From Subdoligranulum variabile (GTDB lineage: Bacteria; Bacillota; Clostridia; Oscillospirales; Ruminococcaceae), in contig NZ_CP102293.1 of assembly GCF_025152575.1 (NCBI RefSeq), forward strand, positions 2,356,001 to 2,420,000: DNA of 64,000 nt, read 5' to 3'. The stretch's first letter is position 1, and every line of letters begins with the position of its first letter. The position numbers were made by a program, and so were the translations under genes. The notes below the pieces were generated by a model, which worked only from the letters and a program-made list of their open reading frames with translations, was not told the origin of the DNA and made no database searches. Of the stretch, positions 1 to 64,000 are shown piece after piece.

Positions 1-735
1 CGTCTGCACACCGGCCTGACCGCCGACTGCACCCACCTGGATGTGGACGTGGAGAAGTACAAGAACTTCCTGCGCACCACCTCCAACATCGACGTGGACA
101 ACACCAAGTTCGAGGAGAACACCAACCTGAAGATGACCCGTCCTGCTTTCGGCGGTCACCTGATGGCCACCATCATCTGCCCCCGTTTCCGTCCGCAGAT
201 GTCCACCGTCCGTCCCGGCGTTATGCAGACCCAGGCCTTCGACGAGGCCGGTGCTGCCAAGGTCGTTGTCGAGAAGATCGCTCCCGCACTGACCGCCGAT
301 GATATCCATGTGGAGATCCTCGACATCAAGAAGAGCGCCAAGAAGATGGTCGACCTGATCGGTGCCGATGTGGTCGTTTCCGTCGGCCGCGGCATCAGCT
401 CCGACGTGGACAAGGGCATTGCCCTGGCCGAGGAACTGGCCGGCGTTCTGGGCGGCGTTGTCGGTGCTTCCCGTGCCGTTACCGATGAGGGCTGGCTGTC
501 CAGCGATCATCAGGTCGGCCAGACCGGCAAGACCGTGCATCCCCGCATCTATGTGGCCCTGGGTATCTCCGGCGCCATCCAGCATGTGGCCGGTATGCAG
601 GATTCCGATACCATCATCGCCATCAACAAGAACGAGAGCGCCCCGATCTTCGATGTTGCCACCTACGGCATCGTCGGCGATCTGTTCAAGGTCGTTCCCG
701 AACTGATCAAGGAGATCCGCGCCGCCAAGGCCTGA
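1..735 (+). CDS. etfA: electron transfer flavoprotein alpha subunit (5' truncated by window)
   Basis: This is the C-terminal 244 residues of EtfA, the FAD-carrying subunit of a heterodimeric flavoprotein that passes electrons from acyl-CoA dehydrogenases to the respiratory or bifurcating pool. The frame is open from base 1, so the true start lies upstream. The visible part reads TGLTADCT near the start, then the FAD-binding C-terminal domain with [10 protein letters not shown], the ETF-alpha signature [21 protein letters not shown] and ending [15 protein letters not shown]. Known family context: in clostridia etfBA usually sits beside bcd or other acyl-CoA dehydrogenases; that neighbour is outside the window. 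A strong terminator follows 30 bases after the stop, so it is the last gene of its operon. Assignment is secure; the electron partner is not shown by the sequence. Confidence 0.95.
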
Positions 736-764
736 TTTCCGGATCACGTTGATCTGAAATAAAA

Positions 765-795
765 GGCGCCGCAGCGAAAGCTGCGGCGCCTTTTT
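765..795 (+). terminator. intrinsic terminator of etfA
   Basis: Arms ggcgccgcag (765-774) and ctgcggcgcc (781-790) form a perfect 10-bp GC-rich stem with a six-base loop, followed by TTTTT. It ends the etfA transcript. Confidence 0.9.
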
Positions 796-810
796 GTGTT
801 GCAGATTGCC

Positions 811-840
811 AAAAAGGCCGCCCCGTTTTACCGGAGCGGC
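811..840 (-). terminator. intrinsic terminator of the lipoprotein gene (minus strand)
   Basis: Read on the minus strand, gccgctccg and cggggcggc pair (9 bp, one U-G) around a gtaaaa loop and are followed by CTTTTT. It lies 19 bases past the stop of the minus-strand lipoprotein gene and, with the etfA terminator, separates the convergent units. Confidence 0.8.
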
Positions 841-858
841 TCTTCACTGTTATTACAA

Positions 859-1500
859 TCAGATTTCAGCGTCCTTGCTGTTGGTGTAATCGAAGGTCAC
901 ACCCAGGGCACCGGGGACGGCGTCCATCAGGGCGTCTACGTCGGTAAGCTCGCTGTTGGTCATCACAAAGAGAACCTTGTCGCCGAAGGTGGCCACCCGG
1001 GCTTTGTCGGCCATGACGCAGACCCACTTGTTCATCTGGACGTTCTCCAGCACCGCATCGGCGATGGTCTGGGCATCGGCTTCGTCCTTGACCCGCAGCA
1101 GCACCAGACTGTAGGCCTGGCTGCCGGTCAGCGATTCGGAATATACGCCCGCATCCACCAGGGCGGCCTGGTCGGCGGTCAGGCCGGTGTGGTAGGTGCA
1201 CCAGCTGGCGTCACTCAGGTCGATGGCATTGGTGGTCAGCATCATCAGTTCCACCGGGTAGGCTTCGTAGATCTTGTCCACCATACCGCTGAGTTCGGCG
1301 TCGGGGGTCAGGGCCACGCCGGTCTCGGGGGTGACTTCCATGCCGGGATCGGAGGCAACGCCGTCGTCCGACGCCACGGGATCGTTGAGGATCTCATCGG
1401 GCAGCGGGGTGGGGGTGGCCTCGGTGGGCTCCTGGGTGTTGCTGCAGGCAGCAAGCAGCAGGGCAGCGGCCAGGCTCAGGCAAAACAGTGCTTTTTTCAT
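859..1500 (-). CDS. secreted lipoprotein, DUF4358-like
   Basis: A 213-residue lipoprotein. The signal peptide MKKALFCLSLAAALLLAACS has a lipobox (LAAC) with the modified cysteine at residue 19, followed by a Pro/Thr/Glu-rich linker to about residue 70. The folded part runs from about residue 70 to the end and contains SLVLLRVKD, then a helix, then VFVMTN-like strands. This pattern resembles the DUF4358 lipoproteins common in clostridia, which have no known biochemical role; that match is by eye and tentative. Its ATG overlaps the stop of the upstream folate cyclo-ligase (ATGA), so the two are probably translationally coupled. The location is the outer face of the cytoplasmic membrane. No enzymatic motif is visible. 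Confidence 0.8.
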   Translation of the reverse strand: MKKALFCLSLAAALLLAACSNTQEPTEATPTPLPDEILNDPVASDDGVASDPGMEVTPETGVALTPDAELSGMVDKIYEAYPVELMMLTTNAIDLSDASWCTYHTGLTADQAALVDAGVYSESLTGSQAYSLVLLRVKDEADAQTIADAVLENVQMNKWVCVMADKARVATFGDKVLFVMTNSELTDVDALMDAVPGALGVTFDYTNSKDAEI

Positions 1501-2051
1501 TGTAAAAGTCCTTTCTCGGTCAGAATTTCATCAGGGGAAAACCGGATGTCCCATCCATCGGCGGGCAGGTCGGGCAGTACCAGCGCTGCGGGACAAAGCA
1601 GCAGACGCTTTCCCTTAGCATGTGCCAAAAATCGGTCATAATACCCGCCGCCGCGGCCCAGCCGCACACCATCGGACCGGACGGCCAGGCAGGGGATGAG
1701 CAGCAGCGTGCGGTCGCCTTCGGGCGGACAGACCGCCAAAAGGTCGCCGGGCGGTTCCGGAATACCGTAGGCACCCTGCCGCAAAAGGGCAAGATCGGGA
1801 ATCTCCACCCACTCCATCCGGCCTGCCCCGCTCACCCGGGGCAGCAAAAGCCGCTTGCCGTCGGCTAAGGCGCGCTGGAGAATAGGCCAGGTGTTGGGCT
1901 CGTCGGGCAGGGAGGCAAAGGCCAGCACGGTGTCCGCCTTTTGCCAGCAGGGCAGCGCAAACAGCGCCTTGGCCATATCCCTGCCCGTAGTTTGCATATT
2001 CAGCGCGGCGCGCAGGGCTTTTGCGCGGGCGCGGGCCTCCCGTTTGGTCAT
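1497..2051 (-). CDS. 5-formyltetrahydrofolate cyclo-ligase
   Basis: A 184-residue enzyme that converts 5-formyl-THF to 5,10-methenyl-THF with ATP, a one-carbon pool salvage step in the cytoplasm. The diagnostic motif is LGRGGGYYDRFL near residue 135, the phosphate/substrate loop of the family, with the N-terminal basic helix MTKREARARAKALR also typical. The reading frame extends a further 85 codons upstream, but ATG at 2051 is chosen because AGGAGGG lies 6 bases before it and the extra residues are not family-like; the length then fits the usual 180-200. It is the first gene of a two-gene unit with the lipoprotein and has its own promoter at 2082-2110. Confidence 0.93.
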   Translation of the reverse strand: MTKREARARAKALRAALNMQTTGRDMAKALFALPCWQKADTVLAFASLPDEPNTWPILQRALADGKRLLLPRVSGAGRMEWVEIPDLALLRQGAYGIPEPPGDLLAVCPPEGDRTLLLIPCLAVRSDGVRLGRGGGYYDRFLAHAKGKRLLLCPAALVLPDLPADGWDIRFSPDEILTEKGLLQ

Positions 2052-2081
2052 GGCGAACCCTCCTTCTCCCGGTTCGCGGCT

Positions 2082-2110
2082 ATCATACCACAGGCGGCGG
2101 GTTCTGGCAA
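2082..2110 (-). promoter_or_regulatory. sigma-A promoter for folate cyclo-ligase
   Basis: On the minus strand TTGCCA (2110-2105), a 17-base spacer and TATGAT (2087-2082), with an extended TGG in front of the -10 box. It is placed 31 bases before the start codon and is divergent to the rfbC promoter. Confidence 0.75.
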
Positions 2111-2167
2111 GTAACAAAATTCTACACCGTATCCGGTGAAAACTGCGGCAAAGGGGGAGTGCCCATC

Positions 2168-2196
2168 TTGCCCGCAGCAGGAAAATGGAGTATAAT
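2168..2196 (+). promoter_or_regulatory. sigma-A promoter of the polysaccharide operon
   Basis: TTGCCC (2168-2173), 17-base spacer, perfect TATAAT (2191-2196). Transcription would start near 2203 and leave an 80-base leader before rfbC. The 2052-2283 gap therefore holds two divergent promoters and no further gene. Confidence 0.8.
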
Positions 2197-2283
2197 ATAT
2201 CCTGTATTGTTATGTGCCAATATCCCGAAAGAGAAAGAAAAACACATTGAATTTGTGTAGGAAGTAAAGGAGCCGTATTCATC

Positions 2284-2850
2284 ATGGGCAAGTTCAATTT
2301 TATCAAGACCGAGATCCCCGAAGTGCAGGTGATCGAACCGACAGTGTTCGGCGATGACCGCGGTTATTTCATGGAGACCTACCAGATCGACGACTTTGCC
2401 GCTGCCGGCATCGACAAGCCCTTTGTGCAGGACAACCAGAGCCGTTCCACCAAGGGCGTGCTGCGCGGGCTGCATTTCCAGAAGAACCACACCCAGGGAA
2501 AACTGGTGCGTGTGACGCTGGGCGAAGTCTTCGACGTGGCCGTGGACTGCCGTCCTCACAGTGCCACCTTCGGCAAATGGGTGGGCGTGACCCTCTCGGC
2601 CGAAAACAAGAAGATGCTCTACATCCCCGAGGGTTTTGCCCACGGTTTCGTGGTGCTGTCCGACGTGGCGGAATTCTGCTACAAGTGCACCGATGTGTAT
2701 GATCCCACCTCGGAAGGCGGCATCCCCTACGATGATCCCACTGTCAACGTGCAGTGGCCGGACTGCGGCTGCGAGCACAAGACCAGCGCCAAGGACAAGG
2801 AGCATACCCCCTTCGCGGAACAGAAGTTTGAATTCTTCGAGAAGTACTAA
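2284..2850 (+). CDS. rfbC: dTDP-4-dehydrorhamnose 3,5-epimerase
   Basis: A 188-residue cupin epimerase for the third step of dTDP-L-rhamnose synthesis. Family motifs are present in order: DDRGYFMETY, the substrate loop QDNQSRSTKGVLRGLHFQ with the catalytic histidine (GLHFQ), QGKLVRVTLGEVFDVAVD and the second half YIPEGFAHGF. Length is typical. AAAGGAG lies 11 bases before the ATG. It opens an operon with an ABC polysaccharide exporter and glycosyltransferases, which implies a rhamnose-containing surface polymer. rfbA, B and D are not in the window, so the rest of the pathway must be encoded elsewhere. Confidence 0.95.
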   Translation: MGKFNFIKTEIPEVQVIEPTVFGDDRGYFMETYQIDDFAAAGIDKPFVQDNQSRSTKGVLRGLHFQKNHTQGKLVRVTLGEVFDVAVDCRPHSATFGKWVGVTLSAENKKMLYIPEGFAHGFVVLSDVAEFCYKCTDVYDPTSEGGIPYDDPTVNVQWPDCGCEHKTSAKDKEHTPFAEQKFEFFEKY

Positions 2851-2859
2851 GGAGTCACC

Positions 2860-3660
2860 GTGCAAAGTTTCAAAAACAGTTTTGCCAGTTTCTGGAAGTA
2901 CCGTTATCTCTTGCAGAACCTCATCACGCGGGACTTCAAGCTGAAATACCGGCGCAGCGTGCTGGGCGTGGCCTGGAGCGTGCTGAACCCGCTGCTGACC
3001 TGCCTGGTCATGTTCCTGGTGTTCGACTCCATCATGAAGGGCCTGCGCGGGGAGGGCATCCCCAACTTTGCGGGCTTTCTGATCATCGGCCAGCTGCTGT
3101 TCAACTTCTTCCGGGAGTCCACCAGCATGGCCATGGAGAGCGTGCTCAAGAATGCGCCGTTGCTGCGCAAGGTCTATATCCCCAAATACATCTTCCCCAT
3201 GGAGAAGTGCTGCTTCGCCCTGGTGAACTGCGCTTTCAGTTTCATTGCGCTGGTCATCGTCTTTGTCATTACCTGGACGCCGGTGACCTGGGCCACCGCC
3301 TGGATGGCCATCTACCCGCTGATCATGCTCTTTTTCTTCAGCCTGGGCATCGGCCTGCTGCTGTCGGCGCTCTACGTCTTTGTGCGGGACATCATGCATA
3401 TCTGGGAAGTGTTCTGCACGCTGCTGGTCTACGCCAGCGCCATCTTCTATGATCCCGAAACGCTGTCCGGCATCATGCAGCGGCTCATCCATATCAACCC
3501 CATGTACTGGTATATCACGGCCTTCCGCCGCTGTGTGCTGTGGGGCCAGGGGCTGGATGCCACCATGATGGTGGTCTGCTTCCTCTGCGCCGCCGTCAGC
3601 ATGGTGCTGGGTATTGTGGTTTTCAAGAAAAATCAGGACAAGTTTGTCCTGTACATGTAA
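2860..3660 (+). CDS. ABC-2 type polysaccharide export permease (Wzm/TagG family)
   Basis: A 266-residue membrane protein with six predicted membrane helices, the transmembrane half of an exporter that moves undecaprenyl-linked polysaccharide across the membrane. The N-terminal cytosolic segment RDFKLKYRRSVLGVAWSVLNPL is the classic ABC-2 permease start. Near the C-terminus the interface segment reads AIFYDPETL with HINPMYWYI. The start is GTG, 10 bases after rfbC, with AAGGAG spanning the gap. The partner ATPase begins 12 bases downstream. Wzm (O-antigen) versus TagG (teichoic acid) cannot be decided from the sequence; the neighbours favour a rhamnose-containing polymer. Confidence 0.92.
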   Translation: MQSFKNSFASFWKYRYLLQNLITRDFKLKYRRSVLGVAWSVLNPLLTCLVMFLVFDSIMKGLRGEGIPNFAGFLIIGQLLFNFFRESTSMAMESVLKNAPLLRKVYIPKYIFPMEKCCFALVNCAFSFIALVIVFVITWTPVTWATAWMAIYPLIMLFFFSLGIGLLLSALYVFVRDIMHIWEVFCTLLVYASAIFYDPETLSGIMQRLIHINPMYWYITAFRRCVLWGQGLDATMMVVCFLCAAVSMVLGIVVFKKNQDKFVLYM

Positions 3661-3672
3661 GGGGGCGCACCT

Positions 3673-4449
3673 ATGGCAGCGCAACAGCCGATCATCTCCA
3701 TCGACCATGTCTCGATGCGCTTCAATCTCGCCAAGGAAAAGCACGAGAGCCTGAAAGAATACTTTGTGGCCCTTATGCACGGCGGTGTCCGCTTTGACGA
3801 GTTCTTCGCCCTGGATGACGTCAGCTTTGACATCATGCCCGGGGACTTCTACGGCCTCATCGGTCTCAACGGCAGCGGCAAGAGCACGCTGCTCAAGATC
3901 ATTTCCGGTGTGTACAAGCCCTCCAGCGGCAAGGTGACGGTACGCGGCACCATCGCCCCGCTCATCGAGCTGGGGGCCGGCTTCGACATGGACCTGACCG
4001 CCCGGGAAAACATCTACCTCAACGGTACGGTGCTGGGCTACACACCCAAGTATATCGACTCCAAGTTCGACGATATTGTGGAGTTCAGCGAACTGAAAGA
4101 TTTTCTCGATGTGCCGCTGAAAAACTACTCTTCCGGCATGGTAGCCCGCCTGGCTTTCGCCGTGGCGACGATGACCAAGCCAGATATCCTCATCGCCGAC
4201 GAGATCCTGTCGGTGGGCGACTTCCTCTTCCAGGAAAAATGCGAGCGCCGCATGGCGGAGCTGCTCTCTGGCGGCACCACGGTCATCCTGGTCAGCCATT
4301 CTATCGACCAGATCGAGCGGATGTGCAATAAGGTGGCCTGGCTGGACCACGGCCATCTGCGCCGCAACGGCCTGACCGCCGACATCACCCCGGAATACCG
4401 CCATTTCCAGAAGGAAGACGCCCTACCCGCCAAGCGGACGGAGGAATGA
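3673..4449 (+). CDS. ABC transporter ATP-binding protein for polysaccharide export (Wzt/TagH family)
   Basis: A 258-residue nucleotide-binding subunit. Walker A is GLNGSGKST at about residue 68, the LSGG-type signature is YSSGMVARLAFAV, and Walker B is ILIADEILSVGD, the exact form seen in TagH/Wzt ATPases. The protein ends soon after the ATPase domain, so it lacks the C-terminal carbohydrate-binding domain found in long Wzt proteins; substrate recognition therefore probably lies in the permease. It pairs with the permease immediately upstream, and the operon order rfbC-permease-ATPase-glycosyltransferases is typical for ABC-dependent polysaccharide export. Confidence 0.93.
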   Translation: MAAQQPIISIDHVSMRFNLAKEKHESLKEYFVALMHGGVRFDEFFALDDVSFDIMPGDFYGLIGLNGSGKSTLLKIISGVYKPSSGKVTVRGTIAPLIELGAGFDMDLTARENIYLNGTVLGYTPKYIDSKFDDIVEFSELKDFLDVPLKNYSSGMVARLAFAVATMTKPDILIADEILSVGDFLFQEKCERRMAELLSGGTTVILVSHSIDQIERMCNKVAWLDHGHLRRNGLTADITPEYRHFQKEDALPAKRTEE

Positions 4450-4456
4450 ACCACCC

Positions 4457-6328
4457 ATGAAGCAACAACCCAACAACGAACGTCCCGCCGATCTGGCCGT
4501 ACAGGACAGCGTGGGCGGGATGGCCCGCCGTCTGCTGAATCCCGCCCATCTGCGGGATCTGGCCCACCGTTCGATGGTCACTCTGCGGGAGCAGGGGGCG
4601 GAACAGCTCTGGCGGGATGTGTCCTTCCGGGTGGGGCTGGCCTTTCATCACGACGACTGGCGGCACCGGGCAGACCTGCCCCTGCGCCGCACCCTGAAAG
4701 CCCAGCGGGCCGCCGGTCTGCAGGGCCCTTGCGTCAGTGTGGTGGTGCCGGTCTTCAATACGCCGCTGCGCTTTTTCGACGAGATGGTGAAGAGCGTCCA
4801 GCGCCAGACCTATGCCAACTGGCAGCTGGTGCTGGTGGATGCCAGCGACGAAGGCCACGGGGAGGTCTCCCGGCGGGCACAACAGTACGCCGCCAAGGAC
4901 AGCCGCATCATCTGCCAGAAGATTGAAAACCAGGGCATTGCTGCCAACACGACGGCGGGCTTTGCTGCGGCAACCGGCGGCTATCTGGCCCTGCTGGACC
5001 ACGACGACGTGCTCTATCCCAACGCCCTCTTTGAATGTGTGCAGACCATCCAAAATACCGGCACGGATTTTGTCTACAGTGACGAGATCGTGCTGTCGGC
5101 AGACCTGAAACAGCTGGGCGGTTACCATTTCAAACCGGACTTTGCTCCCGATTATCTGCGGGGCGTCAACTTCATCACCCATCTGGCGGTATTCAGCCGT
5201 CCGCTGCTGGACGCGGCGGGGGCCTATGAATCCAGCGAGTTTGACGGCGCCCAGGACCATGACCTGATCCTGCGGCTCACCGAAAAGGCCAAAAAGATCG
5301 AGCACATCAAACAGGTGCTCTATATCTGGCGGGGCCACGCGGGATCCACGGCGGCGGGCATGGAAGCCAAACCCTACGCCATTGCGGCAGGGGAGCGGGC
5401 CATCGACGCCCAGCTGAAGCGGCTGGGCCTGCCCGGCCGGGCCATGGCAGTGGCCGACGCGCCCGGCGCTTTCCAGGTGCGGTACGAACTCACGGGTCAT
5501 CCGCTGATCAGCGTGCTCATCCCCAACAAGGACCATACCGACGATCTGGACCGCTGCCTGACGAGCCTTTATAAAAACGCCGGGTACGATAACTTCGAGG
5601 TCCTCGTCATCGAGAACAACTCCACAGACCCTGCCACCGAAGCCTACTACCAGACCCTGCCCCAGCGGTTTGACCGGTGCCGGGTGGTGCGGTATGAGGG
5701 GCCCTTCAACTTCTCGGCCATCAACAACTTCGGCGCAAAATTTGCCCAGGGCGAACATCTGCTGCTGCTGAACAACGATATCGAGATTCTCTCGGAAGAT
5801 TTCCTGCGGGAACTGCTTAGCTACAGCCAGCGCCCCGACGTGGGCGCGGTGGGCGCCAAACTCTATTATCCCGACGATACCATCCAGCATGCAGGCGTGC
5901 TCATGGGCATCAACGGCAGTGCGGGCCACAGCCACAAGAGCTACCCCCGCACGGCGGTGGGCGACATGTACCGCCTGGTGACTACCCAGGACTATATGGC
6001 CGTCACCGGCGCCTGCCTGATGACCAAGGCCTCGCTGTATAAGGCAGCTGGTGGCCTCGACGAAGAAAGGTTTGCCGTGGCCTACAACGACGTGGACTAT
6101 TGCCTGAAACTCTGGATGCAGGGTCTGCTTAATGTCTACACCCCCCGCGCCGAAGCCTACCACTACGAGAGCAAGAGCCGGGGACTGGATACCCTGTCGG
6201 AGAACGCCAAACGCTACGAGCGGGAGAAGGCCAACTTCTACGCCAAATACCGGCAGTATATCGACAACTACGATCCCTACTACAACCCGCATTTCAACAA
6301 TCTGTTTGAAAACTTCGGCCTGAAATAA
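4457..6328 (+). CDS. tandem-domain family 2 glycosyltransferase
   Basis: A 623-residue cytosolic glycosyltransferase with two GT-A folds in one chain. Domain 1 starts at about residue 93 (VVVPVFNTPLRFF) with its metal-binding region LLDHDDVLYPN near 180. Domain 2 starts at about residue 351 (ISVLIPNKDHTDDL) with LLLLNNDIEIL near 436 and the acceptor-side YYHPDD-like and YNDVDYCLKL segments. Such double proteins often add two residues in a row, or one domain is inactive. The donor is probably dTDP-rhamnose given rfbC, but that is inference. It follows the ABC ATPase by 7 bases. A close paralogue lies just downstream, apart from one small gene. Confidence 0.9.
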   Translation: MKQQPNNERPADLAVQDSVGGMARRLLNPAHLRDLAHRSMVTLREQGAEQLWRDVSFRVGLAFHHDDWRHRADLPLRRTLKAQRAAGLQGPCVSVVVPVFNTPLRFFDEMVKSVQRQTYANWQLVLVDASDEGHGEVSRRAQQYAAKDSRIICQKIENQGIAANTTAGFAAATGGYLALLDHDDVLYPNALFECVQTIQNTGTDFVYSDEIVLSADLKQLGGYHFKPDFAPDYLRGVNFITHLAVFSRPLLDAAGAYESSEFDGAQDHDLILRLTEKAKKIEHIKQVLYIWRGHAGSTAAGMEAKPYAIAAGERAIDAQLKRLGLPGRAMAVADAPGAFQVRYELTGHPLISVLIPNKDHTDDLDRCLTSLYKNAGYDNFEVLVIENNSTDPATEAYYQTLPQRFDRCRVVRYEGPFNFSAINNFGAKFAQGEHLLLLNNDIEILSEDFLRELLSYSQRPDVGAVGAKLYYPDDTIQHAGVLMGINGSAGHSHKSYPRTAVGDMYRLVTTQDYMAVTGACLMTKASLYKAAGGLDEERFAVAYNDVDYCLKLWMQGLLNVYTPRAEAYHYESKSRGLDTLSENAKRYEREKANFYAKYRQYIDNYDPYYNPHFNNLFENFGLK

Positions 6329-6340
6329 GGAGGCCCAGCC

Positions 6341-6589
6341 ATGAAAAACCGCTTTGATACCCAGCTTTTGATCGAAGGACACGACCTGGATGAGGACGTC
6401 ATCCACGAAGGCATCCTGAACTGTGCCGAGGGCGACTGCCTGCTGGTGGTGGGGGACGAGGACCTGATCAAGGTCCACTACCACACCGATACCCCCTGGA
6501 AGGTGCTGGAATACGCCGCCACCCAGGGTGACATCCACACCATCATCATCGAAAATATGGAGCGTCAGGCCAACGGCCTGCACGGCTGA
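6341..6589 (+). CDS. small protein equivalent to the middle domain of FakA (fatty-acid kinase)
   Basis: An 82-residue protein. The stretch LLVVGDEDLIKVHYHTDTPWKVLEYA and the end IIIENMERQ match, by recall, the middle domain of FakA/YloV (usual pattern GDSLVVVGDDxLVKVHVHTDxPG...IKIENMxxQ). The FakA kinase domain before it and the Dak1_2-like part after it are missing. The paired histidines HYH (usual HVH/HIH) are kept, whereas the cysteine of the usual YCTEF motif is replaced by aspartate (FDTQL). AAGGAGG precedes the ATG at good spacing, and the gene is tightly packed between two glycosyltransferases, so it is a real gene rather than debris. Function is unknown; a binding or regulatory role is possible. 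Confidence 0.75.
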   Translation: MKNRFDTQLLIEGHDLDEDVIHEGILNCAEGDCLLVVGDEDLIKVHYHTDTPWKVLEYAATQGDIHTIIIENMERQANGLHG

Positions 6590-6593
6590 TGCC

Positions 6594-8432
6594 ATGAGTC
6601 AGCAGACCAAACGGATCAAGGAACTGTTCGGCTACGCCCGCACTCTGACCAAAGAGCAGGGCGTTGGGGTCATGGCCAGCCGGGCCGCCGGCTTTTTCAA
6701 GCGGCGGTTTTTCGGCAAGCGGGCGCGGTATCTGCCCGCCAAAAAGACGCTGGAAACCCAGCGCAGCGAGGCCGCCCTGCATGCCAAAGAATGGCCCACC
6801 ATCAGCATCCTGACGCCGCTGTACAATACGCCGCCCCGGTTTTTGCAGCAATTCCTGGACAGTGTCCAGGAGCAGACGGCACCCAACTGGCAGCTGGTGC
6901 TGGTGGACGCCAGCGATGACGCTCACGGCGAAGTGGGCCGGGCGGTACAGCAACGGGCCGCGGAGGACAGCCGTATTGTCTACCAAAAAATTCAAAACGG
7001 CGGCATCGCGGCCAACACCAACGCGGCGGCGGCGCTGGCCACCGGGGACTATCTGGCGCTGGCGGACCACGACGATATGCTGGCCCCCCATGCCATCTAC
7101 TGCATGAGCAAGGCCCTGGCCGAAAGCAAGGCCGATTTTGCCTACAGTGACGAAGCCCTCTTTGAAAAGGTCCCCCAGCGCCCGCGGGTGGGCCACTTCA
7201 AGCCGGATTACGCCCCGGAATACCTGATGGCCGTCAACTATATCTGCCACCTGGCAGTGTTCCGTCGGGAGCTGTTTGCGGCGGTGGGCGGCGAACGCCC
7301 TGCATGTGACGGCGCCCAGGACCATGACCTTTTCCTGCGCCTTATCGACGAGATGCAGCGCCGGAACCCGGCGGCGCGCCCCCTGCACGTTCCCCAGGTG
7401 CTCTATTACTGGCGGGTGCATGCGGCGTCCACCAGCGGCGGCACCGGGGCCAAGCCCTATGTGGAGGCAGCGGCCCGCAAGGCGGTGGCCGACCATCTGG
7501 CCGCCACCGGCCGCCACGGCGCCGTGGAAGCGGGCAAGTTCCCCGGCACCTGCCATGTGGTATGGGAGATTCCCGAACCCCAGCCGCTGGTGTCCATCCT
7601 GATCCCCAACAAGGACCACACCGCCGATCTGGAGAAGTGCCTGCACAGTCTGTATGCCAAAACGACCTACGACAATTTCGAGGTCATCGTCATCGAGAAC
7701 AACTCCACCGACCCCGCCACCGAAGCCTACTATCAGCAGCTGCCCCAGCGGTACGACCGCGCACGGGTGGTGCGTTATAAGGGCGGGTTCAACTTCAGCC
7801 GCATCAACAACTTCGGCCGCAAGTACGCCACCGGCAGCTACCTTTTGCTGCTCAACAATGACATCGAAGTCATCAACGGCGACTGGCTGACCCAGATGGT
7901 AGGGGAGTGCCTGCAGCCCGGTGTGGGCATCTGCGGCGCCATGCTCTACTATCCCGACGATACCATCCAGCATGCCGGCATCATCACGGGGCTGGGCGGC
8001 TATGCGGGTCACAGCCACAAGTACCACAAGCGGGGCGGCAGCGGTTATATGTTCCGGCTGGCCACCGTGCAGGATTTCTCCGCGGTGACGGCGGCCTGCC
8101 TGCTGGTGCGCACGGCGGTGTTCGACGCCGTCCACGGCCTGGACGAGAGCCTGACCGTGGCTTACAACGATGTGGACTTCTGCCTGCGGGTGCGGGATGC
8201 CGGCTGGCGGATCGTCTGGACGCCCTACGCCGAGCTTTACCACCACGAGAGCAAATCCCGCGGTTCCGACGAGAAGGATCCCGCCAAAAAAGCCCGGTTT
8301 GACGCCGAACATGACCGCCTGTATGAGGTGCATGGCCGGGAAAACATCCTCCACGACCCATACTACAATCCCTCTCTCTCCCTGGACTATGAGGACTTCC
8401 GGGAGAGCGGCGATCTGCACCATCTGAAATAA
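6594..8432 (+). CDS. tandem-domain family 2 glycosyltransferase (paralogue of the preceding one)
   Basis: A 612-residue protein with the same two-GT-A layout as the gene at 4457. Domain 1 begins near residue 69 (ISILTPLYNTPPRF), with LADHDDMLAPH near 153. Domain 2 begins near 332 (VSILIPNKDHTADL), with LLLLNNDIEVI near 418, then YNDVDFCLRV. Segments such as VIENNSTDPATEAYYQ are almost identical in both, indicating a duplication. ATG at 6594 is used, 4 bases after the stop of the small gene; an in-frame extension to 6528 would overlap that gene and looks non-coding. It is the last gene of the polysaccharide operon and ends at a terminator. Confidence 0.9.
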   Translation: MSQQTKRIKELFGYARTLTKEQGVGVMASRAAGFFKRRFFGKRARYLPAKKTLETQRSEAALHAKEWPTISILTPLYNTPPRFLQQFLDSVQEQTAPNWQLVLVDASDDAHGEVGRAVQQRAAEDSRIVYQKIQNGGIAANTNAAAALATGDYLALADHDDMLAPHAIYCMSKALAESKADFAYSDEALFEKVPQRPRVGHFKPDYAPEYLMAVNYICHLAVFRRELFAAVGGERPACDGAQDHDLFLRLIDEMQRRNPAARPLHVPQVLYYWRVHAASTSGGTGAKPYVEAAARKAVADHLAATGRHGAVEAGKFPGTCHVVWEIPEPQPLVSILIPNKDHTADLEKCLHSLYAKTTYDNFEVIVIENNSTDPATEAYYQQLPQRYDRARVVRYKGGFNFSRINNFGRKYATGSYLLLLNNDIEVINGDWLTQMVGECLQPGVGICGAMLYYPDDTIQHAGIITGLGGYAGHSHKYHKRGGSGYMFRLATVQDFSAVTAACLLVRTAVFDAVHGLDESLTVAYNDVDFCLRVRDAGWRIVWTPYAELYHHESKSRGSDEKDPAKKARFDAEHDRLYEVHGRENILHDPYYNPSLSLDYEDFRESGDLHHLK

Positions 8433-8440
8433 AACAACAA

Positions 8441-8473
8441 CACCCCGCACATCCGAAGATGTGCGGGGTGTTT
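8441..8473. terminator. bidirectional terminator between convergent operons
   Basis: A perfect 13-bp stem, caccccgcacatc (8441-8453) with gatgtgcggggtg (8458-8470), around a CGAA tetraloop. TTT follows on the plus strand and a T-rich ttgttgtttt on the minus strand, so it can end both the glycosyltransferase operon and the minus-strand dehydratase operon. The same cccgcacatc/gatgtgcggg arms recur at 36116-36149. Confidence 0.85.
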
Positions 8474-8490
8474 GCTGTATCAGAGAAAAA

Positions 8491-9813
8491 TTACTGCACA
8501 GTGGTCTGCAACTGGGGGGCGCCGCCGGCCAGCTCCTCGGCGGTGAGGGGGGACGGTGCCTCGACAGGCTGGTTCAGCCGCTCCCGGGCCACGGCCAGCA
8601 TCAGCTTGATGCGGTTTTCCTGGTTGACGCGGGTGGCGCTGGGGTCATAGTCCACGGGGGTGATGTTGGCTTCAGGGTGCAGGGCGCGGATCTTGTTGAT
8701 CATGCCTTTGCCCACGATGTGGTTGGGCAGGCAGCCGAAGGGCTGGGCACAGACGATGTTGCCGTAGCCGCCCTCCACCAGTTCCAGCATTTCAGCGGTG
8801 AGCAGCCAGCCCTCGCCCATCTTGGCACCCAGGGAGATGATGCCCTCCGGTTTTTTCATCAGTTCCCGGAAGGAGCCCGGCGCATAGAAGCCGTACTTCC
8901 GCATGGCGTCGTAGCTGGCCACGCCGATAGAATCCAGCCAGCCCAGGAAGGCGTCGGCACCGCCGGCGACCAGCTTGTTGCCGCCGTAGAGGTCGATGTC
9001 CAGCCGGGTGTTGGCCACGCAGTATTCCACAAAGCCCATCAGACCGGGCAGGTTGACCTCGCAGTCCTGGCTTTCCAGGAACTTTTCCAGGTCGTTGTTG
9101 CCCAGGGGGGAGTATTTGACGTAGATCTCGCCCACAACACCCACTTTGACCTTGGGGACCCGGGTGACGGGAATGGTGGCATAGTCGGCGGCGATGGCAG
9201 GGAACTGCTTCTTCATGGCCGGGGCCGAGTAGTTGCGGTCGCTGCGGATCCATTCCTGGATGCGGGCGATCCACTTCTCGGTCATGGCGTCGGCGTCGCC
9301 CTTGCGGTTCTCGTAGGGGGCAGTCTGGCTGCGCAGCGCTACCAGCATGTCGCCGTAGAAGATGGCAGCAATGACCTTGCGCAGCAGCGGCAGGGTCAGG
9401 GGCAGGCCGCTGCCTTTCTCCAGGCCCGAGAAGTTCAGCGACGCCACCGGAATGTTGCCGTAGCCGGCTTTGACCAGCGCCTTGCGCAGAAGTTTGATGT
9501 AGTTGGAAGCACGGCAGCCGCCGCCCGTCTGGGTGATGAGCAGGGCCGTGTGATCCAGATCGTACTTGCCGCTGTTCAGCGCGTCCAGAAATTGTCCGAT
9601 GACCAGCAGGGCGGGGTAGCAGGTGTCGTTGTGGACGTATTTCAGGCCCAGCTGGGCCACCTCGCTGCCGCAGTTGCCCAGCACCTCGGTCTGGTAGCCT
9701 TCGCTGGCCAGGGCGGCCTGCATCAGACGGAACTGGGTCACCGCCATGTTGGGGATCAGGATCTTGTGGGTCTTTACCATCTCTTTGGTAAAATTGGGGG
9801 TCATGTATTCCAT
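8491..9813 (-). CDS. 2-hydroxyacyl-CoA dehydratase-related protein (DUF2229/HgdB-like)
   Basis: A 440-residue protein of the dehydratase-component family that partners BadF-type activases. Cysteine-bearing segments suited to an iron-sulfur cluster are visible: LGNCGSEVAQLG, HNDTCYPAL and TQTGGGCRASNY, then a later QPFGCLPNHIVGKG. In many Firmicutes this region is fused to the upstream activase; here it is a separate gene 33 bases downstream of it. The real substrate of these widespread uncharacterised pairs is not known, so hydroxyglutaryl-CoA activity should not be assumed. The first ATG is preferred because AAAGAGG lies 8 bases before it. Oxygen-sensitive chemistry fits an obligate anaerobe. 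Confidence 0.85.
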   Translation of the reverse strand: MEYMTPNFTKEMVKTHKILIPNMAVTQFRLMQAALASEGYQTEVLGNCGSEVAQLGLKYVHNDTCYPALLVIGQFLDALNSGKYDLDHTALLITQTGGGCRASNYIKLLRKALVKAGYGNIPVASLNFSGLEKGSGLPLTLPLLRKVIAAIFYGDMLVALRSQTAPYENRKGDADAMTEKWIARIQEWIRSDRNYSAPAMKKQFPAIAADYATIPVTRVPKVKVGVVGEIYVKYSPLGNNDLEKFLESQDCEVNLPGLMGFVEYCVANTRLDIDLYGGNKLVAGGADAFLGWLDSIGVASYDAMRKYGFYAPGSFRELMKKPEGIISLGAKMGEGWLLTAEMLELVEGGYGNIVCAQPFGCLPNHIVGKGMINKIRALHPEANITPVDYDPSATRVNQENRIKLMLAVARERLNQPVEAPSPLTAEELAGGAPQLQTTVQ

Positions 9814-9846
9814 ATACTTTGCCTCTTTTTCAGGAAAGAAGATGCG

Positions 9847-12783
9847 TCACGCCCGCTCGGCAGCGGCTTCGCGGCGCTCTTCCAGTGCGGCGAACAGGCT
9901 GCGCAACCGGATGTTGACGGCGCCCAGGTTGGTGATCTCGTCGATCTTCAGCTGGGTGTACAGCTTACCGCCGGCCTGCAGGATCTCGCGGGTCTCGTCG
10001 GTGGTGATGGCGTCCAGACCGCAGCCGAAAGAGACCAGCTGCACCAGATCCATGTCGGGCTGGCCGATGCAGTACTTGGCAGCAGCGTACAGACGGCTGT
10101 GATAGGTCCACTGGTTCAGCACCGAGGTGTTGAATTTCTCTTCATGCCAGCTCACCGAATCCTCGGTGACGACGGCCGCGCCCTGCCGGATGATCAGCTG
10201 GTCGATGCCGTGGTTGACCTCGGGGTCCACATGGTAGGGACGGCCTGCCAGCACGATGATATGTTTGCCCTCCTTGCGGGCTTCGGCGATGATGGCCGTG
10301 CCCTTGTCGCGGACCTGCTGCATATGACGGGCGTACTCGTCGTAGGCGGCGTCGATGGCCGCATGGACGGCCTTCTTGTCCAGCCCCGGGAAGGTCTTGG
10401 TGATGGACTGGTAGAACCGTTTGTAGAAATCCTTGCGCCGCTCCAGATTGAAGTAATCGTAGAGCAGCGGGATCTTGGTCAGTTCGGGACAGTTGCCCTC
10501 CAGCACTTCGGGATAGTAGGCCACCACCGGGCAGTTGTAGTGGTTGTCGCCCAGGTGTTCATCCAGGTTGTAGCTCATGCAGGGGTAGAATACGGCGTCC
10601 ACGCCCTGTTCGGCCAGCCAGTGGATGTGACCGTGGCTGAGCTTGGCCGGGAAGCAGGCCGTATCGCTGGGAATGGTAGCCTGTCCGGCCTGGTAGAGTT
10701 TGCGGCTGGAGAAGGGGCTGACCACCACCTGGAAGTCCAGCTTCGTAAACAGGGTATGCCAGAAGGGCAGCAGTTCATACATATTCAGGCAGAGAGGAAT
10801 GCCGATTTTGGCCCGGGGCTGTTCCGGCGCTGGGGCGTTGCGGTAGTCCTCCAGCAGCTTGAGCTTGTAGGCGTAGAGGTTGAGGTCCTCGTTGTTGGCC
10901 TTGCCGGTGACCGGCTTGTCGCAGCGGTTGCCGGAAATGAACCGTTTGCCGTCCGCAAAGACGTTGACGGTGAGCTGGCAATGGTTGCCGCAGCCGTTGC
11001 ACTGTACGGTCTTGACGGTCTGGCTGAAGTTCTCCAGCTCGTCCTGGGTCAGTACGGTGCTGCGGGCGTTCGCTCCGGCATGTTTCAGGCCATGGAGCGC
11101 CGCGCCATAAGCGCCCATCAGACCGGCGATATCGGGGCGGATGACCTCCACGCCCATCTCCTTCTCAAAGGCGCGCAGTACGGCTTCGTTGTAGAAGGTG
11201 CCGCCCTGGACCACGATGTTGCGGCCCAGTTCCTCGGGGCTGGAAGCACGGATGACCTTGTACAGCGCGTTCTTGACCACCGAGATGGAAAGACCGGCGC
11301 TGATGTTCTGGATGGAAGCACCGTCCTTCTGGGCCTGCTTCACCGAGGAGTTCATGAAGACGGTGCAGCGGCTGCCCAGGTCTACGGGCTTGTCGGCGAA
11401 CAGGCCCAGGGCGGCGAACTCCTTGACATCGTAGCCCAGAGCCTGGGCAAAGGTCTGCAGGAAGCTGCCGCAGCCGGAGGAACAGGCCTCGTTGAGGAAG
11501 ATGTTGCTGATGGCACCGTCCTCGATCTTGAAGCACTTCATGTCCTGACCGCCGATGTCGATGATGAAATCCACGTCGGGCATGAAATGCTTGGCAGCGG
11601 TGAAATGGGCCACCGTCTCCACCAGACCGCGGTCACAGTGGAAGGCGTTCTTGATGAGCTCCTCGCCGTAGCCGGTGGTGGTGACGCTGGCGATCTCCAG
11701 CCCCGGATGGTCCTGGTAGAGCTTGAGCAGCGTCTCCCGTACCAGCGGTACCGGGTTGCCCAGGTTGGGGCGGTAGCTCTCAAACAGGATGTTGGCGTTC
11801 TGGTCGATGACCACCAGCTTGATGGTGGTGGAACCGGAATCGATGCCGATGTGCACCGGCCCGCACTGGGCGCTGAAGGGCAGGCAGGGAACGGTGGCTT
11901 TCAGATGCCGCGCATGGAATTCTTCGTATTCCTGCTGGTTGGCGAAGAGCGGCGGCAGGCTCACGTAGGTGGCCGTGGCGCTGTAATCGTCCAGACGGCG
12001 GGCCACCTCGTGCAGGTCGGACTCCTCGTCGGCGTAGAAGGCGGCGCCCAGCGCCACGAAGAGCAGGCTGTTCTCGGGGCAGAGGCCCTTGACGCCCAGC
12101 GTCTTGTCAAAGCTCTGGCGCAGCGTCTTGCTGAAGGTCAGAGGCCCGCCCAGATAGACGATGTTGCCCTGGATGGGACGGCCCTGGGCCAGGCCGGCGA
12201 TGGTCTGGTTGACCACGGCCTGGTAGATGGAGGCGGCGATGTCACCGGCCTGGGCGCCCTGGTTGATCAGCGGCTGGATGTCGCTCTTGGCAAAGACACC
12301 GCAGCGGCTGGCGATGGTGTAGGTGCGGGTGGCGGTCTGGGCGGCAGCGTCCATCTCATCGGCGCCCATCTTCAGAAGGGTGGCCATCTGGTCGATGAAG
12401 GCGCCGGTGCCGCCGGCACAGCTGCCGTTCATACGCACCTCAGTGCCGTTGGTCAGAAAAAGGATCTTGGCATCCTCACCGCCCAGCTCGATGATGCAGT
12501 CGGTGCCGGGCACCAGACGGTTGGCTGCCACACGGGTGGCGAATACTTCCTGCACAAAGGGAACTTTGCAGCTGTCTGCCAGGCCCATGCCGGCAGAACC
12601 GGAAATGGCCAGGTAGGCACGGCCGTCGGGCAGGTATTCGGCGGCCACTTTTTCGAGCAGGGCTTTGCCCTTCTCCAGAATATGGCTGAAATGACGTTCG
12701 TAGGTGGAAAACAGGATCTCACCGGCGTCGTTCAGCACTACACATTTAATGGTCGTGGAACCAATGTCCAAACCAACTCTCAT
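9847..12783 (-). CDS. acyl-CoA dehydratase activase, double BadF/HgdC ATPase
   Basis: A 978-residue protein with two ASKHA-fold ATPase modules. Module 1 starts at the N-terminus (VGLDIGSTTIK) with a cysteine loop GSCAGGTGAF near residue 118. Module 2 starts near residue 307 (HIGIDSGSTTIK) with EACSSGCGSF near 430; these cysteines would hold a 4Fe-4S cluster. A cysteine-rich linker CNGCGNHC follows, then a DUF2229 part from about 660 (IGIPLCLNMYELLPFW). Known for the family: the activase uses ATP to drive a low-potential electron into the dehydratase. ATG at 12783 follows AGGAGG; the frame is open for 27 more codons, which were rejected. It forms an operon with the gene at 8491-9813. Confidence 0.9.
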   Translation of the reverse strand: MRVGLDIGSTTIKCVVLNDAGEILFSTYERHFSHILEKGKALLEKVAAEYLPDGRAYLAISGSAGMGLADSCKVPFVQEVFATRVAANRLVPGTDCIIELGGEDAKILFLTNGTEVRMNGSCAGGTGAFIDQMATLLKMGADEMDAAAQTATRTYTIASRCGVFAKSDIQPLINQGAQAGDIAASIYQAVVNQTIAGLAQGRPIQGNIVYLGGPLTFSKTLRQSFDKTLGVKGLCPENSLLFVALGAAFYADEESDLHEVARRLDDYSATATYVSLPPLFANQQEYEEFHARHLKATVPCLPFSAQCGPVHIGIDSGSTTIKLVVIDQNANILFESYRPNLGNPVPLVRETLLKLYQDHPGLEIASVTTTGYGEELIKNAFHCDRGLVETVAHFTAAKHFMPDVDFIIDIGGQDMKCFKIEDGAISNIFLNEACSSGCGSFLQTFAQALGYDVKEFAALGLFADKPVDLGSRCTVFMNSSVKQAQKDGASIQNISAGLSISVVKNALYKVIRASSPEELGRNIVVQGGTFYNEAVLRAFEKEMGVEVIRPDIAGLMGAYGAALHGLKHAGANARSTVLTQDELENFSQTVKTVQCNGCGNHCQLTVNVFADGKRFISGNRCDKPVTGKANNEDLNLYAYKLKLLEDYRNAPAPEQPRAKIGIPLCLNMYELLPFWHTLFTKLDFQVVVSPFSSRKLYQAGQATIPSDTACFPAKLSHGHIHWLAEQGVDAVFYPCMSYNLDEHLGDNHYNCPVVAYYPEVLEGNCPELTKIPLLYDYFNLERRKDFYKRFYQSITKTFPGLDKKAVHAAIDAAYDEYARHMQQVRDKGTAIIAEARKEGKHIIVLAGRPYHVDPEVNHGIDQLIIRQGAAVVTEDSVSWHEEKFNTSVLNQWTYHSRLYAAAKYCIGQPDMDLVQLVSFGCGLDAITTDETREILQAGGKLYTQLKIDEITNLGAVNIRLRSLFAALEERREAAAERA

Positions 12784-12898
12784 AGGGATGTAACCTCCTG
12801 CGGAAAAACGGGAAATTGCGGGATCGGTATCGTTCCAACGCACTTTTTTGCGTGTGGGAGTCACAAACAGCCTACTCCTACCGATACCATATCATCTT

Positions 12899-12927
12899 AT
12901 TCTACCTTTTTTTAGCTGGTTTGGCAA
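12899..12927 (-). promoter_or_regulatory. sigma-A promoter of the activase operon
   Basis: On the minus strand TTGCCA (12927-12922), a 17-base spacer and TAGAAT (12904-12899). The leader to the start codon is about 110 bases and contains a small acgca/tgcgt hairpin around a T-run. Confidence 0.7.
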
Positions 12928-12959
12928 GCCTGCGGGGCGGAAAATGTCCCTTTGGGCCG

Positions 12960-13006
12960 AAAAAACGCCAAAGCGGCACAGGCTTTCGCCGGTGCCGCTC
13001 TGGTGT
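12960..13006 (-). terminator. orphan intrinsic terminator facing left
   Basis: Arms 12965-12979 and 12992-13006 form about 14 pairs with one mismatch and one G-U, and an inner ggc/gcc helix. On the minus strand the stem is followed by TTTTTT; on the plus strand no T-run follows. It lies upstream of the activase promoter, so it must end some other leftward transcript, for which no protein gene is visible. See findings for a candidate RNA. Confidence 0.7.
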
Positions 13007-13095
13007 CAAAAGAAAAGAGGAGTATGGATGAAAAAACTTGGGGTCCCTGCCTCGGGTCGGGTCCCTGCTCCCTTCCTGAGGACACTTACAGTATA
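12960..13095 (-). ncRNA. candidate small RNA (uncertain)
   Basis: The 12784-13298 gap has no convincing gene. On the minus strand a TATACT box (13095-13090) would start a transcript near 13083 that ends at the 12960-13006 terminator, about 124 bases. It contains two copies of gcagggaccc (plus-strand gggtccctgc at 13041 and 13059). No good -35 box is seen at standard spacing, and I do not recognise the RNA as 6S, SRP or a riboswitch. Support rests mainly on the terminator that otherwise has no owner. Confidence 0.3.
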
Positions 13096-13207
13096 TCGGT
13101 TGTTTGTGACAAAGAGGTGAAAGAAGTTTCAAGAAATTGCAAAAGAAATCGAAACAAATTTTAAAAATCCCTGTCGTAAAAAGCAGGAGAAAATCTGCGA
13201 TACCTGA

Positions 13208-13235
13208 TGCAAAACGGTGCGGCATATGGTATCAT
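13208..13235 (+). promoter_or_regulatory. possible extended -10 promoter of queH
   Basis: TGGTATCAT (13227-13235) is a TGnTATnAT-type extended -10 box; the -35 region (around atgcaa/tgcaaa at 13207-13213) is poor. It lies 64 bases before the queH start. Confidence 0.4.
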
Positions 13236-13298
13236 GGAAAAGAGACATCGCAGACTTCCCTCGGGTGGCCTGCTTACCACAAAAAGGAAACAGAAACT

Positions 13299-13916
13299 AT
13301 GCCGAATCGAATCAATTACCAACTGGAGATGGAGAAGGTCTTCCGGCAGCTGGAGGCAGAGGGCATCCGCCCGAAGCTCCTGCTGCACGCCTGCTGCGCC
13401 CCCTGTTCCAGCGCCACACTGGAGCGGCTGGCCGATCATTTTGACCTGACCATTCTTTATTATAATCCCAATATCTATCCTCCGGCGGAATACCATCGCC
13501 GTGAAGCAGAACTGGAACGGTTTGTGGAGCAGGCCGGGTACCGCTTCCCGGTGGTGGAGCTGCCCTACGAACCCCAGGAGTTTTACGATGCCGTAAAGGG
13601 GCTGGAACAGGAACCGGAAAAAGGGGAGCGCTGCACGGCATGCTACCGGCTGCGGCTGGAACAGGCGGCACGGTACGCCGCCGAAAACGGGTTTGACTGG
13701 TTCTGCACCACCCTGTCCATCTCTCCCATGAAGGACCCGGTGCGCATCAACGCGCTGGGAAACGAGCTGGGGGCACGGTACGGCGTGCGGTTCCTGCCCA
13801 GCGAGTTCCGCAAAAAGGACGGCTACAAGCGCAGCCTGCAGCTCAGCGCGGAATACGGGCTCTACCGGCAGGACTACTGCGGCTGCGTATTCAGCAAACA
13901 GGAACGGGGCGTCTGA
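13299..13916 (+). CDS. queH: epoxyqueuosine reductase QueH
   Basis: A 205-residue non-cobalamin epoxyqueuosine reductase (former DUF208), which performs the last step of queuosine synthesis in tRNA anticodons with GUN sequence. Metal and cluster ligands are visible as HACCAPCSS near residue 30, CTACYRLRLE in the middle and YCGCVFS at the C-terminus, the full QueH cysteine set. Length fits the family. The frame is open upstream for 54 codons, but ATG at 13299 (AAAAAGGAAA before it) gives the family start. A queuosine-precursor transporter gene, queT, lies at 35157-35759, consistent with salvage of precursor from the gut. Confidence 0.93.
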   Translation: MPNRINYQLEMEKVFRQLEAEGIRPKLLLHACCAPCSSATLERLADHFDLTILYYNPNIYPPAEYHRREAELERFVEQAGYRFPVVELPYEPQEFYDAVKGLEQEPEKGERCTACYRLRLEQAARYAAENGFDWFCTTLSISPMKDPVRINALGNELGARYGVRFLPSEFRKKDGYKRSLQLSAEYGLYRQDYCGCVFSKQERGV

Positions 13917-13952
13917 CCCTTCCGGAAAAATCATAGAGGAAAAGGAAATACT

Positions 13953-14948
13953 ATGGAAAAACACATCCTTGTGGCGCTGCCCCTGACGGAAGCGCAGCGC
14001 GAGACCATCCGGCAGGCGGCGCCCCGGTTTGCCTACCGCTTCACCACCCAGGAGACCGTGACGCGGGAGGAGATCCTCTGGGCGGATGCCATTCTGGGCA
14101 ACGTGCCGGTGGATCTGATCCGGCAGAATGACCATCTTGCCTGGTTCCAGTCCAACTTTGCGGGGCCGGACCCCTATCTGGAACCCGGTGTGCTGCCCGC
14201 CGACTGCCTTGTGACCAACGCCACCGGCGCCTACGGGCTGGCCATCAGCGAGTGGATGCTGGGCATGTGGCTGGCCCTGGCCAAGGATCTGGTGCTCTAC
14301 CGCGACCGGCAGCACCGCCACGAGTGGAATGCCATCGAGCGTCCGGTGCGTTCCATCGCCGGGGCGCGGGTGCTCTGCGTCGGGATGGGGGACATCGGTG
14401 CCAGCTTTGCCCGGCGGGCCCATCTGCTGGGCGCCGAGGTGGTGGGGGTGCGCCGCCATGCGGGAGAATGCCCCGACTATTGCCTGCGGGTGGTGGACAC
14501 CGCCCACCTGGACGAGGAGCTGCCCGCGGCCGACCTGGTGGCGCTGAGCCTGCCCGGCACACCCCAGACGTACCGGATGTTTGATGCCGCCCGGCTGGCC
14601 CGCTGCAAACAGGGGGCGATCCTGCTCAATGTGGGGCGGGGCAGCACCGTGGACTGCGATGCGCTGGCGGCCGCCGTGCAGAGCGGAGCGCTCTATGGGG
14701 CGGCCATCGACGTGACCGACCCCGAGCCGCTGCCGCCCGACCATCCTCTGTGGGGGCTGGACACCGTGCTCATCACGCCCCATATCTCGGGGCGATTCAG
14801 CCTGCCCCGCACCCTGGAAAACATCGTGGGGATCTTCGCACACAATCTGCAGCGGTTCGCTGCCGGCCAGACGCTGGATAACCAGATGAGCCGCACCACC
14901 CGCTATGTCAGCGAGGACACCCCCGGCCGCCGCCTGACCTGCGAATAA
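13953..14948 (+). CDS. D-2-hydroxyacid dehydrogenase, NAD(P)-dependent
   Basis: A 331-residue member of the D-isomer-specific 2-hydroxyacid dehydrogenase family, reducing a 2-oxoacid to a D-2-hydroxyacid in the cytoplasm. The Rossmann motif is VGMGDIGASFA near residue 147. The catalytic triad is recognisable as Arg in NVGRGSTVD (about 227), Glu in DPEPLPPDHPLW (about 258) and His in TPHISG (about 276). The exact substrate cannot be read from the sequence. It lies 36 bases after queH and 12 bases before the CmpB-type gene, so it may be co-transcribed with both, though no functional link is evident. GAGGAAAAGG serves as ribosome site. Confidence 0.9.
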   Translation: MEKHILVALPLTEAQRETIRQAAPRFAYRFTTQETVTREEILWADAILGNVPVDLIRQNDHLAWFQSNFAGPDPYLEPGVLPADCLVTNATGAYGLAISEWMLGMWLALAKDLVLYRDRQHRHEWNAIERPVRSIAGARVLCVGMGDIGASFARRAHLLGAEVVGVRRHAGECPDYCLRVVDTAHLDEELPAADLVALSLPGTPQTYRMFDAARLARCKQGAILLNVGRGSTVDCDALAAAVQSGALYGAAIDVTDPEPLPPDHPLWGLDTVLITPHISGRFSLPRTLENIVGIFAHNLQRFAAGQTLDNQMSRTTRYVSEDTPGRRLTCE

Positions 14949-14960
14949 GAGGAGCTTTGT

Positions 14961-16256
14961 ATGGGTTTCTATCAGTTTGTCTATCTGTTTTTTGCCTACT
15001 CCTTCTTGGGATGGCTGGGCGAGGTCGTCACCACCGCCGTGCGCAAGCGCCGGTATCAGGACCGCGGCGTCCTCAACGGGCCGCTGTGTATTCTGTATGG
15101 TGTGGGCGGGCTGACCGTCAGCTTTGCCCTCGGAGAACTGCAGCAGAGCTGGGTTTTCCTGTTTGGCCTCAGTGCCATCTATGCCACCGTGCTGGAATGG
15201 GTGGCCGGTCACCTGCTGGAGCGGGTCAGCGGCACCCGGTGGTGGGACTACAGCGATGAATGGTTCAACCTGGACGGCTACATCTGCCTGGGCGCCTCCT
15301 TCCTGTGGGGTGCGCTGAGCGTCATCACCATCAAATGGGGCAACCCGCTGCTGCTGGCGCTCTTCGGGCTGATCCCCGTCACCGTGCGTACGGTGGCCAT
15401 TTGGGTGCTGCTGGTGGTCTTCGCCATCGACGCCGTGGGCACCGTGCTGACCATGCTGGGCCTGCGCTATCGCTGGCCCCCGGCGGAAGCGGTGGAAAAC
15501 CGTCTGGCAAACCTGACGCTGCGCGCCGGCATGTGGATCCTCGGCAGCGTGGAAAACCGTATGGCCAAGGCTCATCCCGCCCTGACCTTTGAACATCATA
15601 AAAAGGCGAAAACCACGGTGTTCGCCGCCGGCTGCAGCCCGTACAAGATCGTGCTGCTGTTTTTCATCGGCGCCTTCCTCGGCGATGTCATCGAGACCAT
15701 CTTCTGCCGCATCACTGCAGGCTACTGGATGAGCCGTTCCAGCGTGGTGTGGGGGCCCTTCTCCATCGTGTGGGGGCTGGCCATCGCGCTGGTCACGCTG
15801 CTGCTCTACCGGTATAAGGACAAATCCGCCAGCTGGCTCTTTGTGGCCGGTACACTGCTGGGCGGCGCCTATGAATACCTGTGCAGCGTCTTCACCGAGG
15901 TGGTCTTCGGGGCGGTGTTCTGGGACTACAGCCAGATCCCCTTCAACCTGGGAGGCCGCATCAATTTGCTCTACTGCTTCTTCTGGGGCTTTGCGGCGGT
16001 GGCCTGGTTCAAGGTACTTTACCCGCCCATCTCGGACCTGATCGAGCGGCTTCCCCGCCGGGCCGGTACGGTGCTGACCTGGGCGCTGTGCCTGTTCATG
16101 GTGGCGGATATCGCCGTCAGTTCGCTGGCCCTCATGCGCTACAACGCCCGTATCGAAGGAGTGCCGGCCCAGAACAGTCTGCAGGTCTACCTGGACGAAC
16201 ACTACGATGACGCCCGTATGCAGGCAGTCTATCCCAAGGCAGTGCACACCGGCTGA
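14961..16256 (+). CDS. duplicated CmpB-type membrane protein (putative ABC transporter permease family)
   Basis: A 431-residue polytopic protein containing two copies of the ABC_trans_CmpB unit. Copy 1 covers about residues 1-165 (FFAYSFLGWLGEVV, RGVLNGPLCILYG, WDYSDEWFNLDGYI). Copy 2 covers about 225-375 (FFIGAFLGDVIETIF, SSVVWGPFSIVWG, WDYSQIPFNLGGRI). The paired motifs GPxxIxYG/W and WDYSxxxFNLxG show an internal duplication. The family is common in clostridia and was named as a putative ABC permease, but no ATPase is adjacent and transport has not been shown by context. GAGGAGC precedes the ATG. Confidence 0.85.
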   Translation: MGFYQFVYLFFAYSFLGWLGEVVTTAVRKRRYQDRGVLNGPLCILYGVGGLTVSFALGELQQSWVFLFGLSAIYATVLEWVAGHLLERVSGTRWWDYSDEWFNLDGYICLGASFLWGALSVITIKWGNPLLLALFGLIPVTVRTVAIWVLLVVFAIDAVGTVLTMLGLRYRWPPAEAVENRLANLTLRAGMWILGSVENRMAKAHPALTFEHHKKAKTTVFAAGCSPYKIVLLFFIGAFLGDVIETIFCRITAGYWMSRSSVVWGPFSIVWGLAIALVTLLLYRYKDKSASWLFVAGTLLGGAYEYLCSVFTEVVFGAVFWDYSQIPFNLGGRINLLYCFFWGFAAVAWFKVLYPPISDLIERLPRRAGTVLTWALCLFMVADIAVSSLALMRYNARIEGVPAQNSLQVYLDEHYDDARMQAVYPKAVHTG

Positions 16257-16274
16257 GGACGCAGCAGAATTATT

Positions 16275-16303
16275 TTGTATCTTTCCGCCCAATGTGCTAT
16301 AAT
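16275..16303 (+). promoter_or_regulatory. strong sigma-A promoter of the BMP-gpsA operon
   Basis: TTGTAT (16275-16280), 17-base spacer and TATAAT (16298-16303) with an extended TGC in front. The leader to the next start is about 60 bases. Confidence 0.85.
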
Positions 16304-16370
16304 CATTTTGTACGAAGATAAAGATAGAATTTTGTGAAATGTGACACAGGAATCGGAGGAGGATTCTGCC

Positions 16371-18347
16371 ATGACCCGTACAGAGGCAATGGAGTATTAC
16401 ACCAAGGCTCAGAAACAGGGCCAGCGTGAATACCGGGAAAAGACCGCGGCCGGACAGTCCCCGTTCCTGCCGGTGCTGGATGACATCCTGCAGAATGTGG
16501 AGATCGAAAACCAGCTGCCGCTGGGCCTGATCGAGGTGCCGCTGGAACTGGTGGTGGGCACCAAAACGGCGGGCCGCACGGCGGCGTTTGCCAGCAACTT
16601 CATGCCGCTGCTGGAACTCAAGAGCGAGTTCGGCACCAAGTGGACCAGCCTGTGCATCGCCCACCTGGAGGAAGGCATCCGGGATCCCATCCGCTGCTTT
16701 GAATACCTGGGCCGCTTTTATGTGCAGGAAGGCAACAAGCGGGTCAGTGTGCTGAAATACTTTGACGCCAGCAGCGTGTCGGCCAACGTCACCCGGGTGG
16801 TGCCGCGGTACAACGAGACGCCGGAAGTGCGTCTGTACTACGAGTTCATGCGCTACTATCCGCTGATCAAGACCTATACGCTGCGGTTCACCAAAACCGG
16901 CAGCTTTGCCCGGCTGCAGAAACTCATGGGCAAAGGCCCCGAGGAGGAATGGAGCGACGAGGACCGCGCCGACATCCTGTCGCTGTACAACTGGGTGGGC
17001 AAGGCCTTCCGGGCGCATGGGGGCGACAATCTGCGCTGCACCACCGGCGATGTACTGCTGCTGCTTCTGCGGCTGTATTCACGCCAGCAGCTGGCCGAGA
17101 GCACCCCGGCGGAGCTGAGCCAGAAGCTGGACGCCCTGTGGGATGACGTGCTGGCGCTGCAGAACGATGACCCCGTCACGGTCAGCGTGAAGCCGGCGGA
17201 ACCCGCCAAACCCAAGGAGACCCTCATCGAGAAGATCCTGCCCGGCATCCGCCAGACCGCCCCCACCCATCTGAAGGTGGCCTTTGTGCACGAGCGTACG
17301 GCGGAGACCAGCGCCTGGACGAGCCAGCATGAATTCGGCCGCAGCCAGCTGGATACCGTCTTTGAGGGCAAGGTGGAAACCGCCGCCTACTTCAACGCCG
17401 TGGCGGGGGAGAATGCCGACGATCTGGTAGAGCAGGCCATCGCCGAGGGCGCCGACATTGTCTTTACCACCAGCCCCAAGCTGGTGGGCGCGTCGCTGCG
17501 GGCGGCGGTGAAGCATCCGCAGGTGCGCATTCTCAACTGTTCCATGGAGATGCCCTACGCCAGCATCCGCACCTACTATACCCGTGTTTATGAAGCAAAG
17601 TTCATCACCGGCGCCATTGCCGGTGCCATGGCGGTGGGGGACCGCATCGGCTATGTAGCGGACTACCCCAGCTTCGGCGTGCCCGCCAACATCAATGCCT
17701 TTGCCCTGGGGGCCCGGATGGTCAACCCCCGCATCAAGGTGGAACTGTTCTGGACCTGTCTGCCGGAGCAGGAGGACCCGCTGACCCTCTTCACCCGCAA
17801 GGGCATCACGGTGGTTTCCGGCCGGGACGCGCCCATGCCGGGGCGGCCGCAGCGGGAGTTCGGTACCTTCCTGATCCGTCCGGGCGGTGTGCTGCAGGAT
17901 CTGGCCACGCCGTTCTGGCACTGGGGCCAGTTCTATGAAAACGTGGTGCGCAGCGTGCTGGACGGTGGCTGGACCCGGGACAAATCGGGCACCGACGGCC
18001 GTGCCGTTAACTACTGGTGGGGCATGAACAGCGGCGTCATGGATGTGCTGCTCAGCCGCGAACTGCCCCAGGATGTGCAGCATCTGGCACGGATCCTGCG
18101 GGAGGGCGTGATCTCCGGCATGATCGATCCCTTTGCCTGCCGCATCACCGCCCAGGACGGCAGCACCAAGAACAGCGGCCGCCGCGGACTGGATCTGGAA
18201 CAGATCGTGCACATGGACTGGCTGTGCGACGCTGTGGAAGGCCATGTGCCGGAATATGATGAACTGGCCGAGGCTTCCCGTGCCATGTACCGGATGCAGG
18301 GAATCCACCGTGACCGTCTGCCGGTGGAGAAGGAGGCCGAACTATGA
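16371..18347 (+). CDS. cytoplasmic BMP-domain protein with N-terminal ParB/Srx-like region
   Basis: A 658-residue protein with no signal peptide or lipobox. Residues about 30-135 include VPLELVVGTKTAGR and EGNKRVSVLKYF, a pattern like the ParB/sulfiredoxin fold. Residues about 300-590 form a BMP (Med) domain, the fold of nucleoside-binding lipoproteins: HLKVAFVHE, GADIVFTTSPKL, FITGAIAGAMA and GYVADYPSFGVPANINAFALGARM. Being cytoplasmic and without nearby permease genes, it is unlikely to be a transport receptor; an internal sensor of nucleoside-like ligands is possible but inferred. ATG at 16371 follows GGAGGAGG. It is first in an operon with a phosphoesterase whose start overlaps its stop (ATGA). 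Confidence 0.8.
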   Translation: MTRTEAMEYYTKAQKQGQREYREKTAAGQSPFLPVLDDILQNVEIENQLPLGLIEVPLELVVGTKTAGRTAAFASNFMPLLELKSEFGTKWTSLCIAHLEEGIRDPIRCFEYLGRFYVQEGNKRVSVLKYFDASSVSANVTRVVPRYNETPEVRLYYEFMRYYPLIKTYTLRFTKTGSFARLQKLMGKGPEEEWSDEDRADILSLYNWVGKAFRAHGGDNLRCTTGDVLLLLLRLYSRQQLAESTPAELSQKLDALWDDVLALQNDDPVTVSVKPAEPAKPKETLIEKILPGIRQTAPTHLKVAFVHERTAETSAWTSQHEFGRSQLDTVFEGKVETAAYFNAVAGENADDLVEQAIAEGADIVFTTSPKLVGASLRAAVKHPQVRILNCSMEMPYASIRTYYTRVYEAKFITGAIAGAMAVGDRIGYVADYPSFGVPANINAFALGARMVNPRIKVELFWTCLPEQEDPLTLFTRKGITVVSGRDAPMPGRPQREFGTFLIRPGGVLQDLATPFWHWGQFYENVVRSVLDGGWTRDKSGTDGRAVNYWWGMNSGVMDVLLSRELPQDVQHLARILREGVISGMIDPFACRITAQDGSTKNSGRRGLDLEQIVHMDWLCDAVEGHVPEYDELAEASRAMYRMQGIHRDRLPVEKEAEL

Positions 18348-18988
18348 AGCTGCTGGCCGTTGCGGACGAAGAATGCAAGGCTTTGTGGGAGTACTACAGC
18401 CCCGAAAAATTCGAGGGTGTGGAACTGATTGTGGCCTGTGGAGACCTGAACCGGCATTATCTGGAGTATCTGGCCACCATGGTGCCGGTGCCGGTGTTTT
18501 ATGTGCACGGCAACCATGACGAGGGATACGACAGCCACCCGCCGGAGGGGGCTGTATGCATCGATGATGACGTGATCGAATACCATGGCCTGCGTATTGC
18601 CGGGCTGGGCGGAGCCTGCCGGTATCGCACCGGTGCCTGGCAGTTCACCGAGGCGGAAATGAAAAAGCGCGTCAACCACCTGCGCAGCAAGATCGAGCGG
18701 CACCGGGGGGTGGACGTGCTGGTGACCCATGCGCCGCTGCATGGTTACGGGGACCTCAACGACCTGGCCCACCGTGGTTTTACGGTGTTCCGGGAACTTC
18801 TGGACCGGTACCATCCGCAGCTGATGCTGCACGGTCATGTACATATGAATTACGGCGCCAACATCCAGCGGGAGCACCTGTACGGGTCCACCCGCATCGT
18901 CAACTGCTTTGAGCGGATCTATCTGGATGTGGAACCGGCGCCGCCCCGGCCGCAGCATCGGCTGATGTCGCGCCTGTGGCAGAGATAA
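18344..18988 (+). CDS. metallophosphoesterase family protein
   Basis: A 214-residue calcineurin-like phosphoesterase. The later metal motifs are intact: ACGDLN near residue 32, VHGNHDE near 54, VTHAPLHG near 127 and LHGHVHMNYG near 162. The usual first motif DxH at the N-terminus reads ADEE, a substitution I have seen in clostridial relatives. The substrate could be a phosphomonoester, a diester or a nucleotide. Its start codon overlaps the stop of the BMP-domain gene, implying coupled translation and perhaps shared function. gpsA starts 21 bases downstream. Confidence 0.85.
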   Translation: MKLLAVADEECKALWEYYSPEKFEGVELIVACGDLNRHYLEYLATMVPVPVFYVHGNHDEGYDSHPPEGAVCIDDDVIEYHGLRIAGLGGACRYRTGAWQFTEAEMKKRVNHLRSKIERHRGVDVLVTHAPLHGYGDLNDLAHRGFTVFRELLDRYHPQLMLHGHVHMNYGANIQREHLYGSTRIVNCFERIYLDVEPAPPRPQHRLMSRLWQR

Positions 18989-19009
18989 TCTAGGGTAAGG
19001 AGAACAGTT

Positions 19010-20008
19010 ATGATCAAAATCGCAGTCTTTGGCGCGGGTACCTGGGGCATTGCTCTGGCGCGCCTGTTGGCGGTCAACGGACGGGATGTCACAGTGTGGA
19101 GCGCCATTCCCACCGAACTCAAGTCCCTGAGCACCACCCACCGTCACCCCAATCTGCCCGGCATGGAACTGCCGTCCACGATGCACTACACCGCTGACAT
19201 CGCCGAGGCCTGCGCCGGCAAGGACATCCTGCTGTTTGCGGTGCCTTCTCCTTTTGTGCGTTCCACAGCCAAGAAGGCGGCACCCTACATTTCCGACAGC
19301 CAGCTGATCGTGGATGTGGCCAAAGGCATCGAGGACAAGACCCTGATGACCATGAGTGAGATCATCGAGGATGAGCTCACCAAGCAGAAGCGGTCGGCCA
19401 GGGTGGTGGCCCTCTCCGGCCCCACCCATGCCGAGGAGGTCGCCCGGGATATGCCTACCCTGATCGTGGCCGCCAGCGAGGACGAGGAAGCCGCCAAGGC
19501 GGTGCAGAAAGCCTTCTCCACGCCCACCTTCCGGGTCTACACCAACACCGACCGCCGCGGCACCGAGCTGGGCGGTGCGGTGAAGAATGTCATCGCGCTG
19601 GCCGTGGGCATCGCCCTGGGCCTGGGCTACGGTGACAACGCCAAGGCGGCGCTCATCACCCGCGGCAACGCCGAACTGTCCCGCCTGGGCATCGCTATGG
19701 GCTGCAAGCCCGAAACCTTCTCGGGCCTCTCAGGTATGGGTGACCTGATCGTTACCTGTACCAGCATGCACAGCCGCAACCTCCACGCCGGTATGCTGCT
19801 GGGCCACGGGAAGACCGTGGAGGAAGCCAAGACCGAGGTCGGTCAGGTGGTGGAGGGCATCAACGCGCTGCCTGCCGCCTGCCGTCTGGCCAAGAAATAC
19901 AAGGTGGACATGCCCATCGTCCAGAGTGTGGACGCCATCCTCGGCGGCCGTCTGGCGGCCAGCAATGCGCTGGCTTCCCTGATGGGCCGTGATCTCAAAC
20001 GGGAGTGA
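19010..20008 (+). CDS. gpsA: glycerol-3-phosphate dehydrogenase [NAD(P)+]
   Basis: A 332-residue enzyme making sn-glycerol-3-phosphate from dihydroxyacetone phosphate for phospholipid synthesis. The Rossmann motif is FGAGTWGIALA at residues 7-17. Family blocks follow: VPSPFVRS, VDVAKGIE, LSGPTHAEEVA near 136, the catalytic-lysine segment GGAVKNVIALAVGIALGLG near 188, and GLSGMGDLIVTC near 240. Length is standard. TAAGGAGAAC precedes the ATG. The next gene overlaps or abuts its stop, so they are co-transcribed. Confidence 0.96.
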   Translation: MIKIAVFGAGTWGIALARLLAVNGRDVTVWSAIPTELKSLSTTHRHPNLPGMELPSTMHYTADIAEACAGKDILLFAVPSPFVRSTAKKAAPYISDSQLIVDVAKGIEDKTLMTMSEIIEDELTKQKRSARVVALSGPTHAEEVARDMPTLIVAASEDEEAAKAVQKAFSTPTFRVYTNTDRRGTELGGAVKNVIALAVGIALGLGYGDNAKAALITRGNAELSRLGIAMGCKPETFSGLSGMGDLIVTCTSMHSRNLHAGMLLGHGKTVEEAKTEVGQVVEGINALPAACRLAKKYKVDMPIVQSVDAILGGRLAASNALASLMGRDLKRE

Positions 20009-20019
20009 GGTACATCGGT

Positions 20020-20805
20020 ATGGAGCCTTCCATCCGGGCCGCCTTCTTTGACATTGACGGCACACTGCTGCCCTTCGGGGCCGAGGCACTGCCCCTTTCC
20101 ACCCGGAACGCTCTGGAAACCCTGCATCGCAACGGCGTCCGGACCTTTATCGCTACCGGCCGTCCGCCCATCCATCTGCCTTTGTTGCATGCGCTGGACG
20201 GGATTCCCTTCGACGGGTATGTGACGATGAACGGCCAGTATTGTTATCTCCGCGACGGTACCCTGCTTTACGACCATGCCATCGACCCGGCCTCCCTGCG
20301 CACCCTGCTGCCCTACATCCAGCGGGAACGCATTTCGGTGGGATTCATCGAAAAAGACCGTTCCACCTTTAATCTCATTGATGACCTCAGCGCTGAGTTC
20401 TGTCAGCGGATGCAGCAGGACATCGGGGACGTGGCGGCCCGCATCGAGGCGGCTCCCATCTACCAGCTCAGCGCTTTTCTGCCGGAAGCCAAGGAGGCGG
20501 AATTTCTGCGCAGCTGCCCGGGCTGTGTGGCGGTGCGCTGGAATGACGCCTTTGCCGACGTACTGCCCGCGGGCGGCGGCAAGACCGAAGGGCTCGCCCA
20601 TGTGCTGAAGGCCCTGGGCCTTGCACGGGAGCAGGCCATCGCCTTCGGGGACGGCGGCAACGATGTGGAGATGCTGCGCTGGGCGGGCATCGGCGTGGCC
20701 ATGGGCAATGCCTGCCCGGAAGCCAAAGCGGCCGCCGACTACATCACCGACGATGTGACCGCCGACGGTCTGGCCAAGGCGCTGCGCCATTTTGGCCTGC
20801 TGTGA
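20020..20805 (+). CDS. HAD superfamily phosphatase, Cof type
   Basis: A 261-residue Cof-like (subclass IIB) hydrolase acting on phosphorylated small molecules such as sugar phosphates or flavin precursors. Motif I is FFDIDGTLLPFG with the nucleophile and acid Asp pair, motif II is FIATGRP, and motifs III/IV are seen as GKTEGLAHVLKA and FGDGGNDVEMLRWAGIGVAM. ATG at 20020 is chosen with GTGAGG 10 bases before it; a GTG at 20005 overlapping the gpsA stop is less likely. The specific substrate is not evident. A terminator-like hairpin follows 24 bases after its stop. Confidence 0.9.
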   Translation: MEPSIRAAFFDIDGTLLPFGAEALPLSTRNALETLHRNGVRTFIATGRPPIHLPLLHALDGIPFDGYVTMNGQYCYLRDGTLLYDHAIDPASLRTLLPYIQRERISVGFIEKDRSTFNLIDDLSAEFCQRMQQDIGDVAARIEAAPIYQLSAFLPEAKEAEFLRSCPGCVAVRWNDAFADVLPAGGGKTEGLAHVLKALGLAREQAIAFGDGGNDVEMLRWAGIGVAMGNACPEAKAAADYITDDVTADGLAKALRHFGLL

Positions 20806-20829
20806 CCGGACGGTTTCGCATACCAAAGG

Positions 20830-20864
20830 ATCCCTCTGCGTAGACTATACGCGGGGGGATTTTT
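20830..20864 (+). terminator. terminator-like hairpin covering the ftsW ribosome site
   Basis: Left arm 20830-20841 pairs with right arm 20849-20860 over 12 positions including two G-U pairs, loop agactat, followed by TTTTT. The run of six G (20853-20858) in the right arm is also the only Shine-Dalgarno candidate for ftsW, whose ATG is at 20867. It may end the HAD transcript, restrain ftsW translation, or both. Confidence 0.65.
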
Positions 20865-20866
20865 CT

Positions 20867-22006
20867 ATGTCGTCCTACGCACAACGTCTGCGGACGCGTC
20901 TTGCGTCCTGTCCGGCACTGGATGTGCCCTTTCTCGCCATTCTGCTGATCCTGCTGTGTTACGGCCTTATCATGCTGTTCTCGGCGGGGTATGCGGTGGC
21001 GCTCTACCGCCGCGGTGATGCCTACACCTACATCCGGCCTCAGCTGCTCTTTGCGGCACTGGGCGTGGCGGCCATGTATGCGGCCAGCCTCATCGACTAT
21101 CACGTCTGGCACAAGCTGGCCTGGCCTATGCTGGGGATTTCGCTGCTATTGCTTACCATCGTTCTCTTTATGCCGGAGTATAACGGCTGCAAGCGGTGGA
21201 TCGTGCTGCCGGGACTGGGCACTCTGCAGCCCAGCGAGATCGCCAAATTTTCGGTGGTGCTGGTGTTTGCCCATATCATCTCGCTGAACCATGACCGGAT
21301 GAAGACCTTTTCCACCGGTGTGCTGCCTTTCGGGCTCATCCTTGGCACCGTGGCGGTGCTCATGCTGCTGGAACCCCACCTTTCGGGTACGCTGCTCATC
21401 CTCTCCATCGGTGCGGTGCTCATGTTTGTGGGCGGCACCGGCCTCAAATGGTTCGGCATTGCGGGCGGTCTCGGCGTGGGTGCCATTGCGGCGGCCGTTA
21501 TCGCCCTGCCGGAACTGGTGCCCTATGCCACCGATCGCCTGGTCTCCTGGCAGGACCCCTTTGCCGACCCCCTGGGGGAGGGGCATCAGACCATCCAGAG
21601 CCTCTATGCCATTGCGTCGGGGGGCATTGCCGGGCTGGGGCTGGGCAACAGCCGCCAGAAATACCTCTACGTGCCGGAGCCCCAGAATGACTTCATCTTT
21701 TCCATCCTCTGTGAGGAGCTGGGCTTTATCGGGGCGGCGCTGGTGGTCCTGCTGTTTCTTCTTCTGCTGCTGCGGGGCATCTCCATCGCCGTGCGCGCCC
21801 GGGATAAATTCGGCGCCCTGCTGGTGGTGGGTTTTGTGGTGCAGGTGGTGCTGCAGGCCATCCTCAACATTGCGGTGGTCACCAACACCATCCCCAACAC
21901 CGGCATCAGTCTTCCATTCTTCTCCTCGGGCGGCACCAGCCTGATGATGCTGCTGGGGGAAATGGGCATTGTACTCTCGGTCTCCCGGCAGGCGGACCTG
22001 GTTTGA
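20867..22006 (+). CDS. ftsW: SEDS-family peptidoglycan glycosyltransferase FtsW
   Basis: A 379-residue polytopic membrane enzyme that polymerises lipid II into glycan strands at the septum, working with a class B penicillin-binding protein. Family motifs: LFSAGYAVALYR, GCKRWIVLPGLGTLQPSEIAKF (the QPSE/AK block), EPHLSGTLLI with the conserved Asp replaced by His relative to the usual EPDLGT-like motif, AIASGGIAGLGLGNSRQKYLYVPEPQNDFIFSILCEELG, and the C-terminal NTIPNTGISLPFFSSGGTS. It may instead be a RodA or SpoVE paralogue, which are hard to separate by sequence. The start at 20867 is preferred, although its ribosome site is buried in a hairpin. Confidence 0.9.
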   Translation: MSSYAQRLRTRLASCPALDVPFLAILLILLCYGLIMLFSAGYAVALYRRGDAYTYIRPQLLFAALGVAAMYAASLIDYHVWHKLAWPMLGISLLLLTIVLFMPEYNGCKRWIVLPGLGTLQPSEIAKFSVVLVFAHIISLNHDRMKTFSTGVLPFGLILGTVAVLMLLEPHLSGTLLILSIGAVLMFVGGTGLKWFGIAGGLGVGAIAAAVIALPELVPYATDRLVSWQDPFADPLGEGHQTIQSLYAIASGGIAGLGLGNSRQKYLYVPEPQNDFIFSILCEELGFIGAALVVLLFLLLLLRGISIAVRARDKFGALLVVGFVVQVVLQAILNIAVVTNTIPNTGISLPFFSSGGTSLMMLLGEMGIVLSVSRQADLV

Positions 22007-22036
22007 ACTGTCAACAAATTCCGACAAAATTTCACA

Positions 22037-22064
22037 GGGCCACGGTTGAATCCCGTGGCCTTTT
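22037..22064 (+). terminator. intrinsic terminator of ftsW, with a promoter -35 in its loop
   Basis: ggccacgg (22038-22045) pairs perfectly with ccgtggcc (22053-22060), loop ttgaatc, then TTTT. The loop contains the -35 box of the next promoter. Confidence 0.85.
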
Positions 22065-22074
22065 GCCGTATAAT
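22046..22074 (+). promoter_or_regulatory. sigma-A promoter overlapping the ftsW terminator
   Basis: TTGAAT (22046-22051) lies in the terminator loop; a 17-base spacer leads to a perfect TATAAT (22069-22074). It would drive the membrane protein and the LCP gene. Confidence 0.8.
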
Positions 22075-22107
22075 AAATCAGTATTTCTAGGAGAATGGGG
22101 TGAAGCC

Positions 22108-23430
22108 GTGCCGGAAACACAAAACCGTAAACCGCCTTTTGCGCTGCGGGCGCTGGCGGCCTTCGGCGTGACGCTGGTACTTCTTTTTGTGCTGCTGCTG
22201 GGGGCCTGTGCGCTGCCCGGCGAGCCGGTGCGCGCCCACCTGACCGCTTCGGCGGCGACCATCATCGAGGAAGGTCTGTATCCCTCCTATTTTGGGTGTA
22301 AGCTTTTCCAGATGGACAACTACACCGACACCCTCATGCTGATGGAAGCGGCTTCCGCCGACGAGACGGACCCACTCACCGCCATGATGACCAATACCGC
22401 CTACAACGTGGACAACTTTGAAACGCTGGGGGAGGACCTGGCCGCCTATCTGGAGGCCCGGGAGGCAGGCAAGACGGGGGAGCAGGCCGGGCTGGAACCT
22501 TTTTCCTATGCGCGGTACTGGCATGGGTATCTGATCTGGGTGCGGCCGCTGCTCTGCCTCATGCCTTACAGCGGGGTGCGGGTGGTACAGTATATCCTGC
22601 TTTTCGCGCTGTTTGCGGCGGTGCTGGTGCTGCTGCGCCGCCGTGCCGGACTGCGGGCGGCCCTGTGGTTTGCTGTCAGCCAGCTGCTGGTGACGGTCTT
22701 CTGGGTGCCGCACCAGATTCAGTATTTCACCTGTTTTGCCGTGGCCTATGCAGGCTGCGTCTGGGTGCTGGCCAGGCCCCGCCGCAGCGATGTGCTCTGC
22801 CTGGGGCTGGTGGTCCTCGGCACGGTGACGGCTTTCTGTGATCTTCTGGTCACGCCGATCCTGACCCTGGGACTGCCGCTGGTCTGCTGGCTGCTGGAAC
22901 CCCAGCAGCGGCTGCGCGCCGGCGGCAGACAGTGTGCCCTGGTTGTGGGCGGTGCCCTGAGCTGGGGTGCCGGGTATGGTGTCTGCTGGGCCCTCAAATG
23001 GGTACTGGCGGGCCTTGTGACGGGACAGAGCGTCATCGACGATGCTTTGCACCAGATCGGCGTGCGCACCGCCGCCGACACCTGGCACGGCATGGAATTG
23101 ACATGGCGTAATATTATACAGTTTGTATATTCTACGCTGGCGGACCGGAGCCTGTTCTGGCCGCTGGTGGGGCTGTTTGTGGTGGCTGTGGCGGTGTTTG
23201 CGCTCAGCGTCCGCAGCCGTGCGGCGCTGGTGCGGGCCTTGCCCCTGGCCCTGGCGGCGGCCATGCCGCTGGTCTGGTTTGCCGTGCTGCGCACCCACAG
23301 CATCCAGCATGGATGGTTCACCTGGCGTGCCCTGGGCCTGACGCTCTTTGCAGGGCTGGCCTTTTTGTATTTTGCCTGTGATCTGCGCAAGATGACGCGA
23401 CGTTTGATGGGAAAAAAGGAAAGTATATGA
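22108..23430 (+). CDS. polytopic membrane protein of unknown function
   Basis: A 440-residue protein not recognised as a named family. It has one N-terminal membrane helix (about residues 12-35), a roughly 110-residue extracytoplasmic region (NYTDTLMLMEAASADE and following), then about ten further helices. A large outer loop after helix 1 followed by many helices recalls GT-C fold glycosyltransferases or flippase-like proteins, but no catalytic motif is clear. GTG at 22108 is the best in-frame start (GGGGTGA before it); nearby ATG is in another frame. It has its own promoter, and its stop overlaps the start of the LCP gene, so the two act together, probably in attaching or building a cell-wall glycopolymer. 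Confidence 0.75.
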   Translation: MPETQNRKPPFALRALAAFGVTLVLLFVLLLGACALPGEPVRAHLTASAATIIEEGLYPSYFGCKLFQMDNYTDTLMLMEAASADETDPLTAMMTNTAYNVDNFETLGEDLAAYLEAREAGKTGEQAGLEPFSYARYWHGYLIWVRPLLCLMPYSGVRVVQYILLFALFAAVLVLLRRRAGLRAALWFAVSQLLVTVFWVPHQIQYFTCFAVAYAGCVWVLARPRRSDVLCLGLVVLGTVTAFCDLLVTPILTLGLPLVCWLLEPQQRLRAGGRQCALVVGGALSWGAGYGVCWALKWVLAGLVTGQSVIDDALHQIGVRTAADTWHGMELTWRNIIQFVYSTLADRSLFWPLVGLFVVAVAVFALSVRSRAALVRALPLALAAAMPLVWFAVLRTHSIQHGWFTWRALGLTLFAGLAFLYFACDLRKMTRRLMGKKESI

Positions 23431-25754
23431 AAACGACGGAAGAAAAACCGAAAACCGAAGCGGCCGGGAAGGTCCGCAAGAAGCTGCCGCGGTGGGGCAA
23501 GATCCTTATTGCGGTGGTGGTTGTGCTGGCAGTGGTGGCAGGTGCCGGAGCGCTGTATGTCAACGGCAAGCTGGACCTGCTGCGCTACGATGACGGCAGC
23601 GTGGATGGTGTGGGAACCATCCACGCCAGCGAAGACCAGGACCTGGATGCCAGCGGTCTGGTACATAACAGCGACGAGATGGAGATGCCCGAGGGCAGTC
23701 CCTTCGCCGACGAAAATGTGCTGAACATCCTGCTCATCGGCACCGATGAGCGCACCGAGGCCGTCAACGATGCCGATGCCTTCACCCATCTGAACCAGCT
23801 GGACGGCACCGAGGATACCACCGAATTCAGCGATGATGCCCGGGCGGATGCCATGATTCTTGTCTCGCTGAACATCAACGATCATACCATCCGACTGGCC
23901 TCCATCGAGCGTGCCACCGGCGTGCCCATCCTGTTGGACGGTTACGAGGGCCAGTATGACTGGATCACCCATACCTTCCGTTACGGTGGCGCCAAGCTGA
24001 CCATGGACACGGTGGAGGACTGCTTCAACGTGCAGGTGGATCACTATGTGCGGGTGAACTTCAACTCCTTCGTACAGATCGTGGACGCCGTGGGCGGTGT
24101 GGACATCGAGATTACCGATCTGGAGGCCAAGGCCCTGAACTGGGAAGTGCCCTCCAACTCCATGCTGATCGTCAACAAGGTGGAGCCGGGGCTCAACCAT
24201 TTTGACGGCTACACGGCATTGCAGTATGCCCGTCTGCGCAAGATCGACAGCGACTGGAAGCGCATTGAGCGCCAGCGCACCGTGATCAACGCAGTGCTGG
24301 ATCAGGTCAAGAACGCCAGCGTGGTGGAGCTGGACAATCTGCTGAACACCGTGCTGCCGCTGGTGCAGACCAACTTTACCAAGTCGGAAATCACGGCGCT
24401 GCTGGTGCAGCTGCCGGCCTTCCTGGGGGCCGATGTAGAGCAGCTCTCGCTGCCGCTGCAGGGCACCTACGGGGTGCGCACCGGCATGGATGACCGTCTG
24501 ATGTACGATCCCGATTGGTATGTGAATACCACGGCGCTGCAGGATTTCCTGTACAACGGTAAGACGGCCGACGAGGTCATCGCAGCCACACCGGAGACAG
24601 CCGCCGCCGAAGAGGAAAGAAAAGAGAGTGATTCGGATAGCGACCCGGCATCCGAATCAGAATCCACCTCTGCCTGGGACCGGGAGACCGATCCGGCGGA
24701 AACATACATCCGCCAGAATCTGCATACAGTGGATCTGGCCTATCCGCTCAGCGACAGTGACTTCGGCAGCAGCGAGTACCGCCTGTTCCTGGCTTCCCTG
24801 GGCGGCAGCCGGGATATCGATGTGCGGAACACGCTGGTGGATTACCTTGCCGCCCAGGGCGTGCGGGTGATCGCGGTGCCGGGCGGTGCGGCGGCCGGTA
24901 TGCTGCTGGACGACTACCTGCAGACCGGCGACGGTGTCTCGCTGAGCCGCTATCTGGCCACGCTGCCCGCCGACCAGCGCGCCGAGGCGCGGATCCTCTG
25001 GCAGGAGACCTACCGTCAGTATCCCGGCGCGCTGCACGCGGCGGGTGTGGGGGCGGACTCCGCCCAGACGGCGGTGGGCTATGCCGCACAGCTGCTGACA
25101 GGGCAGAGTGTGGGCACGCCGGCCGAAGAACTGGAAAACGCTGTGCAGGGAATGCAGAGCGCCAATGCCCGCACGGTGGTCTACTGGTTCCGCCAGGCCA
25201 TGGAGGAACAGCCCGAGGCCATGGCGGACTATCTGGGCGAGGATGCCTTTGCGCTGGCCCAGCGTCTGTACAATGGTTTGCAGGGCAACCTGGAAGCAGG
25301 GGACGATCAGGTCACGGAAGACCTCACCCAACTGCTGGAAGCCTGGCCGGAGGAACAGATCCTGGCCTTTGTGCCGGGGGACGCAGCCCTGCAGAGTGGG
25401 GACAGTGTAGCGGCCCGACTGCAGGAAACGCTGGATGAGGCGGACGAAAAGGTCTGCTCCATCGGGGTGCTCTACGGCAAGTGGCGCAACGACACGACCT
25501 TTAACCCCGAGGAAGAGGGCCTCTGGAATGCCGAGGGCCTGGGAGACTGGCTGGGCGAATATGTCACCCCCGGCAAGGATCTGCTGCTGGCGCTGGACGG
25601 CGAGGATTGCCCCTTTGATGATGGTGAAACCTCGTTGCTGCAGGACGCCGAAGCGGATGTGACCCGTGTGGCGCAGAAGCTGCTGATTCTGAATCCTGAC
25701 AACAAGGTCAGCACGGCGACGCCGGAAGATGCCGCGTCGGATACGGCTTTCTGA
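23427..25754 (+). CDS. LCP-family glycopolymer ligase with a divergent C-terminal domain
   Basis: A 775-residue membrane-anchored protein. A cytosolic tail and one membrane helix (about residues 27-48) lead to an LCP domain at about 100-310: ILLIGTDER, ADAMILVSLN, LASIERATGVPI, DAVGGVDIEI and DGYTALQYARLRKIDSDWKRIERQR. LCP enzymes transfer lipid-linked polymers to peptidoglycan. After an acidic Ser-rich linker (about 390-415), residues about 430-770 form an extra domain whose layout (VDYLAAQGVRVIAVPGG...LLDDYLQTGD...ILWQETYRQYPG) recalls EreA/erythromycin-esterase-like proteins, with the expected catalytic His/Glu positions apparently lost. Typical LCP proteins are 300-500 residues. It follows the membrane protein with an ATGA overlap. 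Confidence 0.85.
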   Translation: MKTTEEKPKTEAAGKVRKKLPRWGKILIAVVVVLAVVAGAGALYVNGKLDLLRYDDGSVDGVGTIHASEDQDLDASGLVHNSDEMEMPEGSPFADENVLNILLIGTDERTEAVNDADAFTHLNQLDGTEDTTEFSDDARADAMILVSLNINDHTIRLASIERATGVPILLDGYEGQYDWITHTFRYGGAKLTMDTVEDCFNVQVDHYVRVNFNSFVQIVDAVGGVDIEITDLEAKALNWEVPSNSMLIVNKVEPGLNHFDGYTALQYARLRKIDSDWKRIERQRTVINAVLDQVKNASVVELDNLLNTVLPLVQTNFTKSEITALLVQLPAFLGADVEQLSLPLQGTYGVRTGMDDRLMYDPDWYVNTTALQDFLYNGKTADEVIAATPETAAAEEERKESDSDSDPASESESTSAWDRETDPAETYIRQNLHTVDLAYPLSDSDFGSSEYRLFLASLGGSRDIDVRNTLVDYLAAQGVRVIAVPGGAAAGMLLDDYLQTGDGVSLSRYLATLPADQRAEARILWQETYRQYPGALHAAGVGADSAQTAVGYAAQLLTGQSVGTPAEELENAVQGMQSANARTVVYWFRQAMEEQPEAMADYLGEDAFALAQRLYNGLQGNLEAGDDQVTEDLTQLLEAWPEEQILAFVPGDAALQSGDSVAARLQETLDEADEKVCSIGVLYGKWRNDTTFNPEEEGLWNAEGLGDWLGEYVTPGKDLLLALDGEDCPFDDGETSLLQDAEADVTRVAQKLLILNPDNKVSTATPEDAASDTAF

Positions 25755-25773
25755 ACTTTTTTGCCAAAAGGCG

Positions 25774-25802
25774 TTGACAAACGCGCGGCATTGTGGTATA
25801 AA
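25774..25802 (+). promoter_or_regulatory. sigma-A promoter of the tryptophan transport operon
   Basis: Perfect TTGACA (25774-25779), 17-base spacer and TATAAA (25797-25802). The transcript would start around 25809, just before the T-box Stem I. Confidence 0.88.
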
Positions 25803-25808
25803 TGCTTC

Positions 25809-26080
25809 AAACCAATGAAGCGAAAGTAAAACTGCAAGCGCAGCTACAGAGAGTCCCCGGCGCTGGAAAAGGGATGCAGAGCGGTGCAGTACAATGGTTC
25901 GCGGAGGGCACGGGGAAAAGGCAGAGCCTGAGTATCCGTTGACGGGCGCTCCCGTTACAGGGCAGGGGAATGTTGGTTCCCTACAGAGTGGCTATGCCAG
26001 GCATAGCAAGCAAGGTGGCACCACAGATCGTTGTATCTGCCCTTGCACGGAAGGAATCCTTCTGTGCAAGGGCAGTTTTG
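25809..26080 (+). promoter_or_regulatory. T-box riboswitch, tryptophan (UGG specifier)
   Basis: A T-box leader that senses uncharged tRNA. Stem I base: gcgaa (25820-25824) with ttcgc (25898-25902). Above it the specifier loop has agtaaa on the 5' side and acaaTGG on the 3' side, closed by actgc/gcagt. TGG at 25895-25897, directly before the lower helix, is the Trp codon. AGAGAG lies at 25848-25853. The T-box block is aaggtggcaccac (26012-26024); its bulge TGGC (26016-26019) is complementary to GCCA, fitting tRNA-Trp with discriminator G. The terminator is ctgcccttgcac/gtgcaagggcag (26037-26048 and 26064-26075) plus TTTT. Low charged tRNA-Trp would favour read-through into the transporter genes. 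Confidence 0.93.
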
Positions 26081-26112
26081 TTTTTGCACACCAACCCGAG
26101 GAGGTTGCAACG

Positions 26113-26166
26113 ATGAAGATGATCCAGCTGAAAGAGCGATGGCGACCCTTTTTGGCCGAACAATGA
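26113..26166 (+). CDS. 17-residue leader peptide candidate
   Basis: A short frame MKMIQLKERWRPFLAEQ between the T-box terminator and trpX. It has a near-perfect ribosome site, GAGGAGG, 8 bases before the ATG, better than that of many genes here, and ends 34 bases before the trpX start. It contains one Trp codon (TGG) near the middle. It could be a regulatory leader peptide, a remnant, or a small functional protein. No homologue is recognised. Confidence 0.5.
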   Translation: MKMIQLKERWRPFLAEQ

Positions 26167-26200
26167 ACCATCTATGATTTGCTGAAAAGGAGATTCTACC

Positions 26201-27226
26201 ATGAAAAAGTTTGTTGCTGTTCTGTCCGCCGCCGCCATGATGACCAGCCTGGCCGCCTGCGGTGCCACCGCTGACACCACCGCCGGTTCTTCCTCTGCCG
26301 CGTCCTCCGCCGCCACCGCCGAGGCGACTTCCGGCGGTTACAAGATCGCCATTGTCCAGCAGATGGACCACTCCAGCCTGGACGAGATCCGCACCGCCAT
26401 CGAGGCGGAGCTGGACGCCAAAGCGGCAGAGCAGGGCATCGCCATCGAGTATAAGGATTTCAATGGCCAGAACGATGCCACCACGCTGAACCAGATCGGA
26501 ACCCAGGTCATTTCGGACGGCTATGACGCCGTCATTCCCATCGCCACGCTGGCGGCCCAGTGCATGGCCACCGCCTGCGAGTCCACCAAAACGCCTGTGA
26601 TCTACGCCGCCATCTCCGATCCGGCGGCCGCGGATCTCACCGGGATCGACTACGTTACCGGCACCTCCGATGCGCTGAATACCCAGTCCATCCTGGACAT
26701 GATGCTGGCCGTCCAGCCCGACGTCAAGACGGTGGGGCTGCTCTACTCCAACTCGGAAGCCAACTCCGCCACGCCCATTGCCGAGGCCAAGGAATACCTG
26801 GATTCCAAGGGGATTTCCTACATTGAAAAGACCGGCAACACCAACGATGAGATCCTCACCGCGGCGGCCAGCATGGTAGGCCAGGTGGATGCCGTCTTCA
26901 CCCCCACCGATAACGTGGTCATGAACGCTGCGGCAGCCGTCTCCGAGACGCTGACCGAGGCGGGCATTCCGTTCTATACCGGGGCCGACAGCTTCGTTAC
27001 CGCCGGTGCCTTCGCTACCAACGGCGTCAACTACACCGAACTGGGCACCTACACCGCTGACATGGCGCTGGATGTGCTGGAGACGGGCACCGTGCCGGAA
27101 TACCATGTGATGGACGGCGGCATCATCACCGTCAACACCGACACCGCCAAGGCGCTGGGCATTGACTACAGTGCCTTCCAGGAACTGGCCGGCAAGGTGG
27201 TGGAAGTGACCACCAGCGCCCAATAA
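26201..27226 (+). CDS. trpX: tryptophan ABC transporter substrate-binding lipoprotein (TrpX-like)
   Basis: A 341-residue lipoprotein. Signal peptide MKKFVAVLSAAAMMTSLAACG with lipobox LAAC (Cys at 20), an Ala/Ser/Thr linker to about 45, then a type I periplasmic-binding fold of the PF04392 family (IAIVQQMDHSSLDEI, ISDGYDAVIPIATLAAQ, VIYAAISDP, VKTVGLLYSNSEANS, VFTPTDNVVMNAA, FYTGADSFV). The family binds various small ligands; the tryptophan assignment comes from the Trp T-box that controls the operon, matching the trpXYZ systems known in other Firmicutes. AAAAGGAGA precedes the ATG. Permease and ATPase follow. Confidence 0.88.
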   Translation: MKKFVAVLSAAAMMTSLAACGATADTTAGSSSAASSAATAEATSGGYKIAIVQQMDHSSLDEIRTAIEAELDAKAAEQGIAIEYKDFNGQNDATTLNQIGTQVISDGYDAVIPIATLAAQCMATACESTKTPVIYAAISDPAAADLTGIDYVTGTSDALNTQSILDMMLAVQPDVKTVGLLYSNSEANSATPIAEAKEYLDSKGISYIEKTGNTNDEILTAAASMVGQVDAVFTPTDNVVMNAAAAVSETLTEAGIPFYTGADSFVTAGAFATNGVNYTELGTYTADMALDVLETGTVPEYHVMDGGIITVNTDTAKALGIDYSAFQELAGKVVEVTTSAQ

Positions 27227-27235
27227 TCTGACTTT

Positions 27236-27276
27236 GCAAAGAGAAGGGGACGCCATCACGTCCTTTTCTCTTTTGC
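27236..27276 (+). other. intercistronic hairpin between trpX and trpY
   Basis: gcaaagagaaggggacg (27236-27252) pairs with cgtccttttctcttttgc (27259-27276), about 17 pairs with two G-U and one bulge. Such stems often protect the upstream mRNA or act as partial terminators, giving more binding protein than permease. No clean T-run follows outside the stem. Confidence 0.6.
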
Positions 27277-27309
27277 GCTGAATCCCCATACAAAGGAGCG
27301 TTCTGTTTC

Positions 27310-28227
27310 ATGTTTACCGTTGCCACCGTGCTCAGTGCACTGGAACTTGGCTTTATCTACGCGCTGGTTGCCATGGCGTTGTTTCTGAGCTTCCGTGTGC
27401 TCAACATCGCCGATATGACCACCGATGGCGCCTTCACGCTGGGATGCGCGGTGTCCGCCACCGCGGCTGTGGCCGGGCATCCCTTTCTCGGGTTGCCGCT
27501 GGCCATGGTTTCCGGTGCAGCAGCCGGGTTTGTCACCGCTTTTCTGCAGACCCGTCTGGCCGTGCCCTCCATTCTGGCCGGCATCATCACCAACACCGGA
27601 CTGTACACCGTGAACCTGGCGGTTATGGGTTTTTCCTCCAATGTGCCTATGCTCAAGACCCAAACCATCTTCACCGCCGCCCAGACGGTGCTGGGGGACA
27701 GCGCCCCCTACAAACTGCTGGTGGCGGTGCTCATCACGGTGGTGGCCTGCGTGCTGCTGATCCTCTTTCTGGGCACCCGGCTGGGCCTTTCCATCCGGGC
27801 CACCGGTGACAATCCCGACATGGTGCGCGCATCCTCCATCAATACGACCTTTACCATCACGGTGGGGCTCTGCATTGCCAACGCCATGACGGCCCTCTCC
27901 GGCGCCGTGCTGGCCCAGTACCAGAAATCCGCCGACATCAACCTGGGCACCGGCATGGTGGTCATCGGCCTGGCATCGCTGATCATCGGCGAGACGCTTT
28001 TCGGCCGGAGCGGTATGTGGCGCAAAGCCGTGGCGGCGGTGGCCGGCAGCGTGATCTACCGGTTCATCATCGCCATTGCCCTGCGGGCCAACGTCCCGTC
28101 GGAATGCCTCAAACTGATTTCCGCCGTCATCGTGGCGCTGGCCATTGCCGCGCCCGCCCTGCAGGCGCAGGCAGCCTTCCGCCGCCGTCGCGCCCGCGCC
28201 GAGAAAGAAGGTGCTCCCCGTGCTTGA
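27310..28227 (+). CDS. trpY: tryptophan ABC transporter permease (TrpY-like)
   Basis: A 305-residue membrane protein of the branched-chain amino-acid/ribose-type permease family (BPD_transp_2), with about eight or nine membrane helices. Landmarks are VALFLSFRVLNIADMTTDGAFTLGCAV near the N-terminus and the cytosolic coupling segment FLGTRLGLSIRATGDNPDMVRASSI near residue 160, which contacts the ATPase. It follows trpX by 83 bases and overlaps the ATPase start by 8 bases. Ligand is inferred from the T-box. Confidence 0.88.
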   Translation: MFTVATVLSALELGFIYALVAMALFLSFRVLNIADMTTDGAFTLGCAVSATAAVAGHPFLGLPLAMVSGAAAGFVTAFLQTRLAVPSILAGIITNTGLYTVNLAVMGFSSNVPMLKTQTIFTAAQTVLGDSAPYKLLVAVLITVVACVLLILFLGTRLGLSIRATGDNPDMVRASSINTTFTITVGLCIANAMTALSGAVLAQYQKSADINLGTGMVVIGLASLIIGETLFGRSGMWRKAVAAVAGSVIYRFIIAIALRANVPSECLKLISAVIVALAIAAPALQAQAAFRRRRARAEKEGAPRA

Positions 28228-29026
28228 TCTGAAACATGTGAGCAAAACCTTCAACCCCGGCACCGTCAACGAGAAGGTGGCGCTGCAGAATGTGGACCTC
28301 CACCTGGAGGAGGGCGATTTCGCCACCATTGTGGGCTCCAACGGGGCGGGTAAATCCACCCTGTTCAATGCCATCGCCGGGGAATTCATCGCCGACACCG
28401 GCACCATCACTCTGGCGGGGCAGGACATCACCATGATGCCGGACTATCGCCGCTCCAAGGTCATCGGCCGGATGTTCCAGGATCCCCTCAAGGGAACGGC
28501 CCCCCACATGACCATCGAGGAAAATCTGGCCCTGGCTTTCCTGCGTGCTTCCCATCAGACCTCACCGTTCTCACGCATCAGCAAGGCGGACCGGGCGCTG
28601 TTTGCCGAAAAACTCTCGGCGCTGGGCCTGGGCCTGGAGGACCGGATGAAGCAGCCGGTGGGGTTGCTCTCGGGCGGACAGCGCCAGGCGCTGACCCTGC
28701 TCATGGCCACCCTGGTGACGCCCAAACTGCTGCTGCTGGATGAACATACGGCGGCCCTGGATCCCGCTACCGCCGAAAAGGTGCTGGATCTGACCAAAAA
28801 GATCGTGGCGGAACACCATATCACCTGCCTTATGATCACCCACAATATGCACGATGCCCTGACTCTGGGCAACCGGACCCTGATGATGGATCACGGCCGC
28901 ATCGTGCTGGATGTGGGCGGGGAAGAGCGCACCCACATGACGGTGCCGGAGCTGCTGGAACGCTTCGCCCAGAATGTGGGACACCAGCTGGACAACGACC
29001 GCATCCTGCTGAGCAAGGATGCCTGA
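28220..29026 (+). CDS. trpZ: tryptophan ABC transporter ATP-binding protein (TrpZ-like)
   Basis: A 268-residue nucleotide-binding subunit. Walker A GSNGAGKST near residue 38, Q-loop MFQDPLKGTAPHMT, signature LLSGGQRQALTLL near 152 and Walker B LLLLDEHTAALDP, then the H-loop MITHNMHDAL. GTG at 28220 is chosen: it overlaps the permease end and has GAAAGAAGG 8 bases before it; the frame is open further upstream but that region is inside the permease. Last gene of the operon, followed by a terminator. Confidence 0.9.
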   Translation: MLDLKHVSKTFNPGTVNEKVALQNVDLHLEEGDFATIVGSNGAGKSTLFNAIAGEFIADTGTITLAGQDITMMPDYRRSKVIGRMFQDPLKGTAPHMTIEENLALAFLRASHQTSPFSRISKADRALFAEKLSALGLGLEDRMKQPVGLLSGGQRQALTLLMATLVTPKLLLLDEHTAALDPATAEKVLDLTKKIVAEHHITCLMITHNMHDALTLGNRTLMMDHGRIVLDVGGEERTHMTVPELLERFAQNVGHQLDNDRILLSKDA

Positions 29027-29033
29027 ATGCAAG

Positions 29034-29063
29034 AAGGACCACCCCGCAAGGGTGGTCCTTTTT
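29034..29063 (+). terminator. terminator of the trpXYZ operon
   Basis: aaggaccaccc (29034-29044) with gggtggtcctt (29050-29060), loop cgcaa, followed by TTT to give TTTTT. Perfect 11-bp stem; it lies between convergent genes. Confidence 0.88.
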
Positions 29064-29066
29064 CCG

Positions 29067-30119
29067 TTATTCGGTGGGTTGTCCGGTCCAGCCGTCGCTC
29101 TGGGTGGTGCTGCCGTCCGGGTACATCCACAGGGCTTCGTACCCTTCGGCGTTTTCCAGTACGGTGCGGCCGGTCTCTTCCGGCAGACAGAACAATGCCG
29201 TGGAAAGGGCATCCCCGGTGCCGCCGCCTCCGGCCGGGGCCAGAATGGCCACGCTGCTGCAGTACCGTGCCGGATACCCGGTGGTCAGGTCGATCAGGTG
29301 GGAGTACCGCACCCCCTCATACTCGAAGTAACGCTGGTAGTCCCCGCTGACGATGAGGCTGTAGCCGTCGGGCAGGGTGAGCGTCTGAATGTAGGTAGGC
29401 TCGTTGCCCCAGGGATTTTCCACCCCCACGGTCCAGGCCCCCTCGCTGTTGGCTTTTTCTCCAATGGCCCGCAGGTTGCCGCCGATGTTCAGCAGGGCAC
29501 TGTCCAGACCGCGGGCCTGGGCGGCTTCCGCGGCTTTTTCCACCGCATAGCCCTTGCCCACAGCCCCCACATCCAGGCTCATGGCAGCATCTGCAAAGAA
29601 CACCGTATGGGCAGCGGCGTCCAGCTGCAGGTTTTCCATCGAGATATGCCCCAGTGCCTGCTCGATCCGGGCGCTGTCCGGCGGGGCAGGGGCGTCGCTC
29701 TCCCGGGCGTCGTGCCAGAGAGAGAGCACAGCCCCGGCAGCAATGTTGGTGGCGCCGTCGGTCTCGGAATAGATGGTATTGGCGCACCAGTCCAGAAACC
29801 CATACAGGTCATCTTCCACCGCCACCGGCGCTTCGGCAGCCCGGGCGTTGACATCGCAGAGGTTCACCATGCCGTCATAGGAATGGTAGATGTCAAACAG
29901 CTGGTGGTAGTGGAGCAGATCGGCGTGCAGGGCCTCCATCTGCTCGTCCCATTCCGCCTGGCTGCGGGCGTACCCCTTGACCACCGAGACAGTGTCGAAG
30001 AGATCGAACCAGGTGGTGGTGTAGAGCGTGCGGCGGTTCACTGCGCTGGTGACGACGATGGCCGCCAGCAGGACGGCTGCCGCCAGCGCCAGACCGATGC
30101 GCGGCAGACGGGAGGTCAT
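29067..30119 (-). CDS. apbE: FAD:protein FMN transferase ApbE, membrane-anchored
   Basis: A 350-residue ApbE-family flavinyltransferase that attaches FMN to Ser/Thr of target proteins such as Rnf or Nqr subunits outside the membrane. It has an N-terminal membrane anchor (about residues 8-28) with no lipobox cysteine. Motifs: FDTVSVVKGYA, SLDVGAVGKGYAVEKA near 170, NIGGNLRAIG, SGDYQRYFEYEG followed by the conserved HLIDLTTGYPA (His-Asp), and GDALSTALF with Mg-binding Asp/Thr near the end. Its start overlaps the DUF3783 gene stop (ATGA). No Rnf genes are in the window. Confidence 0.92.
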   Translation of the reverse strand: MTSRLPRIGLALAAAVLLAAIVVTSAVNRRTLYTTTWFDLFDTVSVVKGYARSQAEWDEQMEALHADLLHYHQLFDIYHSYDGMVNLCDVNARAAEAPVAVEDDLYGFLDWCANTIYSETDGATNIAAGAVLSLWHDARESDAPAPPDSARIEQALGHISMENLQLDAAAHTVFFADAAMSLDVGAVGKGYAVEKAAEAAQARGLDSALLNIGGNLRAIGEKANSEGAWTVGVENPWGNEPTYIQTLTLPDGYSLIVSGDYQRYFEYEGVRYSHLIDLTTGYPARYCSSVAILAPAGGGGTGDALSTALFCLPEETGRTVLENAEGYEALWMYPDGSTTQSDGWTGQPTE

Positions 30120-30523
30120 GGGTTGCCGCCCTCCGATACCGCGTCATGTTCCCGGTTCAGCTCCAGCAGCAAGGCGGACAGCGTCCAGCCCTTGCTGGTG
30201 GGGGTCACCATGGCACGCAGCGGCAGGTCGGCGCCGCTCTCCCGCACCAGGTCGATGAACCGGCCCAGTTCCCCGGTCTGGTGGCTCAGCCCGCTGACGA
30301 TCAGCGCCGGGCGTTCCGGCACGGCGATCAGCGGTGCAAAGGCGGGGGCGGCCTTTCCGGCACAGAGATCCCCCACGATGCCGCCCAGCTCGGCGTTGCC
30401 CACAAGGCGCAGCTTAACACCGCAGGCGTGCGCGGCCCGCTCCACGGCCTCGTAGCCGGCGCTGGACGAATCAAACCGCCACAGCAGTGCGCAGCGGGGT
30501 TCCCGGACAATATGTGCTTTCAT
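30116..30523 (-). CDS. DUF3783 family protein
   Basis: A 135-residue cytosolic protein. The C-terminal half reads ALIVSGLSHQTGELGRFIDLVRESGADLPLRAMVTPTSKGWTLSALLLEL, the DUF3783 pattern (SGLS, LxAVxTPTNxxWT). The first 60 residues carry a small alpha/beta unit. Function is not known. ATG at 30523 is preferred over one seven codons upstream because GAGG lies 8 bases before it. It is translationally coupled to apbE downstream, suggesting a shared redox or flavin role. Only 20 bases separate its ATG from the secA terminator T-run, leaving little room for a separate promoter. Confidence 0.8.
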   Translation of the reverse strand: MKAHIVREPRCALLWRFDSSSAGYEAVERAAHACGVKLRLVGNAELGGIVGDLCAGKAAPAFAPLIAVPERPALIVSGLSHQTGELGRFIDLVRESGADLPLRAMVTPTSKGWTLSALLLELNREHDAVSEGGNP

Positions 30524-30542
30524 AACAGATACCTCGTGTTGC

Positions 30543-30572
30543 AAAAAGCGCGCCGTCTTGCGGCGGCGCGCT
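30543..30572 (-). terminator. terminator of secA
   Basis: On the minus strand agcgcgccg and cggcgcgct (9 bp) around ccgcaaga, followed by TTTTT (plus-strand A-run 30543-30547). It lies 17 bases past the secA stop and directly upstream of the DUF3783 gene. Confidence 0.85.
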
Positions 30573-30588
30573 TCAGGTCAAAGAAAAT

Positions 30589-33459
30589 TTACAGGTCGGG
30601 ATGATATTCCTTGCAGGTGCACTTCTTCCACTTCAGACCGCTGCCGCAGGGGCAGGGATCGTTGCGGCCGATCTTGGTCACCCGCACCGGAGCCGCGCCC
30701 TTGGCGCCGGCCTTGGCAGGGGCGCCTTCGCCGGTGGGCTTGGCGACCTGTTCCCGCTTGGGCTGGGCGCTCTGCTGGCGGATCTCGATGGTCAGCAGCA
30801 TGTGGACGGCATCCTCCCGGATGGAAGCGATCATCTCGTCAAACATGGCAAAGCCTTCGATGCGGTACTCCACCACGGGATCGTGCTGGCCGTATCCGCG
30901 CAGACCCATGCCCTGTTTGAGCTGGTCCATGTTGTCGATGTGCTCCATCCACTTGGAGTCCACGTTGCGCAGCAGGCAGATGCGCTCCAGTTCCCGCATG
31001 GTGGGGGCACCGTACTTGGCTTCCTTGGCGGTCAGGATGTCCATGCCGCGCTTGTACAGCTCGTCGGCGATACCCTCGCGGGTCACGTCGTTGAGCTGTT
31101 CCGTGGTGTAGTTGAAGTCGGTGGGCAGGCAGAGCCAGTTCATGAAATGGCGGCGCAGACCGGCAAAATCCCAGTCGTCGGCGGTGTCGCCGTTGAGGTA
31201 GTTGGCGCAGGCATCGTCGATGCTCTGGCGCATCATCTCATGGAGCTTGTCGGAGATATCTTCACCGTTGAGCACCATCTGGCGCTGCTTATAGATGATC
31301 TCGCGCTGCTGGTTCATGACGTCGTCGTACTGCAGCACCTGTTTGCGGATGGCAAAGTTGGAGGCTTCCAGCTTTTTCTGGGCGCTCTCGATGGTGTTGG
31401 TGATGAGCTTGTTCTCGATGGGCACATCTTCCTCGAGACCCAGGGTATCCATCAGGTTCTGCACCCGCTCGCCGCCGAAGATGCGCATCAGATCGTCTTC
31501 CAGGCTCAGGAAGAACCGGGACGCACCCGGGTCGCCCTGACGGCCGGCACGGCCGCGCAGCTGGTTGTCGATACGGCGGCTTTCGTGGCGCTCGGTGCCG
31601 ATGATGAACAGACCGCCCGCTTCGCGCACGGCCTCGGCCTCCCGCTTGACTTCCGGCTCAAACTCCGCGCACAGCTCATCGAACCGCTTGCGGGCCGCCA
31701 GAATCTCGGCGTCCTCGGTGTCGGCATGGCCGTCACACTCGGTGAGCAGCATTTCCAGCTTGGCGTCGATGTCCGCTTCCGGCGGGGTGGGCAGCTCGGT
31801 GCCGGTGGCCTTGGCACGGGCCTTGGCGTGCTCATACTCGTCCTTGCGCTGGTCCAGGTCCTTGGTCAGCTCTTTGGTCAGTTCCTTCTTCAGGGCTGCC
31901 TTGGCCATATAGGTCACGTTGCCGCCCAGCATGATATCGGTACCACGGCCGGCCATGTTGGTGGCGATGGTCACGGCGCCCTGCTTGCCGGCCTGGGCGA
32001 CGATCTCCGCCTCGCGCTCATGCTGCTTGGCGTTCAGGACGTTGTGCTCGATGCCGCGCTTTTTCAGCAGCTTGGACAGCGCTTCGCTCTTCTCCACGCT
32101 GACGGTGCCCACCAGAACGGGCTGGCCTTTGGCGTGGCACTCCGCCACCTGCTCGATGACCGCGTTGTACTTGCCGTTGACGGTTTTGTAGACGCTGTCC
32201 GGCAGGTCCTTGCGGGCGCGGGGCTTGTTGGTGGGGATGGTGACGATCTGCAGACCGTAGATCTCGCTGAACTCGTCAGCCTCGGTGGAAGCCGTACCGG
32301 TCATGCCGGCCAGCTTGTCGTACATACGGAAGTAGTTCTGGAAGGTGACGGTGGCAAGCGTCTTGCTCTCGGCGGCCACGTTGACGCCTTCCTTGGCCTC
32401 GATGGCCTGGTGCAGACCGTCGTTGAACCGGCGGCCGTACATCAGACGGCCGGTGAACTCATCCACGATGATGACCTCGCCGTCCTTGACGATGTAGTCG
32501 GTATCGCGGTGCATGACGCCCCGGGCCTTGATGGCGCCGTCAATGTAGTGGCGCAGAGCCATGTTGTCGGCGTCGGCCAGGTTTTCCACACCGAAGTAGG
32601 CTTCGGCCTTCTGGACACCGGACTCGGTCAGGGTGGCGGTCTTGCGCTTCTCGTCCACCACGTAGTCGCCGTCCACCTGTTCCTCGGCGGCCACCTTGTC
32701 GTCCAGTTCCACGATGACGCTCTTCTTCAGCGTCTTGGCGAAGTCGTCGGCGCGCTTGTACATGGCGCTGGAATCCTCGCCTTTGCCGCTGATGATCAGC
32801 GGGGTACGGGCCTCGTCGATGAGGATGGAGTCCACCTCGTCCACGATGGCGTAGGCGTGACCGCGCTGGACCATGTTGGCCTTGTAGACCACCATGTTGT
32901 CCCGCAGATAGTCAAAACCGAATTCGTTGTTGGTGCCGTAGGTGACGTCCGCCTCGTAGGCCTTTTTGCGGTCGGCCGGGGCCACGCTGTGGACCACCAG
33001 ACCCACGGTCAGGCCCAGGAAACGGTACACCTTGCCCATCCACTCACTGTCGCGGCGGGCCAGGTAATCGTTGACGGTGACCACGTGAACACCCTTGCCG
33101 GTCAGAGCGTTGAGGTAGACCGGCATGGTGGCCACCAGCGTTTTGCCTTCACCGGTCTGCATCTCGGCGATGCAGGCGCGATGCAGTACGATGCCGCCGA
33201 TGATCTGCACCGGGTAGGGTTTGAGGCCCAGCACACGCCAGTCGGCTTCGCGGCAGACGGCAAAGGCTTCAGGCAGCAGGTCGTCCAGCGTTTCGCCTTT
33301 GGTCAGCCGGTCCTTGAACTCGGTGGTCTTGGCCTGCAGCTGCTCATCGGTCAGCTTCTGCATTTCCGGCTCCAGTGCCAGCACCTTGTCCGCCAGAGGC
33401 TTGATGCGCTTGAGCTCTTTGTCCGAGAAAGACCCGAACAGTTTTTCAAAAAAAGACAT
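30589..33459 (-). CDS. secA: preprotein translocase ATPase SecA
   Basis: A 956-residue motor that pushes unfolded preproteins through SecYEG. N-terminal [22 protein letters not shown]1 with Walker [14 protein letters not shown] near residue 100 and DEAD-like [20 protein letters not shown] near 208; then [22 protein letters not shown]2 with [10 protein letters not shown], and [24 protein letters not shown]. The C-terminal tail ends with a zinc SEC-C motif, [15 protein letters not shown], in which the last two cysteines are separated by Thr instead of adjacent. ATG at 33459 is family-like; a start 9 codons upstream is unlikely. It has its own promoter at 33521-33550. Confidence 0.97.
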
Positions 33460-33520
33460 AGGAAAACCCCTGTATTTCCGCCGCAATCAGGCGCGGCAAG
33501 TTAGTTTTACACACTCTAAT

Positions 33521-33550
33521 ATAATACACCCGCACAGGGGATGCTGTCAA
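33521..33550 (-). promoter_or_regulatory. secA promoter overlapping the upstream terminator
   Basis: On the minus strand TTGACA (33550-33545) sits in the loop of the eamA terminator hairpin; an 18-base spacer leads to TATTAT (33526-33521) at the stem's outer edge. The leader to the start codon is about 55 bases. Confidence 0.75.
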
Positions 33551-33567
33551 ACCTGTGCGGGTGTATT
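33523..33567 (-). terminator. terminator hairpin after eamA
   Basis: Arms 33523-33538 and 33552-33567 make a perfect 16-bp stem (aatacacccgcacagg with its complement). On the minus strand it is followed by atatta, only moderately T-rich. It separates the eamA operon from secA. Confidence 0.65.
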
Positions 33568-33573
33568 TCCAAA

Positions 33574-34485
33574 TTAATTTGCGTCTTTATGAGGAGCCGG
33601 CAGGCTCAACAGGACCAGCATCACGAAGATGCAGGCGAAGCCCAGGGCGTCCCAGCCGGTGAAGGGGGAGCCCAGCACCAGGGTGCTGATGATGGCGGCG
33701 GTGACGGGCTCGGCGAAGCTGTACAGACTGGCGCGCTGGGGACCGATGAGCGGCACACCGGACATATAGAGGCTGAAGGCCAGCACATTGCCCACGACCA
33801 CCACCACGATGATGCCGAAAACGCCTACAGCGCTGGGGACATAGCCCATGGTCCAGGGACGGAACACCAGGTGAAAGAGGGTGCCGCCCATCAGGAACGC
33901 CCACCCCTGGAGCATGGGGGTGGGGTACTGGGCCTGCAGATTTTTGGGCCACATGGTGTAGATGACCACGGTGCCGGCACAGACAATACCGGCAAGGAGC
34001 GCCGCCGGACTGATGGCCAGGCTGGTGAAGCTGCCGTGGGTGGTCAGCAGGAAGACGCCTACCAGAGCCAGCACAATGGAACAGAGTTCAAACAGACGGG
34101 GGGCGCGGCGCTGCTGCAGGCAGAGCACCAGCAGAATCAGTACGGGGGAGAGATCCTGCAGGATGGTGGCGATGCCGGCGGTGGACAGCTGGATGGTCAG
34201 AAAGTAAAGGAACTGACAGCAGCTGACACCGGCCACTCCGTAGATCACCAGGTCGATGGCGTTGCGGGGATTCTTTTTGATGTTCCACGGATCGAACAGC
34301 GTTTTGCGGTCTTTGAAAAAGTAGAATCCGCAGAGGAGCAGCCCGGCCAGAAAAAGCCGGATGGGCACCAGCCAGGTGGAGTCCATGTTCTCCCGCGTGA
34401 AGAGATATTGCCCCATACAGCCGGATACGCCCCAGCACGCTGCGCCGCCCATGGTCAGACAGGCGCCCTTTACCCGATCAGACAT
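33574..34485 (-). CDS. DMT-family transporter, EamA type
   Basis: A 303-residue drug/metabolite exporter-family protein with about ten membrane helices arranged as two EamA repeats. Repeat 1 begins LTMGGAACWGVSGCMGQYLF and ends near STAGIATILQDLSPVLILL; repeat 2 contains AGTVVIYTMWPKNL and ends PQRASLYSFAEPVTAAIISTLVLG, the typical EamA end. Substrate unknown; relatives export amino acids or other metabolites. Its start overlaps the HAD gene stop by 8 bases, so it is the last gene of the queT-HAD-eamA operon. Confidence 0.88.
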   Translation of the reverse strand: MSDRVKGACLTMGGAACWGVSGCMGQYLFTRENMDSTWLVPIRLFLAGLLLCGFYFFKDRKTLFDPWNIKKNPRNAIDLVIYGVAGVSCCQFLYFLTIQLSTAGIATILQDLSPVLILLVLCLQQRRAPRLFELCSIVLALVGVFLLTTHGSFTSLAISPAALLAGIVCAGTVVIYTMWPKNLQAQYPTPMLQGWAFLMGGTLFHLVFRPWTMGYVPSAVGVFGIIVVVVVGNVLAFSLYMSGVPLIGPQRASLYSFAEPVTAAIISTLVLGSPFTGWDALGFACIFVMLVLLSLPAPHKDAN

Positions 34486-35140
34486 CCTCGTTTTTCCTCC
34501 TTAGAATCAAAGCGGCGGCTTCCCGCAGGCCCGGAACCACCGGTGCACCGGTCTGGCGCAGCACCTCGGGCGGCTGATGCCCGGCGGACTGCAGCACGCA
34601 GTGAACACCCAGTGCCTGCGCCACCTCAAAATCGTGGGTGGAGTCGCCGATCATCACGGCGCGGTCCGGATCAAAGCCGGCTTCCCGCAGATACTGCAGC
34701 CCCAGCTCTACCTTGCTCTTGGCATAAATGTCGCCCAGGCCCAGCAGCCGGTCAAAATACCCGGCAACACGCCGCGTTTCCACCTGGTGCTGCAGCGTGG
34801 TGATGGGGCTGGCCGAAAGAATCACCTGCCGCAGCCCGGCGGCGGCAAAAGCGTCCAGGGCGTCCCGGGCACCGTCTGCCAGGGGGCAGGCTTCGCTGGC
34901 GGGGATGTAATCTTCCATAAAGCTGACGGCCAGCTCGTCAAAGCTGTCGCGGCTGAAATCAAACCCGGCGCGGGCGTAGTAGTCCTGCACCGGAAAACCA
35001 AAAATCGCCCGGTACTGATCGCGGTCGTACCGCTGGGGATAACCATAGCGTGCCAGCAGACGGTTGAGCGCGTCCACGCACAGTGCTACATCATCCAGCA
35101 GGGTACCGTTCCAATCCCACAAAATCAGTTCCGGGCGCAT
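34478..35140 (-). CDS. HAD hydrolase, phosphoglycolate phosphatase-like
   Basis: A 220-residue HAD family hydrolase. Motif I is LILWDWNGTLLDD at residues 5-17 (DxN variant: the second Asp of DxD is Asn), cap domain follows, motif II VILSAS near 102, Lys in AKSKVELGLQYL, and motif IV VMIGDSTHDFEVAQALG near 160. The DxN change at the acid/base position is seen in some subgroups and may lower or alter activity. Located between queT and eamA in one operon; substrate unknown. Confidence 0.86.
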   Translation of the reverse strand: MRPELILWDWNGTLLDDVALCVDALNRLLARYGYPQRYDRDQYRAIFGFPVQDYYARAGFDFSRDSFDELAVSFMEDYIPASEACPLADGARDALDAFAAAGLRQVILSASPITTLQHQVETRRVAGYFDRLLGLGDIYAKSKVELGLQYLREAGFDPDRAVMIGDSTHDFEVAQALGVHCVLQSAGHQPPEVLRQTGAPVVPGLREAAALILRRKNEDV

Positions 35141-35156
35141 AGGGTGTTACCTCAGA

Positions 35157-35759
35157 TTATTTTTCGGTAAAGATCCGCTTGAGAGCGGTGTTGGATTCAA
35201 TGAGTTTGACCAGAGCCACACCCAGGACGGTGCAGCTGATCAGTTCGCCGATACCCACCGAGATGCCGTTGGTGATGCAGAGCAGCCAGACGGGAGCACT
35301 CATGGCGGTGTAATCGGTGAAGAAGAGGGTGATCTCAATGCCCACGATAACGGCATTGAAGAGTACCGGCGGCAGGGAGGCCGGAATCGCCAGACCTTTG
35401 ATGCGCAGATTACGCAGGCGGTAGGTCACAAGGCAGGCCAGCAGGGTGGCGATGGTGCCGAAGATGACGTCGATGATGGTGGAGCCGAACAGGTTGGCCA
35501 GGAAGCAGCCCAGTGTCACGCCGATGATGTACTCGGCGCCGAAGACGGGCAGCAGGCAGAGGGCCTCTGCGATGCGGACCTGGACGGCACCGTAGCTGAA
35601 GGGCGCCAGCACCAGGCAGAGCACCACATAGACGGCAGCGATGACGGCGCAGCGCACCAGACGCTGGACCGAGACTTGACCATCGGTGCGGGGCAGGGCC
35701 AGACGAACGGCCAGGAACGCCGCCACAATGGCGACGACGGACAGAATTGCAATATACAT
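35157..35759 (-). CDS. queT: queuosine-precursor transporter QueT (ECF S component type)
   Basis: A 200-residue membrane protein of the QueT family, the substrate-binding part of an energy-coupling-factor importer for queuosine precursors. The diagnostic block is APFSYGAVQVRIAEALCLLPVFG near residue 60, followed by GVTLGCFLANLFG and DVIFGTIATLLACLVTYRL. About six membrane helices. The frame is open to 35813, but ATG at 35759 has GGAG 7 bases before it and starts in a membrane helix. The ECF ATPases and T subunit are not in this window and would be shared. Links with queH at 13.3 kb as a salvage route. Confidence 0.9.
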   Translation of the reverse strand: MYIAILSVVAIVAAFLAVRLALPRTDGQVSVQRLVRCAVIAAVYVVLCLVLAPFSYGAVQVRIAEALCLLPVFGAEYIIGVTLGCFLANLFGSTIIDVIFGTIATLLACLVTYRLRNLRIKGLAIPASLPPVLFNAVIVGIEITLFFTDYTAMSAPVWLLCITNGISVGIGELISCTVLGVALVKLIESNTALKRIFTEK

Positions 35760-35873
35760 ACAAACACTCCGGCGGATAGATTTTGACCGCATGCCAGACC
35801 GCCAGCCTGACACCGGTTTGCGCCGCGGAAGCTGCGGCGGAGCCTAAAATCCTAAGTTGCTCAACAAAATGCT

Positions 35874-35902
35874 ATTATAACAAAGCAAGATAACGGTTGC
35901 AA
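35874..35902 (-). promoter_or_regulatory. sigma-A promoter of the queT operon
   Basis: On the minus strand TTGCAA (35902-35897), 17-base spacer and perfect TATAAT (35879-35874). The leader is about 107 bases and GC-rich, with a gccgc/gcggc hairpin and a CTCCG stretch (near 35836-35840) that could pair with the CGGAG of the ribosome site. No known riboswitch consensus is seen. Confidence 0.85.
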
Positions 35903-35943
35903 GAGGGTTTGACGCAAAAATTGACGTAAAAGGGCAAACGGGC

Positions 35944-35972
35944 TTGACTTTCCCACGCAAACCGTTTATAAT
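35944..35972 (+). promoter_or_regulatory. strong promoter of the tRNA-Leu locus
   Basis: TTGACT (35944-35949), 17-base spacer and perfect TATAAT (35967-35972), 13 bases before the tRNA-like 5' half at 35986. This is the probable native promoter of the original tRNA-Leu and would also read into the intact copy downstream. Confidence 0.85.
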
Positions 35973-35985
35973 TCAAGAGTTACAA

Positions 35986-36027
35986 GCCGGTGTGTTGGAA
36001 TTGGCAGACGAGACGGACTCAAAATCT
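35986..36027 (+). pseudogene. 5' half of tRNA-Leu, broken after the anticodon loop
   Basis: gccggtgtg-ttggaattggcagacga runs like a tRNA-Leu through the D-arm and into the anticodon loop ctcaaaatc, then stops resembling a tRNA: the following tctacttcgtaga hairpin and onward lack a variable arm, T-arm (no ggttcgag) and acceptor 3' strand. Compared with the intact copy at 36175 it differs at one D-arm base and about five anticodon-stem bases, so it is not a simple recent duplicate. Likely the native gene split by integration. Confidence 0.7.
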
Positions 36028-36174
36028 ACTTCGTAGAATGTTGGGTGCCCTGGCAAAACCCTTGATAAATCGGCGCTTTCACAACTTCATATTTTCATTT
36101 GGTTTTAATATCCCTCCCGCACATCCCTCCAAAATCTGAGATGTGCGGGACACAAGGGAAATTAAAATATAAAT
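36028..36174 (+). other. non-coding junction between the two tRNA-Leu sequences
   Basis: 147 bases with no gene, AT-richer than the surroundings. It contains a hairpin with arms cccgcacatc (36116-36125) and gatgtgcggg (36140-36149), the same arms as in the terminator at 8441-8470, but no T-run here. It probably derives from the end of an integrated element. Confidence 0.5.
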
Positions 36175-36259
36175 GCCGGTGTGTCGGAATTGGCAGACGA
36201 CCGCGACTCAAAATCGTGTGGAGAAATCCGTGTGGGTTCGAGTCCCACCACCGGCACCA
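36175..36259 (+). tRNA. tRNA-Leu (CAA), CCA encoded
   Basis: Complete 85-base type II tRNA. Acceptor gccggtg (36175-36181) pairs with caccggc (36249-36255), discriminator A and encoded CCA. Anticodon stem cgcga/tcgtg (one G-U) around loop ctCAAaa gives anticodon CAA, reading UUG. Variable arm gga-gaaa-tcc and T-arm gtggg-ttcgagt-cccac are intact. A terminator follows at once. Confidence 0.95.
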
Positions 36260-36267
36260 GAATTTTC

Positions 36268-36296
36268 AGCCCTGAGCTTCACGGTTCAGGGCTTTT
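36268..36296 (+). terminator. terminator of tRNA-Leu
   Basis: agccctga (36268-36275) with tcagggct (36286-36293), ten-base loop, then TTTT overlapping the end of the stem. It abuts the integrase remnant on the opposite strand. Confidence 0.85.
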
Positions 36297-36491
36297 CTAT
36301 TGCCCAATGGTCTGTACTCCCGTGTTCTCTGGGTAGAACGCCAGGATCGCATTCGCAGAAGAAACCTTGCTGCTGTAATCCAGATGGGTGTAGATGTTGG
36401 AAGTCGTTCCAATATCACTGTGCCCCAGCCATTCCTGGATTTCCTTCAAGCTGACGCCATTTGCGTAAAGGAGGCTGGCGCAGCTGTGCCC
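36297..36491 (-). pseudogene. tyrosine recombinase (integrase) C-terminal remnant
   Basis: Only the last 65 codons remain: GHSCASLLYANGVSLKEIQEWLGHSD then TSNIYTHLDYSSKVSSANAIL and stop. This is the end of an XerC/D-type phage or ICE integrase, with HxxR-region His, the WLGHS motif (second active-site His) and catalytic Tyr in NIYTHLD. An in-frame TAA lies directly upstream (36492-36494) and the sequence beyond does not resemble the rest of an integrase, so the gene is truncated at about 36491, right where the active-site Arg codon should be. It points toward the tRNA-Leu 3' end, the usual position of an integrase next to its attachment site. Confidence 0.88.
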
Positions 36492-36494
36492 TTA

Positions 36495-36791
36495 CGGTAT
36501 AATTACGACAAACCGGAAAAGCCCCGTAGGATCAAGGGTTTTGAGGTTTTCAGTCTGATTTTTTCATCCTTTTCCAAACCGAAAAATCATACTGAAATAA
36601 GTCGAATTGCAGGAGGTGTTTCATTAACGACAAATGAATAGCAGAAAGGAACTCAAAACCTTTTGATTCCAAACACAACAGAATATTGGATTTAAGCGAA
36701 GCCGTCACTTGTTTTAAGTGGCGGCTTTTGTTGTTTCCAGGGCTGTTATGCAGGCACATGACAACACCCAATCAGAAATGAGGTGAAGTCA
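36495..36791 (+). other. leader region of the ICE backbone operon
   Basis: About 300 bases between the integrase remnant and parA with no convincing gene. It holds AGGAGGTG at 36611-36618 followed 16 bases later by a ten-codon frame (36634-36666), then the terminator hairpin at 36700-36729, then the parA ribosome site. A terminator between a small reading frame and the first gene suggests attenuation of the whole ICE operon, but this is inference. Confidence 0.45.
36700..36729 (+). terminator. terminator or attenuator upstream of parA
   Basis: agccgtcactt (36700-36710) with aagtggcggct (36716-36726), one G-U, loop gtttt, followed by TTT to give TTTT. It would stop transcription entering parA from the left. 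Confidence 0.75.
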
Positions 36792-37613
36792 TTGAACCCA
36801 CAAATCATCGCCGTTGCCAACCAGAAGGGCGGCGTCGGCAAAACGACTACCTGCGCCAACTTAGGCATCGGGCTGGCGCAGGCCGGAAAGAAGGTGCTGC
36901 TGGTGGATGCTGACCCGCAGGCCAGCCTCACCATCAGCCTGGGCAACCCGCAGCCGGACAAGCTGCCCTTTACCCTGTCCGATGCGATGGGCCGTATTCT
37001 CATGGACGAGCCGATCAAACCCGGCGAGGGCATCCTGCACCACCCGGAGGGCGTGGACCTGATGCCTGCCGACATCCAGCTCTCCGGCATGGAGGTATCC
37101 CTAGTGAATGCCATGAGCCGCGAGACGATTCTGCGGCAGTATCTGGACACGGTGAAGGGACAGTATTCCCATATCCTCATCGACTGCCAACCCTCCCTGG
37201 GAATGCTCACGGTCAACGCGCTGGCCGCCGCCAACAGGATCATAGTCCCCGTCCAAGCGGAGTATCTGCCCGCCAAGGGCCTGGAACAGCTGCTGTCCAC
37301 CATCAACAAGGTCAAGCGGCAGTTAAATCCCAAGCTCCAGATCGACGGTATTCTGCTGACGATGGTGGACAACCGCACCAACTTTGCCAAAGAGATCGCC
37401 GCCCTGCTGCGGGAGACCTACGGCAGCAAAATCAAGGTGTTCGGCACCGAGATTCCCCACTCGGTTCGAGCCAAGGAGATCAGCGCCGAGGGCAAGAGCA
37501 TCTTCGCACATGACCCCGGCGGCAAGGTGGCGGAAGCCTATAAAAATCTGACGCGGGAGGTGATAAAACTTGAAAAGCAGCGCGAAAAAAGTAGAGCTGG
37601 CCTCAGTCGATGA
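36792..37613 (+). CDS. parA: ParA-family ATPase of the ICE
   Basis: A 273-residue (from TTG) partition ATPase. The deviant Walker A is [16 protein letters not shown] near the N-terminus, Walker A' [12 protein letters not shown], and Walker [13 protein letters not shown] near 125, all typical of ParA/Soj. In ICEs it probably stabilises the excised circular form. TTG at 36792 is preferred over GTG at 36783 because GAGGTGA (36780-36786) would then sit 5 bases before it; both give the same protein core. The following parB gene overlaps its end by 44 bases. Confidence 0.92.
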
Positions 37614-38505
37614 CCTGTTTTCCACCGAGGAAAGCCGCGCCGACGCCCAGCGTGAAAAAGTCATGGAAATTCCCTTGTCGGAGCTGCACCCATTCAAGGA
37701 TCACCCCTTTAAGGTCAAGGACGATGAGGCCATGATGGAGACCGCCGACAGCATCCGGCAGTACGGCGTACTGGTCCCGGCCATTGCCCGCCCGGACCCT
37801 AATGGCGGCTATGAGCTGGTTGCCGGGCACCGGCGGCACCGAGCTAGCGAGCTGGCGGGTAAAGAAACCATGCCGGTGATTGTCCGCGACCTGGACGATG
37901 ACCAGGCCACCATCATCATGGTTGACAGCAATTTGCAGCGGGAAAGCCTGCTCCCCAGTGAAAGGGCTTTTGCCTACAAGATGAAGCTGGAAGCTATGAA
38001 GCGACAAGCTGGCAGACCGTCCAAAGAAAATTGTTCCCAAGTTGGGAACGATTTTGGGAAGAAGTCGAGCGAGGTATTGGCTGAACAGGTCGGCCAGAGT
38101 AAAAACCAGATTTTTCGTTATATCCGCCTCACCGAGCTAATTCCCGAACTGCTGGACATGGTGGACGAGAAGAAAATCGCCTTCAATCCGGCCTACGAGC
38201 TGTCCTTCCTCAAAAAAGAGGAACAGGTGGATTTGCTGGACGCGATGGACAGCGAACAGGCCACGCCGTCGCTCTCCCAGGCCCAGCGGCTGAAAAAGTA
38301 CAGCCAGGAGGGCCACCTGACCCTCGACATGATGCGGGTCATCATGGGCGAAGAAAAGAAAAGCGACCTGGACAAGATCACCTTCACCAGCGACACCCTG
38401 CGCAAATATTTTCCCCGGAGCTATACGCCCCAGCGGATGCAGGAAACCATCATCAAGCTGCTGGAACAGTGGCAGCGCAAGCGACAGCAACAGCATGAAC
38501 GCTGA
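37570..38505 (+). CDS. parB: ParB/RepB/Spo0J-family DNA-binding protein
   Basis: A 311-residue ParB homologue. The ParB/Srx N-terminal domain spans about residues 30-130, with [31 protein letters not shown] (the CTP-binding GERRxRA-type box appears as GHRRHRA) and [23 protein letters not shown] KorB-like helix-turn-helix middle follows ([20 protein letters not shown]). The start is TTG at 37570 with GGAGGTGA 6 bases before it, inside the parA frame, implying coupled translation. It should bind a parS-like site on the ICE; no site was identified by eye. Confidence 0.9.
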
Positions 38506-38519
38506 GAGAGGAGTTGCCT

Positions 38520-38798
38520 ATGAGGGATATTTCAGCCCGCGAGCTGAAAGGACATAACATTTTGGCTGTGGAGCGATTTCAGGACAGCACCCGCTGGATG
38601 GTGGAGTTTGCGGTCCGCAAGCCCCGCACCCCTTACGGCAGCCCCGGCGACGAGGTGCGCCTGTTTCTCACCGAGGACGGCTACCGGCAGGCCCTGGACG
38701 CCCAGCGCAGCCAGCAGATCAAAATTAAGCGCCATGCCCACGTTGTCGAGGGGCACATCATCGACTTCAAGCCGAAGAAAAAGCGCCGCCACCCGTAA
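38520..38798 (+). CDS. small conserved ICE protein of unknown function
   Basis: A 92-residue basic protein (MRDISARELKGHNILAVERF ... IDFKPKKKRRHP) with a Lys/Arg-rich C-terminus that could bind nucleic acid. No named domain recognised. GAGAGGAG lies 6 bases before ATG at 38520; a TTG two codons upstream is less likely. Its place between parB and the replication-protein-like gene is usual for this ICE backbone. Confidence 0.75.
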   Translation: MRDISARELKGHNILAVERFQDSTRWMVEFAVRKPRTPYGSPGDEVRLFLTEDGYRQALDAQRSQQIKIKRHAHVVEGHIIDFKPKKKRRHP

Positions 38799-38828
38799 AC
38801 CAACCACTTGCCAAGAAAGGAATGAACT

Positions 38829-39014
38829 ATGTGTACCGTTAGAGACATTGAAGAAGCCATCCGCGAACACTGCCAATCCCAGCATGACATGGAAAGCACC
38901 GAGATCGACCAGGTGATGCAGCGCCTGCCCTTCGGCACCGCGCAGGATGTTTTTACCCGGCCCCCTGTGCCGAAGCCGCCGTATTCCTGGCACAGCCGGA
39001 ACTACCGCACCTGA
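38829..39014 (+). CDS. small ICE protein of unknown function
   Basis: A 61-residue acidic protein (MCTVRDIEEAIREHCQSQ ... PVPKPPYSWHSRNYRT), N-terminal helix and Pro-rich end. AAGAAAGGAATG precedes the ATG. No family recognised; kept because of good ribosome site, position in the operon and lack of overlap with another gene. Confidence 0.6.
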   Translation: MCTVRDIEEAIREHCQSQHDMESTEIDQVMQRLPFGTAQDVFTRPPVPKPPYSWHSRNYRT

Positions 39015-39078
39015 CCGCCGCAGTCTCTTTGAAGATTGCGGCTTTTTTCATGCCATGAATGCCGAGAGGAGTGATGAA

Positions 39079-39957
39079 ATGGCCGTTTTTCGTATTGAAC
39101 GGACCCGTGATTATACCGTGATGAGCAACCACCACCTGCGTGATAAGGCGCTGTCTCTGAAATCCAAGGGGCTTTTGTCCATGATGTTATCTCTGCCAGA
39201 GGACTGGAACTACACCACACGCGGTCTGGCGAAGATCTGCAAGGAGGGCGTGGACGCCATCGGCGGGGCGCTGCGGGAGCTGGAAGCCGCCGGGTACATC
39301 GTCCGCCACCAGATGCGGGACCGCCAAGGACGCATCAGCGACACCGAGTATGTCATCTATGAGAAGCCCCAGCCCAAAGAGCCGGATACGCCCCAGCCGG
39401 ATACGGCTTCACCAGATACGGAAAACCCGTATCTGGCTGACCCGGATACGGAAAAGCCCGCAGAATTAAATATAGAGAAATCAAAGGCCCAAAAACAAAC
39501 AACGGATGTACCAAGTACCGATTCCATTCCCTTCCGGGGATTTGCGGCGGCCAGGCCGCCGGAACGGAAAGGACGGGATGCGATGTCGGTGGAAGAAATG
39601 GAGAGTTATCGGGATTTGGTGTTGGAGAACATCGAGTACGACCACCTGTGCCGGGAGTTTTCGACCTACCGGGAGGATCTGGACGAGATCGTGGAGCTGA
39701 TCGTGGAAACGGTCTGCGCCAGACGCAAGACCACCCGCATTGCCGGGGCGGACTTTCCCCATGAGGTCGTGCGGTCGCGGTTCTTGAAGCTGGACAGCTC
39801 CCACATCGAGTTCGTCATGGAGTGTCTGCACAACAACACCACCGAGGTCCGCAACATGAAGCAGTACCTGCTGACCGTGCTGTTCAACGCGCCCACCACC
39901 ATGAACAATCACTACACGGCCCAGGTCAACCACGATATGCACGCAGGCGGCTGGTAA
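39079..39957 (+). CDS. replication-initiator-like protein with winged helix and DUF6017-type C-terminus
   Basis: A 292-residue protein. Residues 1-100 form a winged-helix region (FRIERTRDYTVMSNHHLRDKALSLKSKGLLSMMLSLPEDWNYTTRGLAKICKEG) as in RepA-like initiators of Firmicutes plasmids and ICEs. A variable linker with repeated PDTxxP units (about 100-135) joins it to a helical C-terminal domain (about 165-285), usual in DUF6017 proteins. It probably starts replication of the excised element. ATG at 39079 follows GAGAGGAGTGA; an earlier in-frame ATG at 39055 lacks a ribosome site. Confidence 0.8.
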   Translation: MAVFRIERTRDYTVMSNHHLRDKALSLKSKGLLSMMLSLPEDWNYTTRGLAKICKEGVDAIGGALRELEAAGYIVRHQMRDRQGRISDTEYVIYEKPQPKEPDTPQPDTASPDTENPYLADPDTEKPAELNIEKSKAQKQTTDVPSTDSIPFRGFAAARPPERKGRDAMSVEEMESYRDLVLENIEYDHLCREFSTYREDLDEIVELIVETVCARRKTTRIAGADFPHEVVRSRFLKLDSSHIEFVMECLHNNTTEVRNMKQYLLTVLFNAPTTMNNHYTAQVNHDMHAGGW

Positions 39958-39996
39958 TGGCCGCCTTTTCTGCTGCACCGCCCAAGGAGGCACGAT

Positions 39997-40740
39997 ATGA
40001 ACCAGATGGAAATTTTCAAAAACCCGGAGTTTGGGGCTATCCGCGCCGTAGAGATTGACGGAGAGCCTTGGCTGGTCGGAAAAGATGTGGCGTTAGCGTT
40101 AGGGTATAAAAATCCGCAGGAGGCGATCCGCAACCACGTTGACGCAGAGGACAAAGGGGTGAGCGAAATTCTCACCCCTGGCGGGATTCAGAAACTCCCT
40201 ATCATCAACGAGTCCGGCCTGTATTCTCTGGTGTTGTCCAGCAAACTTCCCAAAGCAAAGCAGTTCCGCCGCTGGGTCACGTCTGAGGTCCTGCCCAGCA
40301 TCCGCCAGCACGGGGCCTACCTCACCAGGGAAAAACTGTGGGAGGTCGCCACCTCGCCGGAGGCGCTGCTGAAGCTCTGCTCCGACCTGCTGGCCGAGCG
40401 CGAGAAGAACGCGGCGCTGCAAGCGGACAACGCCCGGCTGCAAGGCAAGGCCGTCTACTACGACCTGTTTATCGACCTGCGGCACAGCACCAACCTGCGC
40501 ACCACCGCCAAGGAGTTGGAGGTGCCGGAGCGGCGCTTCGTCCGTTTCCTGCTGGAACGCCGGTACGTTTACCGCGCCCCCTCCGGCTGTGTGCTGCCCT
40601 ACGCCAAGAGCGCCAACGAGGGGCTGTTCTGTGTGAAGGATTTTTGCCGCAACGGCCACACTGGCTCCTACACGCTGGTGACGCCCAAGGGCAAGCTGCA
40701 CTTTGCAGAACTGCGGTCGCTGATCCTGGTGACGGTATGA
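39997..40740 (+). CDS. BRO-N/antirepressor-type regulatory protein
   Basis: A 247-residue phage-type antirepressor. The BRO-N domain covers about residues 1-105: FKNPEFGAIRAVEIDGEPWLVGKDVALALGYKNPQEAIRNHVDAEDKG, then LPIINESGLYSLVLSSKLPKAKQFRRWVTSEVLPSIRQHGAY. A coiled-coil-like segment (about 120-150) and a C-terminal DNA-binding-like domain (TAKELEVPERRFVRFLLERRYVYR) follow, like KilA-C. Such proteins counter repressors in prophages; in an ICE it may control transfer or excision. AAGGAGG lies 6 bases before the ATG. No repressor gene is seen nearby. Confidence 0.88.
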   Translation: MNQMEIFKNPEFGAIRAVEIDGEPWLVGKDVALALGYKNPQEAIRNHVDAEDKGVSEILTPGGIQKLPIINESGLYSLVLSSKLPKAKQFRRWVTSEVLPSIRQHGAYLTREKLWEVATSPEALLKLCSDLLAEREKNAALQADNARLQGKAVYYDLFIDLRHSTNLRTTAKELEVPERRFVRFLLERRYVYRAPSGCVLPYAKSANEGLFCVKDFCRNGHTGSYTLVTPKGKLHFAELRSLILVTV

Positions 40741-40826
40741 CAGGCCGGTATCTGCTGCGGCGGCTGGTGGTCCCGCCTTAGATTCAAGACCACCCACTGC
40801 ATAACCGACGAAGGGAGGCGAGAAAA

Positions 40827-41327
40827 ATGCAGGAGGAAGTGGAAAACAGGACTTTGACGCTGATCGTCAGCGGGACAAAGTTCACCGGGCGGCTGTTCAA
40901 GGCCGCCATATCCAAGTACATGGCCCACCGCAGGGAGAAAAAGCTGGAAAAGCAGCGCAGCCGGGATTCCCCCGTTACCCCCAAGGGCAAGCAGACGGTG
41001 AAGCAGCTCATCGGGCAGAACCAGGGCGTCTCCAACATCGAGATCAACGACCCGTCCATCCGTGATTTTGAGCGCATCGCCCGCAAGTACGGCGTGGACT
41101 ATGCGGTAAAAAAGGACCGCAGCGCCTTGCCGCCCAAGTACCTGATCTTCTTCAAAGCCCGTGACGCCGACGCCCTGACGGCGGCATTCTCGGAGTACAC
41201 CCAGAAGAAGGTCAAGAAGGCCGACCGCAGCGAGCGCCCGTCCGTGCTGGCGAAGCTGGCTCAGTTCAAGGAGCTGCTCAAAAATACCGTGGTGGACCGC
41301 AGCCGCCGGAAGGAGCTGGAACGATGA
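40827..41327 (+). CDS. PcfB family protein (DUF3801)
   Basis: A 166-residue conjugation protein of the PcfB family. Recognisable parts are NRTLTLIVSGTKFTGRLFKAAISKYMAHRREKK at the N-terminus, GKQTVKQLIGQNQGVSNIEI, and DPSIRDFERIARKYGVDYAVKKD in the middle. PcfB works with the coupling protein in relaxosome recruitment in known conjugative systems. It is immediately upstream of VirD4 with an ATGA overlap, as usual. GGGAGGCGAG precedes the start. Confidence 0.9.
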   Translation: MQEEVENRTLTLIVSGTKFTGRLFKAAISKYMAHRREKKLEKQRSRDSPVTPKGKQTVKQLIGQNQGVSNIEINDPSIRDFERIARKYGVDYAVKKDRSALPPKYLIFFKARDADALTAAFSEYTQKKVKKADRSERPSVLAKLAQFKELLKNTVVDRSRRKELER

Positions 41328-43153
41328 AGCAGCTGAATGTGAAAAAGCTGATGCTGCTGAACCTGCCCTATATCCTGCTGGGCCTGTTTGCCACCAACCT
41401 GGGGGAAGCCTGGCGGCTGGCGACCGGCGCGGATGCGTCCGCCAAGATGCTCTCGTTCTTCTCCACCCTGCCGGTGGCGCTGGCAAGCTGGTGGCCCAGC
41501 CTGCACCCACTGGATTTGCTGGTGGGGCTTTGCTGCGGCGCTGGCCTGCGGCTGGCGGTGTACCTGAAAGGCAAGAACGCCAAGAAGTACCGCCACAACG
41601 TGGAGTATGGTTCGGCCCGTTGGGGCACCCATGACGATATTGCCCCCTACATCGACCCGGTGTTCCAGAATAACGTCATTCTGACCCAAACCGAGCGGCT
41701 TACCATGTCCAGCCGCCCCAAGAACCCCAAGTATGCCCGCAACAAGAACGTGCTGGTCATCGGCGGTTCCGGCAGCGGCAAGACCCGCTTCTGGTTGAAG
41801 CCCAATCTGATGCAGATGCACAGCTCCTATGTGGTCACGGACCCCAAGGGCACCATCCTGGTGGAGTGCGGCAAAATGCTTCAGCGTGGCGCGCCCAAGC
41901 TGGGCAAGGACGGCAAGCCCATGAAGGACAAGCACGGAAAGGTCATTTACGAGCCGTACCAGATCCGGGTGCTGAACACCATCAACTTCAACAAGTCGAT
42001 GCACTATAACCCCTTCAGCTACATTCACTCCGAAAAGGACATTTTGAAGCTGGTGACAACGCTGATCGCCAACACCAAGGGCGAGGGCAAGGCCGGGGAC
42101 GATTTCTGGGTCAAAGCGGAGACGCTGCTGTACTGCGCGCTGATCGGCTACATCCACTACGAAGCCCCGGTGGAGGAACAGAATTTCTCCACCCTCATTG
42201 AGATGATCAACAGCATGGAGGTCCGGGAGGACGATGAGGAGTTCAAAAACGCCGTGGACCTGATGTTCGATGAGCTGAAAGAGCGGGAACCCAACCACTT
42301 TGCGGTGCGGCAATATGCCAAATATAAATTGGCTGCGGGCAAAACCGCCAAGTCGATTTTGGTGAGCTGCGGCGCCCGGCTGGCGGTGTTCGACATTGCC
42401 GAGCTGCGGGAGGTCACGTCCTACGACGAGTTGGAGCTGGACACCCTGGGCGACCGCCGGACGGCGCTGTTTTTGATTATGAGTGACACGGACGATTCCT
42501 TTAATTTCTTAATCTCCATGTGTTACACCCAGCTATTCAACCTCCTCTGTGAAAAGGCCGACGATGTGTACGGCGGGCGGCTGCCGGTCCATGTGCGGTG
42601 CCTCATCGACGAGTGCGCCAACATCGGCCAGATCCCCAAGCTGGAAAAGCTGGTCGCCACCATCCGAAGCCGGGAGATTTCCGCCTGCCTGGTCTTGCAG
42701 GCACAGAGCCAGCTCAAGGCCATCTACAAGGACAACGCCGACACCATCATCGGAAATATGGATTCTTCCATCTTCCTGGGCGGCAAGGAGCCGACCACGC
42801 TCAAAGAGCTGGAGGCCGTGCTGGGCAAGGAGACCATCGACACCTACAACACCGGCGAAAGCCGTGGGCGGGAGACTTCCCACTCGCTCAACTATCAAAA
42901 ATTGGGGAAGGCGCTGATGAGCCAAGACGAGCTGGCCGTCATGGACGGCAGCAAGTGCATTTTGCAGCTGCGCGGTGTGCGGCCGTTCCTCTCGGACAAG
43001 TACGACATCACCCAGCACCCCAACTACAAGTACACCGCCGACGCCGACCCGAAGAACGCCTTTGATATTGAAGGCTATCTCAAGGCCCGGCTGAAGCTCA
43101 AACCCAACCAGGTCTGCGACGTGTATGAGATCGACGCCGCAGCCAACGAATGA
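41324..43153 (+). CDS. VirD4/TraG type IV coupling protein
   Basis: A 609-residue inner-membrane ATPase that delivers the relaxosome-DNA complex to the mating channel. Two membrane helices lie in the first 90 residues. Walker A is VIGGSGSGKTRFWLKPNL near residue 145, followed by VVTDPKGTILVECGKMLQ; the all-alpha domain is near 265-310 (CALIGYIHYEAPVEEQNF); Walker B is RCLIDECANIGQIPKLEKL near 425, followed by LVLQAQSQLKAIY. It overlaps pcfB by 4 bases. A later ICE gene (51415) carries a copy of its all-alpha region. Confidence 0.95.
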   Translation: MKQLNVKKLMLLNLPYILLGLFATNLGEAWRLATGADASAKMLSFFSTLPVALASWWPSLHPLDLLVGLCCGAGLRLAVYLKGKNAKKYRHNVEYGSARWGTHDDIAPYIDPVFQNNVILTQTERLTMSSRPKNPKYARNKNVLVIGGSGSGKTRFWLKPNLMQMHSSYVVTDPKGTILVECGKMLQRGAPKLGKDGKPMKDKHGKVIYEPYQIRVLNTINFNKSMHYNPFSYIHSEKDILKLVTTLIANTKGEGKAGDDFWVKAETLLYCALIGYIHYEAPVEEQNFSTLIEMINSMEVREDDEEFKNAVDLMFDELKEREPNHFAVRQYAKYKLAAGKTAKSILVSCGARLAVFDIAELREVTSYDELELDTLGDRRTALFLIMSDTDDSFNFLISMCYTQLFNLLCEKADDVYGGRLPVHVRCLIDECANIGQIPKLEKLVATIRSREISACLVLQAQSQLKAIYKDNADTIIGNMDSSIFLGGKEPTTLKELEAVLGKETIDTYNTGESRGRETSHSLNYQKLGKALMSQDELAVMDGSKCILQLRGVRPFLSDKYDITQHPNYKYTADADPKNAFDIEGYLKARLKLKPNQVCDVYEIDAAANE

Positions 43154-43261
43154 TGCTCCGCTGTGAAAGGAGGGGTCCTATCTATCCGCCACAACCGCCC
43201 CGCTGGGGCCATCGGCGTACAAAGCGGACGATCTCTATCAAAATAATGAAAAAGGAGGAAG

Positions 43262-43308
43262 GCCGGAATCAGCCAGCCCGGAAATCGGGCGGCGATTGTC
43301 CGGCTTTT
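43262..43308 (+). terminator. terminator-like hairpin between virD4 and the Maff2 gene
   Basis: Outer arms gccgga (43262-43267) and tccggc (43299-43304), inner atc/gat and gcccg/cgggc helices, followed by TTTT. It lies in a 214-base gap inside the transfer operon, so either transcription reads through, a second promoter exists, or it is a regulatory structure. Confidence 0.7.
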
Positions 43309-43367
43309 GTATGCCTATGAACCATAACTAATCAATCTTTTTCAAATGATTCCGGCCAACTTTATTT

Positions 43368-43586
43368 ATGGAATTTTTCAATCAGGCAATCACCGTTCTC
43401 CAGACCCTCGTTATCGCCCTCGGTGCCGGTCTCGGCGTGTGGGGCGTCATCAACCTGCTGGAAGGTTACGGCAACGACAACCCCGGTGCCAAAAGCCAGG
43501 GCATGAAACAGCTCATGGCCGGCGCGGGTGTCGCTATCGTCGGCATGGTGCTGGTGCCCCTGCTGTCCGGCCTGTTCACCGTCTGA
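43368..43586 (+). CDS. Maff2 family pilin-like membrane protein
   Basis: A 72-residue protein with two membrane helices (MEFFNQAITVLQTLVIALGAGLGVWGVINLL and MKQLMAGAGVAIVGMVLVPLLSGLF), the Maff2/TrbC-VirB2-like pattern of ICE mating pores. Probably a structural subunit of the conjugation channel. There is no clear Shine-Dalgarno near the ATG, and the upstream gap is structured, so its translation start may depend on RNA structure. Confidence 0.88.
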   Translation: MEFFNQAITVLQTLVIALGAGLGVWGVINLLEGYGNDNPGAKSQGMKQLMAGAGVAIVGMVLVPLLSGLFTV

Positions 43587-43609
43587 TCGTTACCCGCTGA
43601 AATCCTCGC

Positions 43610-43634
43610 CCCCTCCCGCTGTGCACGGGAGGGG
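43610..43634 (+). other. 9-bp hairpin between Maff2 and VirB6-like genes
   Basis: ccccctcccg/cgggagggg-type arms (43610-43618 and 43626-43634) around ctgtgca, with no T-run; the VirB6-like ribosome site AAAGGAGG follows. Probably stabilises the highly expressed upstream message. Confidence 0.5.
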
Positions 43635-43656
43635 CAGAAAGGAGGTTTGACACCGT

Positions 43657-44526
43657 ATGGATTTCTTATTGGATGCCCTGACCAACTGGCTGAAGGAAAT
43701 GCTGGTGGGCGGCATCATGGGAAACTTAACGGGGATGTTCGACAGCGTGAACCAGCAGGTCGCGGATATATCCGTACAGGTGGGCCAGACCCCGCAGGGC
43801 TGGAACGGCGACATTTTCAACATGATCCAGAGCCTCTCCAACTCCATCATGGTGCCGATTGCAGGCGTGATCCTGGCCATCGTGATGACGCTGGAGCTGA
43901 TCCAGATGATTACCGACCGCAACAACCTGCATGATGTGGACACCTGGATGATCTTCAAATGGGTGTTCAAATCCGCCGCCGTGATTTTGCTGGTCACCAA
44001 CACCTGGAACCTCGTCATGGGCGTGTTCGACATGGCCCAAAGCGTGGTGGCCCAAGCGTCCGGCATCATCGGCTCGGACGCTTCCATCGACATCTCCGCC
44101 GTCATGACCGATATGGAGTCCCGGCTGATGGATATGGACCTGGGGCCGCTGTTCGGCCTGTGGTTCCAGTCGCTCTTTATCGGCATTACCATGTGGGCGC
44201 TGTATATCTGCATTTTTATCGTGATTTATGGCCGTATGATCGAAATTTACCTGGTCACATCGGTGGCCCCCATCCCAATGGCGACCATGATGGGCAAGGA
44301 ATGGGGCGGCATGGGCCAGAACTACTTGCGCAGCCTGCTGGCCCTGGGCTTCCAGGCGTTTTTGATTATCGTCTGTGTGGCGATCTACGCCGTACTGGTG
44401 CAGAACATCGCCACCGAGGAGGACATCATCATGGCGATTTGGAGCTGCGTGGGCTATACCGTGCTGCTGTGCTTCACACTGTTCAAAACCGGCAGTCTCG
44501 CGAAAGCAGTGTTTCAGGCGCACTGA
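43657..44526 (+). CDS. VirB6/TrbL-like channel membrane protein
   Basis: A 289-residue protein with about six membrane helices. It starts MDFLLDALTNWLKEMLVGGIMG and has long hydrophobic stretches (IMVPIAGVILAIVMTLELIQMI, AVILLVTNTWNLVMGVF, LFIGITMWALYICIFIVIYGRMIEIYLVTSVAPIPMATMMG, LLALGFQAFLIIVCVAIYAVLVQNI). The MIEIYLVTSVAPIPMA block is typical of VirB6-like proteins of Gram-positive ICEs. It should form the membrane channel with VirB4 and Maff2. AAAGGAGG precedes the ATG by 6-8 bases. Confidence 0.88.
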   Translation: MDFLLDALTNWLKEMLVGGIMGNLTGMFDSVNQQVADISVQVGQTPQGWNGDIFNMIQSLSNSIMVPIAGVILAIVMTLELIQMITDRNNLHDVDTWMIFKWVFKSAAVILLVTNTWNLVMGVFDMAQSVVAQASGIIGSDASIDISAVMTDMESRLMDMDLGPLFGLWFQSLFIGITMWALYICIFIVIYGRMIEIYLVTSVAPIPMATMMGKEWGGMGQNYLRSLLALGFQAFLIIVCVAIYAVLVQNIATEEDIIMAIWSCVGYTVLLCFTLFKTGSLAKAVFQAH

Positions 44527-44548
44527 GCCAGGAAGGAGGAAACGCAAA

Positions 44549-44965
44549 ATGGCTTATGTACCCGTACCCAAAGACCTGACGAAAGTCAAAACCAAGGTCG
44601 CATTCAACTTAACCAAAAGGCAGCTTGTCTGCTTCGGCTGCGGGGCGCTCATCGGCGTGCCGCTTTTCTTTTTGCTCCGGGGGCCTGCTGGCAACAGCGT
44701 GGCGGCCATGTGCATGATGCTCGTCATGCTGCCCTTCTTCATGCTGGCGATGTATGAAAAACACGGCCAGCCCCTGGAAAAGATCATCGGCAACATCCTC
44801 AAGGTGGCCGTCATCCGGCCCAAGCAGCGCCCCTACCGCACCAACAACTTCTATGCCGTGTTGGAGCGGCAGGCAAATCTCGACAAGGAGGTGTATGACA
44901 TTGTTCGCGGCAAAGACAAAGCGGCAGGCCGAACCGGCAGAGCCGCAGACCAAACCCCGGCGTAA
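44549..44965 (+). CDS. PrgI family mating-pore protein
   Basis: A 138-residue PrgI/TcpE-like protein: MAYVPVPKDLTKVKTKVAFNLTKRQLVCFGCGA then two membrane helices (IGVPLFFLL and AAMCMMLVMLPFFMLAMY) and a cytosolic tail EKIIGNILKVAVIRPKQRPYRTNNFY. In Gram-positive conjugation systems PrgI partners VirB4. Its last 71 bases overlap the VirB4 gene in another frame. GGAAGGAGG precedes the ATG. Confidence 0.9.
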   Translation: MAYVPVPKDLTKVKTKVAFNLTKRQLVCFGCGALIGVPLFFLLRGPAGNSVAAMCMMLVMLPFFMLAMYEKHGQPLEKIIGNILKVAVIRPKQRPYRTNNFYAVLERQANLDKEVYDIVRGKDKAAGRTGRAADQTPA

Positions 44966-47342
44966 GCTGACCCGCGCCGAACGCAAACAGATCGAGGCAG
45001 CGATTGCCCGCGCTAACCGCACGGACAAAAAAGAGCTGTCCGCCCAGGACAGCATCCCCTATGAGCGGATGTGGCCGGACGGCATCTGCAAGGTGGCGGA
45101 TGGCCGCTACACCAAGACCATCCAGTTCCAGGACATCAACTACCAGCTCAGCCAGAACGAGGACAAGACCGCCATCTTCGAGGGATGGTGTGATTTTCTC
45201 AACTATTTTGACAGCTCCATCCGTTTCCAGCTGTCCTTTTTGAACCTGGCGGCGTCCCAGGAGACCTTCGCCAACAGCATCGCCATTCCGGCCCAGGGGG
45301 ATGATTTTGACCCCATCCGGGTGGAGTACACGCAGATGCTGCAAAATCAGCTGGCGCGGGGCAACAACGGCCTCATCAAGACCAAGTACCTGACCTTTTC
45401 CATCGAGGCCGACAGCATCCGCTCCGCCAAGCCCCGTCTGGAGCGCATCGAGACCGATGTGCTGAACAACTTTAAGCGGTTGGGCGTGGCCGCCGAGGTT
45501 CTGGACGGCAAAGCCCGGCTGGCCCAGCTTCACGCCATCTTCCACATGGACGAGCAGGCGCCCTTCCAGTTCGAGTGGGACTGGCTGGCTCCCAGCGGCC
45601 TTTCCACCAAGGACTTTATCGCGCCGTCCGGCTTCGAGTTCCGTACCGGCAAGCAGTTCCGCATGGGAAAGAAGTACGGGGCCGTCAGCTTCGTGCAGAT
45701 TCTGGCCCCGGAGCTGAATGACCGTATGCTGGCGGACTTTCTCGATATGGAAAGTTCCCTCATTGTGAATCTGCACATCCAGTCGGTGGATCAGGTGAAG
45801 GCCATCAAGACGGTAAAGCGGAAAATCACCGACCTGGACCGCAGCAAGATCGAGGAACAGAAAAAGGCCGTCCGCGCCGGGTATGACATGGACATCATCC
45901 CCTCCGACCTTGCCACCTACGGGGCCGAGGCCAAGAAGCTGTTGCAGGACCTGCAAAGCCGCAACGAGCGGATGTTCCTGGTGACGTTCCTGGTGCTGAA
46001 CACGGCGGACAATCCCCGCCAGCTGGGCAACAACATCTTCCAGGCCAGCTCCATCGCGCAAAAGTACAACTGCCAGCTGACCCGGCTGGACTTCCAGCAG
46101 GAGGAAGGCTTGATGTCCTCTCTGCCGCTGGGGCTGAACCAGGTGGAAATTCAGCGGGGGCTGACTACCAGCTCCACCGCCATCTTCGTGCCGTTCACGA
46201 CCCAGGAGCTTTTTCAGAACGGCAAGGAGGCGCTGTACTACGGCATCAACGCCCTGTCCAACAACCTCATCATGGTGGACCGCAAACTGCTGAAAAACCC
46301 CAACGGCCTGATTCTGGGTACGCCGGGCAGCGGCAAATCCTTCAGCGCCAAGCGCGAGATCGCCAACTGCTTCCTGCTGACTTCGGATGATGTCATCATC
46401 TGCGACCCGGAGGCCGAGTACGCGCCGCTGGTGGAGCGCCTGCACGGGCAGGTCATCAAGATTTCGCCCACCTCCACCAACTACATCAACCCGATGGACC
46501 TGAACCTGGACTATTCGGACGATGAAAGCCCGCTGTCGCTGAAATCCGACTTTATCCTGTCGCTGTGTGAACTGATTGTGGGCGGCAAGGACGGATTGCA
46601 GCCGGTGCAGAAAACCATCATTGACCGCTGTGTGCGGCTGGTGTATCAGGACTACCTCAACGATCCGCGCCCGGAGAATATGCCCATTCTGGAGGATTTG
46701 TACGACCTGCTGCGGGCGCAGGATGAGAAAGAGGCGCAGTACATCGCAACGGCGCTGGAAATCTACGTCACCGGCTCCCTCAACGTGTTCAACCACCGCA
46801 GCAACGTGGACATCAACAACCGCATTGTCTGCTACGACATCAAGGAGCTGGGCAAGCAGCTGAAAAAGATCGGGATGCTGGTGGTCCAGGACCAGGTGTG
46901 GAACCGCGTCACCATCAACCGGGCCGCCCGCAAGTCTACCCGCTACTACATCGACGAGATGCACCTGCTCTTGAAAGAGGAACAGACTGCCGCCTACACG
47001 GTGGAGATTTGGAAGCGGTTCCGAAAGTGGGGCGGCATTCCCACGGGCATCACCCAGAACGTGAAGGACCTGCTTTCTTCCCGCGAGGTGGAGAACATCT
47101 TTGAAAACTCCGACTTCGTGTATATGCTCAACCAGGCGGGCGGTGACCGGCAGATTTTGGCCCGGCAGCTGGGTATTTCCCCGCACCAGCTGTCCTATGT
47201 GACCCACTCCGGCGAGGGCGAGGGGCTGCTGTTCTACGGCTCCACCATCCTGCCCTTTGTGGACCACTTCCCCAAGAATACCGAACTGTATCGCATTATG
47301 ACGACCAAACCCCAGGAAATGAAGGAGGCTGATGGACGATGA
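44895..47342 (+). CDS. VirB4-family conjugation ATPase
   Basis: An 815-residue ATPase powering the mating channel (TraE/VirB4/TcpF family). Walker A is LGTPGSGKSFSAKRE near residue 474 and Walker B is YYIDEMHLLLKEEQT near 685; other family blocks are IICDPEAEYAPLVERL, INPMDLNLDYSDDESPL, ITQNVKDLLSSREVENIFENSDFV and LGISPHQLSYVTHSGEGEGLLFYG. The frame is open upstream within PrgI, but ATG at 44895 with AAGGAGGTG directly before it gives the standard length. The next gene overlaps its stop by 4 bases. Confidence 0.95.
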   Translation: MTLFAAKTKRQAEPAEPQTKPRRKLTRAERKQIEAAIARANRTDKKELSAQDSIPYERMWPDGICKVADGRYTKTIQFQDINYQLSQNEDKTAIFEGWCDFLNYFDSSIRFQLSFLNLAASQETFANSIAIPAQGDDFDPIRVEYTQMLQNQLARGNNGLIKTKYLTFSIEADSIRSAKPRLERIETDVLNNFKRLGVAAEVLDGKARLAQLHAIFHMDEQAPFQFEWDWLAPSGLSTKDFIAPSGFEFRTGKQFRMGKKYGAVSFVQILAPELNDRMLADFLDMESSLIVNLHIQSVDQVKAIKTVKRKITDLDRSKIEEQKKAVRAGYDMDIIPSDLATYGAEAKKLLQDLQSRNERMFLVTFLVLNTADNPRQLGNNIFQASSIAQKYNCQLTRLDFQQEEGLMSSLPLGLNQVEIQRGLTTSSTAIFVPFTTQELFQNGKEALYYGINALSNNLIMVDRKLLKNPNGLILGTPGSGKSFSAKREIANCFLLTSDDVIICDPEAEYAPLVERLHGQVIKISPTSTNYINPMDLNLDYSDDESPLSLKSDFILSLCELIVGGKDGLQPVQKTIIDRCVRLVYQDYLNDPRPENMPILEDLYDLLRAQDEKEAQYIATALEIYVTGSLNVFNHRSNVDINNRIVCYDIKELGKQLKKIGMLVVQDQVWNRVTINRAARKSTRYYIDEMHLLLKEEQTAAYTVEIWKRFRKWGGIPTGITQNVKDLLSSREVENIFENSDFVYMLNQAGGDRQILARQLGISPHQLSYVTHSGEGEGLLFYGSTILPFVDHFPKNTELYRIMTTKPQEMKEADGR

Positions 47343-47719
47343 AACCCGAAATTCTGCATAACGACCACATGATGTTTCTGGACCGGGCGCTGGAAACCCA
47401 GCGCACCGCGCTCCTGACGGCGATGGCGGACGCCGTTTCCGAGTGCCGCACGGCGGCGGATCAGGCCGCTGAACTGACCGAGACCGGCGAGACCGGCCTG
47501 CTGCGGCTGGTGGAGATTCTGTGCGCCGCCAAGGTCCAGCGCGGGCAGGCCGGTGAGACTGTGCTGGAGGGCACCGAGGTCCAGATTTTGGCCGACGTAG
47601 TGGCCCAGCTCTACGCCTGCCTGACCGAGTGCCGCTTCGTGGGTCCGCTGGGGCTGGCGGCCTATGCGGAGCTTTCCAGCATGGCGGCCTCCCTCATGCT
47701 GGGGGAATGGTTTGATTAA
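47339..47719 (+). CDS. conserved ICE protein of unknown function (between VirB4 and CHAP hydrolase)
   Basis: A 126-residue, mostly helical, acidic protein (MKPEILHNDHMMFLDRALETQRTALLTAMADAVSECRTAADQAA ...). No named domain is recognised. Its start overlaps the VirB4 stop, and its end overlaps the start of the next gene, so it is translated in series with the mating-pore proteins. Likely a small cytosolic or accessory factor of the channel. Confidence 0.75.
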   Translation: MKPEILHNDHMMFLDRALETQRTALLTAMADAVSECRTAADQAAELTETGETGLLRLVEILCAAKVQRGQAGETVLEGTEVQILADVVAQLYACLTECRFVGPLGLAAYAELSSMAASLMLGEWFD

Positions 47720-49445
47720 GGAACCGCGCCTGCGCTTCACGGAGGAAGAACGGGCGGACCCGGCGCTGGAAAAGCCCATCCGCAAGGCGGAGAAGGCCGC
47801 CGTCAAAGCGGACAAGGCGCAGGCAAAAATCCCGAAAAAGCAGGTCAAACGGGCCGAGGTGGACCCCAAGACCGGCAAGGTCACGACCAAGCTGGTGCTG
47901 GAGGATAAGCCCCGGCCGCCCTCCAAACTGTCCCATACAGTGCGGGACGCGCCGGGCAACGCAGTGGCGGGCAAGCTCCACCAGGAGATCCGCAAGACCG
48001 AGGACGGTAACGTGGGCGTGGAAAGCGCCCACAAGTCTGAGGAAGCCGTAGAGACCGGCGTGCATCTGGCGAGGGAGGGCTACCGCAGCCACAAACTGAA
48101 ACCTTACCGCAAGGCCGCCCAGGCCGAGCGGAAGCTGGAAAAGGCCAACATCGAGGCGCTGTTCCAGAAGTCTGTCTATGAAAACCCTGCGGCAGCCAGC
48201 AACCCGCTGTCCCGCTGGCAGCAGAAACAGCAGATCAAGAAGCAGTACGCCGCCGCCAAACGGGCCGCACAGTCCGGCGGGAGCGCCGCCGGTGCCGCCC
48301 AAAAGACCGGCAAAGCGGCCAAGACGGTCAAGGAGAAAGCCCAGCAGGCCGGGGCCTATGTGATGCGCCATAAAAAGGGCTTTGGCATCGCCCTGGGCCT
48401 ATTTTTAATCGTCTGCTTGCTGCTCAACACCATGTCCTCCTGCTCCATGATGGCGCAGAGCATCGGTTCGATGATCTCCGGCACCACCTACCCATCGGAT
48501 GACCCGGAGCTGGTGGCGGTGGAGGCCAACTACGCCGCCAAGGAGGCCGCGCTGCAAGCCGAGATCGACAACATCGAGAGCAGCCACCCCGGCTATGACG
48601 AGTACCGCTATGACCTGGATATGATCGGCCACGACCCCCACGAGCTGGCGGCCTACCTGTCCGCTGTGCTGCAAGGCTACACGCGGGCAAGCGCCCAGGC
48701 GGAGCTGGAACGCATTTTCGCGGCCCAATACCAGCTGACGCTGACCGAGGAAGTGGAGGTGCGCTACCGCACCGAGACCCGGACAGACAGCGAGGGCAAC
48801 GAGTATGACGTGGAAGTGCCCTACAACTACTACATCTTAAATGTGACCCTCACCAGCAAGCCCATCTCCTCCGTGGCGTTGGAGCTGCTGACGCCGGATC
48901 AGCTGGAAATGTACCAGGTGTACCGGCAGACGCTGGGCAACAAGCCCCTGATCTTCGGCGGCGGGTCCGCCGACACCAGCGATTCCGAGAGTTTGGCCGG
49001 TGTGGAGTTTGTGAACGGCACCCGGCCCGGCAATCAGGAGGTGGTGGACATCGCTAAAAGCCAGGTGGGCAACGTGGGCGGCCAGCCCTATTGGAGCTGG
49101 TACGGTTTTAATTCCCGCGTGGAGTGGTGCGCCTGCTTCGTGTCCTGGTGCTACGGCCAGATGGGCCTTTCCGAGCCGCGCTTTTCGGCCTGCCAGGCCC
49201 AGGGCATCCCCTGGTTCCAGTCGCATGGACAATGGGGCGGGCGGGATTACGCCAACATCGCCCCCGGCGATGCCATCTTCTTTGACTGGGATTTGGACGG
49301 CCGGGCCGACCATGTGGGGATCGTGGTGGGCACCGACGGCAGCAAAGTCTACACTGTGGAGGGCAATTCCGGCGACGCCTGCAAGATCAAGAGCTACTCG
49401 CTGACTTATGAGTGCATCAAGGGCTACGGCCTGATGAACTGGTGA
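47712..49445 (+). CDS. CD1108-family CHAP-domain peptidoglycan hydrolase of the mating pore
   Basis: A 577-residue protein. Residues 1-225 are charged and Ala/Lys-rich (cytosolic coiled region), one membrane helix follows at about 228-245 (GFGIALGLFLIVCLLLNTM), then an outer stalk with EVEVRYRTETRTDSEGNEYDVEV, and a CHAP domain at about 445-575: IAKSQVGNVGG, WCACFVSWCYGQMG (catalytic Cys), and ADHVGIVVG (catalytic His). It locally opens the cell wall for the channel. The start is TTG at 47712, overlapping the previous stop; an in-frame ATG further upstream lies inside that gene. Confidence 0.9.
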   Translation: MIKEPRLRFTEEERADPALEKPIRKAEKAAVKADKAQAKIPKKQVKRAEVDPKTGKVTTKLVLEDKPRPPSKLSHTVRDAPGNAVAGKLHQEIRKTEDGNVGVESAHKSEEAVETGVHLAREGYRSHKLKPYRKAAQAERKLEKANIEALFQKSVYENPAAASNPLSRWQQKQQIKKQYAAAKRAAQSGGSAAGAAQKTGKAAKTVKEKAQQAGAYVMRHKKGFGIALGLFLIVCLLLNTMSSCSMMAQSIGSMISGTTYPSDDPELVAVEANYAAKEAALQAEIDNIESSHPGYDEYRYDLDMIGHDPHELAAYLSAVLQGYTRASAQAELERIFAAQYQLTLTEEVEVRYRTETRTDSEGNEYDVEVPYNYYILNVTLTSKPISSVALELLTPDQLEMYQVYRQTLGNKPLIFGGGSADTSDSESLAGVEFVNGTRPGNQEVVDIAKSQVGNVGGQPYWSWYGFNSRVEWCACFVSWCYGQMGLSEPRFSACQAQGIPWFQSHGQWGGRDYANIAPGDAIFFDWDLDGRADHVGIVVGTDGSKVYTVEGNSGDACKIKSYSLTYECIKGYGLMNW

Positions 49446-49465
49446 TTTTTGCGGAGGTATAAAAA

Positions 49466-50188
49466 CTGAATATTGTATCCTTTGGGGGCGGCACGAACAG
49501 TGCCGCTCTTTTAGTTGGGCTTCACCGGCACGGGATTCCCGTTGACCTCATCACCTTTGCGGACACCGGGGCGGAGCAGCCCCACACCTATCAGTTCCTT
49601 GAAACCATGAACCAATGGCTGCGGGAACATGGGATGCCGCCCATCACGGTGGTGGAGAAGATGGACCGCAGCGGCAACCGCCTGACTTTGGAAACCGAGT
49701 GCCTGCGTTCATGTACGCTGCCCTCCATCGCCTACGGCTTCAAGCGGTGTTCACAGAAGCACAAGATCGGACCGCAGGAGAAATTCTGCAACCATCACCC
49801 GCTGTGCCGCGCCGTGTGGCAGGCAGGTGGACGGGTCACGCGGTTTATCGGCTACGATGCCGGGGAGCGGAAACGGTATGAACATTCCAGAAAATTCAAT
49901 GAGGCGGACAAAAAATATGAGAACCGCTACCCGCTGATCGAGGATTGGCACTGGACGCGAGACGATTGTATTCGGGCGATCCAGGAGGCGGGGCTGCCTC
50001 TGCCCGGCAAATCGTCCTGCTTTTTCTGCCCCAGTATGAAGCGCAAGGAAATCGAAACCCTGAAACGGCAATACCCCGACCTGTACCGGCGGGCGCTTGC
50101 CATTGAAGAAAATGCAATGCCCCATCTCAAGACCGTCAAGGGGTTGGGGCGCAACTACGCTTGGAAAGAGCGATATGGAATGGAGTGA
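49466..50188 (+). CDS. PP-loop / PAPS-reductase-like protein with CTG start
   Basis: A 240-residue protein of the phosphoadenosine-phosphosulfate-reductase-like PP-loop family. With CTG at 49466 (GGAGGT 8 bases before) the N-terminus reads NIVSFGGGTNSAALLVGLHRHGIPVDLITFADTGAEQP, the nucleotide-binding PP-loop (SxGGxxSxA) and its partner TFADTG; starting at the first ATG (49607) would remove both. The C-terminal half has GKSSCFFCPSMKR, Cys-rich and typical of the phage/ICE branch. This branch is related to DndC-type and phage proteins that may act in DNA or tRNA modification; the reaction here is unknown. AT-richer codon use than its neighbours suggests a separate origin. Confidence 0.85.
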   Translation: MNIVSFGGGTNSAALLVGLHRHGIPVDLITFADTGAEQPHTYQFLETMNQWLREHGMPPITVVEKMDRSGNRLTLETECLRSCTLPSIAYGFKRCSQKHKIGPQEKFCNHHPLCRAVWQAGGRVTRFIGYDAGERKRYEHSRKFNEADKKYENRYPLIEDWHWTRDDCIRAIQEAGLPLPGKSSCFFCPSMKRKEIETLKRQYPDLYRRALAIEENAMPHLKTVKGLGRNYAWKERYGME

Positions 50189-50194
50189 TTGACT

Positions 50195-50449
50195 ATGGCT
50201 AAGAACAAAATCGAGCGCATCGACCAGGAGATCGCCAAAACTCGCGAGAAGATCGCGGAACAGCAGGAAAAGCTGAAGGCCCTGGAAGCGCAGAAAACCG
50301 AGGCGGAGAACCTGGAAATCGTTCAGATGGTGCGCGCTGTGCGCATGACCCCGGCCCAGCTGAACGCCCTGCTGTCGGGCGGCATGGTGCCCGGCCAGGC
50401 GGCGCTTCCCGCCGATCCCGAACAGGAGGACATGACCCATGAAGAATAA
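50195..50449 (+). CDS. DUF4315 family protein
   Basis: An 84-residue protein with an N-terminal coiled coil ([45 protein letters not shown]) followed by [14 protein letters not shown], the DUF4315 pattern found in nearly all ICEs of this family. Function unknown. Its end overlaps the DUF4366 gene start by 11 bases. Confidence 0.88.
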
Positions 50450-51221
50450 GAAGATTTTCAGAACCTTTGCCGCCCTTTGCATCTGCCTGATGCTGATGGG
50501 CGGTTTCTCTGTGACTGCCTTTGCCCAGGGCGCTGACCCTGCGCCCACGGCCACACCGGCTGCGGACGCCACCAACGACAGCAATGTGGTGGTGGAAGAA
50601 ACCGAGGATACCCCGCCGCTGACCCCGGAAGGCAACGCCGCCCTGGTGGATGACTACGGCGGCAACAAGCAGCTCATCACCGTCACCACCAAGGCGGGCA
50701 ACTACTTCTATATCCTCATCGACCGTGCCAACGAGGACAAGGAAACCGCCGTCCACTTCTTAAACCAGGTGGACGAGGCCGACCTGATGGCGCTGATGGA
50801 GGACGAAGAGACTACACAGGAAGCCCCTGCCGTCTGCAACTGCACGGAAAAATGCGCCGCCGGTGCGGTGGACACGGCCTGCCCGGTGTGCGCCGTGAAT
50901 ATGGCAGAGTGTACGGGCCAGGAGCCGGAACCCACCCCTGACCCGGAAACAGAGCCGGAGCCGGAACAGGAACCGGCAGGGCTGAACCCGGCGATGCTGC
51001 TGGTGGTGCTGGCTGTGCTGGGCGGCATCGGTGCGCTGGTCTACTTCAAATTCATCAAGCAGAAGCCCAAGACCAAGGGCAGCGACAACCTGGATGATTA
51101 CGACTACGGCGAGGACGATACCGAACAGGAGGACGAGGACCTCTGGGAGGCCAAGGAATCCGACGAGCCGGAGGACGTTGACGGGGGCGGCGATGAGGAA
51201 AGCGAGACCCCGGCCAAATGA
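50439..51221 (+). CDS. DUF4366 (CD1107-family) surface protein
   Basis: A 260-residue exported protein. A signal peptide ([29 protein letters not shown]) leads to an outer domain with [52 protein letters not shown], a cysteine cluster ([10 protein letters not shown]...CPVC) and a Pro/Glu repeat region. A C-terminal membrane helix ([25 protein letters not shown]) and acidic cytosolic tail follow. It is a conserved ICE surface component; adhesion or channel assembly are guesses. Overlapping starts and stops join it to both neighbours. Confidence 0.88.
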
Positions 51222-51418
51222 CCCGATTTACCGACAACCCCTATGAACCCATGATGACGCGCAGGCCGGAGGGCGGGAAGGCAGCTTCCCGTCCTCCCTC
51301 TTTATCTCCCGGCCACCCCTGTTATGGCTGCGGAAACTACCGCCCCGGCCAGCCTTGCGTGGGTTTCTGCCACAAAGAGCTGACCGCGTGGCTGCGTGAA
51401 AGGAAAAAAGCAAAATGA
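51218..51418 (+). CDS. small cysteine-rich ICE protein
   Basis: A 66-residue protein ([17 protein letters not shown] ... [34 protein letters not shown]). The spacing C-x2-C...C-x3-C suggests a small zinc-binding knuckle. It overlaps the DUF4366 stop and the next start, which supports translation. No named family recognised. Confidence 0.7.
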
Positions 51419-52081
51419 ACCCTTTTATTCAATTTCTCATTGTGTTCGACCTGATCTGCTTCGGCGTCTACTTTGGCGGCGACATCGTTTGCACGGCGCT
51501 TGCCAAGGTACGCAAAAAACCGGGCCAGAAAGACCCCTATGAATTTGAAGTGGAGGACGAACCCGCTGAACCGCCTCTGTCCATTGACGCCATCCGCCAC
51601 TTGTTCCGCGGCGAGGTCCACGATTTTGTCCGAAACAAACTTCTGCCCTGCGGGCAGGAGACGCTTTCCACCTTGACCGAGCCGGAGCAGACGGCGGCGC
51701 GGTTCCTGTTCTGCGCCCTGATCGGCTATCTCAAAGAGGAAGCCCCGATGGATGAGCAGAGCTTCCCGATGGTGATGGAGATGCTGAACTACGCCGAGGG
51801 TGCGAAAGAGGACGGCGACAAGGACGTGATCGACATTCTGATGGAGGAAACCGCCGCCCGGACCCGCCAGCGCGAGGAATATTTCAGCGATTACCGCCGC
51901 TACCAGCTCATGCAGGTAGATAAGGAGCGGGTGCTGCTGGCCTGCCGGGTCATCATCAACGACCTGCTGGGAAAGCTGTACCGCTATGATTACAACGTCG
52001 GTTATGACTGCCTTCTGGACGATGGCAACAGCGTTTCCAGAAAACTGAAAAAATCCAACGAAGAAATGGAGGTTGAGGAAG

Positions 52082-52101
<20 letters not shown>
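51415..52101 (+). CDS. protein with a VirD4 all-alpha-domain-like region
   Basis: A 228-residue protein with one N-terminal membrane helix (FIQFLIVFDLICFGVYFGGDI). Residues about 95-145 (ARFLFCALIGYLKEEAPMDEQSFPMVMEMLNYAEG) closely resemble the VirD4 segment near its residues 265-310 (CALIGYIHYEAPVEEQNFSTLIEMINSME). That part of a coupling protein is the all-alpha domain that contacts relaxosome and substrates. No ATPase motif is present. It could be an accessory or decoy of the coupling protein. ATGA overlaps on its 5' side; the topoisomerase start lies inside its 3' end. Confidence 0.75.
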
Positions 52102-54180
<2,079 letters not shown>

Positions 54181-54184
<4 letters not shown>

Positions 54185-54462
54185 AACTGAGTTTGTATGA
54201 ACAGGAAACGATTATCCTCTATAACCAGGCCGAGGCCACCGCCGAGGTCTATTCCCACGACCCGCGCCTGCTGGAAAAGCTGCGGCGGCTGGCGGAGAAA
54301 TACCCGGACCAGATCGTGAAAAAGGACCGCCAGACCTTCGTGGTGCCCAAACGCTGCGTGTCGGTGCGGGAGCCGTACAGCGCCGAGCGCCGCAAGGCCG
54401 CCAGCGAACGGGCCAAGGCTGCCGGGTACAGGCCGCCCATCCCCAAAGCGGGCGGTAAGTGA
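54181..54462 (+). CDS. small conserved ICE protein (downstream of topB)
   Basis: A 93-residue basic protein (MKLSLYEQETIILYNQAEATAEVYSHDPRLLEKLRRLAEKYPDQI ... RKAASERAKAAGYRPPIP). The form YNQAEATAEVYSHDPRLLEKL and the KKDRQTFVVPKRCVSVREPY strand occur widely in this ICE family as an unnamed small protein. ATGA overlap with topB. The basic C-terminus could bind DNA. Confidence 0.78.
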
Positions 54463-54464
54463 GC

Positions 54465-57400
54465 ATGGGCGAGAGCGTATTTGAAGTCGTAAAACAGTCC
54501 GTCACCGTCCGGGAAGCGGCGGAGCTTTACGGCATCGCGGTGGGGCGCAGCGGCATGGCCTGTTGCCCCTTCCACGATGACCGCCACCCCAGCATGAAGG
54601 TGGACGCCCGTTTCCACTGTTTTGGCTGCGGCGCAGACGGCGACGTGATCGACTTCACCGCCCGGCTCTATGACCTGTCCCCCAAGGAGGCCGCCGAAAA
54701 GCTGGCCCAGGATTTTGGCCTTTCCTATGACAACAAGGCCCCGCCCCGGCGAAGCTATGTCCGGCAAAAATCCGAGGCGCAGGTACGGAAAGAAAAACGG
54801 GAACACGGCTGGCGCGTCCTGACGGACTACTACCACCTGCTCCGAAAATGGGAGGCCGACTATTCCCCCAAGATGCCGGACGAGGACCCGCACCCGCGCT
54901 TTTTGGAGGCCATCCAGAAAAAAGACTACATGGGCTATCTGCTGGACACCTTTCTCGACAGCAGCACCGAGGAACAGGACCAGTGGATCGCAGAACACAC
55001 CGCTGAAATTTCGGCCATAGAAGGGAGAGTGAACATCATGGCTGACAAACCCACCAACCGGGAACGGTTGCAGCAAATCACGGCGGGCATCGAGCAGGGT
55101 ATCAAGGAACTGTTCGAGAGCGAAAAGTATATGCGCTACCTGTCCGTGATGTCCCGGTTCCACCGCTACTCCGTCAACAACACCATGCTCATCTATATGC
55201 AGAAGCCGGACGCCACGCTGGTGGCCGGGTACAACAAGTGGAAAAATCAGTTTGAGCGTCATGTGAAGCGCGGCGAACACGGCATTACCATCATTGCGCC
55301 CACGCCATTCAAGAAAAAGATTGAGGAACAGAAGCTGGACCCGGACACCAAGGCCCCCATCCTGGACGCAGAGGGCAAGGCGGTCATGGAGGAACGGGAA
55401 GTTGAGATCCCCATGTTCCGCCCGGTGAAGGTGTTCGATGTAAGCCAGACGGACGGCAAACCCCTGCCGGAGCTGGCGTCCACCCTGTCCGGGAACGTCC
55501 AGAACTACGAGGCTTTCATGGAGGCGCTGCGCCGGTCCGCGCCGGTGCCGCTCTCTGTGGAGCCGATGGCAGCCAACATGGACGGATATTTCTCGCCGGA
55601 CCGGCAGCGCATCGCCATCCGTGCTGGCATGAGCGAGGTACAGACCGTTTCCGCCGCCGTCCATGAGATCGCCCACAGCAAGCTGCACAACTACGCTAAG
55701 GCTCAGGAGGAAGCGGTCAGGGCCGGTGACAAGGAGCCGCCCAAGAAGAAAGACCGCAATACCGAGGAGGTGGAAGCCGAGAGCATTTCCTACGCGGTTT
55801 GCCAGTATTACGGTATCCAGACCGGCGAGAACAGCTTCGGCTACATCGCCAACTGGAGCCAGGGTAAGGAGCTGCCGGAGCTGCGGGCCAGTTTGGAAAC
55901 TATCAATAAGACCGCCGGTGAGCTGATTAACGACATCGACCGGCACTATAAGGTTATCTGCAAGGAGCGCGGTATTGACCTGACTGCTGCCCCGGAACCG
56001 CAGCTGGACCCTATCGAGCAGCTGGCAGCCGACATCGACCAGTTTTCTTTTGACTACGATACCTATGAATATCGGGATCAGGTGGATAATCGTGAGGATG
56101 CGCTGCGGGAACTGACCGCTACGCTCCGCAGCGGGGATGCCAGCGGTGTTCGGGACTGGCTCCAGGAATTTGCCGATGAAAATGAACCTGGAGAAGCGGT
56201 CACAAAAGCTGCCGAGCTGTTGGATCGTCTGGACCAGCTGGTGCCGGAACCTGACCCCAACCTTGTGAAAATGGCGGATGAAGCGAGGGCGATGGGCGTA
56301 GATACTGCGTGGAACTCTGATAAGGAATTCCCGGTATCCTTCGATACTGAAAGGACCCAGCCCAGCGCCGAAGCCCAGGAGGCCCTGTTGCTGGTTGATG
56401 ATGCCACTTATCTTCATGTTCAGTCCTGCGACACCGGCTGGGACTACACGCTCTACGATGCAGCGACCATGAAGCAGCTGGACGGCGGCCAGCTGGATGC
56501 GCCGGAGCTGTCGCTGTCCACCGCTGCGCTGAAAATCTGTGAGATGCGCGGCATGGGCGGCCAGTCCATTCGCTATGCACCGCTGTCCATGATCGAGACC
56601 TTGCAGGAGGCGGCAATCCAACAGATGCAGGCAGCGGCTCAAGCCGCTGTGCCGGAAGTCACCCAGCTGCCGGATGCCCCGGAGCAGGCGCTGGACGAAT
56701 ACCCCATGCCGGACCCGGCGCTGACCCAAGACGATTTGGAAAAGTGCGGCTACCTGGACAGCGACCTTCTGCCCCTTTCCAAAGAGCGGGCCTACGAGCT
56801 GATGGCGCAGGACCTGACTGTGTACATGGTCCAGCAGGGAGAGAATCCGGCGATGGCCTTTGATACCGCCGACCTGGACGCCCACGATGGCATTTTTGCC
56901 GTCACCCGTGAGGAATGGGAGGATAGTCCCTCCTTTGATGCTCAGGTCATGGACCGCATGGACCACCAGCAGGAACGGGAGCAGGCGTTTCTCAACCACA
57001 AGGGCGATTGCTATGCCATCTATCAGGTAAAGCACACCGATGAACTGAGGGACATTCGCTATGAAGGGCTGGAATGGGTCAAGTCCATCGGGCGGACTGT
57101 GCAGCGCGATAACTACGATCTGGTCTATACTGCGCCGCTCACACCCGGCGACCTGAAAGGCAGCGTGCTGGATAATCTTGAATACCGCTTCAACAACGAA
57201 CACCCTGCCGACTACCGCCACCCGTCTATGAGCGTCAGTGACATCGTTGCCATCAAGCAGGACGGCAAGGTATCCTGTCATTACTGCGACAGTTTTGGCT
57301 TTCAGCAAATCCCCGGCTTCCTGCCGGACAATCCGCTGAAAAGTGCGGAGATGACGGTGGAGGACGACTACGGCATGATCGACGGCGTTATCAACAACGG

Positions 57401-57596
57401 CACCAAGGAGCCGACGGTGGCCCAGCTGGAACAGCAGGCCCGCAGCGGCCAGCCCATCTCTCTCATGGATTTGGCGGCCGCCGCCCACCGGGAAGATCGG
57501 GACAAGAAGAAGTCCGTCATGGATCAGCTGAAAAGTCAGCCTAAATCCGAACACAAAAAGACAGCGCCCAAAAAGAGCGCGGAAAGGGAGATCTGA
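54465..57596 (+). CDS. CHC2 zinc-finger - ArdC-like metallopeptidase - YodL/DUF4316 fusion
   Basis: A 1043-residue protein. Residues about 30-85 are a DnaG-type CHC2 zinc finger (CCPFHDDRHPS...FHCFGCGADGDVIDF). Residues about 192-480 are ArdC-like: the N-terminal DNA-binding part (YLSVMSRFHRYSVNNTMLIYMQKPDATLVAGYNKW) and an HExxH metallopeptidase motif (VHEIAHSKLH near 399). Then variable linkers, and at about 770-1000 the YodL and DUF4316 regions (DLTVYMVQQGENPAMAF, YAIYQVKHTDELRDIRYEGLEWV). In related ICEs CHC2 and ArdC-YodL parts are usually separate genes. An internal ATG at 55038 with GGGAG before it might still start the second part alone. ArdC proteins are known for antirestriction. 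Confidence 0.88.
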   Translation: MGESVFEVVKQSVTVREAAELYGIAVGRSGMACCPFHDDRHPSMKVDARFHCFGCGADGDVIDFTARLYDLSPKEAAEKLAQDFGLSYDNKAPPRRSYVRQKSEAQVRKEKREHGWRVLTDYYHLLRKWEADYSPKMPDEDPHPRFLEAIQKKDYMGYLLDTFLDSSTEEQDQWIAEHTAEISAIEGRVNIMADKPTNRERLQQITAGIEQGIKELFESEKYMRYLSVMSRFHRYSVNNTMLIYMQKPDATLVAGYNKWKNQFERHVKRGEHGITIIAPTPFKKKIEEQKLDPDTKAPILDAEGKAVMEEREVEIPMFRPVKVFDVSQTDGKPLPELASTLSGNVQNYEAFMEALRRSAPVPLSVEPMAANMDGYFSPDRQRIAIRAGMSEVQTVSAAVHEIAHSKLHNYAKAQEEAVRAGDKEPPKKKDRNTEEVEAESISYAVCQYYGIQTGENSFGYIANWSQGKELPELRASLETINKTAGELINDIDRHYKVICKERGIDLTAAPEPQLDPIEQLAADIDQFSFDYDTYEYRDQVDNREDALRELTATLRSGDASGVRDWLQEFADENEPGEAVTKAAELLDRLDQLVPEPDPNLVKMADEARAMGVDTAWNSDKEFPVSFDTERTQPSAEAQEALLLVDDATYLHVQSCDTGWDYTLYDAATMKQLDGGQLDAPELSLSTAALKICEMRGMGGQSIRYAPLSMIETLQEAAIQQMQAAAQAAVPEVTQLPDAPEQALDEYPMPDPALTQDDLEKCGYLDSDLLPLSKERAYELMAQDLTVYMVQQGENPAMAFDTADLDAHDGIFAVTREEWEDSPSFDAQVMDRMDHQQEREQAFLNHKGDCYAIYQVKHTDELRDIRYEGLEWVKSIGRTVQRDNYDLVYTAPLTPGDLKGSVLDNLEYRFNNEHPADYRHPSMSVSDIVAIKQDGKVSCHYCDSFGFQQIPGFLPDNPLKSAEMTVEDDYGMIDGVINNGTKEPTVAQLEQQARSGQPISLMDLAAAAHREDRDKKKSVMDQLKSQPKSEHKKTAPKKSAEREI

Positions 57597-57597
57597 T

Positions 57598-57813
57598 ATG
57601 AACGCTATGACCTTTGAGGAAACCAATTTGCTGTGTATCTACAACCCCGGCAGTCGCCTGGGAGCCATCGAGGCGTTGTCCGAGATGCGTGGCCATCTGG
57701 AGCCGGACGAGACCGAACTGCTGGCCCTGACCGACAGCACCCTCGCCAAGCTGCGTGCCATGACTGACGTCGAGTTTGACGAGCTGGAACTGTACCCGGA
57801 TTTTGACGAGTAA
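57598..57813 (+). CDS. transposon-transfer-assisting (TTRAP) family protein
   Basis: A 71-residue acidic protein of the TTRAP family: MTFEETNLLCIYNPGSRLGAIEALSEMRGHLEPDETELLALTDSTLAKLRAMTDVEFDELELYPDFDE. The ETNLLCIY..GSR start and MTDxEFxxLELYP end are diagnostic. Known only as a conserved transfer-associated ICE protein. It follows the fusion gene directly and is followed by a terminator-like hairpin. Confidence 0.88.
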   Translation: MNAMTFEETNLLCIYNPGSRLGAIEALSEMRGHLEPDETELLALTDSTLAKLRAMTDVEFDELELYPDFDE

Positions 57814-57832
57814 CACCCTGTTTTGACCAGCC

Positions 57833-57858
57833 GGGGCGGCCACCGTGCCGCCCCTTTT
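57833..57858 (+). terminator. terminator-like hairpin before the methylase-helicase gene
   Basis: ggggcggc (57833-57840) with gccgcccc (57847-57854), loop caccgt, followed by TTTT. It lies in the ICE operon 33 bases before the next start; the neighbouring genes are all transcribed rightward. Confidence 0.75.
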
Positions 57859-57890
57859 CGATTCCTGAATGGAAGGGAGGACAGATAACC

Positions 57891-60800
57891 ATGCCAACCA
57901 AAGCAGAAATGTACGCGCAGATGGCGGAGAAGGTCGCGGTCCAGCTCACCGGCAGTTGGCAGGAGTGGGCGGGCTTTCTCACCAACGCTGCCCGACTCTA
58001 CAAGTATCCATTCCATGAGCAGCTGATGATCTACGCTCAGCGCCCGGACGCTACCGCCTGCGCCGAGTACGACCTGTGGAATGACCGCATGGGCCGGTAT
58101 GTGCGGCGCGGTTCCAAGGGCATCGCCCTGGTGGACGATTCCGGGGACCGGCCCCGCCTGCGCTATGTGTTCGATATTTCCGACACCGGCACGCGGGAAC
58201 ATTCCCGCACCCCCTGGCTGTGGACGCTGAACGAGGAACACACCGCGCCGGTCATGGCGATGCTGGAACGCAACTACGATGTGAGCGGCGGCGACCTGGC
58301 CCAGCAGCTGGCCGATGTGGCCGCCAAGCTGGCGGAGGAATACTGGGCTGACCACCGGCGGGATATTCTCCCTATCGTTGACGGTTCCTTTTTGGAGGAG
58401 TACGATGAGTACAACATCGAAGTCCAGTTCAAATCCGCCGCCACGGTCAGCATCACCTACGCCCTGATGTCCCGCTGCGGGCTGGAGCCGGAGCAATATT
58501 TCAGCCATGAGGACTTCATGCCGATCTTCGACTTCAACACCCCCGCCGTGATCGGGGCGCTGGGCACAGCCATCAGCCAGGCAAACCAGCAGGTGCTGCG
58601 GCAGATCGGCGTCACCATCCAGAACTATGAGCGCGCCAAGAGCGCGGAAAGGAGTGCCACACATGGAGAACAACCTGACTTACATTCAGAGCGGGGATTA
58701 CCTGATTCCCGACCTGCGCCTGAGCGAGCAGCCGCAGAAGCCCCTGGGCAAGTACGGCAGGATGAGGAAAGCCTATCTGAAGGAACACCGGCCCATCCTT
58801 TACAACCAGCTGCTGATGACCGAGAAGCTGTACCCGCACCTTCTGGAGATCGACGAGACGGCACAGAGCCGTCTGGAACAGATGATGCCGCAGCTGGCCG
58901 AGGAAGTGGGCGCGACGGAAGCGCTGAAAGCCGCCGACCCGATGCAGTGGGTGGGCCTGATGAACACCTGCAAAGCCCAGGCCGAGGAGATTCTGATGAT
59001 GGAACTTATCAACAGCTGACCCTAAACCTGTTCCTCTCCGAAGCGGAACAGATTCAACAGATCGACGAAGCAGAGAGTGTGAAAACGCCCTCTGCTTTTT
59101 CTTTTGCCCAGGCAGATATAGACCATGTTCTGCGGCTCGGCGGCAACACGGACCGCTTTCGGGAGCGTGTCGCTGTGGAATTTGAAAAGCAGAAGCCTAT
59201 TTCAGAAATCGCGGCGTATCTGCCAACCCTCTACCACGGCGGCAGCGGGGTCGGCAGTGTTACCGCATGGTACGCCGAGGACGGCATCCACCTTTCCCAC
59301 GGAAAATTCGCCCGCTATGACAGATCCGCGCAGCTTTTGTCCTGGCAGGACGCCGCCGAACGGATTGGGCAGCTTTTGGAAGTGGGCCAGTTTGCCTCCA
59401 ATGTGGAGCTGGCTGAGGCCGAAAGTTATGAACGGTCCCTGCTGGCAGACGAGTTTTGGAGCCTGTACCACGACTTAAGTGAGGAAGCCAGGAACGCCGG
59501 ATACCTGCAAAGCCTTTCCCTCATTCAAGGGAATGGTTTCCCGGAGGAGTCCGCGTGGCTTACCGGGCAGCTGGCAAATCCGGCGTTTCGGGCAGCACTT
59601 TTGGACGAGTATCAGCAGTTTTTGACTGCCCATCAGGATAACCGGGCGCTGCTGCGGTTCCATTATCACCACCTGGAAGGGATGCTGGCAAGGCTCCGTG
59701 ACCTGGACCTGCCGCGTAAAACCTTCTCTACCGAGCTGGCGGAGGTGCCATCGGCCAAGCGGTTTATCACAGAGGATGAAATAGATGCCGCTCTGACCAG
59801 CGGCAGCGGCATGGCAGGCGGTAAAGGACGTATTTTTGCCTTTTTCCAGGAAAGCCATACCGACAAGGAGAAGGTAGATTTTCTCAAGCACGAATATGGC
59901 ATCGGCGGACGTTCCCACGCCTTGTCCGGCGCGGCTGGCAGTGATGAATGGTATGACGGAAAAGGATTGCACTTCAAAAAAGCCGGATGCCCGGACGTGC
60001 ATCTCACCTGGGATAAAGCTGCCAAGCGGATCACCGCCCTGATTCAACAAGGGCGCTACCTTTCAGCGCAGGAGCAGGCCGAGTTGGAGCAGCGGCAGGA
60101 AGAAGCAGACCTTGCCGAAGCAGACGCTATGGCGGCGCAGCAGGCTGAACTGTCCATCCAGGATTCTTTGGAACAGTACAAACCCATTGTTCGCACCGCG
60201 CTGGAGGCGGATACCGCCTACCGCAACGCCTGCGGCCACTCGGATCACGAAAACGCAGTAATCGAGGGCAACGCCGCCGTGCGCCGGGCGGTGCTAAATT
60301 CCGGCGACCTGGAACTGATCCGGCTCTACTCCGATGTGCCGGAGTTCCGTCACCGCCTGCATGGCGAGGTCATTGACGAGACCTATCCCAAACTCCATGA
60401 GCTGCTGCGCCCACTTTCGGACAATGACATTGACCGAGCCATCCAGGACTGGAACGGCAAGATCGAAAGCAAGCACGCCGTTGTCCGCTACATGAAGGAC
60501 CACGCCCGTGAAAAAGACACCGCCGCATGGCTGGCCCATGAGTTTGACGGCGGCGACAGCAAAACTCCGTTTGCAGTACGCCCGGAAAGCCCCAATGGAA
60601 CGATGCTGCCCTGGCCCAAGGTGCAGCGCCGGATCGCCCAGCTTATCAAGGAAGATCGGTTCTATACCGAAGTGGAACAGGACCGTTTTGACAACATCGA
60701 CCCCATCGCCATCCGGGAAGCTCTGGCCGAGCGCGGCATCGTGAACGGCCAGGTGGTAGACCCGGAAAAGCTGGACAATGACCCGTTTATCCAGCAGGTC

Positions 60801-63800
60801 ATGGCCAACGTGGAACGTGCCGCCGGAGGGGATGAGCCGGAAGCCTACACCAGCCCAGGTGGCCGCACCTATCACCCAGGAGATGCCATAGACGCTTTCA
60901 TTGATGATAAAAGCCCCGTGGTTCGGATGGTTCTTGACCATGTGGACGAGGATTACATTTGGTACACCATGCCCAGCGTCCCTGACCAGGAGCCAGTAGA
61001 GATGCGGCGCGAAATATTTGAGAAATATCTGGACAATGGTGAGTTCCTGCCTGTACCTGTGCCGGACTTATCCGGCCAGCCCATCACCCGCGAGGGAGAC
61101 ACTCTCACCATCGGCAGCGGCGAACCTACCCATGAGATGGATATTACCGTATCGGATGAGGAAGATGAAGCCATCCGGCAGGCTATCCCGGAAACAGAAG
61201 CCCCCGCCACCTACGACCCCGCAACACCCCCTTACCATGTGGGTGATACGGTTTATCTGGACAATCAGGAGTACCAGCTCACCGAGCTGCGGGAAGATAC
61301 GGTGCAGCTGCTGCCCACCGGCATGAGCTACCCCATTTACCGGGTCGAGAGCCGGGAGCGGTTCGAGACGCTGCTGCGTGCGGACACCCGCAACGAAGCC
61401 ATCAACGACTTTTTGCCTGTAAACCCCGACACGGCAGACCAGGACCTGCGGGACGTGCTGGCCCACGGCCTGATCGGCGCGCCGGACAAGGCGGAGCTGT
61501 CCGAACTGATGCGCACCGGCAAGCCCAACCGCGAGATCGCCCAGTGGCTGGGCCGGGCCTTCCCCGGCATCGTGGAAACGATGGAGCTGGAGACCGGCGA
61601 CACCGCCGATTACCGCACCACGTCCGAAGGCATCGAGTTGGAAGTGCTGGATGCAGACGAAAAGCGGCTGGCCATGCTGTTCTTCCGCTGGGATGAGGTC
61701 GCGCCCCTGCTGCGCGGGCTGTATGCCCGCCAGCTGGACGGCTTTGGGCAGGAGCAGGCCGAACCGGCTATTGCCGCTGATACCACTGTCGAAGAACCTA
61801 TTGAAACCGCCAAGCCCACCGAGGAACCCACCGCCGAGACACCGGCGTTCCATTCCGAGCCGGTGACCGTCTATCCTGGCGAACAGAACCATCTGCCCTA
61901 TGATGTGGTGGTGGAGCGGCTGCACGTTAACCAGCCGGAACCTACGCCGCCGGAACCGCGTCCGCCTGAGAATTTCCGCATTCTGGACGATGACCTGGGG
62001 AAAGGCGGGCCAAAGGAAAAATTCTGGCGCAATATCAAAGCAATCGCCACACTGAAGCAGATCGAGCAGGAAAATCGCTATGCCACCCCGGAAGAACAGC
62101 ATATTCTCTCGCAATATGTGGGCTGGGGCGGGCTGGCGGACGCCTTCGACCCGGACAAACCCGCGTGGGCCGCTGAGTATGCGGAGCTGAAGGAACTGCT
62201 GACCCCGGAAGAATATGAAGCGGCCAGAGCCTCCACCCTCAACGCCCACTACACCAGCCCCACTGTGATTCGCGCCATCTACGACGCGGTAGAACAGATG
62301 GGCTTTCGCACCGGCAACATTCTGGAGCCGTCCTGCGGTGTGGGCAATTTCTTCGGGATGCTGCCGGAGAGCATGGCCGGCAGCCGTCTGTACGGCGTGG
62401 AACTGGATTCCATCAGCGGCCGGATTGCAAAGCAGCTCTACCCCAAGGCCGACATCACCGTGGCAGGATTTGAGACCACCGACCGGCGGGACTTCTATGA
62501 CCTTGCCATCGGTAACGTCCCTTTCGGACAGTATCAGGTGAACGACAAAGCCTACAACAAACTGGGCTTCAACATTCACAACTACTTTTTCGCAAAATCG
62601 TTGGACCAGGTGCGGCCGGGCGGCGTGGTGGCTTTCGTCACCAGCCGCTATACGATGGACGCCAAGGATTCCACCGTGCGCCGGTATCTGGCCCAGCGGG
62701 CCGAGCTGCTGGGAGCCATCCGCCTGCCAAACAATGCGTTCAAGGCAAATGCCGGAACTGAGGTCGTTTCGGATATTCTCTTCCTGCAAAAGCGGGACCG
62801 TCCGCTGGACATTACCCCGGACTGGACGCAGACCGGCCGGACCGAGGAAGGCTTCACGGTCAACCAGTATTTTCTCGACCACCCGGAGATGGTGCTGGGG
62901 CAGCCCACCGCCGAAAGCACCCAATACGGCAAGCAGGATTACACCGTGGTCCCCATCGAGGGGCTGGAGCTGGCCGACCAGCTGCACGATGCCGTGAAGT
63001 ATATTCACGGCACCTACCAGGAGGCCGCGCTGCCGGAGCTGGGCGAGGGCGAGGACATCGACGATTCCCTCCCGGCTGACCCGGATGTAAAAAACTATTC
63101 CTACACGGTGGTGGACGGGGCGGTGTACTTTCGGGAAAACAGCCGCATGGTGCGCCCTGACTTAAACGCCACCGCCGAGGCCCGCGTCAAAGGGCTGGTG
63201 GGGCTGCGGGACTGTGTGCAGCAGCTCATCGACCTGGAGATGGACGCCGCCGCGCCGGATGCCGACATCCGGGCGCAGATGGCCGAACTGAACCGCCGCT
63301 ATGACGATTTCTCCGCTAAATATGGCCTTATCAACGACCGGGCAAACCGGCTGGCCTTTGCCGATGACAGCAGCTATTACCTGCTCTGTGCGCTGGAAGT
63401 GCTGGACGAGGACGGCAGGCTGGAACGCAAGGCGGATATGTTCACCAAGCGCACTATCAAACCCCATGAGGCCGTCACCACCGTGGACACGGCCAGCGAG
63501 GCGCTGGCGGTCTCCATCTCGGAGAAAGCCTGCGTGGACATGGCTTATATGGAACAGCTCACCGGCAAAACCGGCGAGGAACTGGCGGACGAGCTGCGGG
63601 GTGTCATCTTCCGTGTGCCGGGCCAGACCGAACCGGACGGGACGCCCCATTATGTGACCGCCGATGAATACCTCTCCGGCAACGTGCGCCGGAAGCTGCG
63701 CCAGGCCCAGCGGGCGGCGGAACAGGACCCGGCCTTTGCGGTCAACGTGGAGGCCCTCACCGCCGCCCAGCCCAAGGACCTGGACGCTTCCGAGATCGAG

Positions 63801-64000
63801 GTGCGGCTGGGGGCAACCTGGATTGACAAAGAGTACATTCAGCAATTCATGTACGAAACCTTTGACACGCCCTTTTACCTTCAGCGCAGCATTGAAGTCC
63901 ACTACTCTGCATTTACCGCCGAGTGGCAGATCTCCGGCAAAAACGCTGTGGGACAGAGAGATGTGGCAGCCTATACCACCTACGGGACCGGCCGCGCCAA
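57891..64000 (+). CDS. giant N6-adenine methylase / helicase ICE protein (3' end beyond window)
   Basis: An open frame of 2036 codons continuing past the window; relatives are about 2,500-3,000 residues and end in a SNF2/DEAD-type helicase. Residues 1-90 hold an ArdC-N-like part (YPFHEQLMIYAQRPDATACAEYDLWNDRMGRYVRRGSKGIALVDD). Residues about 258-376 are a low-complexity Arg/Gly/Pro/Asp stretch that coincides with the nested tnpV gene. From about 600 come KGRIFAFFQES and HLTWDKAAKRITALIQQGRY modules. The N6-methylase has EPSCGVGNFFG near 1478 (AdoMet site) and IGNVPFGQYQV near 1541 (NPPF-like catalytic motif, with V for the first P). GGAAGGGAGG precedes the ATG. Likely protects or processes transferred DNA. 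Confidence 0.92.
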   Translation, partial: MPTKAEMYAQMAEKVAVQLTGSWQEWAGFLTNAARLYKYPFHEQLMIYAQRPDATACAEYDLWNDRMGRYVRRGSKGIALVDDSGDRPRLRYVFDISDTGTREHSRTPWLWTLNEEHTAPVMAMLERNYDVSGGDLAQQLADVAAKLAEEYWADHRRDILPIVDGSFLEEYDEYNIEVQFKSAATVSITYALMSRCGLEPEQYFSHEDFMPIFDFNTPAVIGALGTAISQANQQVLRQIGVTIQNYERAKSAERSATHGEQPDLHSERGLPDSRPAPERAAAEAPGQVRQDEESLSEGTPAHPLQPAADDREAVPAPSGDRRDGTEPSGTDDAAAGRGSGRDGSAESRRPDAVGGPDEHLQSPGRGDSDDGTYQQLTLNLFLSEAEQIQQIDEAESVKTPSAFSFAQADIDHVLRLGGNTDRFRERVAVEFEKQKPISEIAAYLPTLYHGGSGVGSVTAWYAEDGIHLSHGKFARYDRSAQLLSWQDAAERIGQLLEVGQFASNVELAEAESYERSLLADEFWSLYHDLSEEARNAGYLQSLSLIQGNGFPEESAWLTGQLANPAFRAALLDEYQQFLTAHQDNRALLRFHYHHLEGMLARLRDLDLPRKTFSTELAEVPSAKRFITEDEIDAALTSGSGMAGGKGRIFAFFQESHTDKEKVDFLKHEYGIGGRSHALSGAAGSDEWYDGKGLHFKKAGCPDVHLTWDKAAKRITALIQQGRYLSAQEQAELEQRQEEADLAEADAMAAQQAELSIQDSLEQYKPIVRTALEADTAYRNACGHSDHENAVIEGNAAVRRAVLNSGDLELIRLYSDVPEFRHRLHGEVIDETYPKLHELLRPLSDNDIDRAIQDWNGKIESKHAVVRYMKDHAREKDTAAWLAHEFDGGDSKTPFAVRPESPNGTMLPWPKVQRRIAQLIKEDRFYTEVEQDRFDNIDPIAIREALAERGIVNGQVVDPEKLDNDPFIQQVMANVERAAGGDEPEAYTSPGGRTYHPGDAIDAFIDDKSPVVRMVLDHVDEDYIWYTMPSVPDQEPVEMRREIFEKYLDNGEFLPVPVPDLSGQPITREGDTLTIGSGEPTHEMDITVSDEEDEAIRQAIPETEAPATYDPATPPYHVGDTVYLDNQEYQLTELREDTVQLLPTGMSYPIYRVESRERFETLLRADTRNEAINDFLPVNPDTADQDLRDVLAHGLIGAPDKAELSELMRTGKPNREIAQWLGRAFPGIVETMELETGDTADYRTTSEGIELEVLDADEKRLAMLFFRWDEVAPLLRGLYARQLDGFGQEQAEPAIAADTTVEEPIETAKPTEEPTAETPAFHSEPVTVYPGEQNHLPYDVVVERLHVNQPEPTPPEPRPPENFRILDDDLGKGGPKEKFWRNIKAIATLKQIEQENRYATPEEQHILSQYVGWGGLADAFDPDKPAWAAEYAELKELLTPEEYEAARASTLNAHYTSPTVIRAIYDAVEQMGFRTGNILEPSCGVGNFFGMLPESMAGSRLYGVELDSISGRIAKQLYPKADITVAGFETTDRRDFYDLAIGNVPFGQYQVNDKAYNKLGFNIHNYFFAKSLDQVRPGGVVAFVTSRYTMDAKDSTVRRYLAQRAELLGAIRLPNNAFKANAGTEVVSDILFLQKRDRPLDITPDWTQTGRTEEGFTVNQYFLDHPEMVLGQPTAESTQYGKQDYTVVPIEGLELADQLHDAVKYIHGTYQEAALPELGEGEDIDDSLPADPDVKNYSYTVVDGAVYFRENSRMVRPDLNATAEARVKGLVGLRDCVQQLIDLEMDAAAPDADIRAQMAELNRRYDDFSAKYGLINDRANRLAFADDSSYYLLCALEVLDEDGRLERKADMFTKRTIKPHEAVTTVDTASEALAVSISEKACVDMAYMEQLTGKTGEELADELRGVIFRVPGQTEPDGTPHYVTADEYLSGNVRRKLRQAQRAAEQDPAFAVNVEALTAAQPKDLDASEIEVRLGATWIDKEYIQQFMYETFDTPFYLQRSIEVHYSAFTAEWQISGKNAVGQRDVAAYTTYGTGRA
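58663..59019 (+). CDS. tnpV: TnpV family protein, nested in another frame
   Basis: A 118-residue TnpV protein: MENNLTYIQSGDYLIPDLRLSEQPQKPLGKYGRMRKAYLKEHRPILYNQLLMTEKLYPHLLEIDETAQSRLEQMMPQLAEEVGATEAL and following. The NxxxPDLxLxEQPxxPLGKYGRMRKAYLKEHR block is diagnostic. AAAGGAG lies 9 bases before the ATG. The whole gene sits inside the open frame of the methylase-helicase gene (57891 onward), shifted by one base; that frame has no stop across it. TnpV occurs in Tn4451-type and ICE systems with no known biochemical role. Confidence 0.85.
   Translation: MENNLTYIQSGDYLIPDLRLSEQPQKPLGKYGRMRKAYLKEHRPILYNQLLMTEKLYPHLLEIDETAQSRLEQMMPQLAEEVGATEALKAADPMQWVGLMNTCKAQAEEILMMELINS

Follow-up and report, generated by a model that had tools for sequence, protein, structure and literature searches.

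Conserved nesting of a tnpV gene within the open frame of a methylase-helicase gene in Bacillota mobile elements

In the window (the whole stretch of 64,000 nucleotides from Subdoligranulum variabile that was analyzed), a long gene on the forward strand runs from position 57891 to 63998 and on past the window end. Its ORF has no stop up to that end, and in the genome as a whole it comprises 2998 aa and ends outside the window. Its open frame and profile matches describe a protein made up, in order, of an ArdC-like domain, an N6-methylase region, and an SNF2 helicase; in Pfam, the SNF2 domain scored above its cut-off, and the N6_Mtase and Eco57I profiles for the methylase region scored below theirs. 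Wholly inside this host gene, in the +1 frame relative to it, lies tnpV (58663..59019, forward strand), which consists of 118 codons and a stop, from an ATG at 58663 to a TGA at 59017-59019. A first-pass annotation made from the sequence alone had read the big frame as open across this segment, and the ORF from 57891 is indeed uninterrupted there.

Conjugation genes near the host gene encode a coupling protein, TrbL_2, a VirB4 of the CD1110 family, and a CD1107-like protein, and a topoisomerase III gene is also among the neighbors. To judge from the conjugation genes, the element that carries the nest is probably an integrative and conjugative element (ICE). The gene upstream of the host gene (54459-57596) encodes a DnaG-type zinc ribbon, an ArdC-N domain, LPD16, and YodL-like domains, so that two genes with ArdC-N-like domains stand side by side. 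Elsewhere, the S. variabile genome (3.2 Mb) holds a total of nine TnpV places, three of which are nested (L001, L003, and L007); L003 is the window copy, and L001 is part of a second, related element.

The identification of the inner product as a clear TnpV protein held: it matched Pfam family PF14198 over model positions 1-111 of 111, with E = 5.6e-43 and 145.9 bits against a cut-off of 27. Its AlphaFold model (pLDDT 89.5) consists of a beta hairpin and a helical bundle, and a search of the PDB with this model gave no clear match. For TnpV of Tn4451, a role in excision was postulated from homology with lambda Xis, according to the excerpted text of PMC3158075.

The host protein begins with a predicted ArdC-N-like domain (57891..58662, forward strand). 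The first 257 residues matched Pfam ArdcN (PF08401) weakly (E 0.003; 18.2 bits, below the cut-off of 22.6), and the profile matched 5 of 14 members of this N-domain family at E up to 0.1. AlphaFold predicted the first 258 residues to be well folded (pLDDT mostly >85); in a fold search of the PDB the top match was ArdC 6i89 (probability 1.00, E 4.8e-3, TM 0.33/0.45), and nothing was found at E 0.001 or better. In loci L010-L028, similarity to the window's host protein is lost about 32 residues past the overlap in the stretch compared, while the N-terminus and TnpV are still about 90% alike to the window copy; the host protein thus appears modular. Between the N-terminal domain and the rest of the protein, the host-frame reading of the overlap (58662..59021, forward strand; residues 258-377) is predicted to be a disordered linker, with pLDDT <50 at residues 260-351 and 353-381, which is the overlap. 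Its translation is biased just there, in the Arg/Gly/Pro/Asp-rich manner first described.

The first-pass annotation had also suggested that the nesting may be conserved. We collected 59 loci with the host N-terminal 257 residues alone (45–94% identity); because the query was the N-terminus only, neither TnpV nor openness of the host frame was selected for. TnpV lay at the same place in 57 of these loci, always in +1. Two of the 57 (L052 and L062) have a contig end inside TnpV, and the other two of the 59 (L048 and L054) stop short of the TnpV place. The host frame was open across the overlap in all 55 complete loci; beyond it, the host gene is short in some (L024, 418 aa; L050, 830; L013, 1097). 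A second search that again began from the N-terminus covered 118 genomes of the class, 31 with a match. From the matches we took 39 loci, several of them places met before (L207 and L236 are one place, and L199 is the window), and 34 rows had a match of sufficient length. TnpV was present in +1 in 32 of the 34, although in two of these (L221 and L233) the match was weak or partial and failed a stricter cut; no TnpV was detected in L229 and L220. The sequences thus bear out conserved nesting with an unchanged relative frame. Very divergent TnpV-like ORFs, near the profile limit, occupy this position and frame in L185, L191, L221, and L230.

Searches that started from TnpV extended the range of the arrangement. 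With nested rows defined by 0 host-frame stops and a long open frame on both sides, 30 of 91 rows from class genomes (L077-L105 and L112-L171, a choice from a longer list) were nested, as were 13 of 18 TnpV loci outside the class. Nests in Bacilli were found in a Virgibacillus plasmid (L106), a Streptococcus suis plasmid (L107), and Cohnella (L175). In the most distant nested rows (L106, L107, L160, L161, and L164), TnpV is 26–34% identical to the window copy. Public gene tables list only the helicase for L106 and L107 and only TnpV for L174 and L175, although the host frame is open in both of the latter; for L175, the table lists an opposite-strand ORF where the host gene runs. These entries, from a gene table known to be incomplete, are a hint that one gene of the pair goes unannotated.

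An open second frame might arise by accident, since GC-rich coding sequence could leave it free of stops by composition alone. In the inner gene, a T in the third position before a codon starting with AA, AG, or GA creates a host-frame stop. We compared real genes with synonym-preserving shuffles. For the window gene alone, the evidence is only suggestive, because the shuffles held a mean of 2.91 stops and P(open) was 0.018; for single genes in general, P(open) was often >0.05 and reached 0.647, as an accident of composition would predict. The sum over many genes speaks otherwise. Across the 47 distinct overlaps of the set selected by N-terminus, we found 0 host-frame stops against 110.5 expected, and with one row per 80% identity group (7 distinct) there were 0 against 12.8. 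The 30 distinct overlaps of the second set held 1 stop (L203, which is L141) against 68.6 expected. Free-standing TnpV genes (65 distinct) held 442 stops against 526.5 expected, and 63 of the 65 had at least one. The third frame of 50 distinct nested genes held 8–16 stops each. Within these 50 genes, third-position T occurred at 0 of 1292 stop-making places and at 410 of 2473 harmless places; the corresponding values in five free tnpV genes of the S. variabile genome were 14 of 93 and 77 of 272. These counts are not independent, because the rows are related. Nests also occur in loci of 28–29% GC (L142, L161-L163, and L171), which speaks against a GC effect. Both frames are open over the whole inner gene beyond chance, and we regard an accident of composition as practically negligible as an explanation.

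A Shine-Dalgarno sequence, AAAGGAG (58648..58654, forward strand), stands 8 nt before the tnpV ATG, in keeping with the good ribosome site proposed from the first reading. A match of at least 5 nt was present near the start codon in all 84 distinct nests (81 ATG and 3 GTG), against 8.5% of 20,295 control ATGs. Where several starts were possible, the one with the best match was counted, which favors the nests, and in this set, also used for the motif counts below, "nested" was defined by 0 host-frame stops. A Shine-Dalgarno-like sequence inside a coding region can promote frameshifting, which lends some plausibility to a programmed frameshift or reinitiation around tnpV that would give other products, such as an ArdC-TnpV fusion, and no plain reading through. 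Without translation, the host frame would not have remained stop-free over the 47 overlaps, and the spacing from Shine-Dalgarno sequence to ATG is that of initiation. We therefore consider frameshifting or reinitiation very unlikely.

We then compared selection in the two frames with sites sorted by their effect in both and with five groupings of sequences, a comparison across many loci that the first-pass annotation had proposed. The dN/dS of TnpV was 0.07–0.26, which shows purifying selection on the inner protein. For the host frame inside the overlap, the main ratio was 0.52–1.37 and its interval spanned 1 in each of the five groupings, which gave no sign of purifying selection on the outer-frame amino acids there; in the host flanks, values were 0.16 and 0.06 for the N-terminal domain (two groups) and 0.12 downstream. 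This pattern indicates that TnpV is the protein that selection mainly sees and that the host frame is kept open. Because TnpV is constrained and the big frame retains mainly its openness, it is the linker, and not TnpV, that looks like the overprint. The earlier proposal that a single stretch of DNA codes for both a small conserved protein and a flexible linker is thus supported, the linker being predicted (pLDDT <50), with the refinement that the two frames are unequal.

The same results bear on two further alternatives. If tnpV were a dead insert, the helicase alone would be made and the TnpV sequence would linger as a linker. The helicase, as the larger of the two products, is also the more plausible one. 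Against a dead insert stand the dN/dS of 0.07–0.26 in TnpV, where the same bases read in the host frame give values near 1, and the Shine-Dalgarno match that precedes the start in all 84 nests. We give this explanation hardly any credence. Alternatively, both readings could be under amino-acid selection, with a linker sequence that is functional beyond its length and openness. A further host-frame ratio, NS/SS, was 0.27 [0.07–0.98] on 1.7 SS sites in the 5 sequences of group D, which would mean some constraint on the linker, against our main reading; outside group D the intervals for NS/SS include 1, and the ratio rests on about 2–4 sites. In nested genes, the host frame also had slightly fewer order-promoting residues than its synonym shuffles (mean Z -0.92; below zero in 92% of 83 rows), an effect missing from free genes (mean Z 0.06; below zero in 50% of 68 rows). 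This difference in composition is small and comes from related rows, and the interval of the main host-frame ratio includes 1 in every grouping, so we judge selection on both amino-acid sequences to be improbable. The selection and composition results together suggest that TnpV's own codons largely set the flavor of the linker.

At the end of the overlap, the host protein carries a predicted sliding-clamp-type motif, QLTLNLF (59013..59033, forward strand), recognized from motifs in relatives and putative as a binding site. The excerpt of PMC12309361 gives the sliding-clamp-binding consensus as QL[S/D]LF or QxxLF, and the window's QLTLNLF is a longer variant of it, not the pentapeptide. Motifs of this kind (QLSLF, QLNLF, QLTLF, and others) occurred in a 70-aa stretch at the overlap end in 61 of the 84 distinct nests; the same frames further on gave 14 motif hits in 113,012 aa. 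Among the nests that lack it, two (L052 and L062) end ahead of the motif place, and the rest are in part clear near-misses and in part true absences (such as L107, L089, and L161). A clamp-type motif may be a general feature of these ICE methylase-helicases.

L229 and L220, in which no TnpV was detected, have a short linker with QISLF and QLSIF, respectively; L220 ends 71 residues after the N-domain, and a TnpV beyond that point is possible. From such loci we infer that the older layout was a domain joined by a short linker to a clamp motif, and that tnpV later entered it or the host frame was later extended across tnpV. In a TnpV tree, nested rows cluster (12 label changes; shuffles gave 30.6), with several free rows placed among them. 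In an N-domain tree, most rows are nested (60 of 70). Both trees have few columns and long branches.

Broken nests were found three times among the TnpV-first class rows: L141 (one place with L203) has a single host-frame stop inside the overlap, L138 has a single host-frame stop shortly after it, and one of two L121 copies is cut after TnpV. L069, from a viral contig, has the N-terminal part only, with stops after it. In L076 (positions 341-9403 of this locus of the S. variabile genome), the gene directly upstream of a 2771-codon helicase frame, which is related to the host gene and has no nested TnpV, codes for a protein of 247 aa with a TnpV domain (E 2e-08). Neither of the outcomes that the first-pass annotation had set against a nest (a host-frame stop or frameshift, and separate adjacent genes) was found in a close relative; distant rows that point toward them are L141/L203, with its stop in the overlap, and L076, with its TnpV-family gene upstream. 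Because the TnpV and helicase genes keep company in L076 without nesting, a shared role in handling the element's DNA is suggested. We give somewhat less than even odds to the tentative proposal that both TnpV and the helicase take part in a single step, in which the element's DNA is processed or established.

These observations are best explained by a true nested gene, a reading to which we assign a probability of about 0.88 from sequence and prediction: tnpV is constrained, the helicase reads across it as a stop-free disordered tether, and both proteins would be made. Ribosomes starting at 57891 would read straight through the tnpV segment, which would become a disordered tether, about 120 residues long, that links the ArdC-like domain to the sliding-clamp-type motif, and other ribosomes would start at the internal AAAGGAG/ATG (58663) and produce TnpV. 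The host frame over tnpV would be an overprint kept stop-free. A broader interpretation, which we hold to be doubtful, is that the nest is an ancient device across Bacillota mobile elements and that TnpV, translated from within the mRNA segment encoding the tether, acts on or with a methylase-helicase whose tether carries the clamp motif. If this is true, few nested gene pairs in bacteria would be conserved as deeply, and a large protein would here have taken up an entire gene as a disordered linker.

Whether bacteria have long nested genes is a matter of dispute, in part because conservation is seldom seen in the candidates. In this nest the inner gene belongs to a recognized family with free-standing controls, the outer frame stays open despite the divergence of TnpV, and the pattern of selection tells which frame carries the real constraint. 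The clamp-type motif makes a link between the methylase-helicase and the replication fork directly testable.

Free-standing tnpV genes of Tn4451-like transposons, like the free copies in the S. variabile genome, belong to the same family (PF14198); they hold stops in the other frame (63 of 65), whereas here the gene lies wholly inside another. The anti-restriction protein ArdC resembles the first 257 residues of the host protein by the weak ArdcN match and the best fold, 6i89, but here such a domain is fused to a methylase-helicase, its profile score is below the cut-off, and the likeness is one of sequence and predicted fold. The snf2 gene of ICESa2603-family ICEs, described in the excerpt of PMC12942858 as part of the ICE backbone, encodes a methyltransferase with an SNF2 helicase domain. 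This is a similar domain pair, likened by description, and the helicase of the S. suis plasmid (L107) carries the nest; a nested gene goes unmentioned in that excerpt. In the open-license PubMed Central literature that was searched, a scope outside which most subscription papers fall, we found no description of the nest. The other nested cases that this search brought up are, judged by titles, mostly antisense or recent. For E. coli, the excerpted PMC4683798 counts three earlier nested-gene cases and adds a fourth, and in those of E. coli and EHEC, as far as that excerpt describes them, a whole ORF likewise lies inside another gene in a different frame. The nest described here differs in three ways: its inner gene has free-standing relatives in an established family, many genera share the pair, and it is the outer frame that looks like an overprint.
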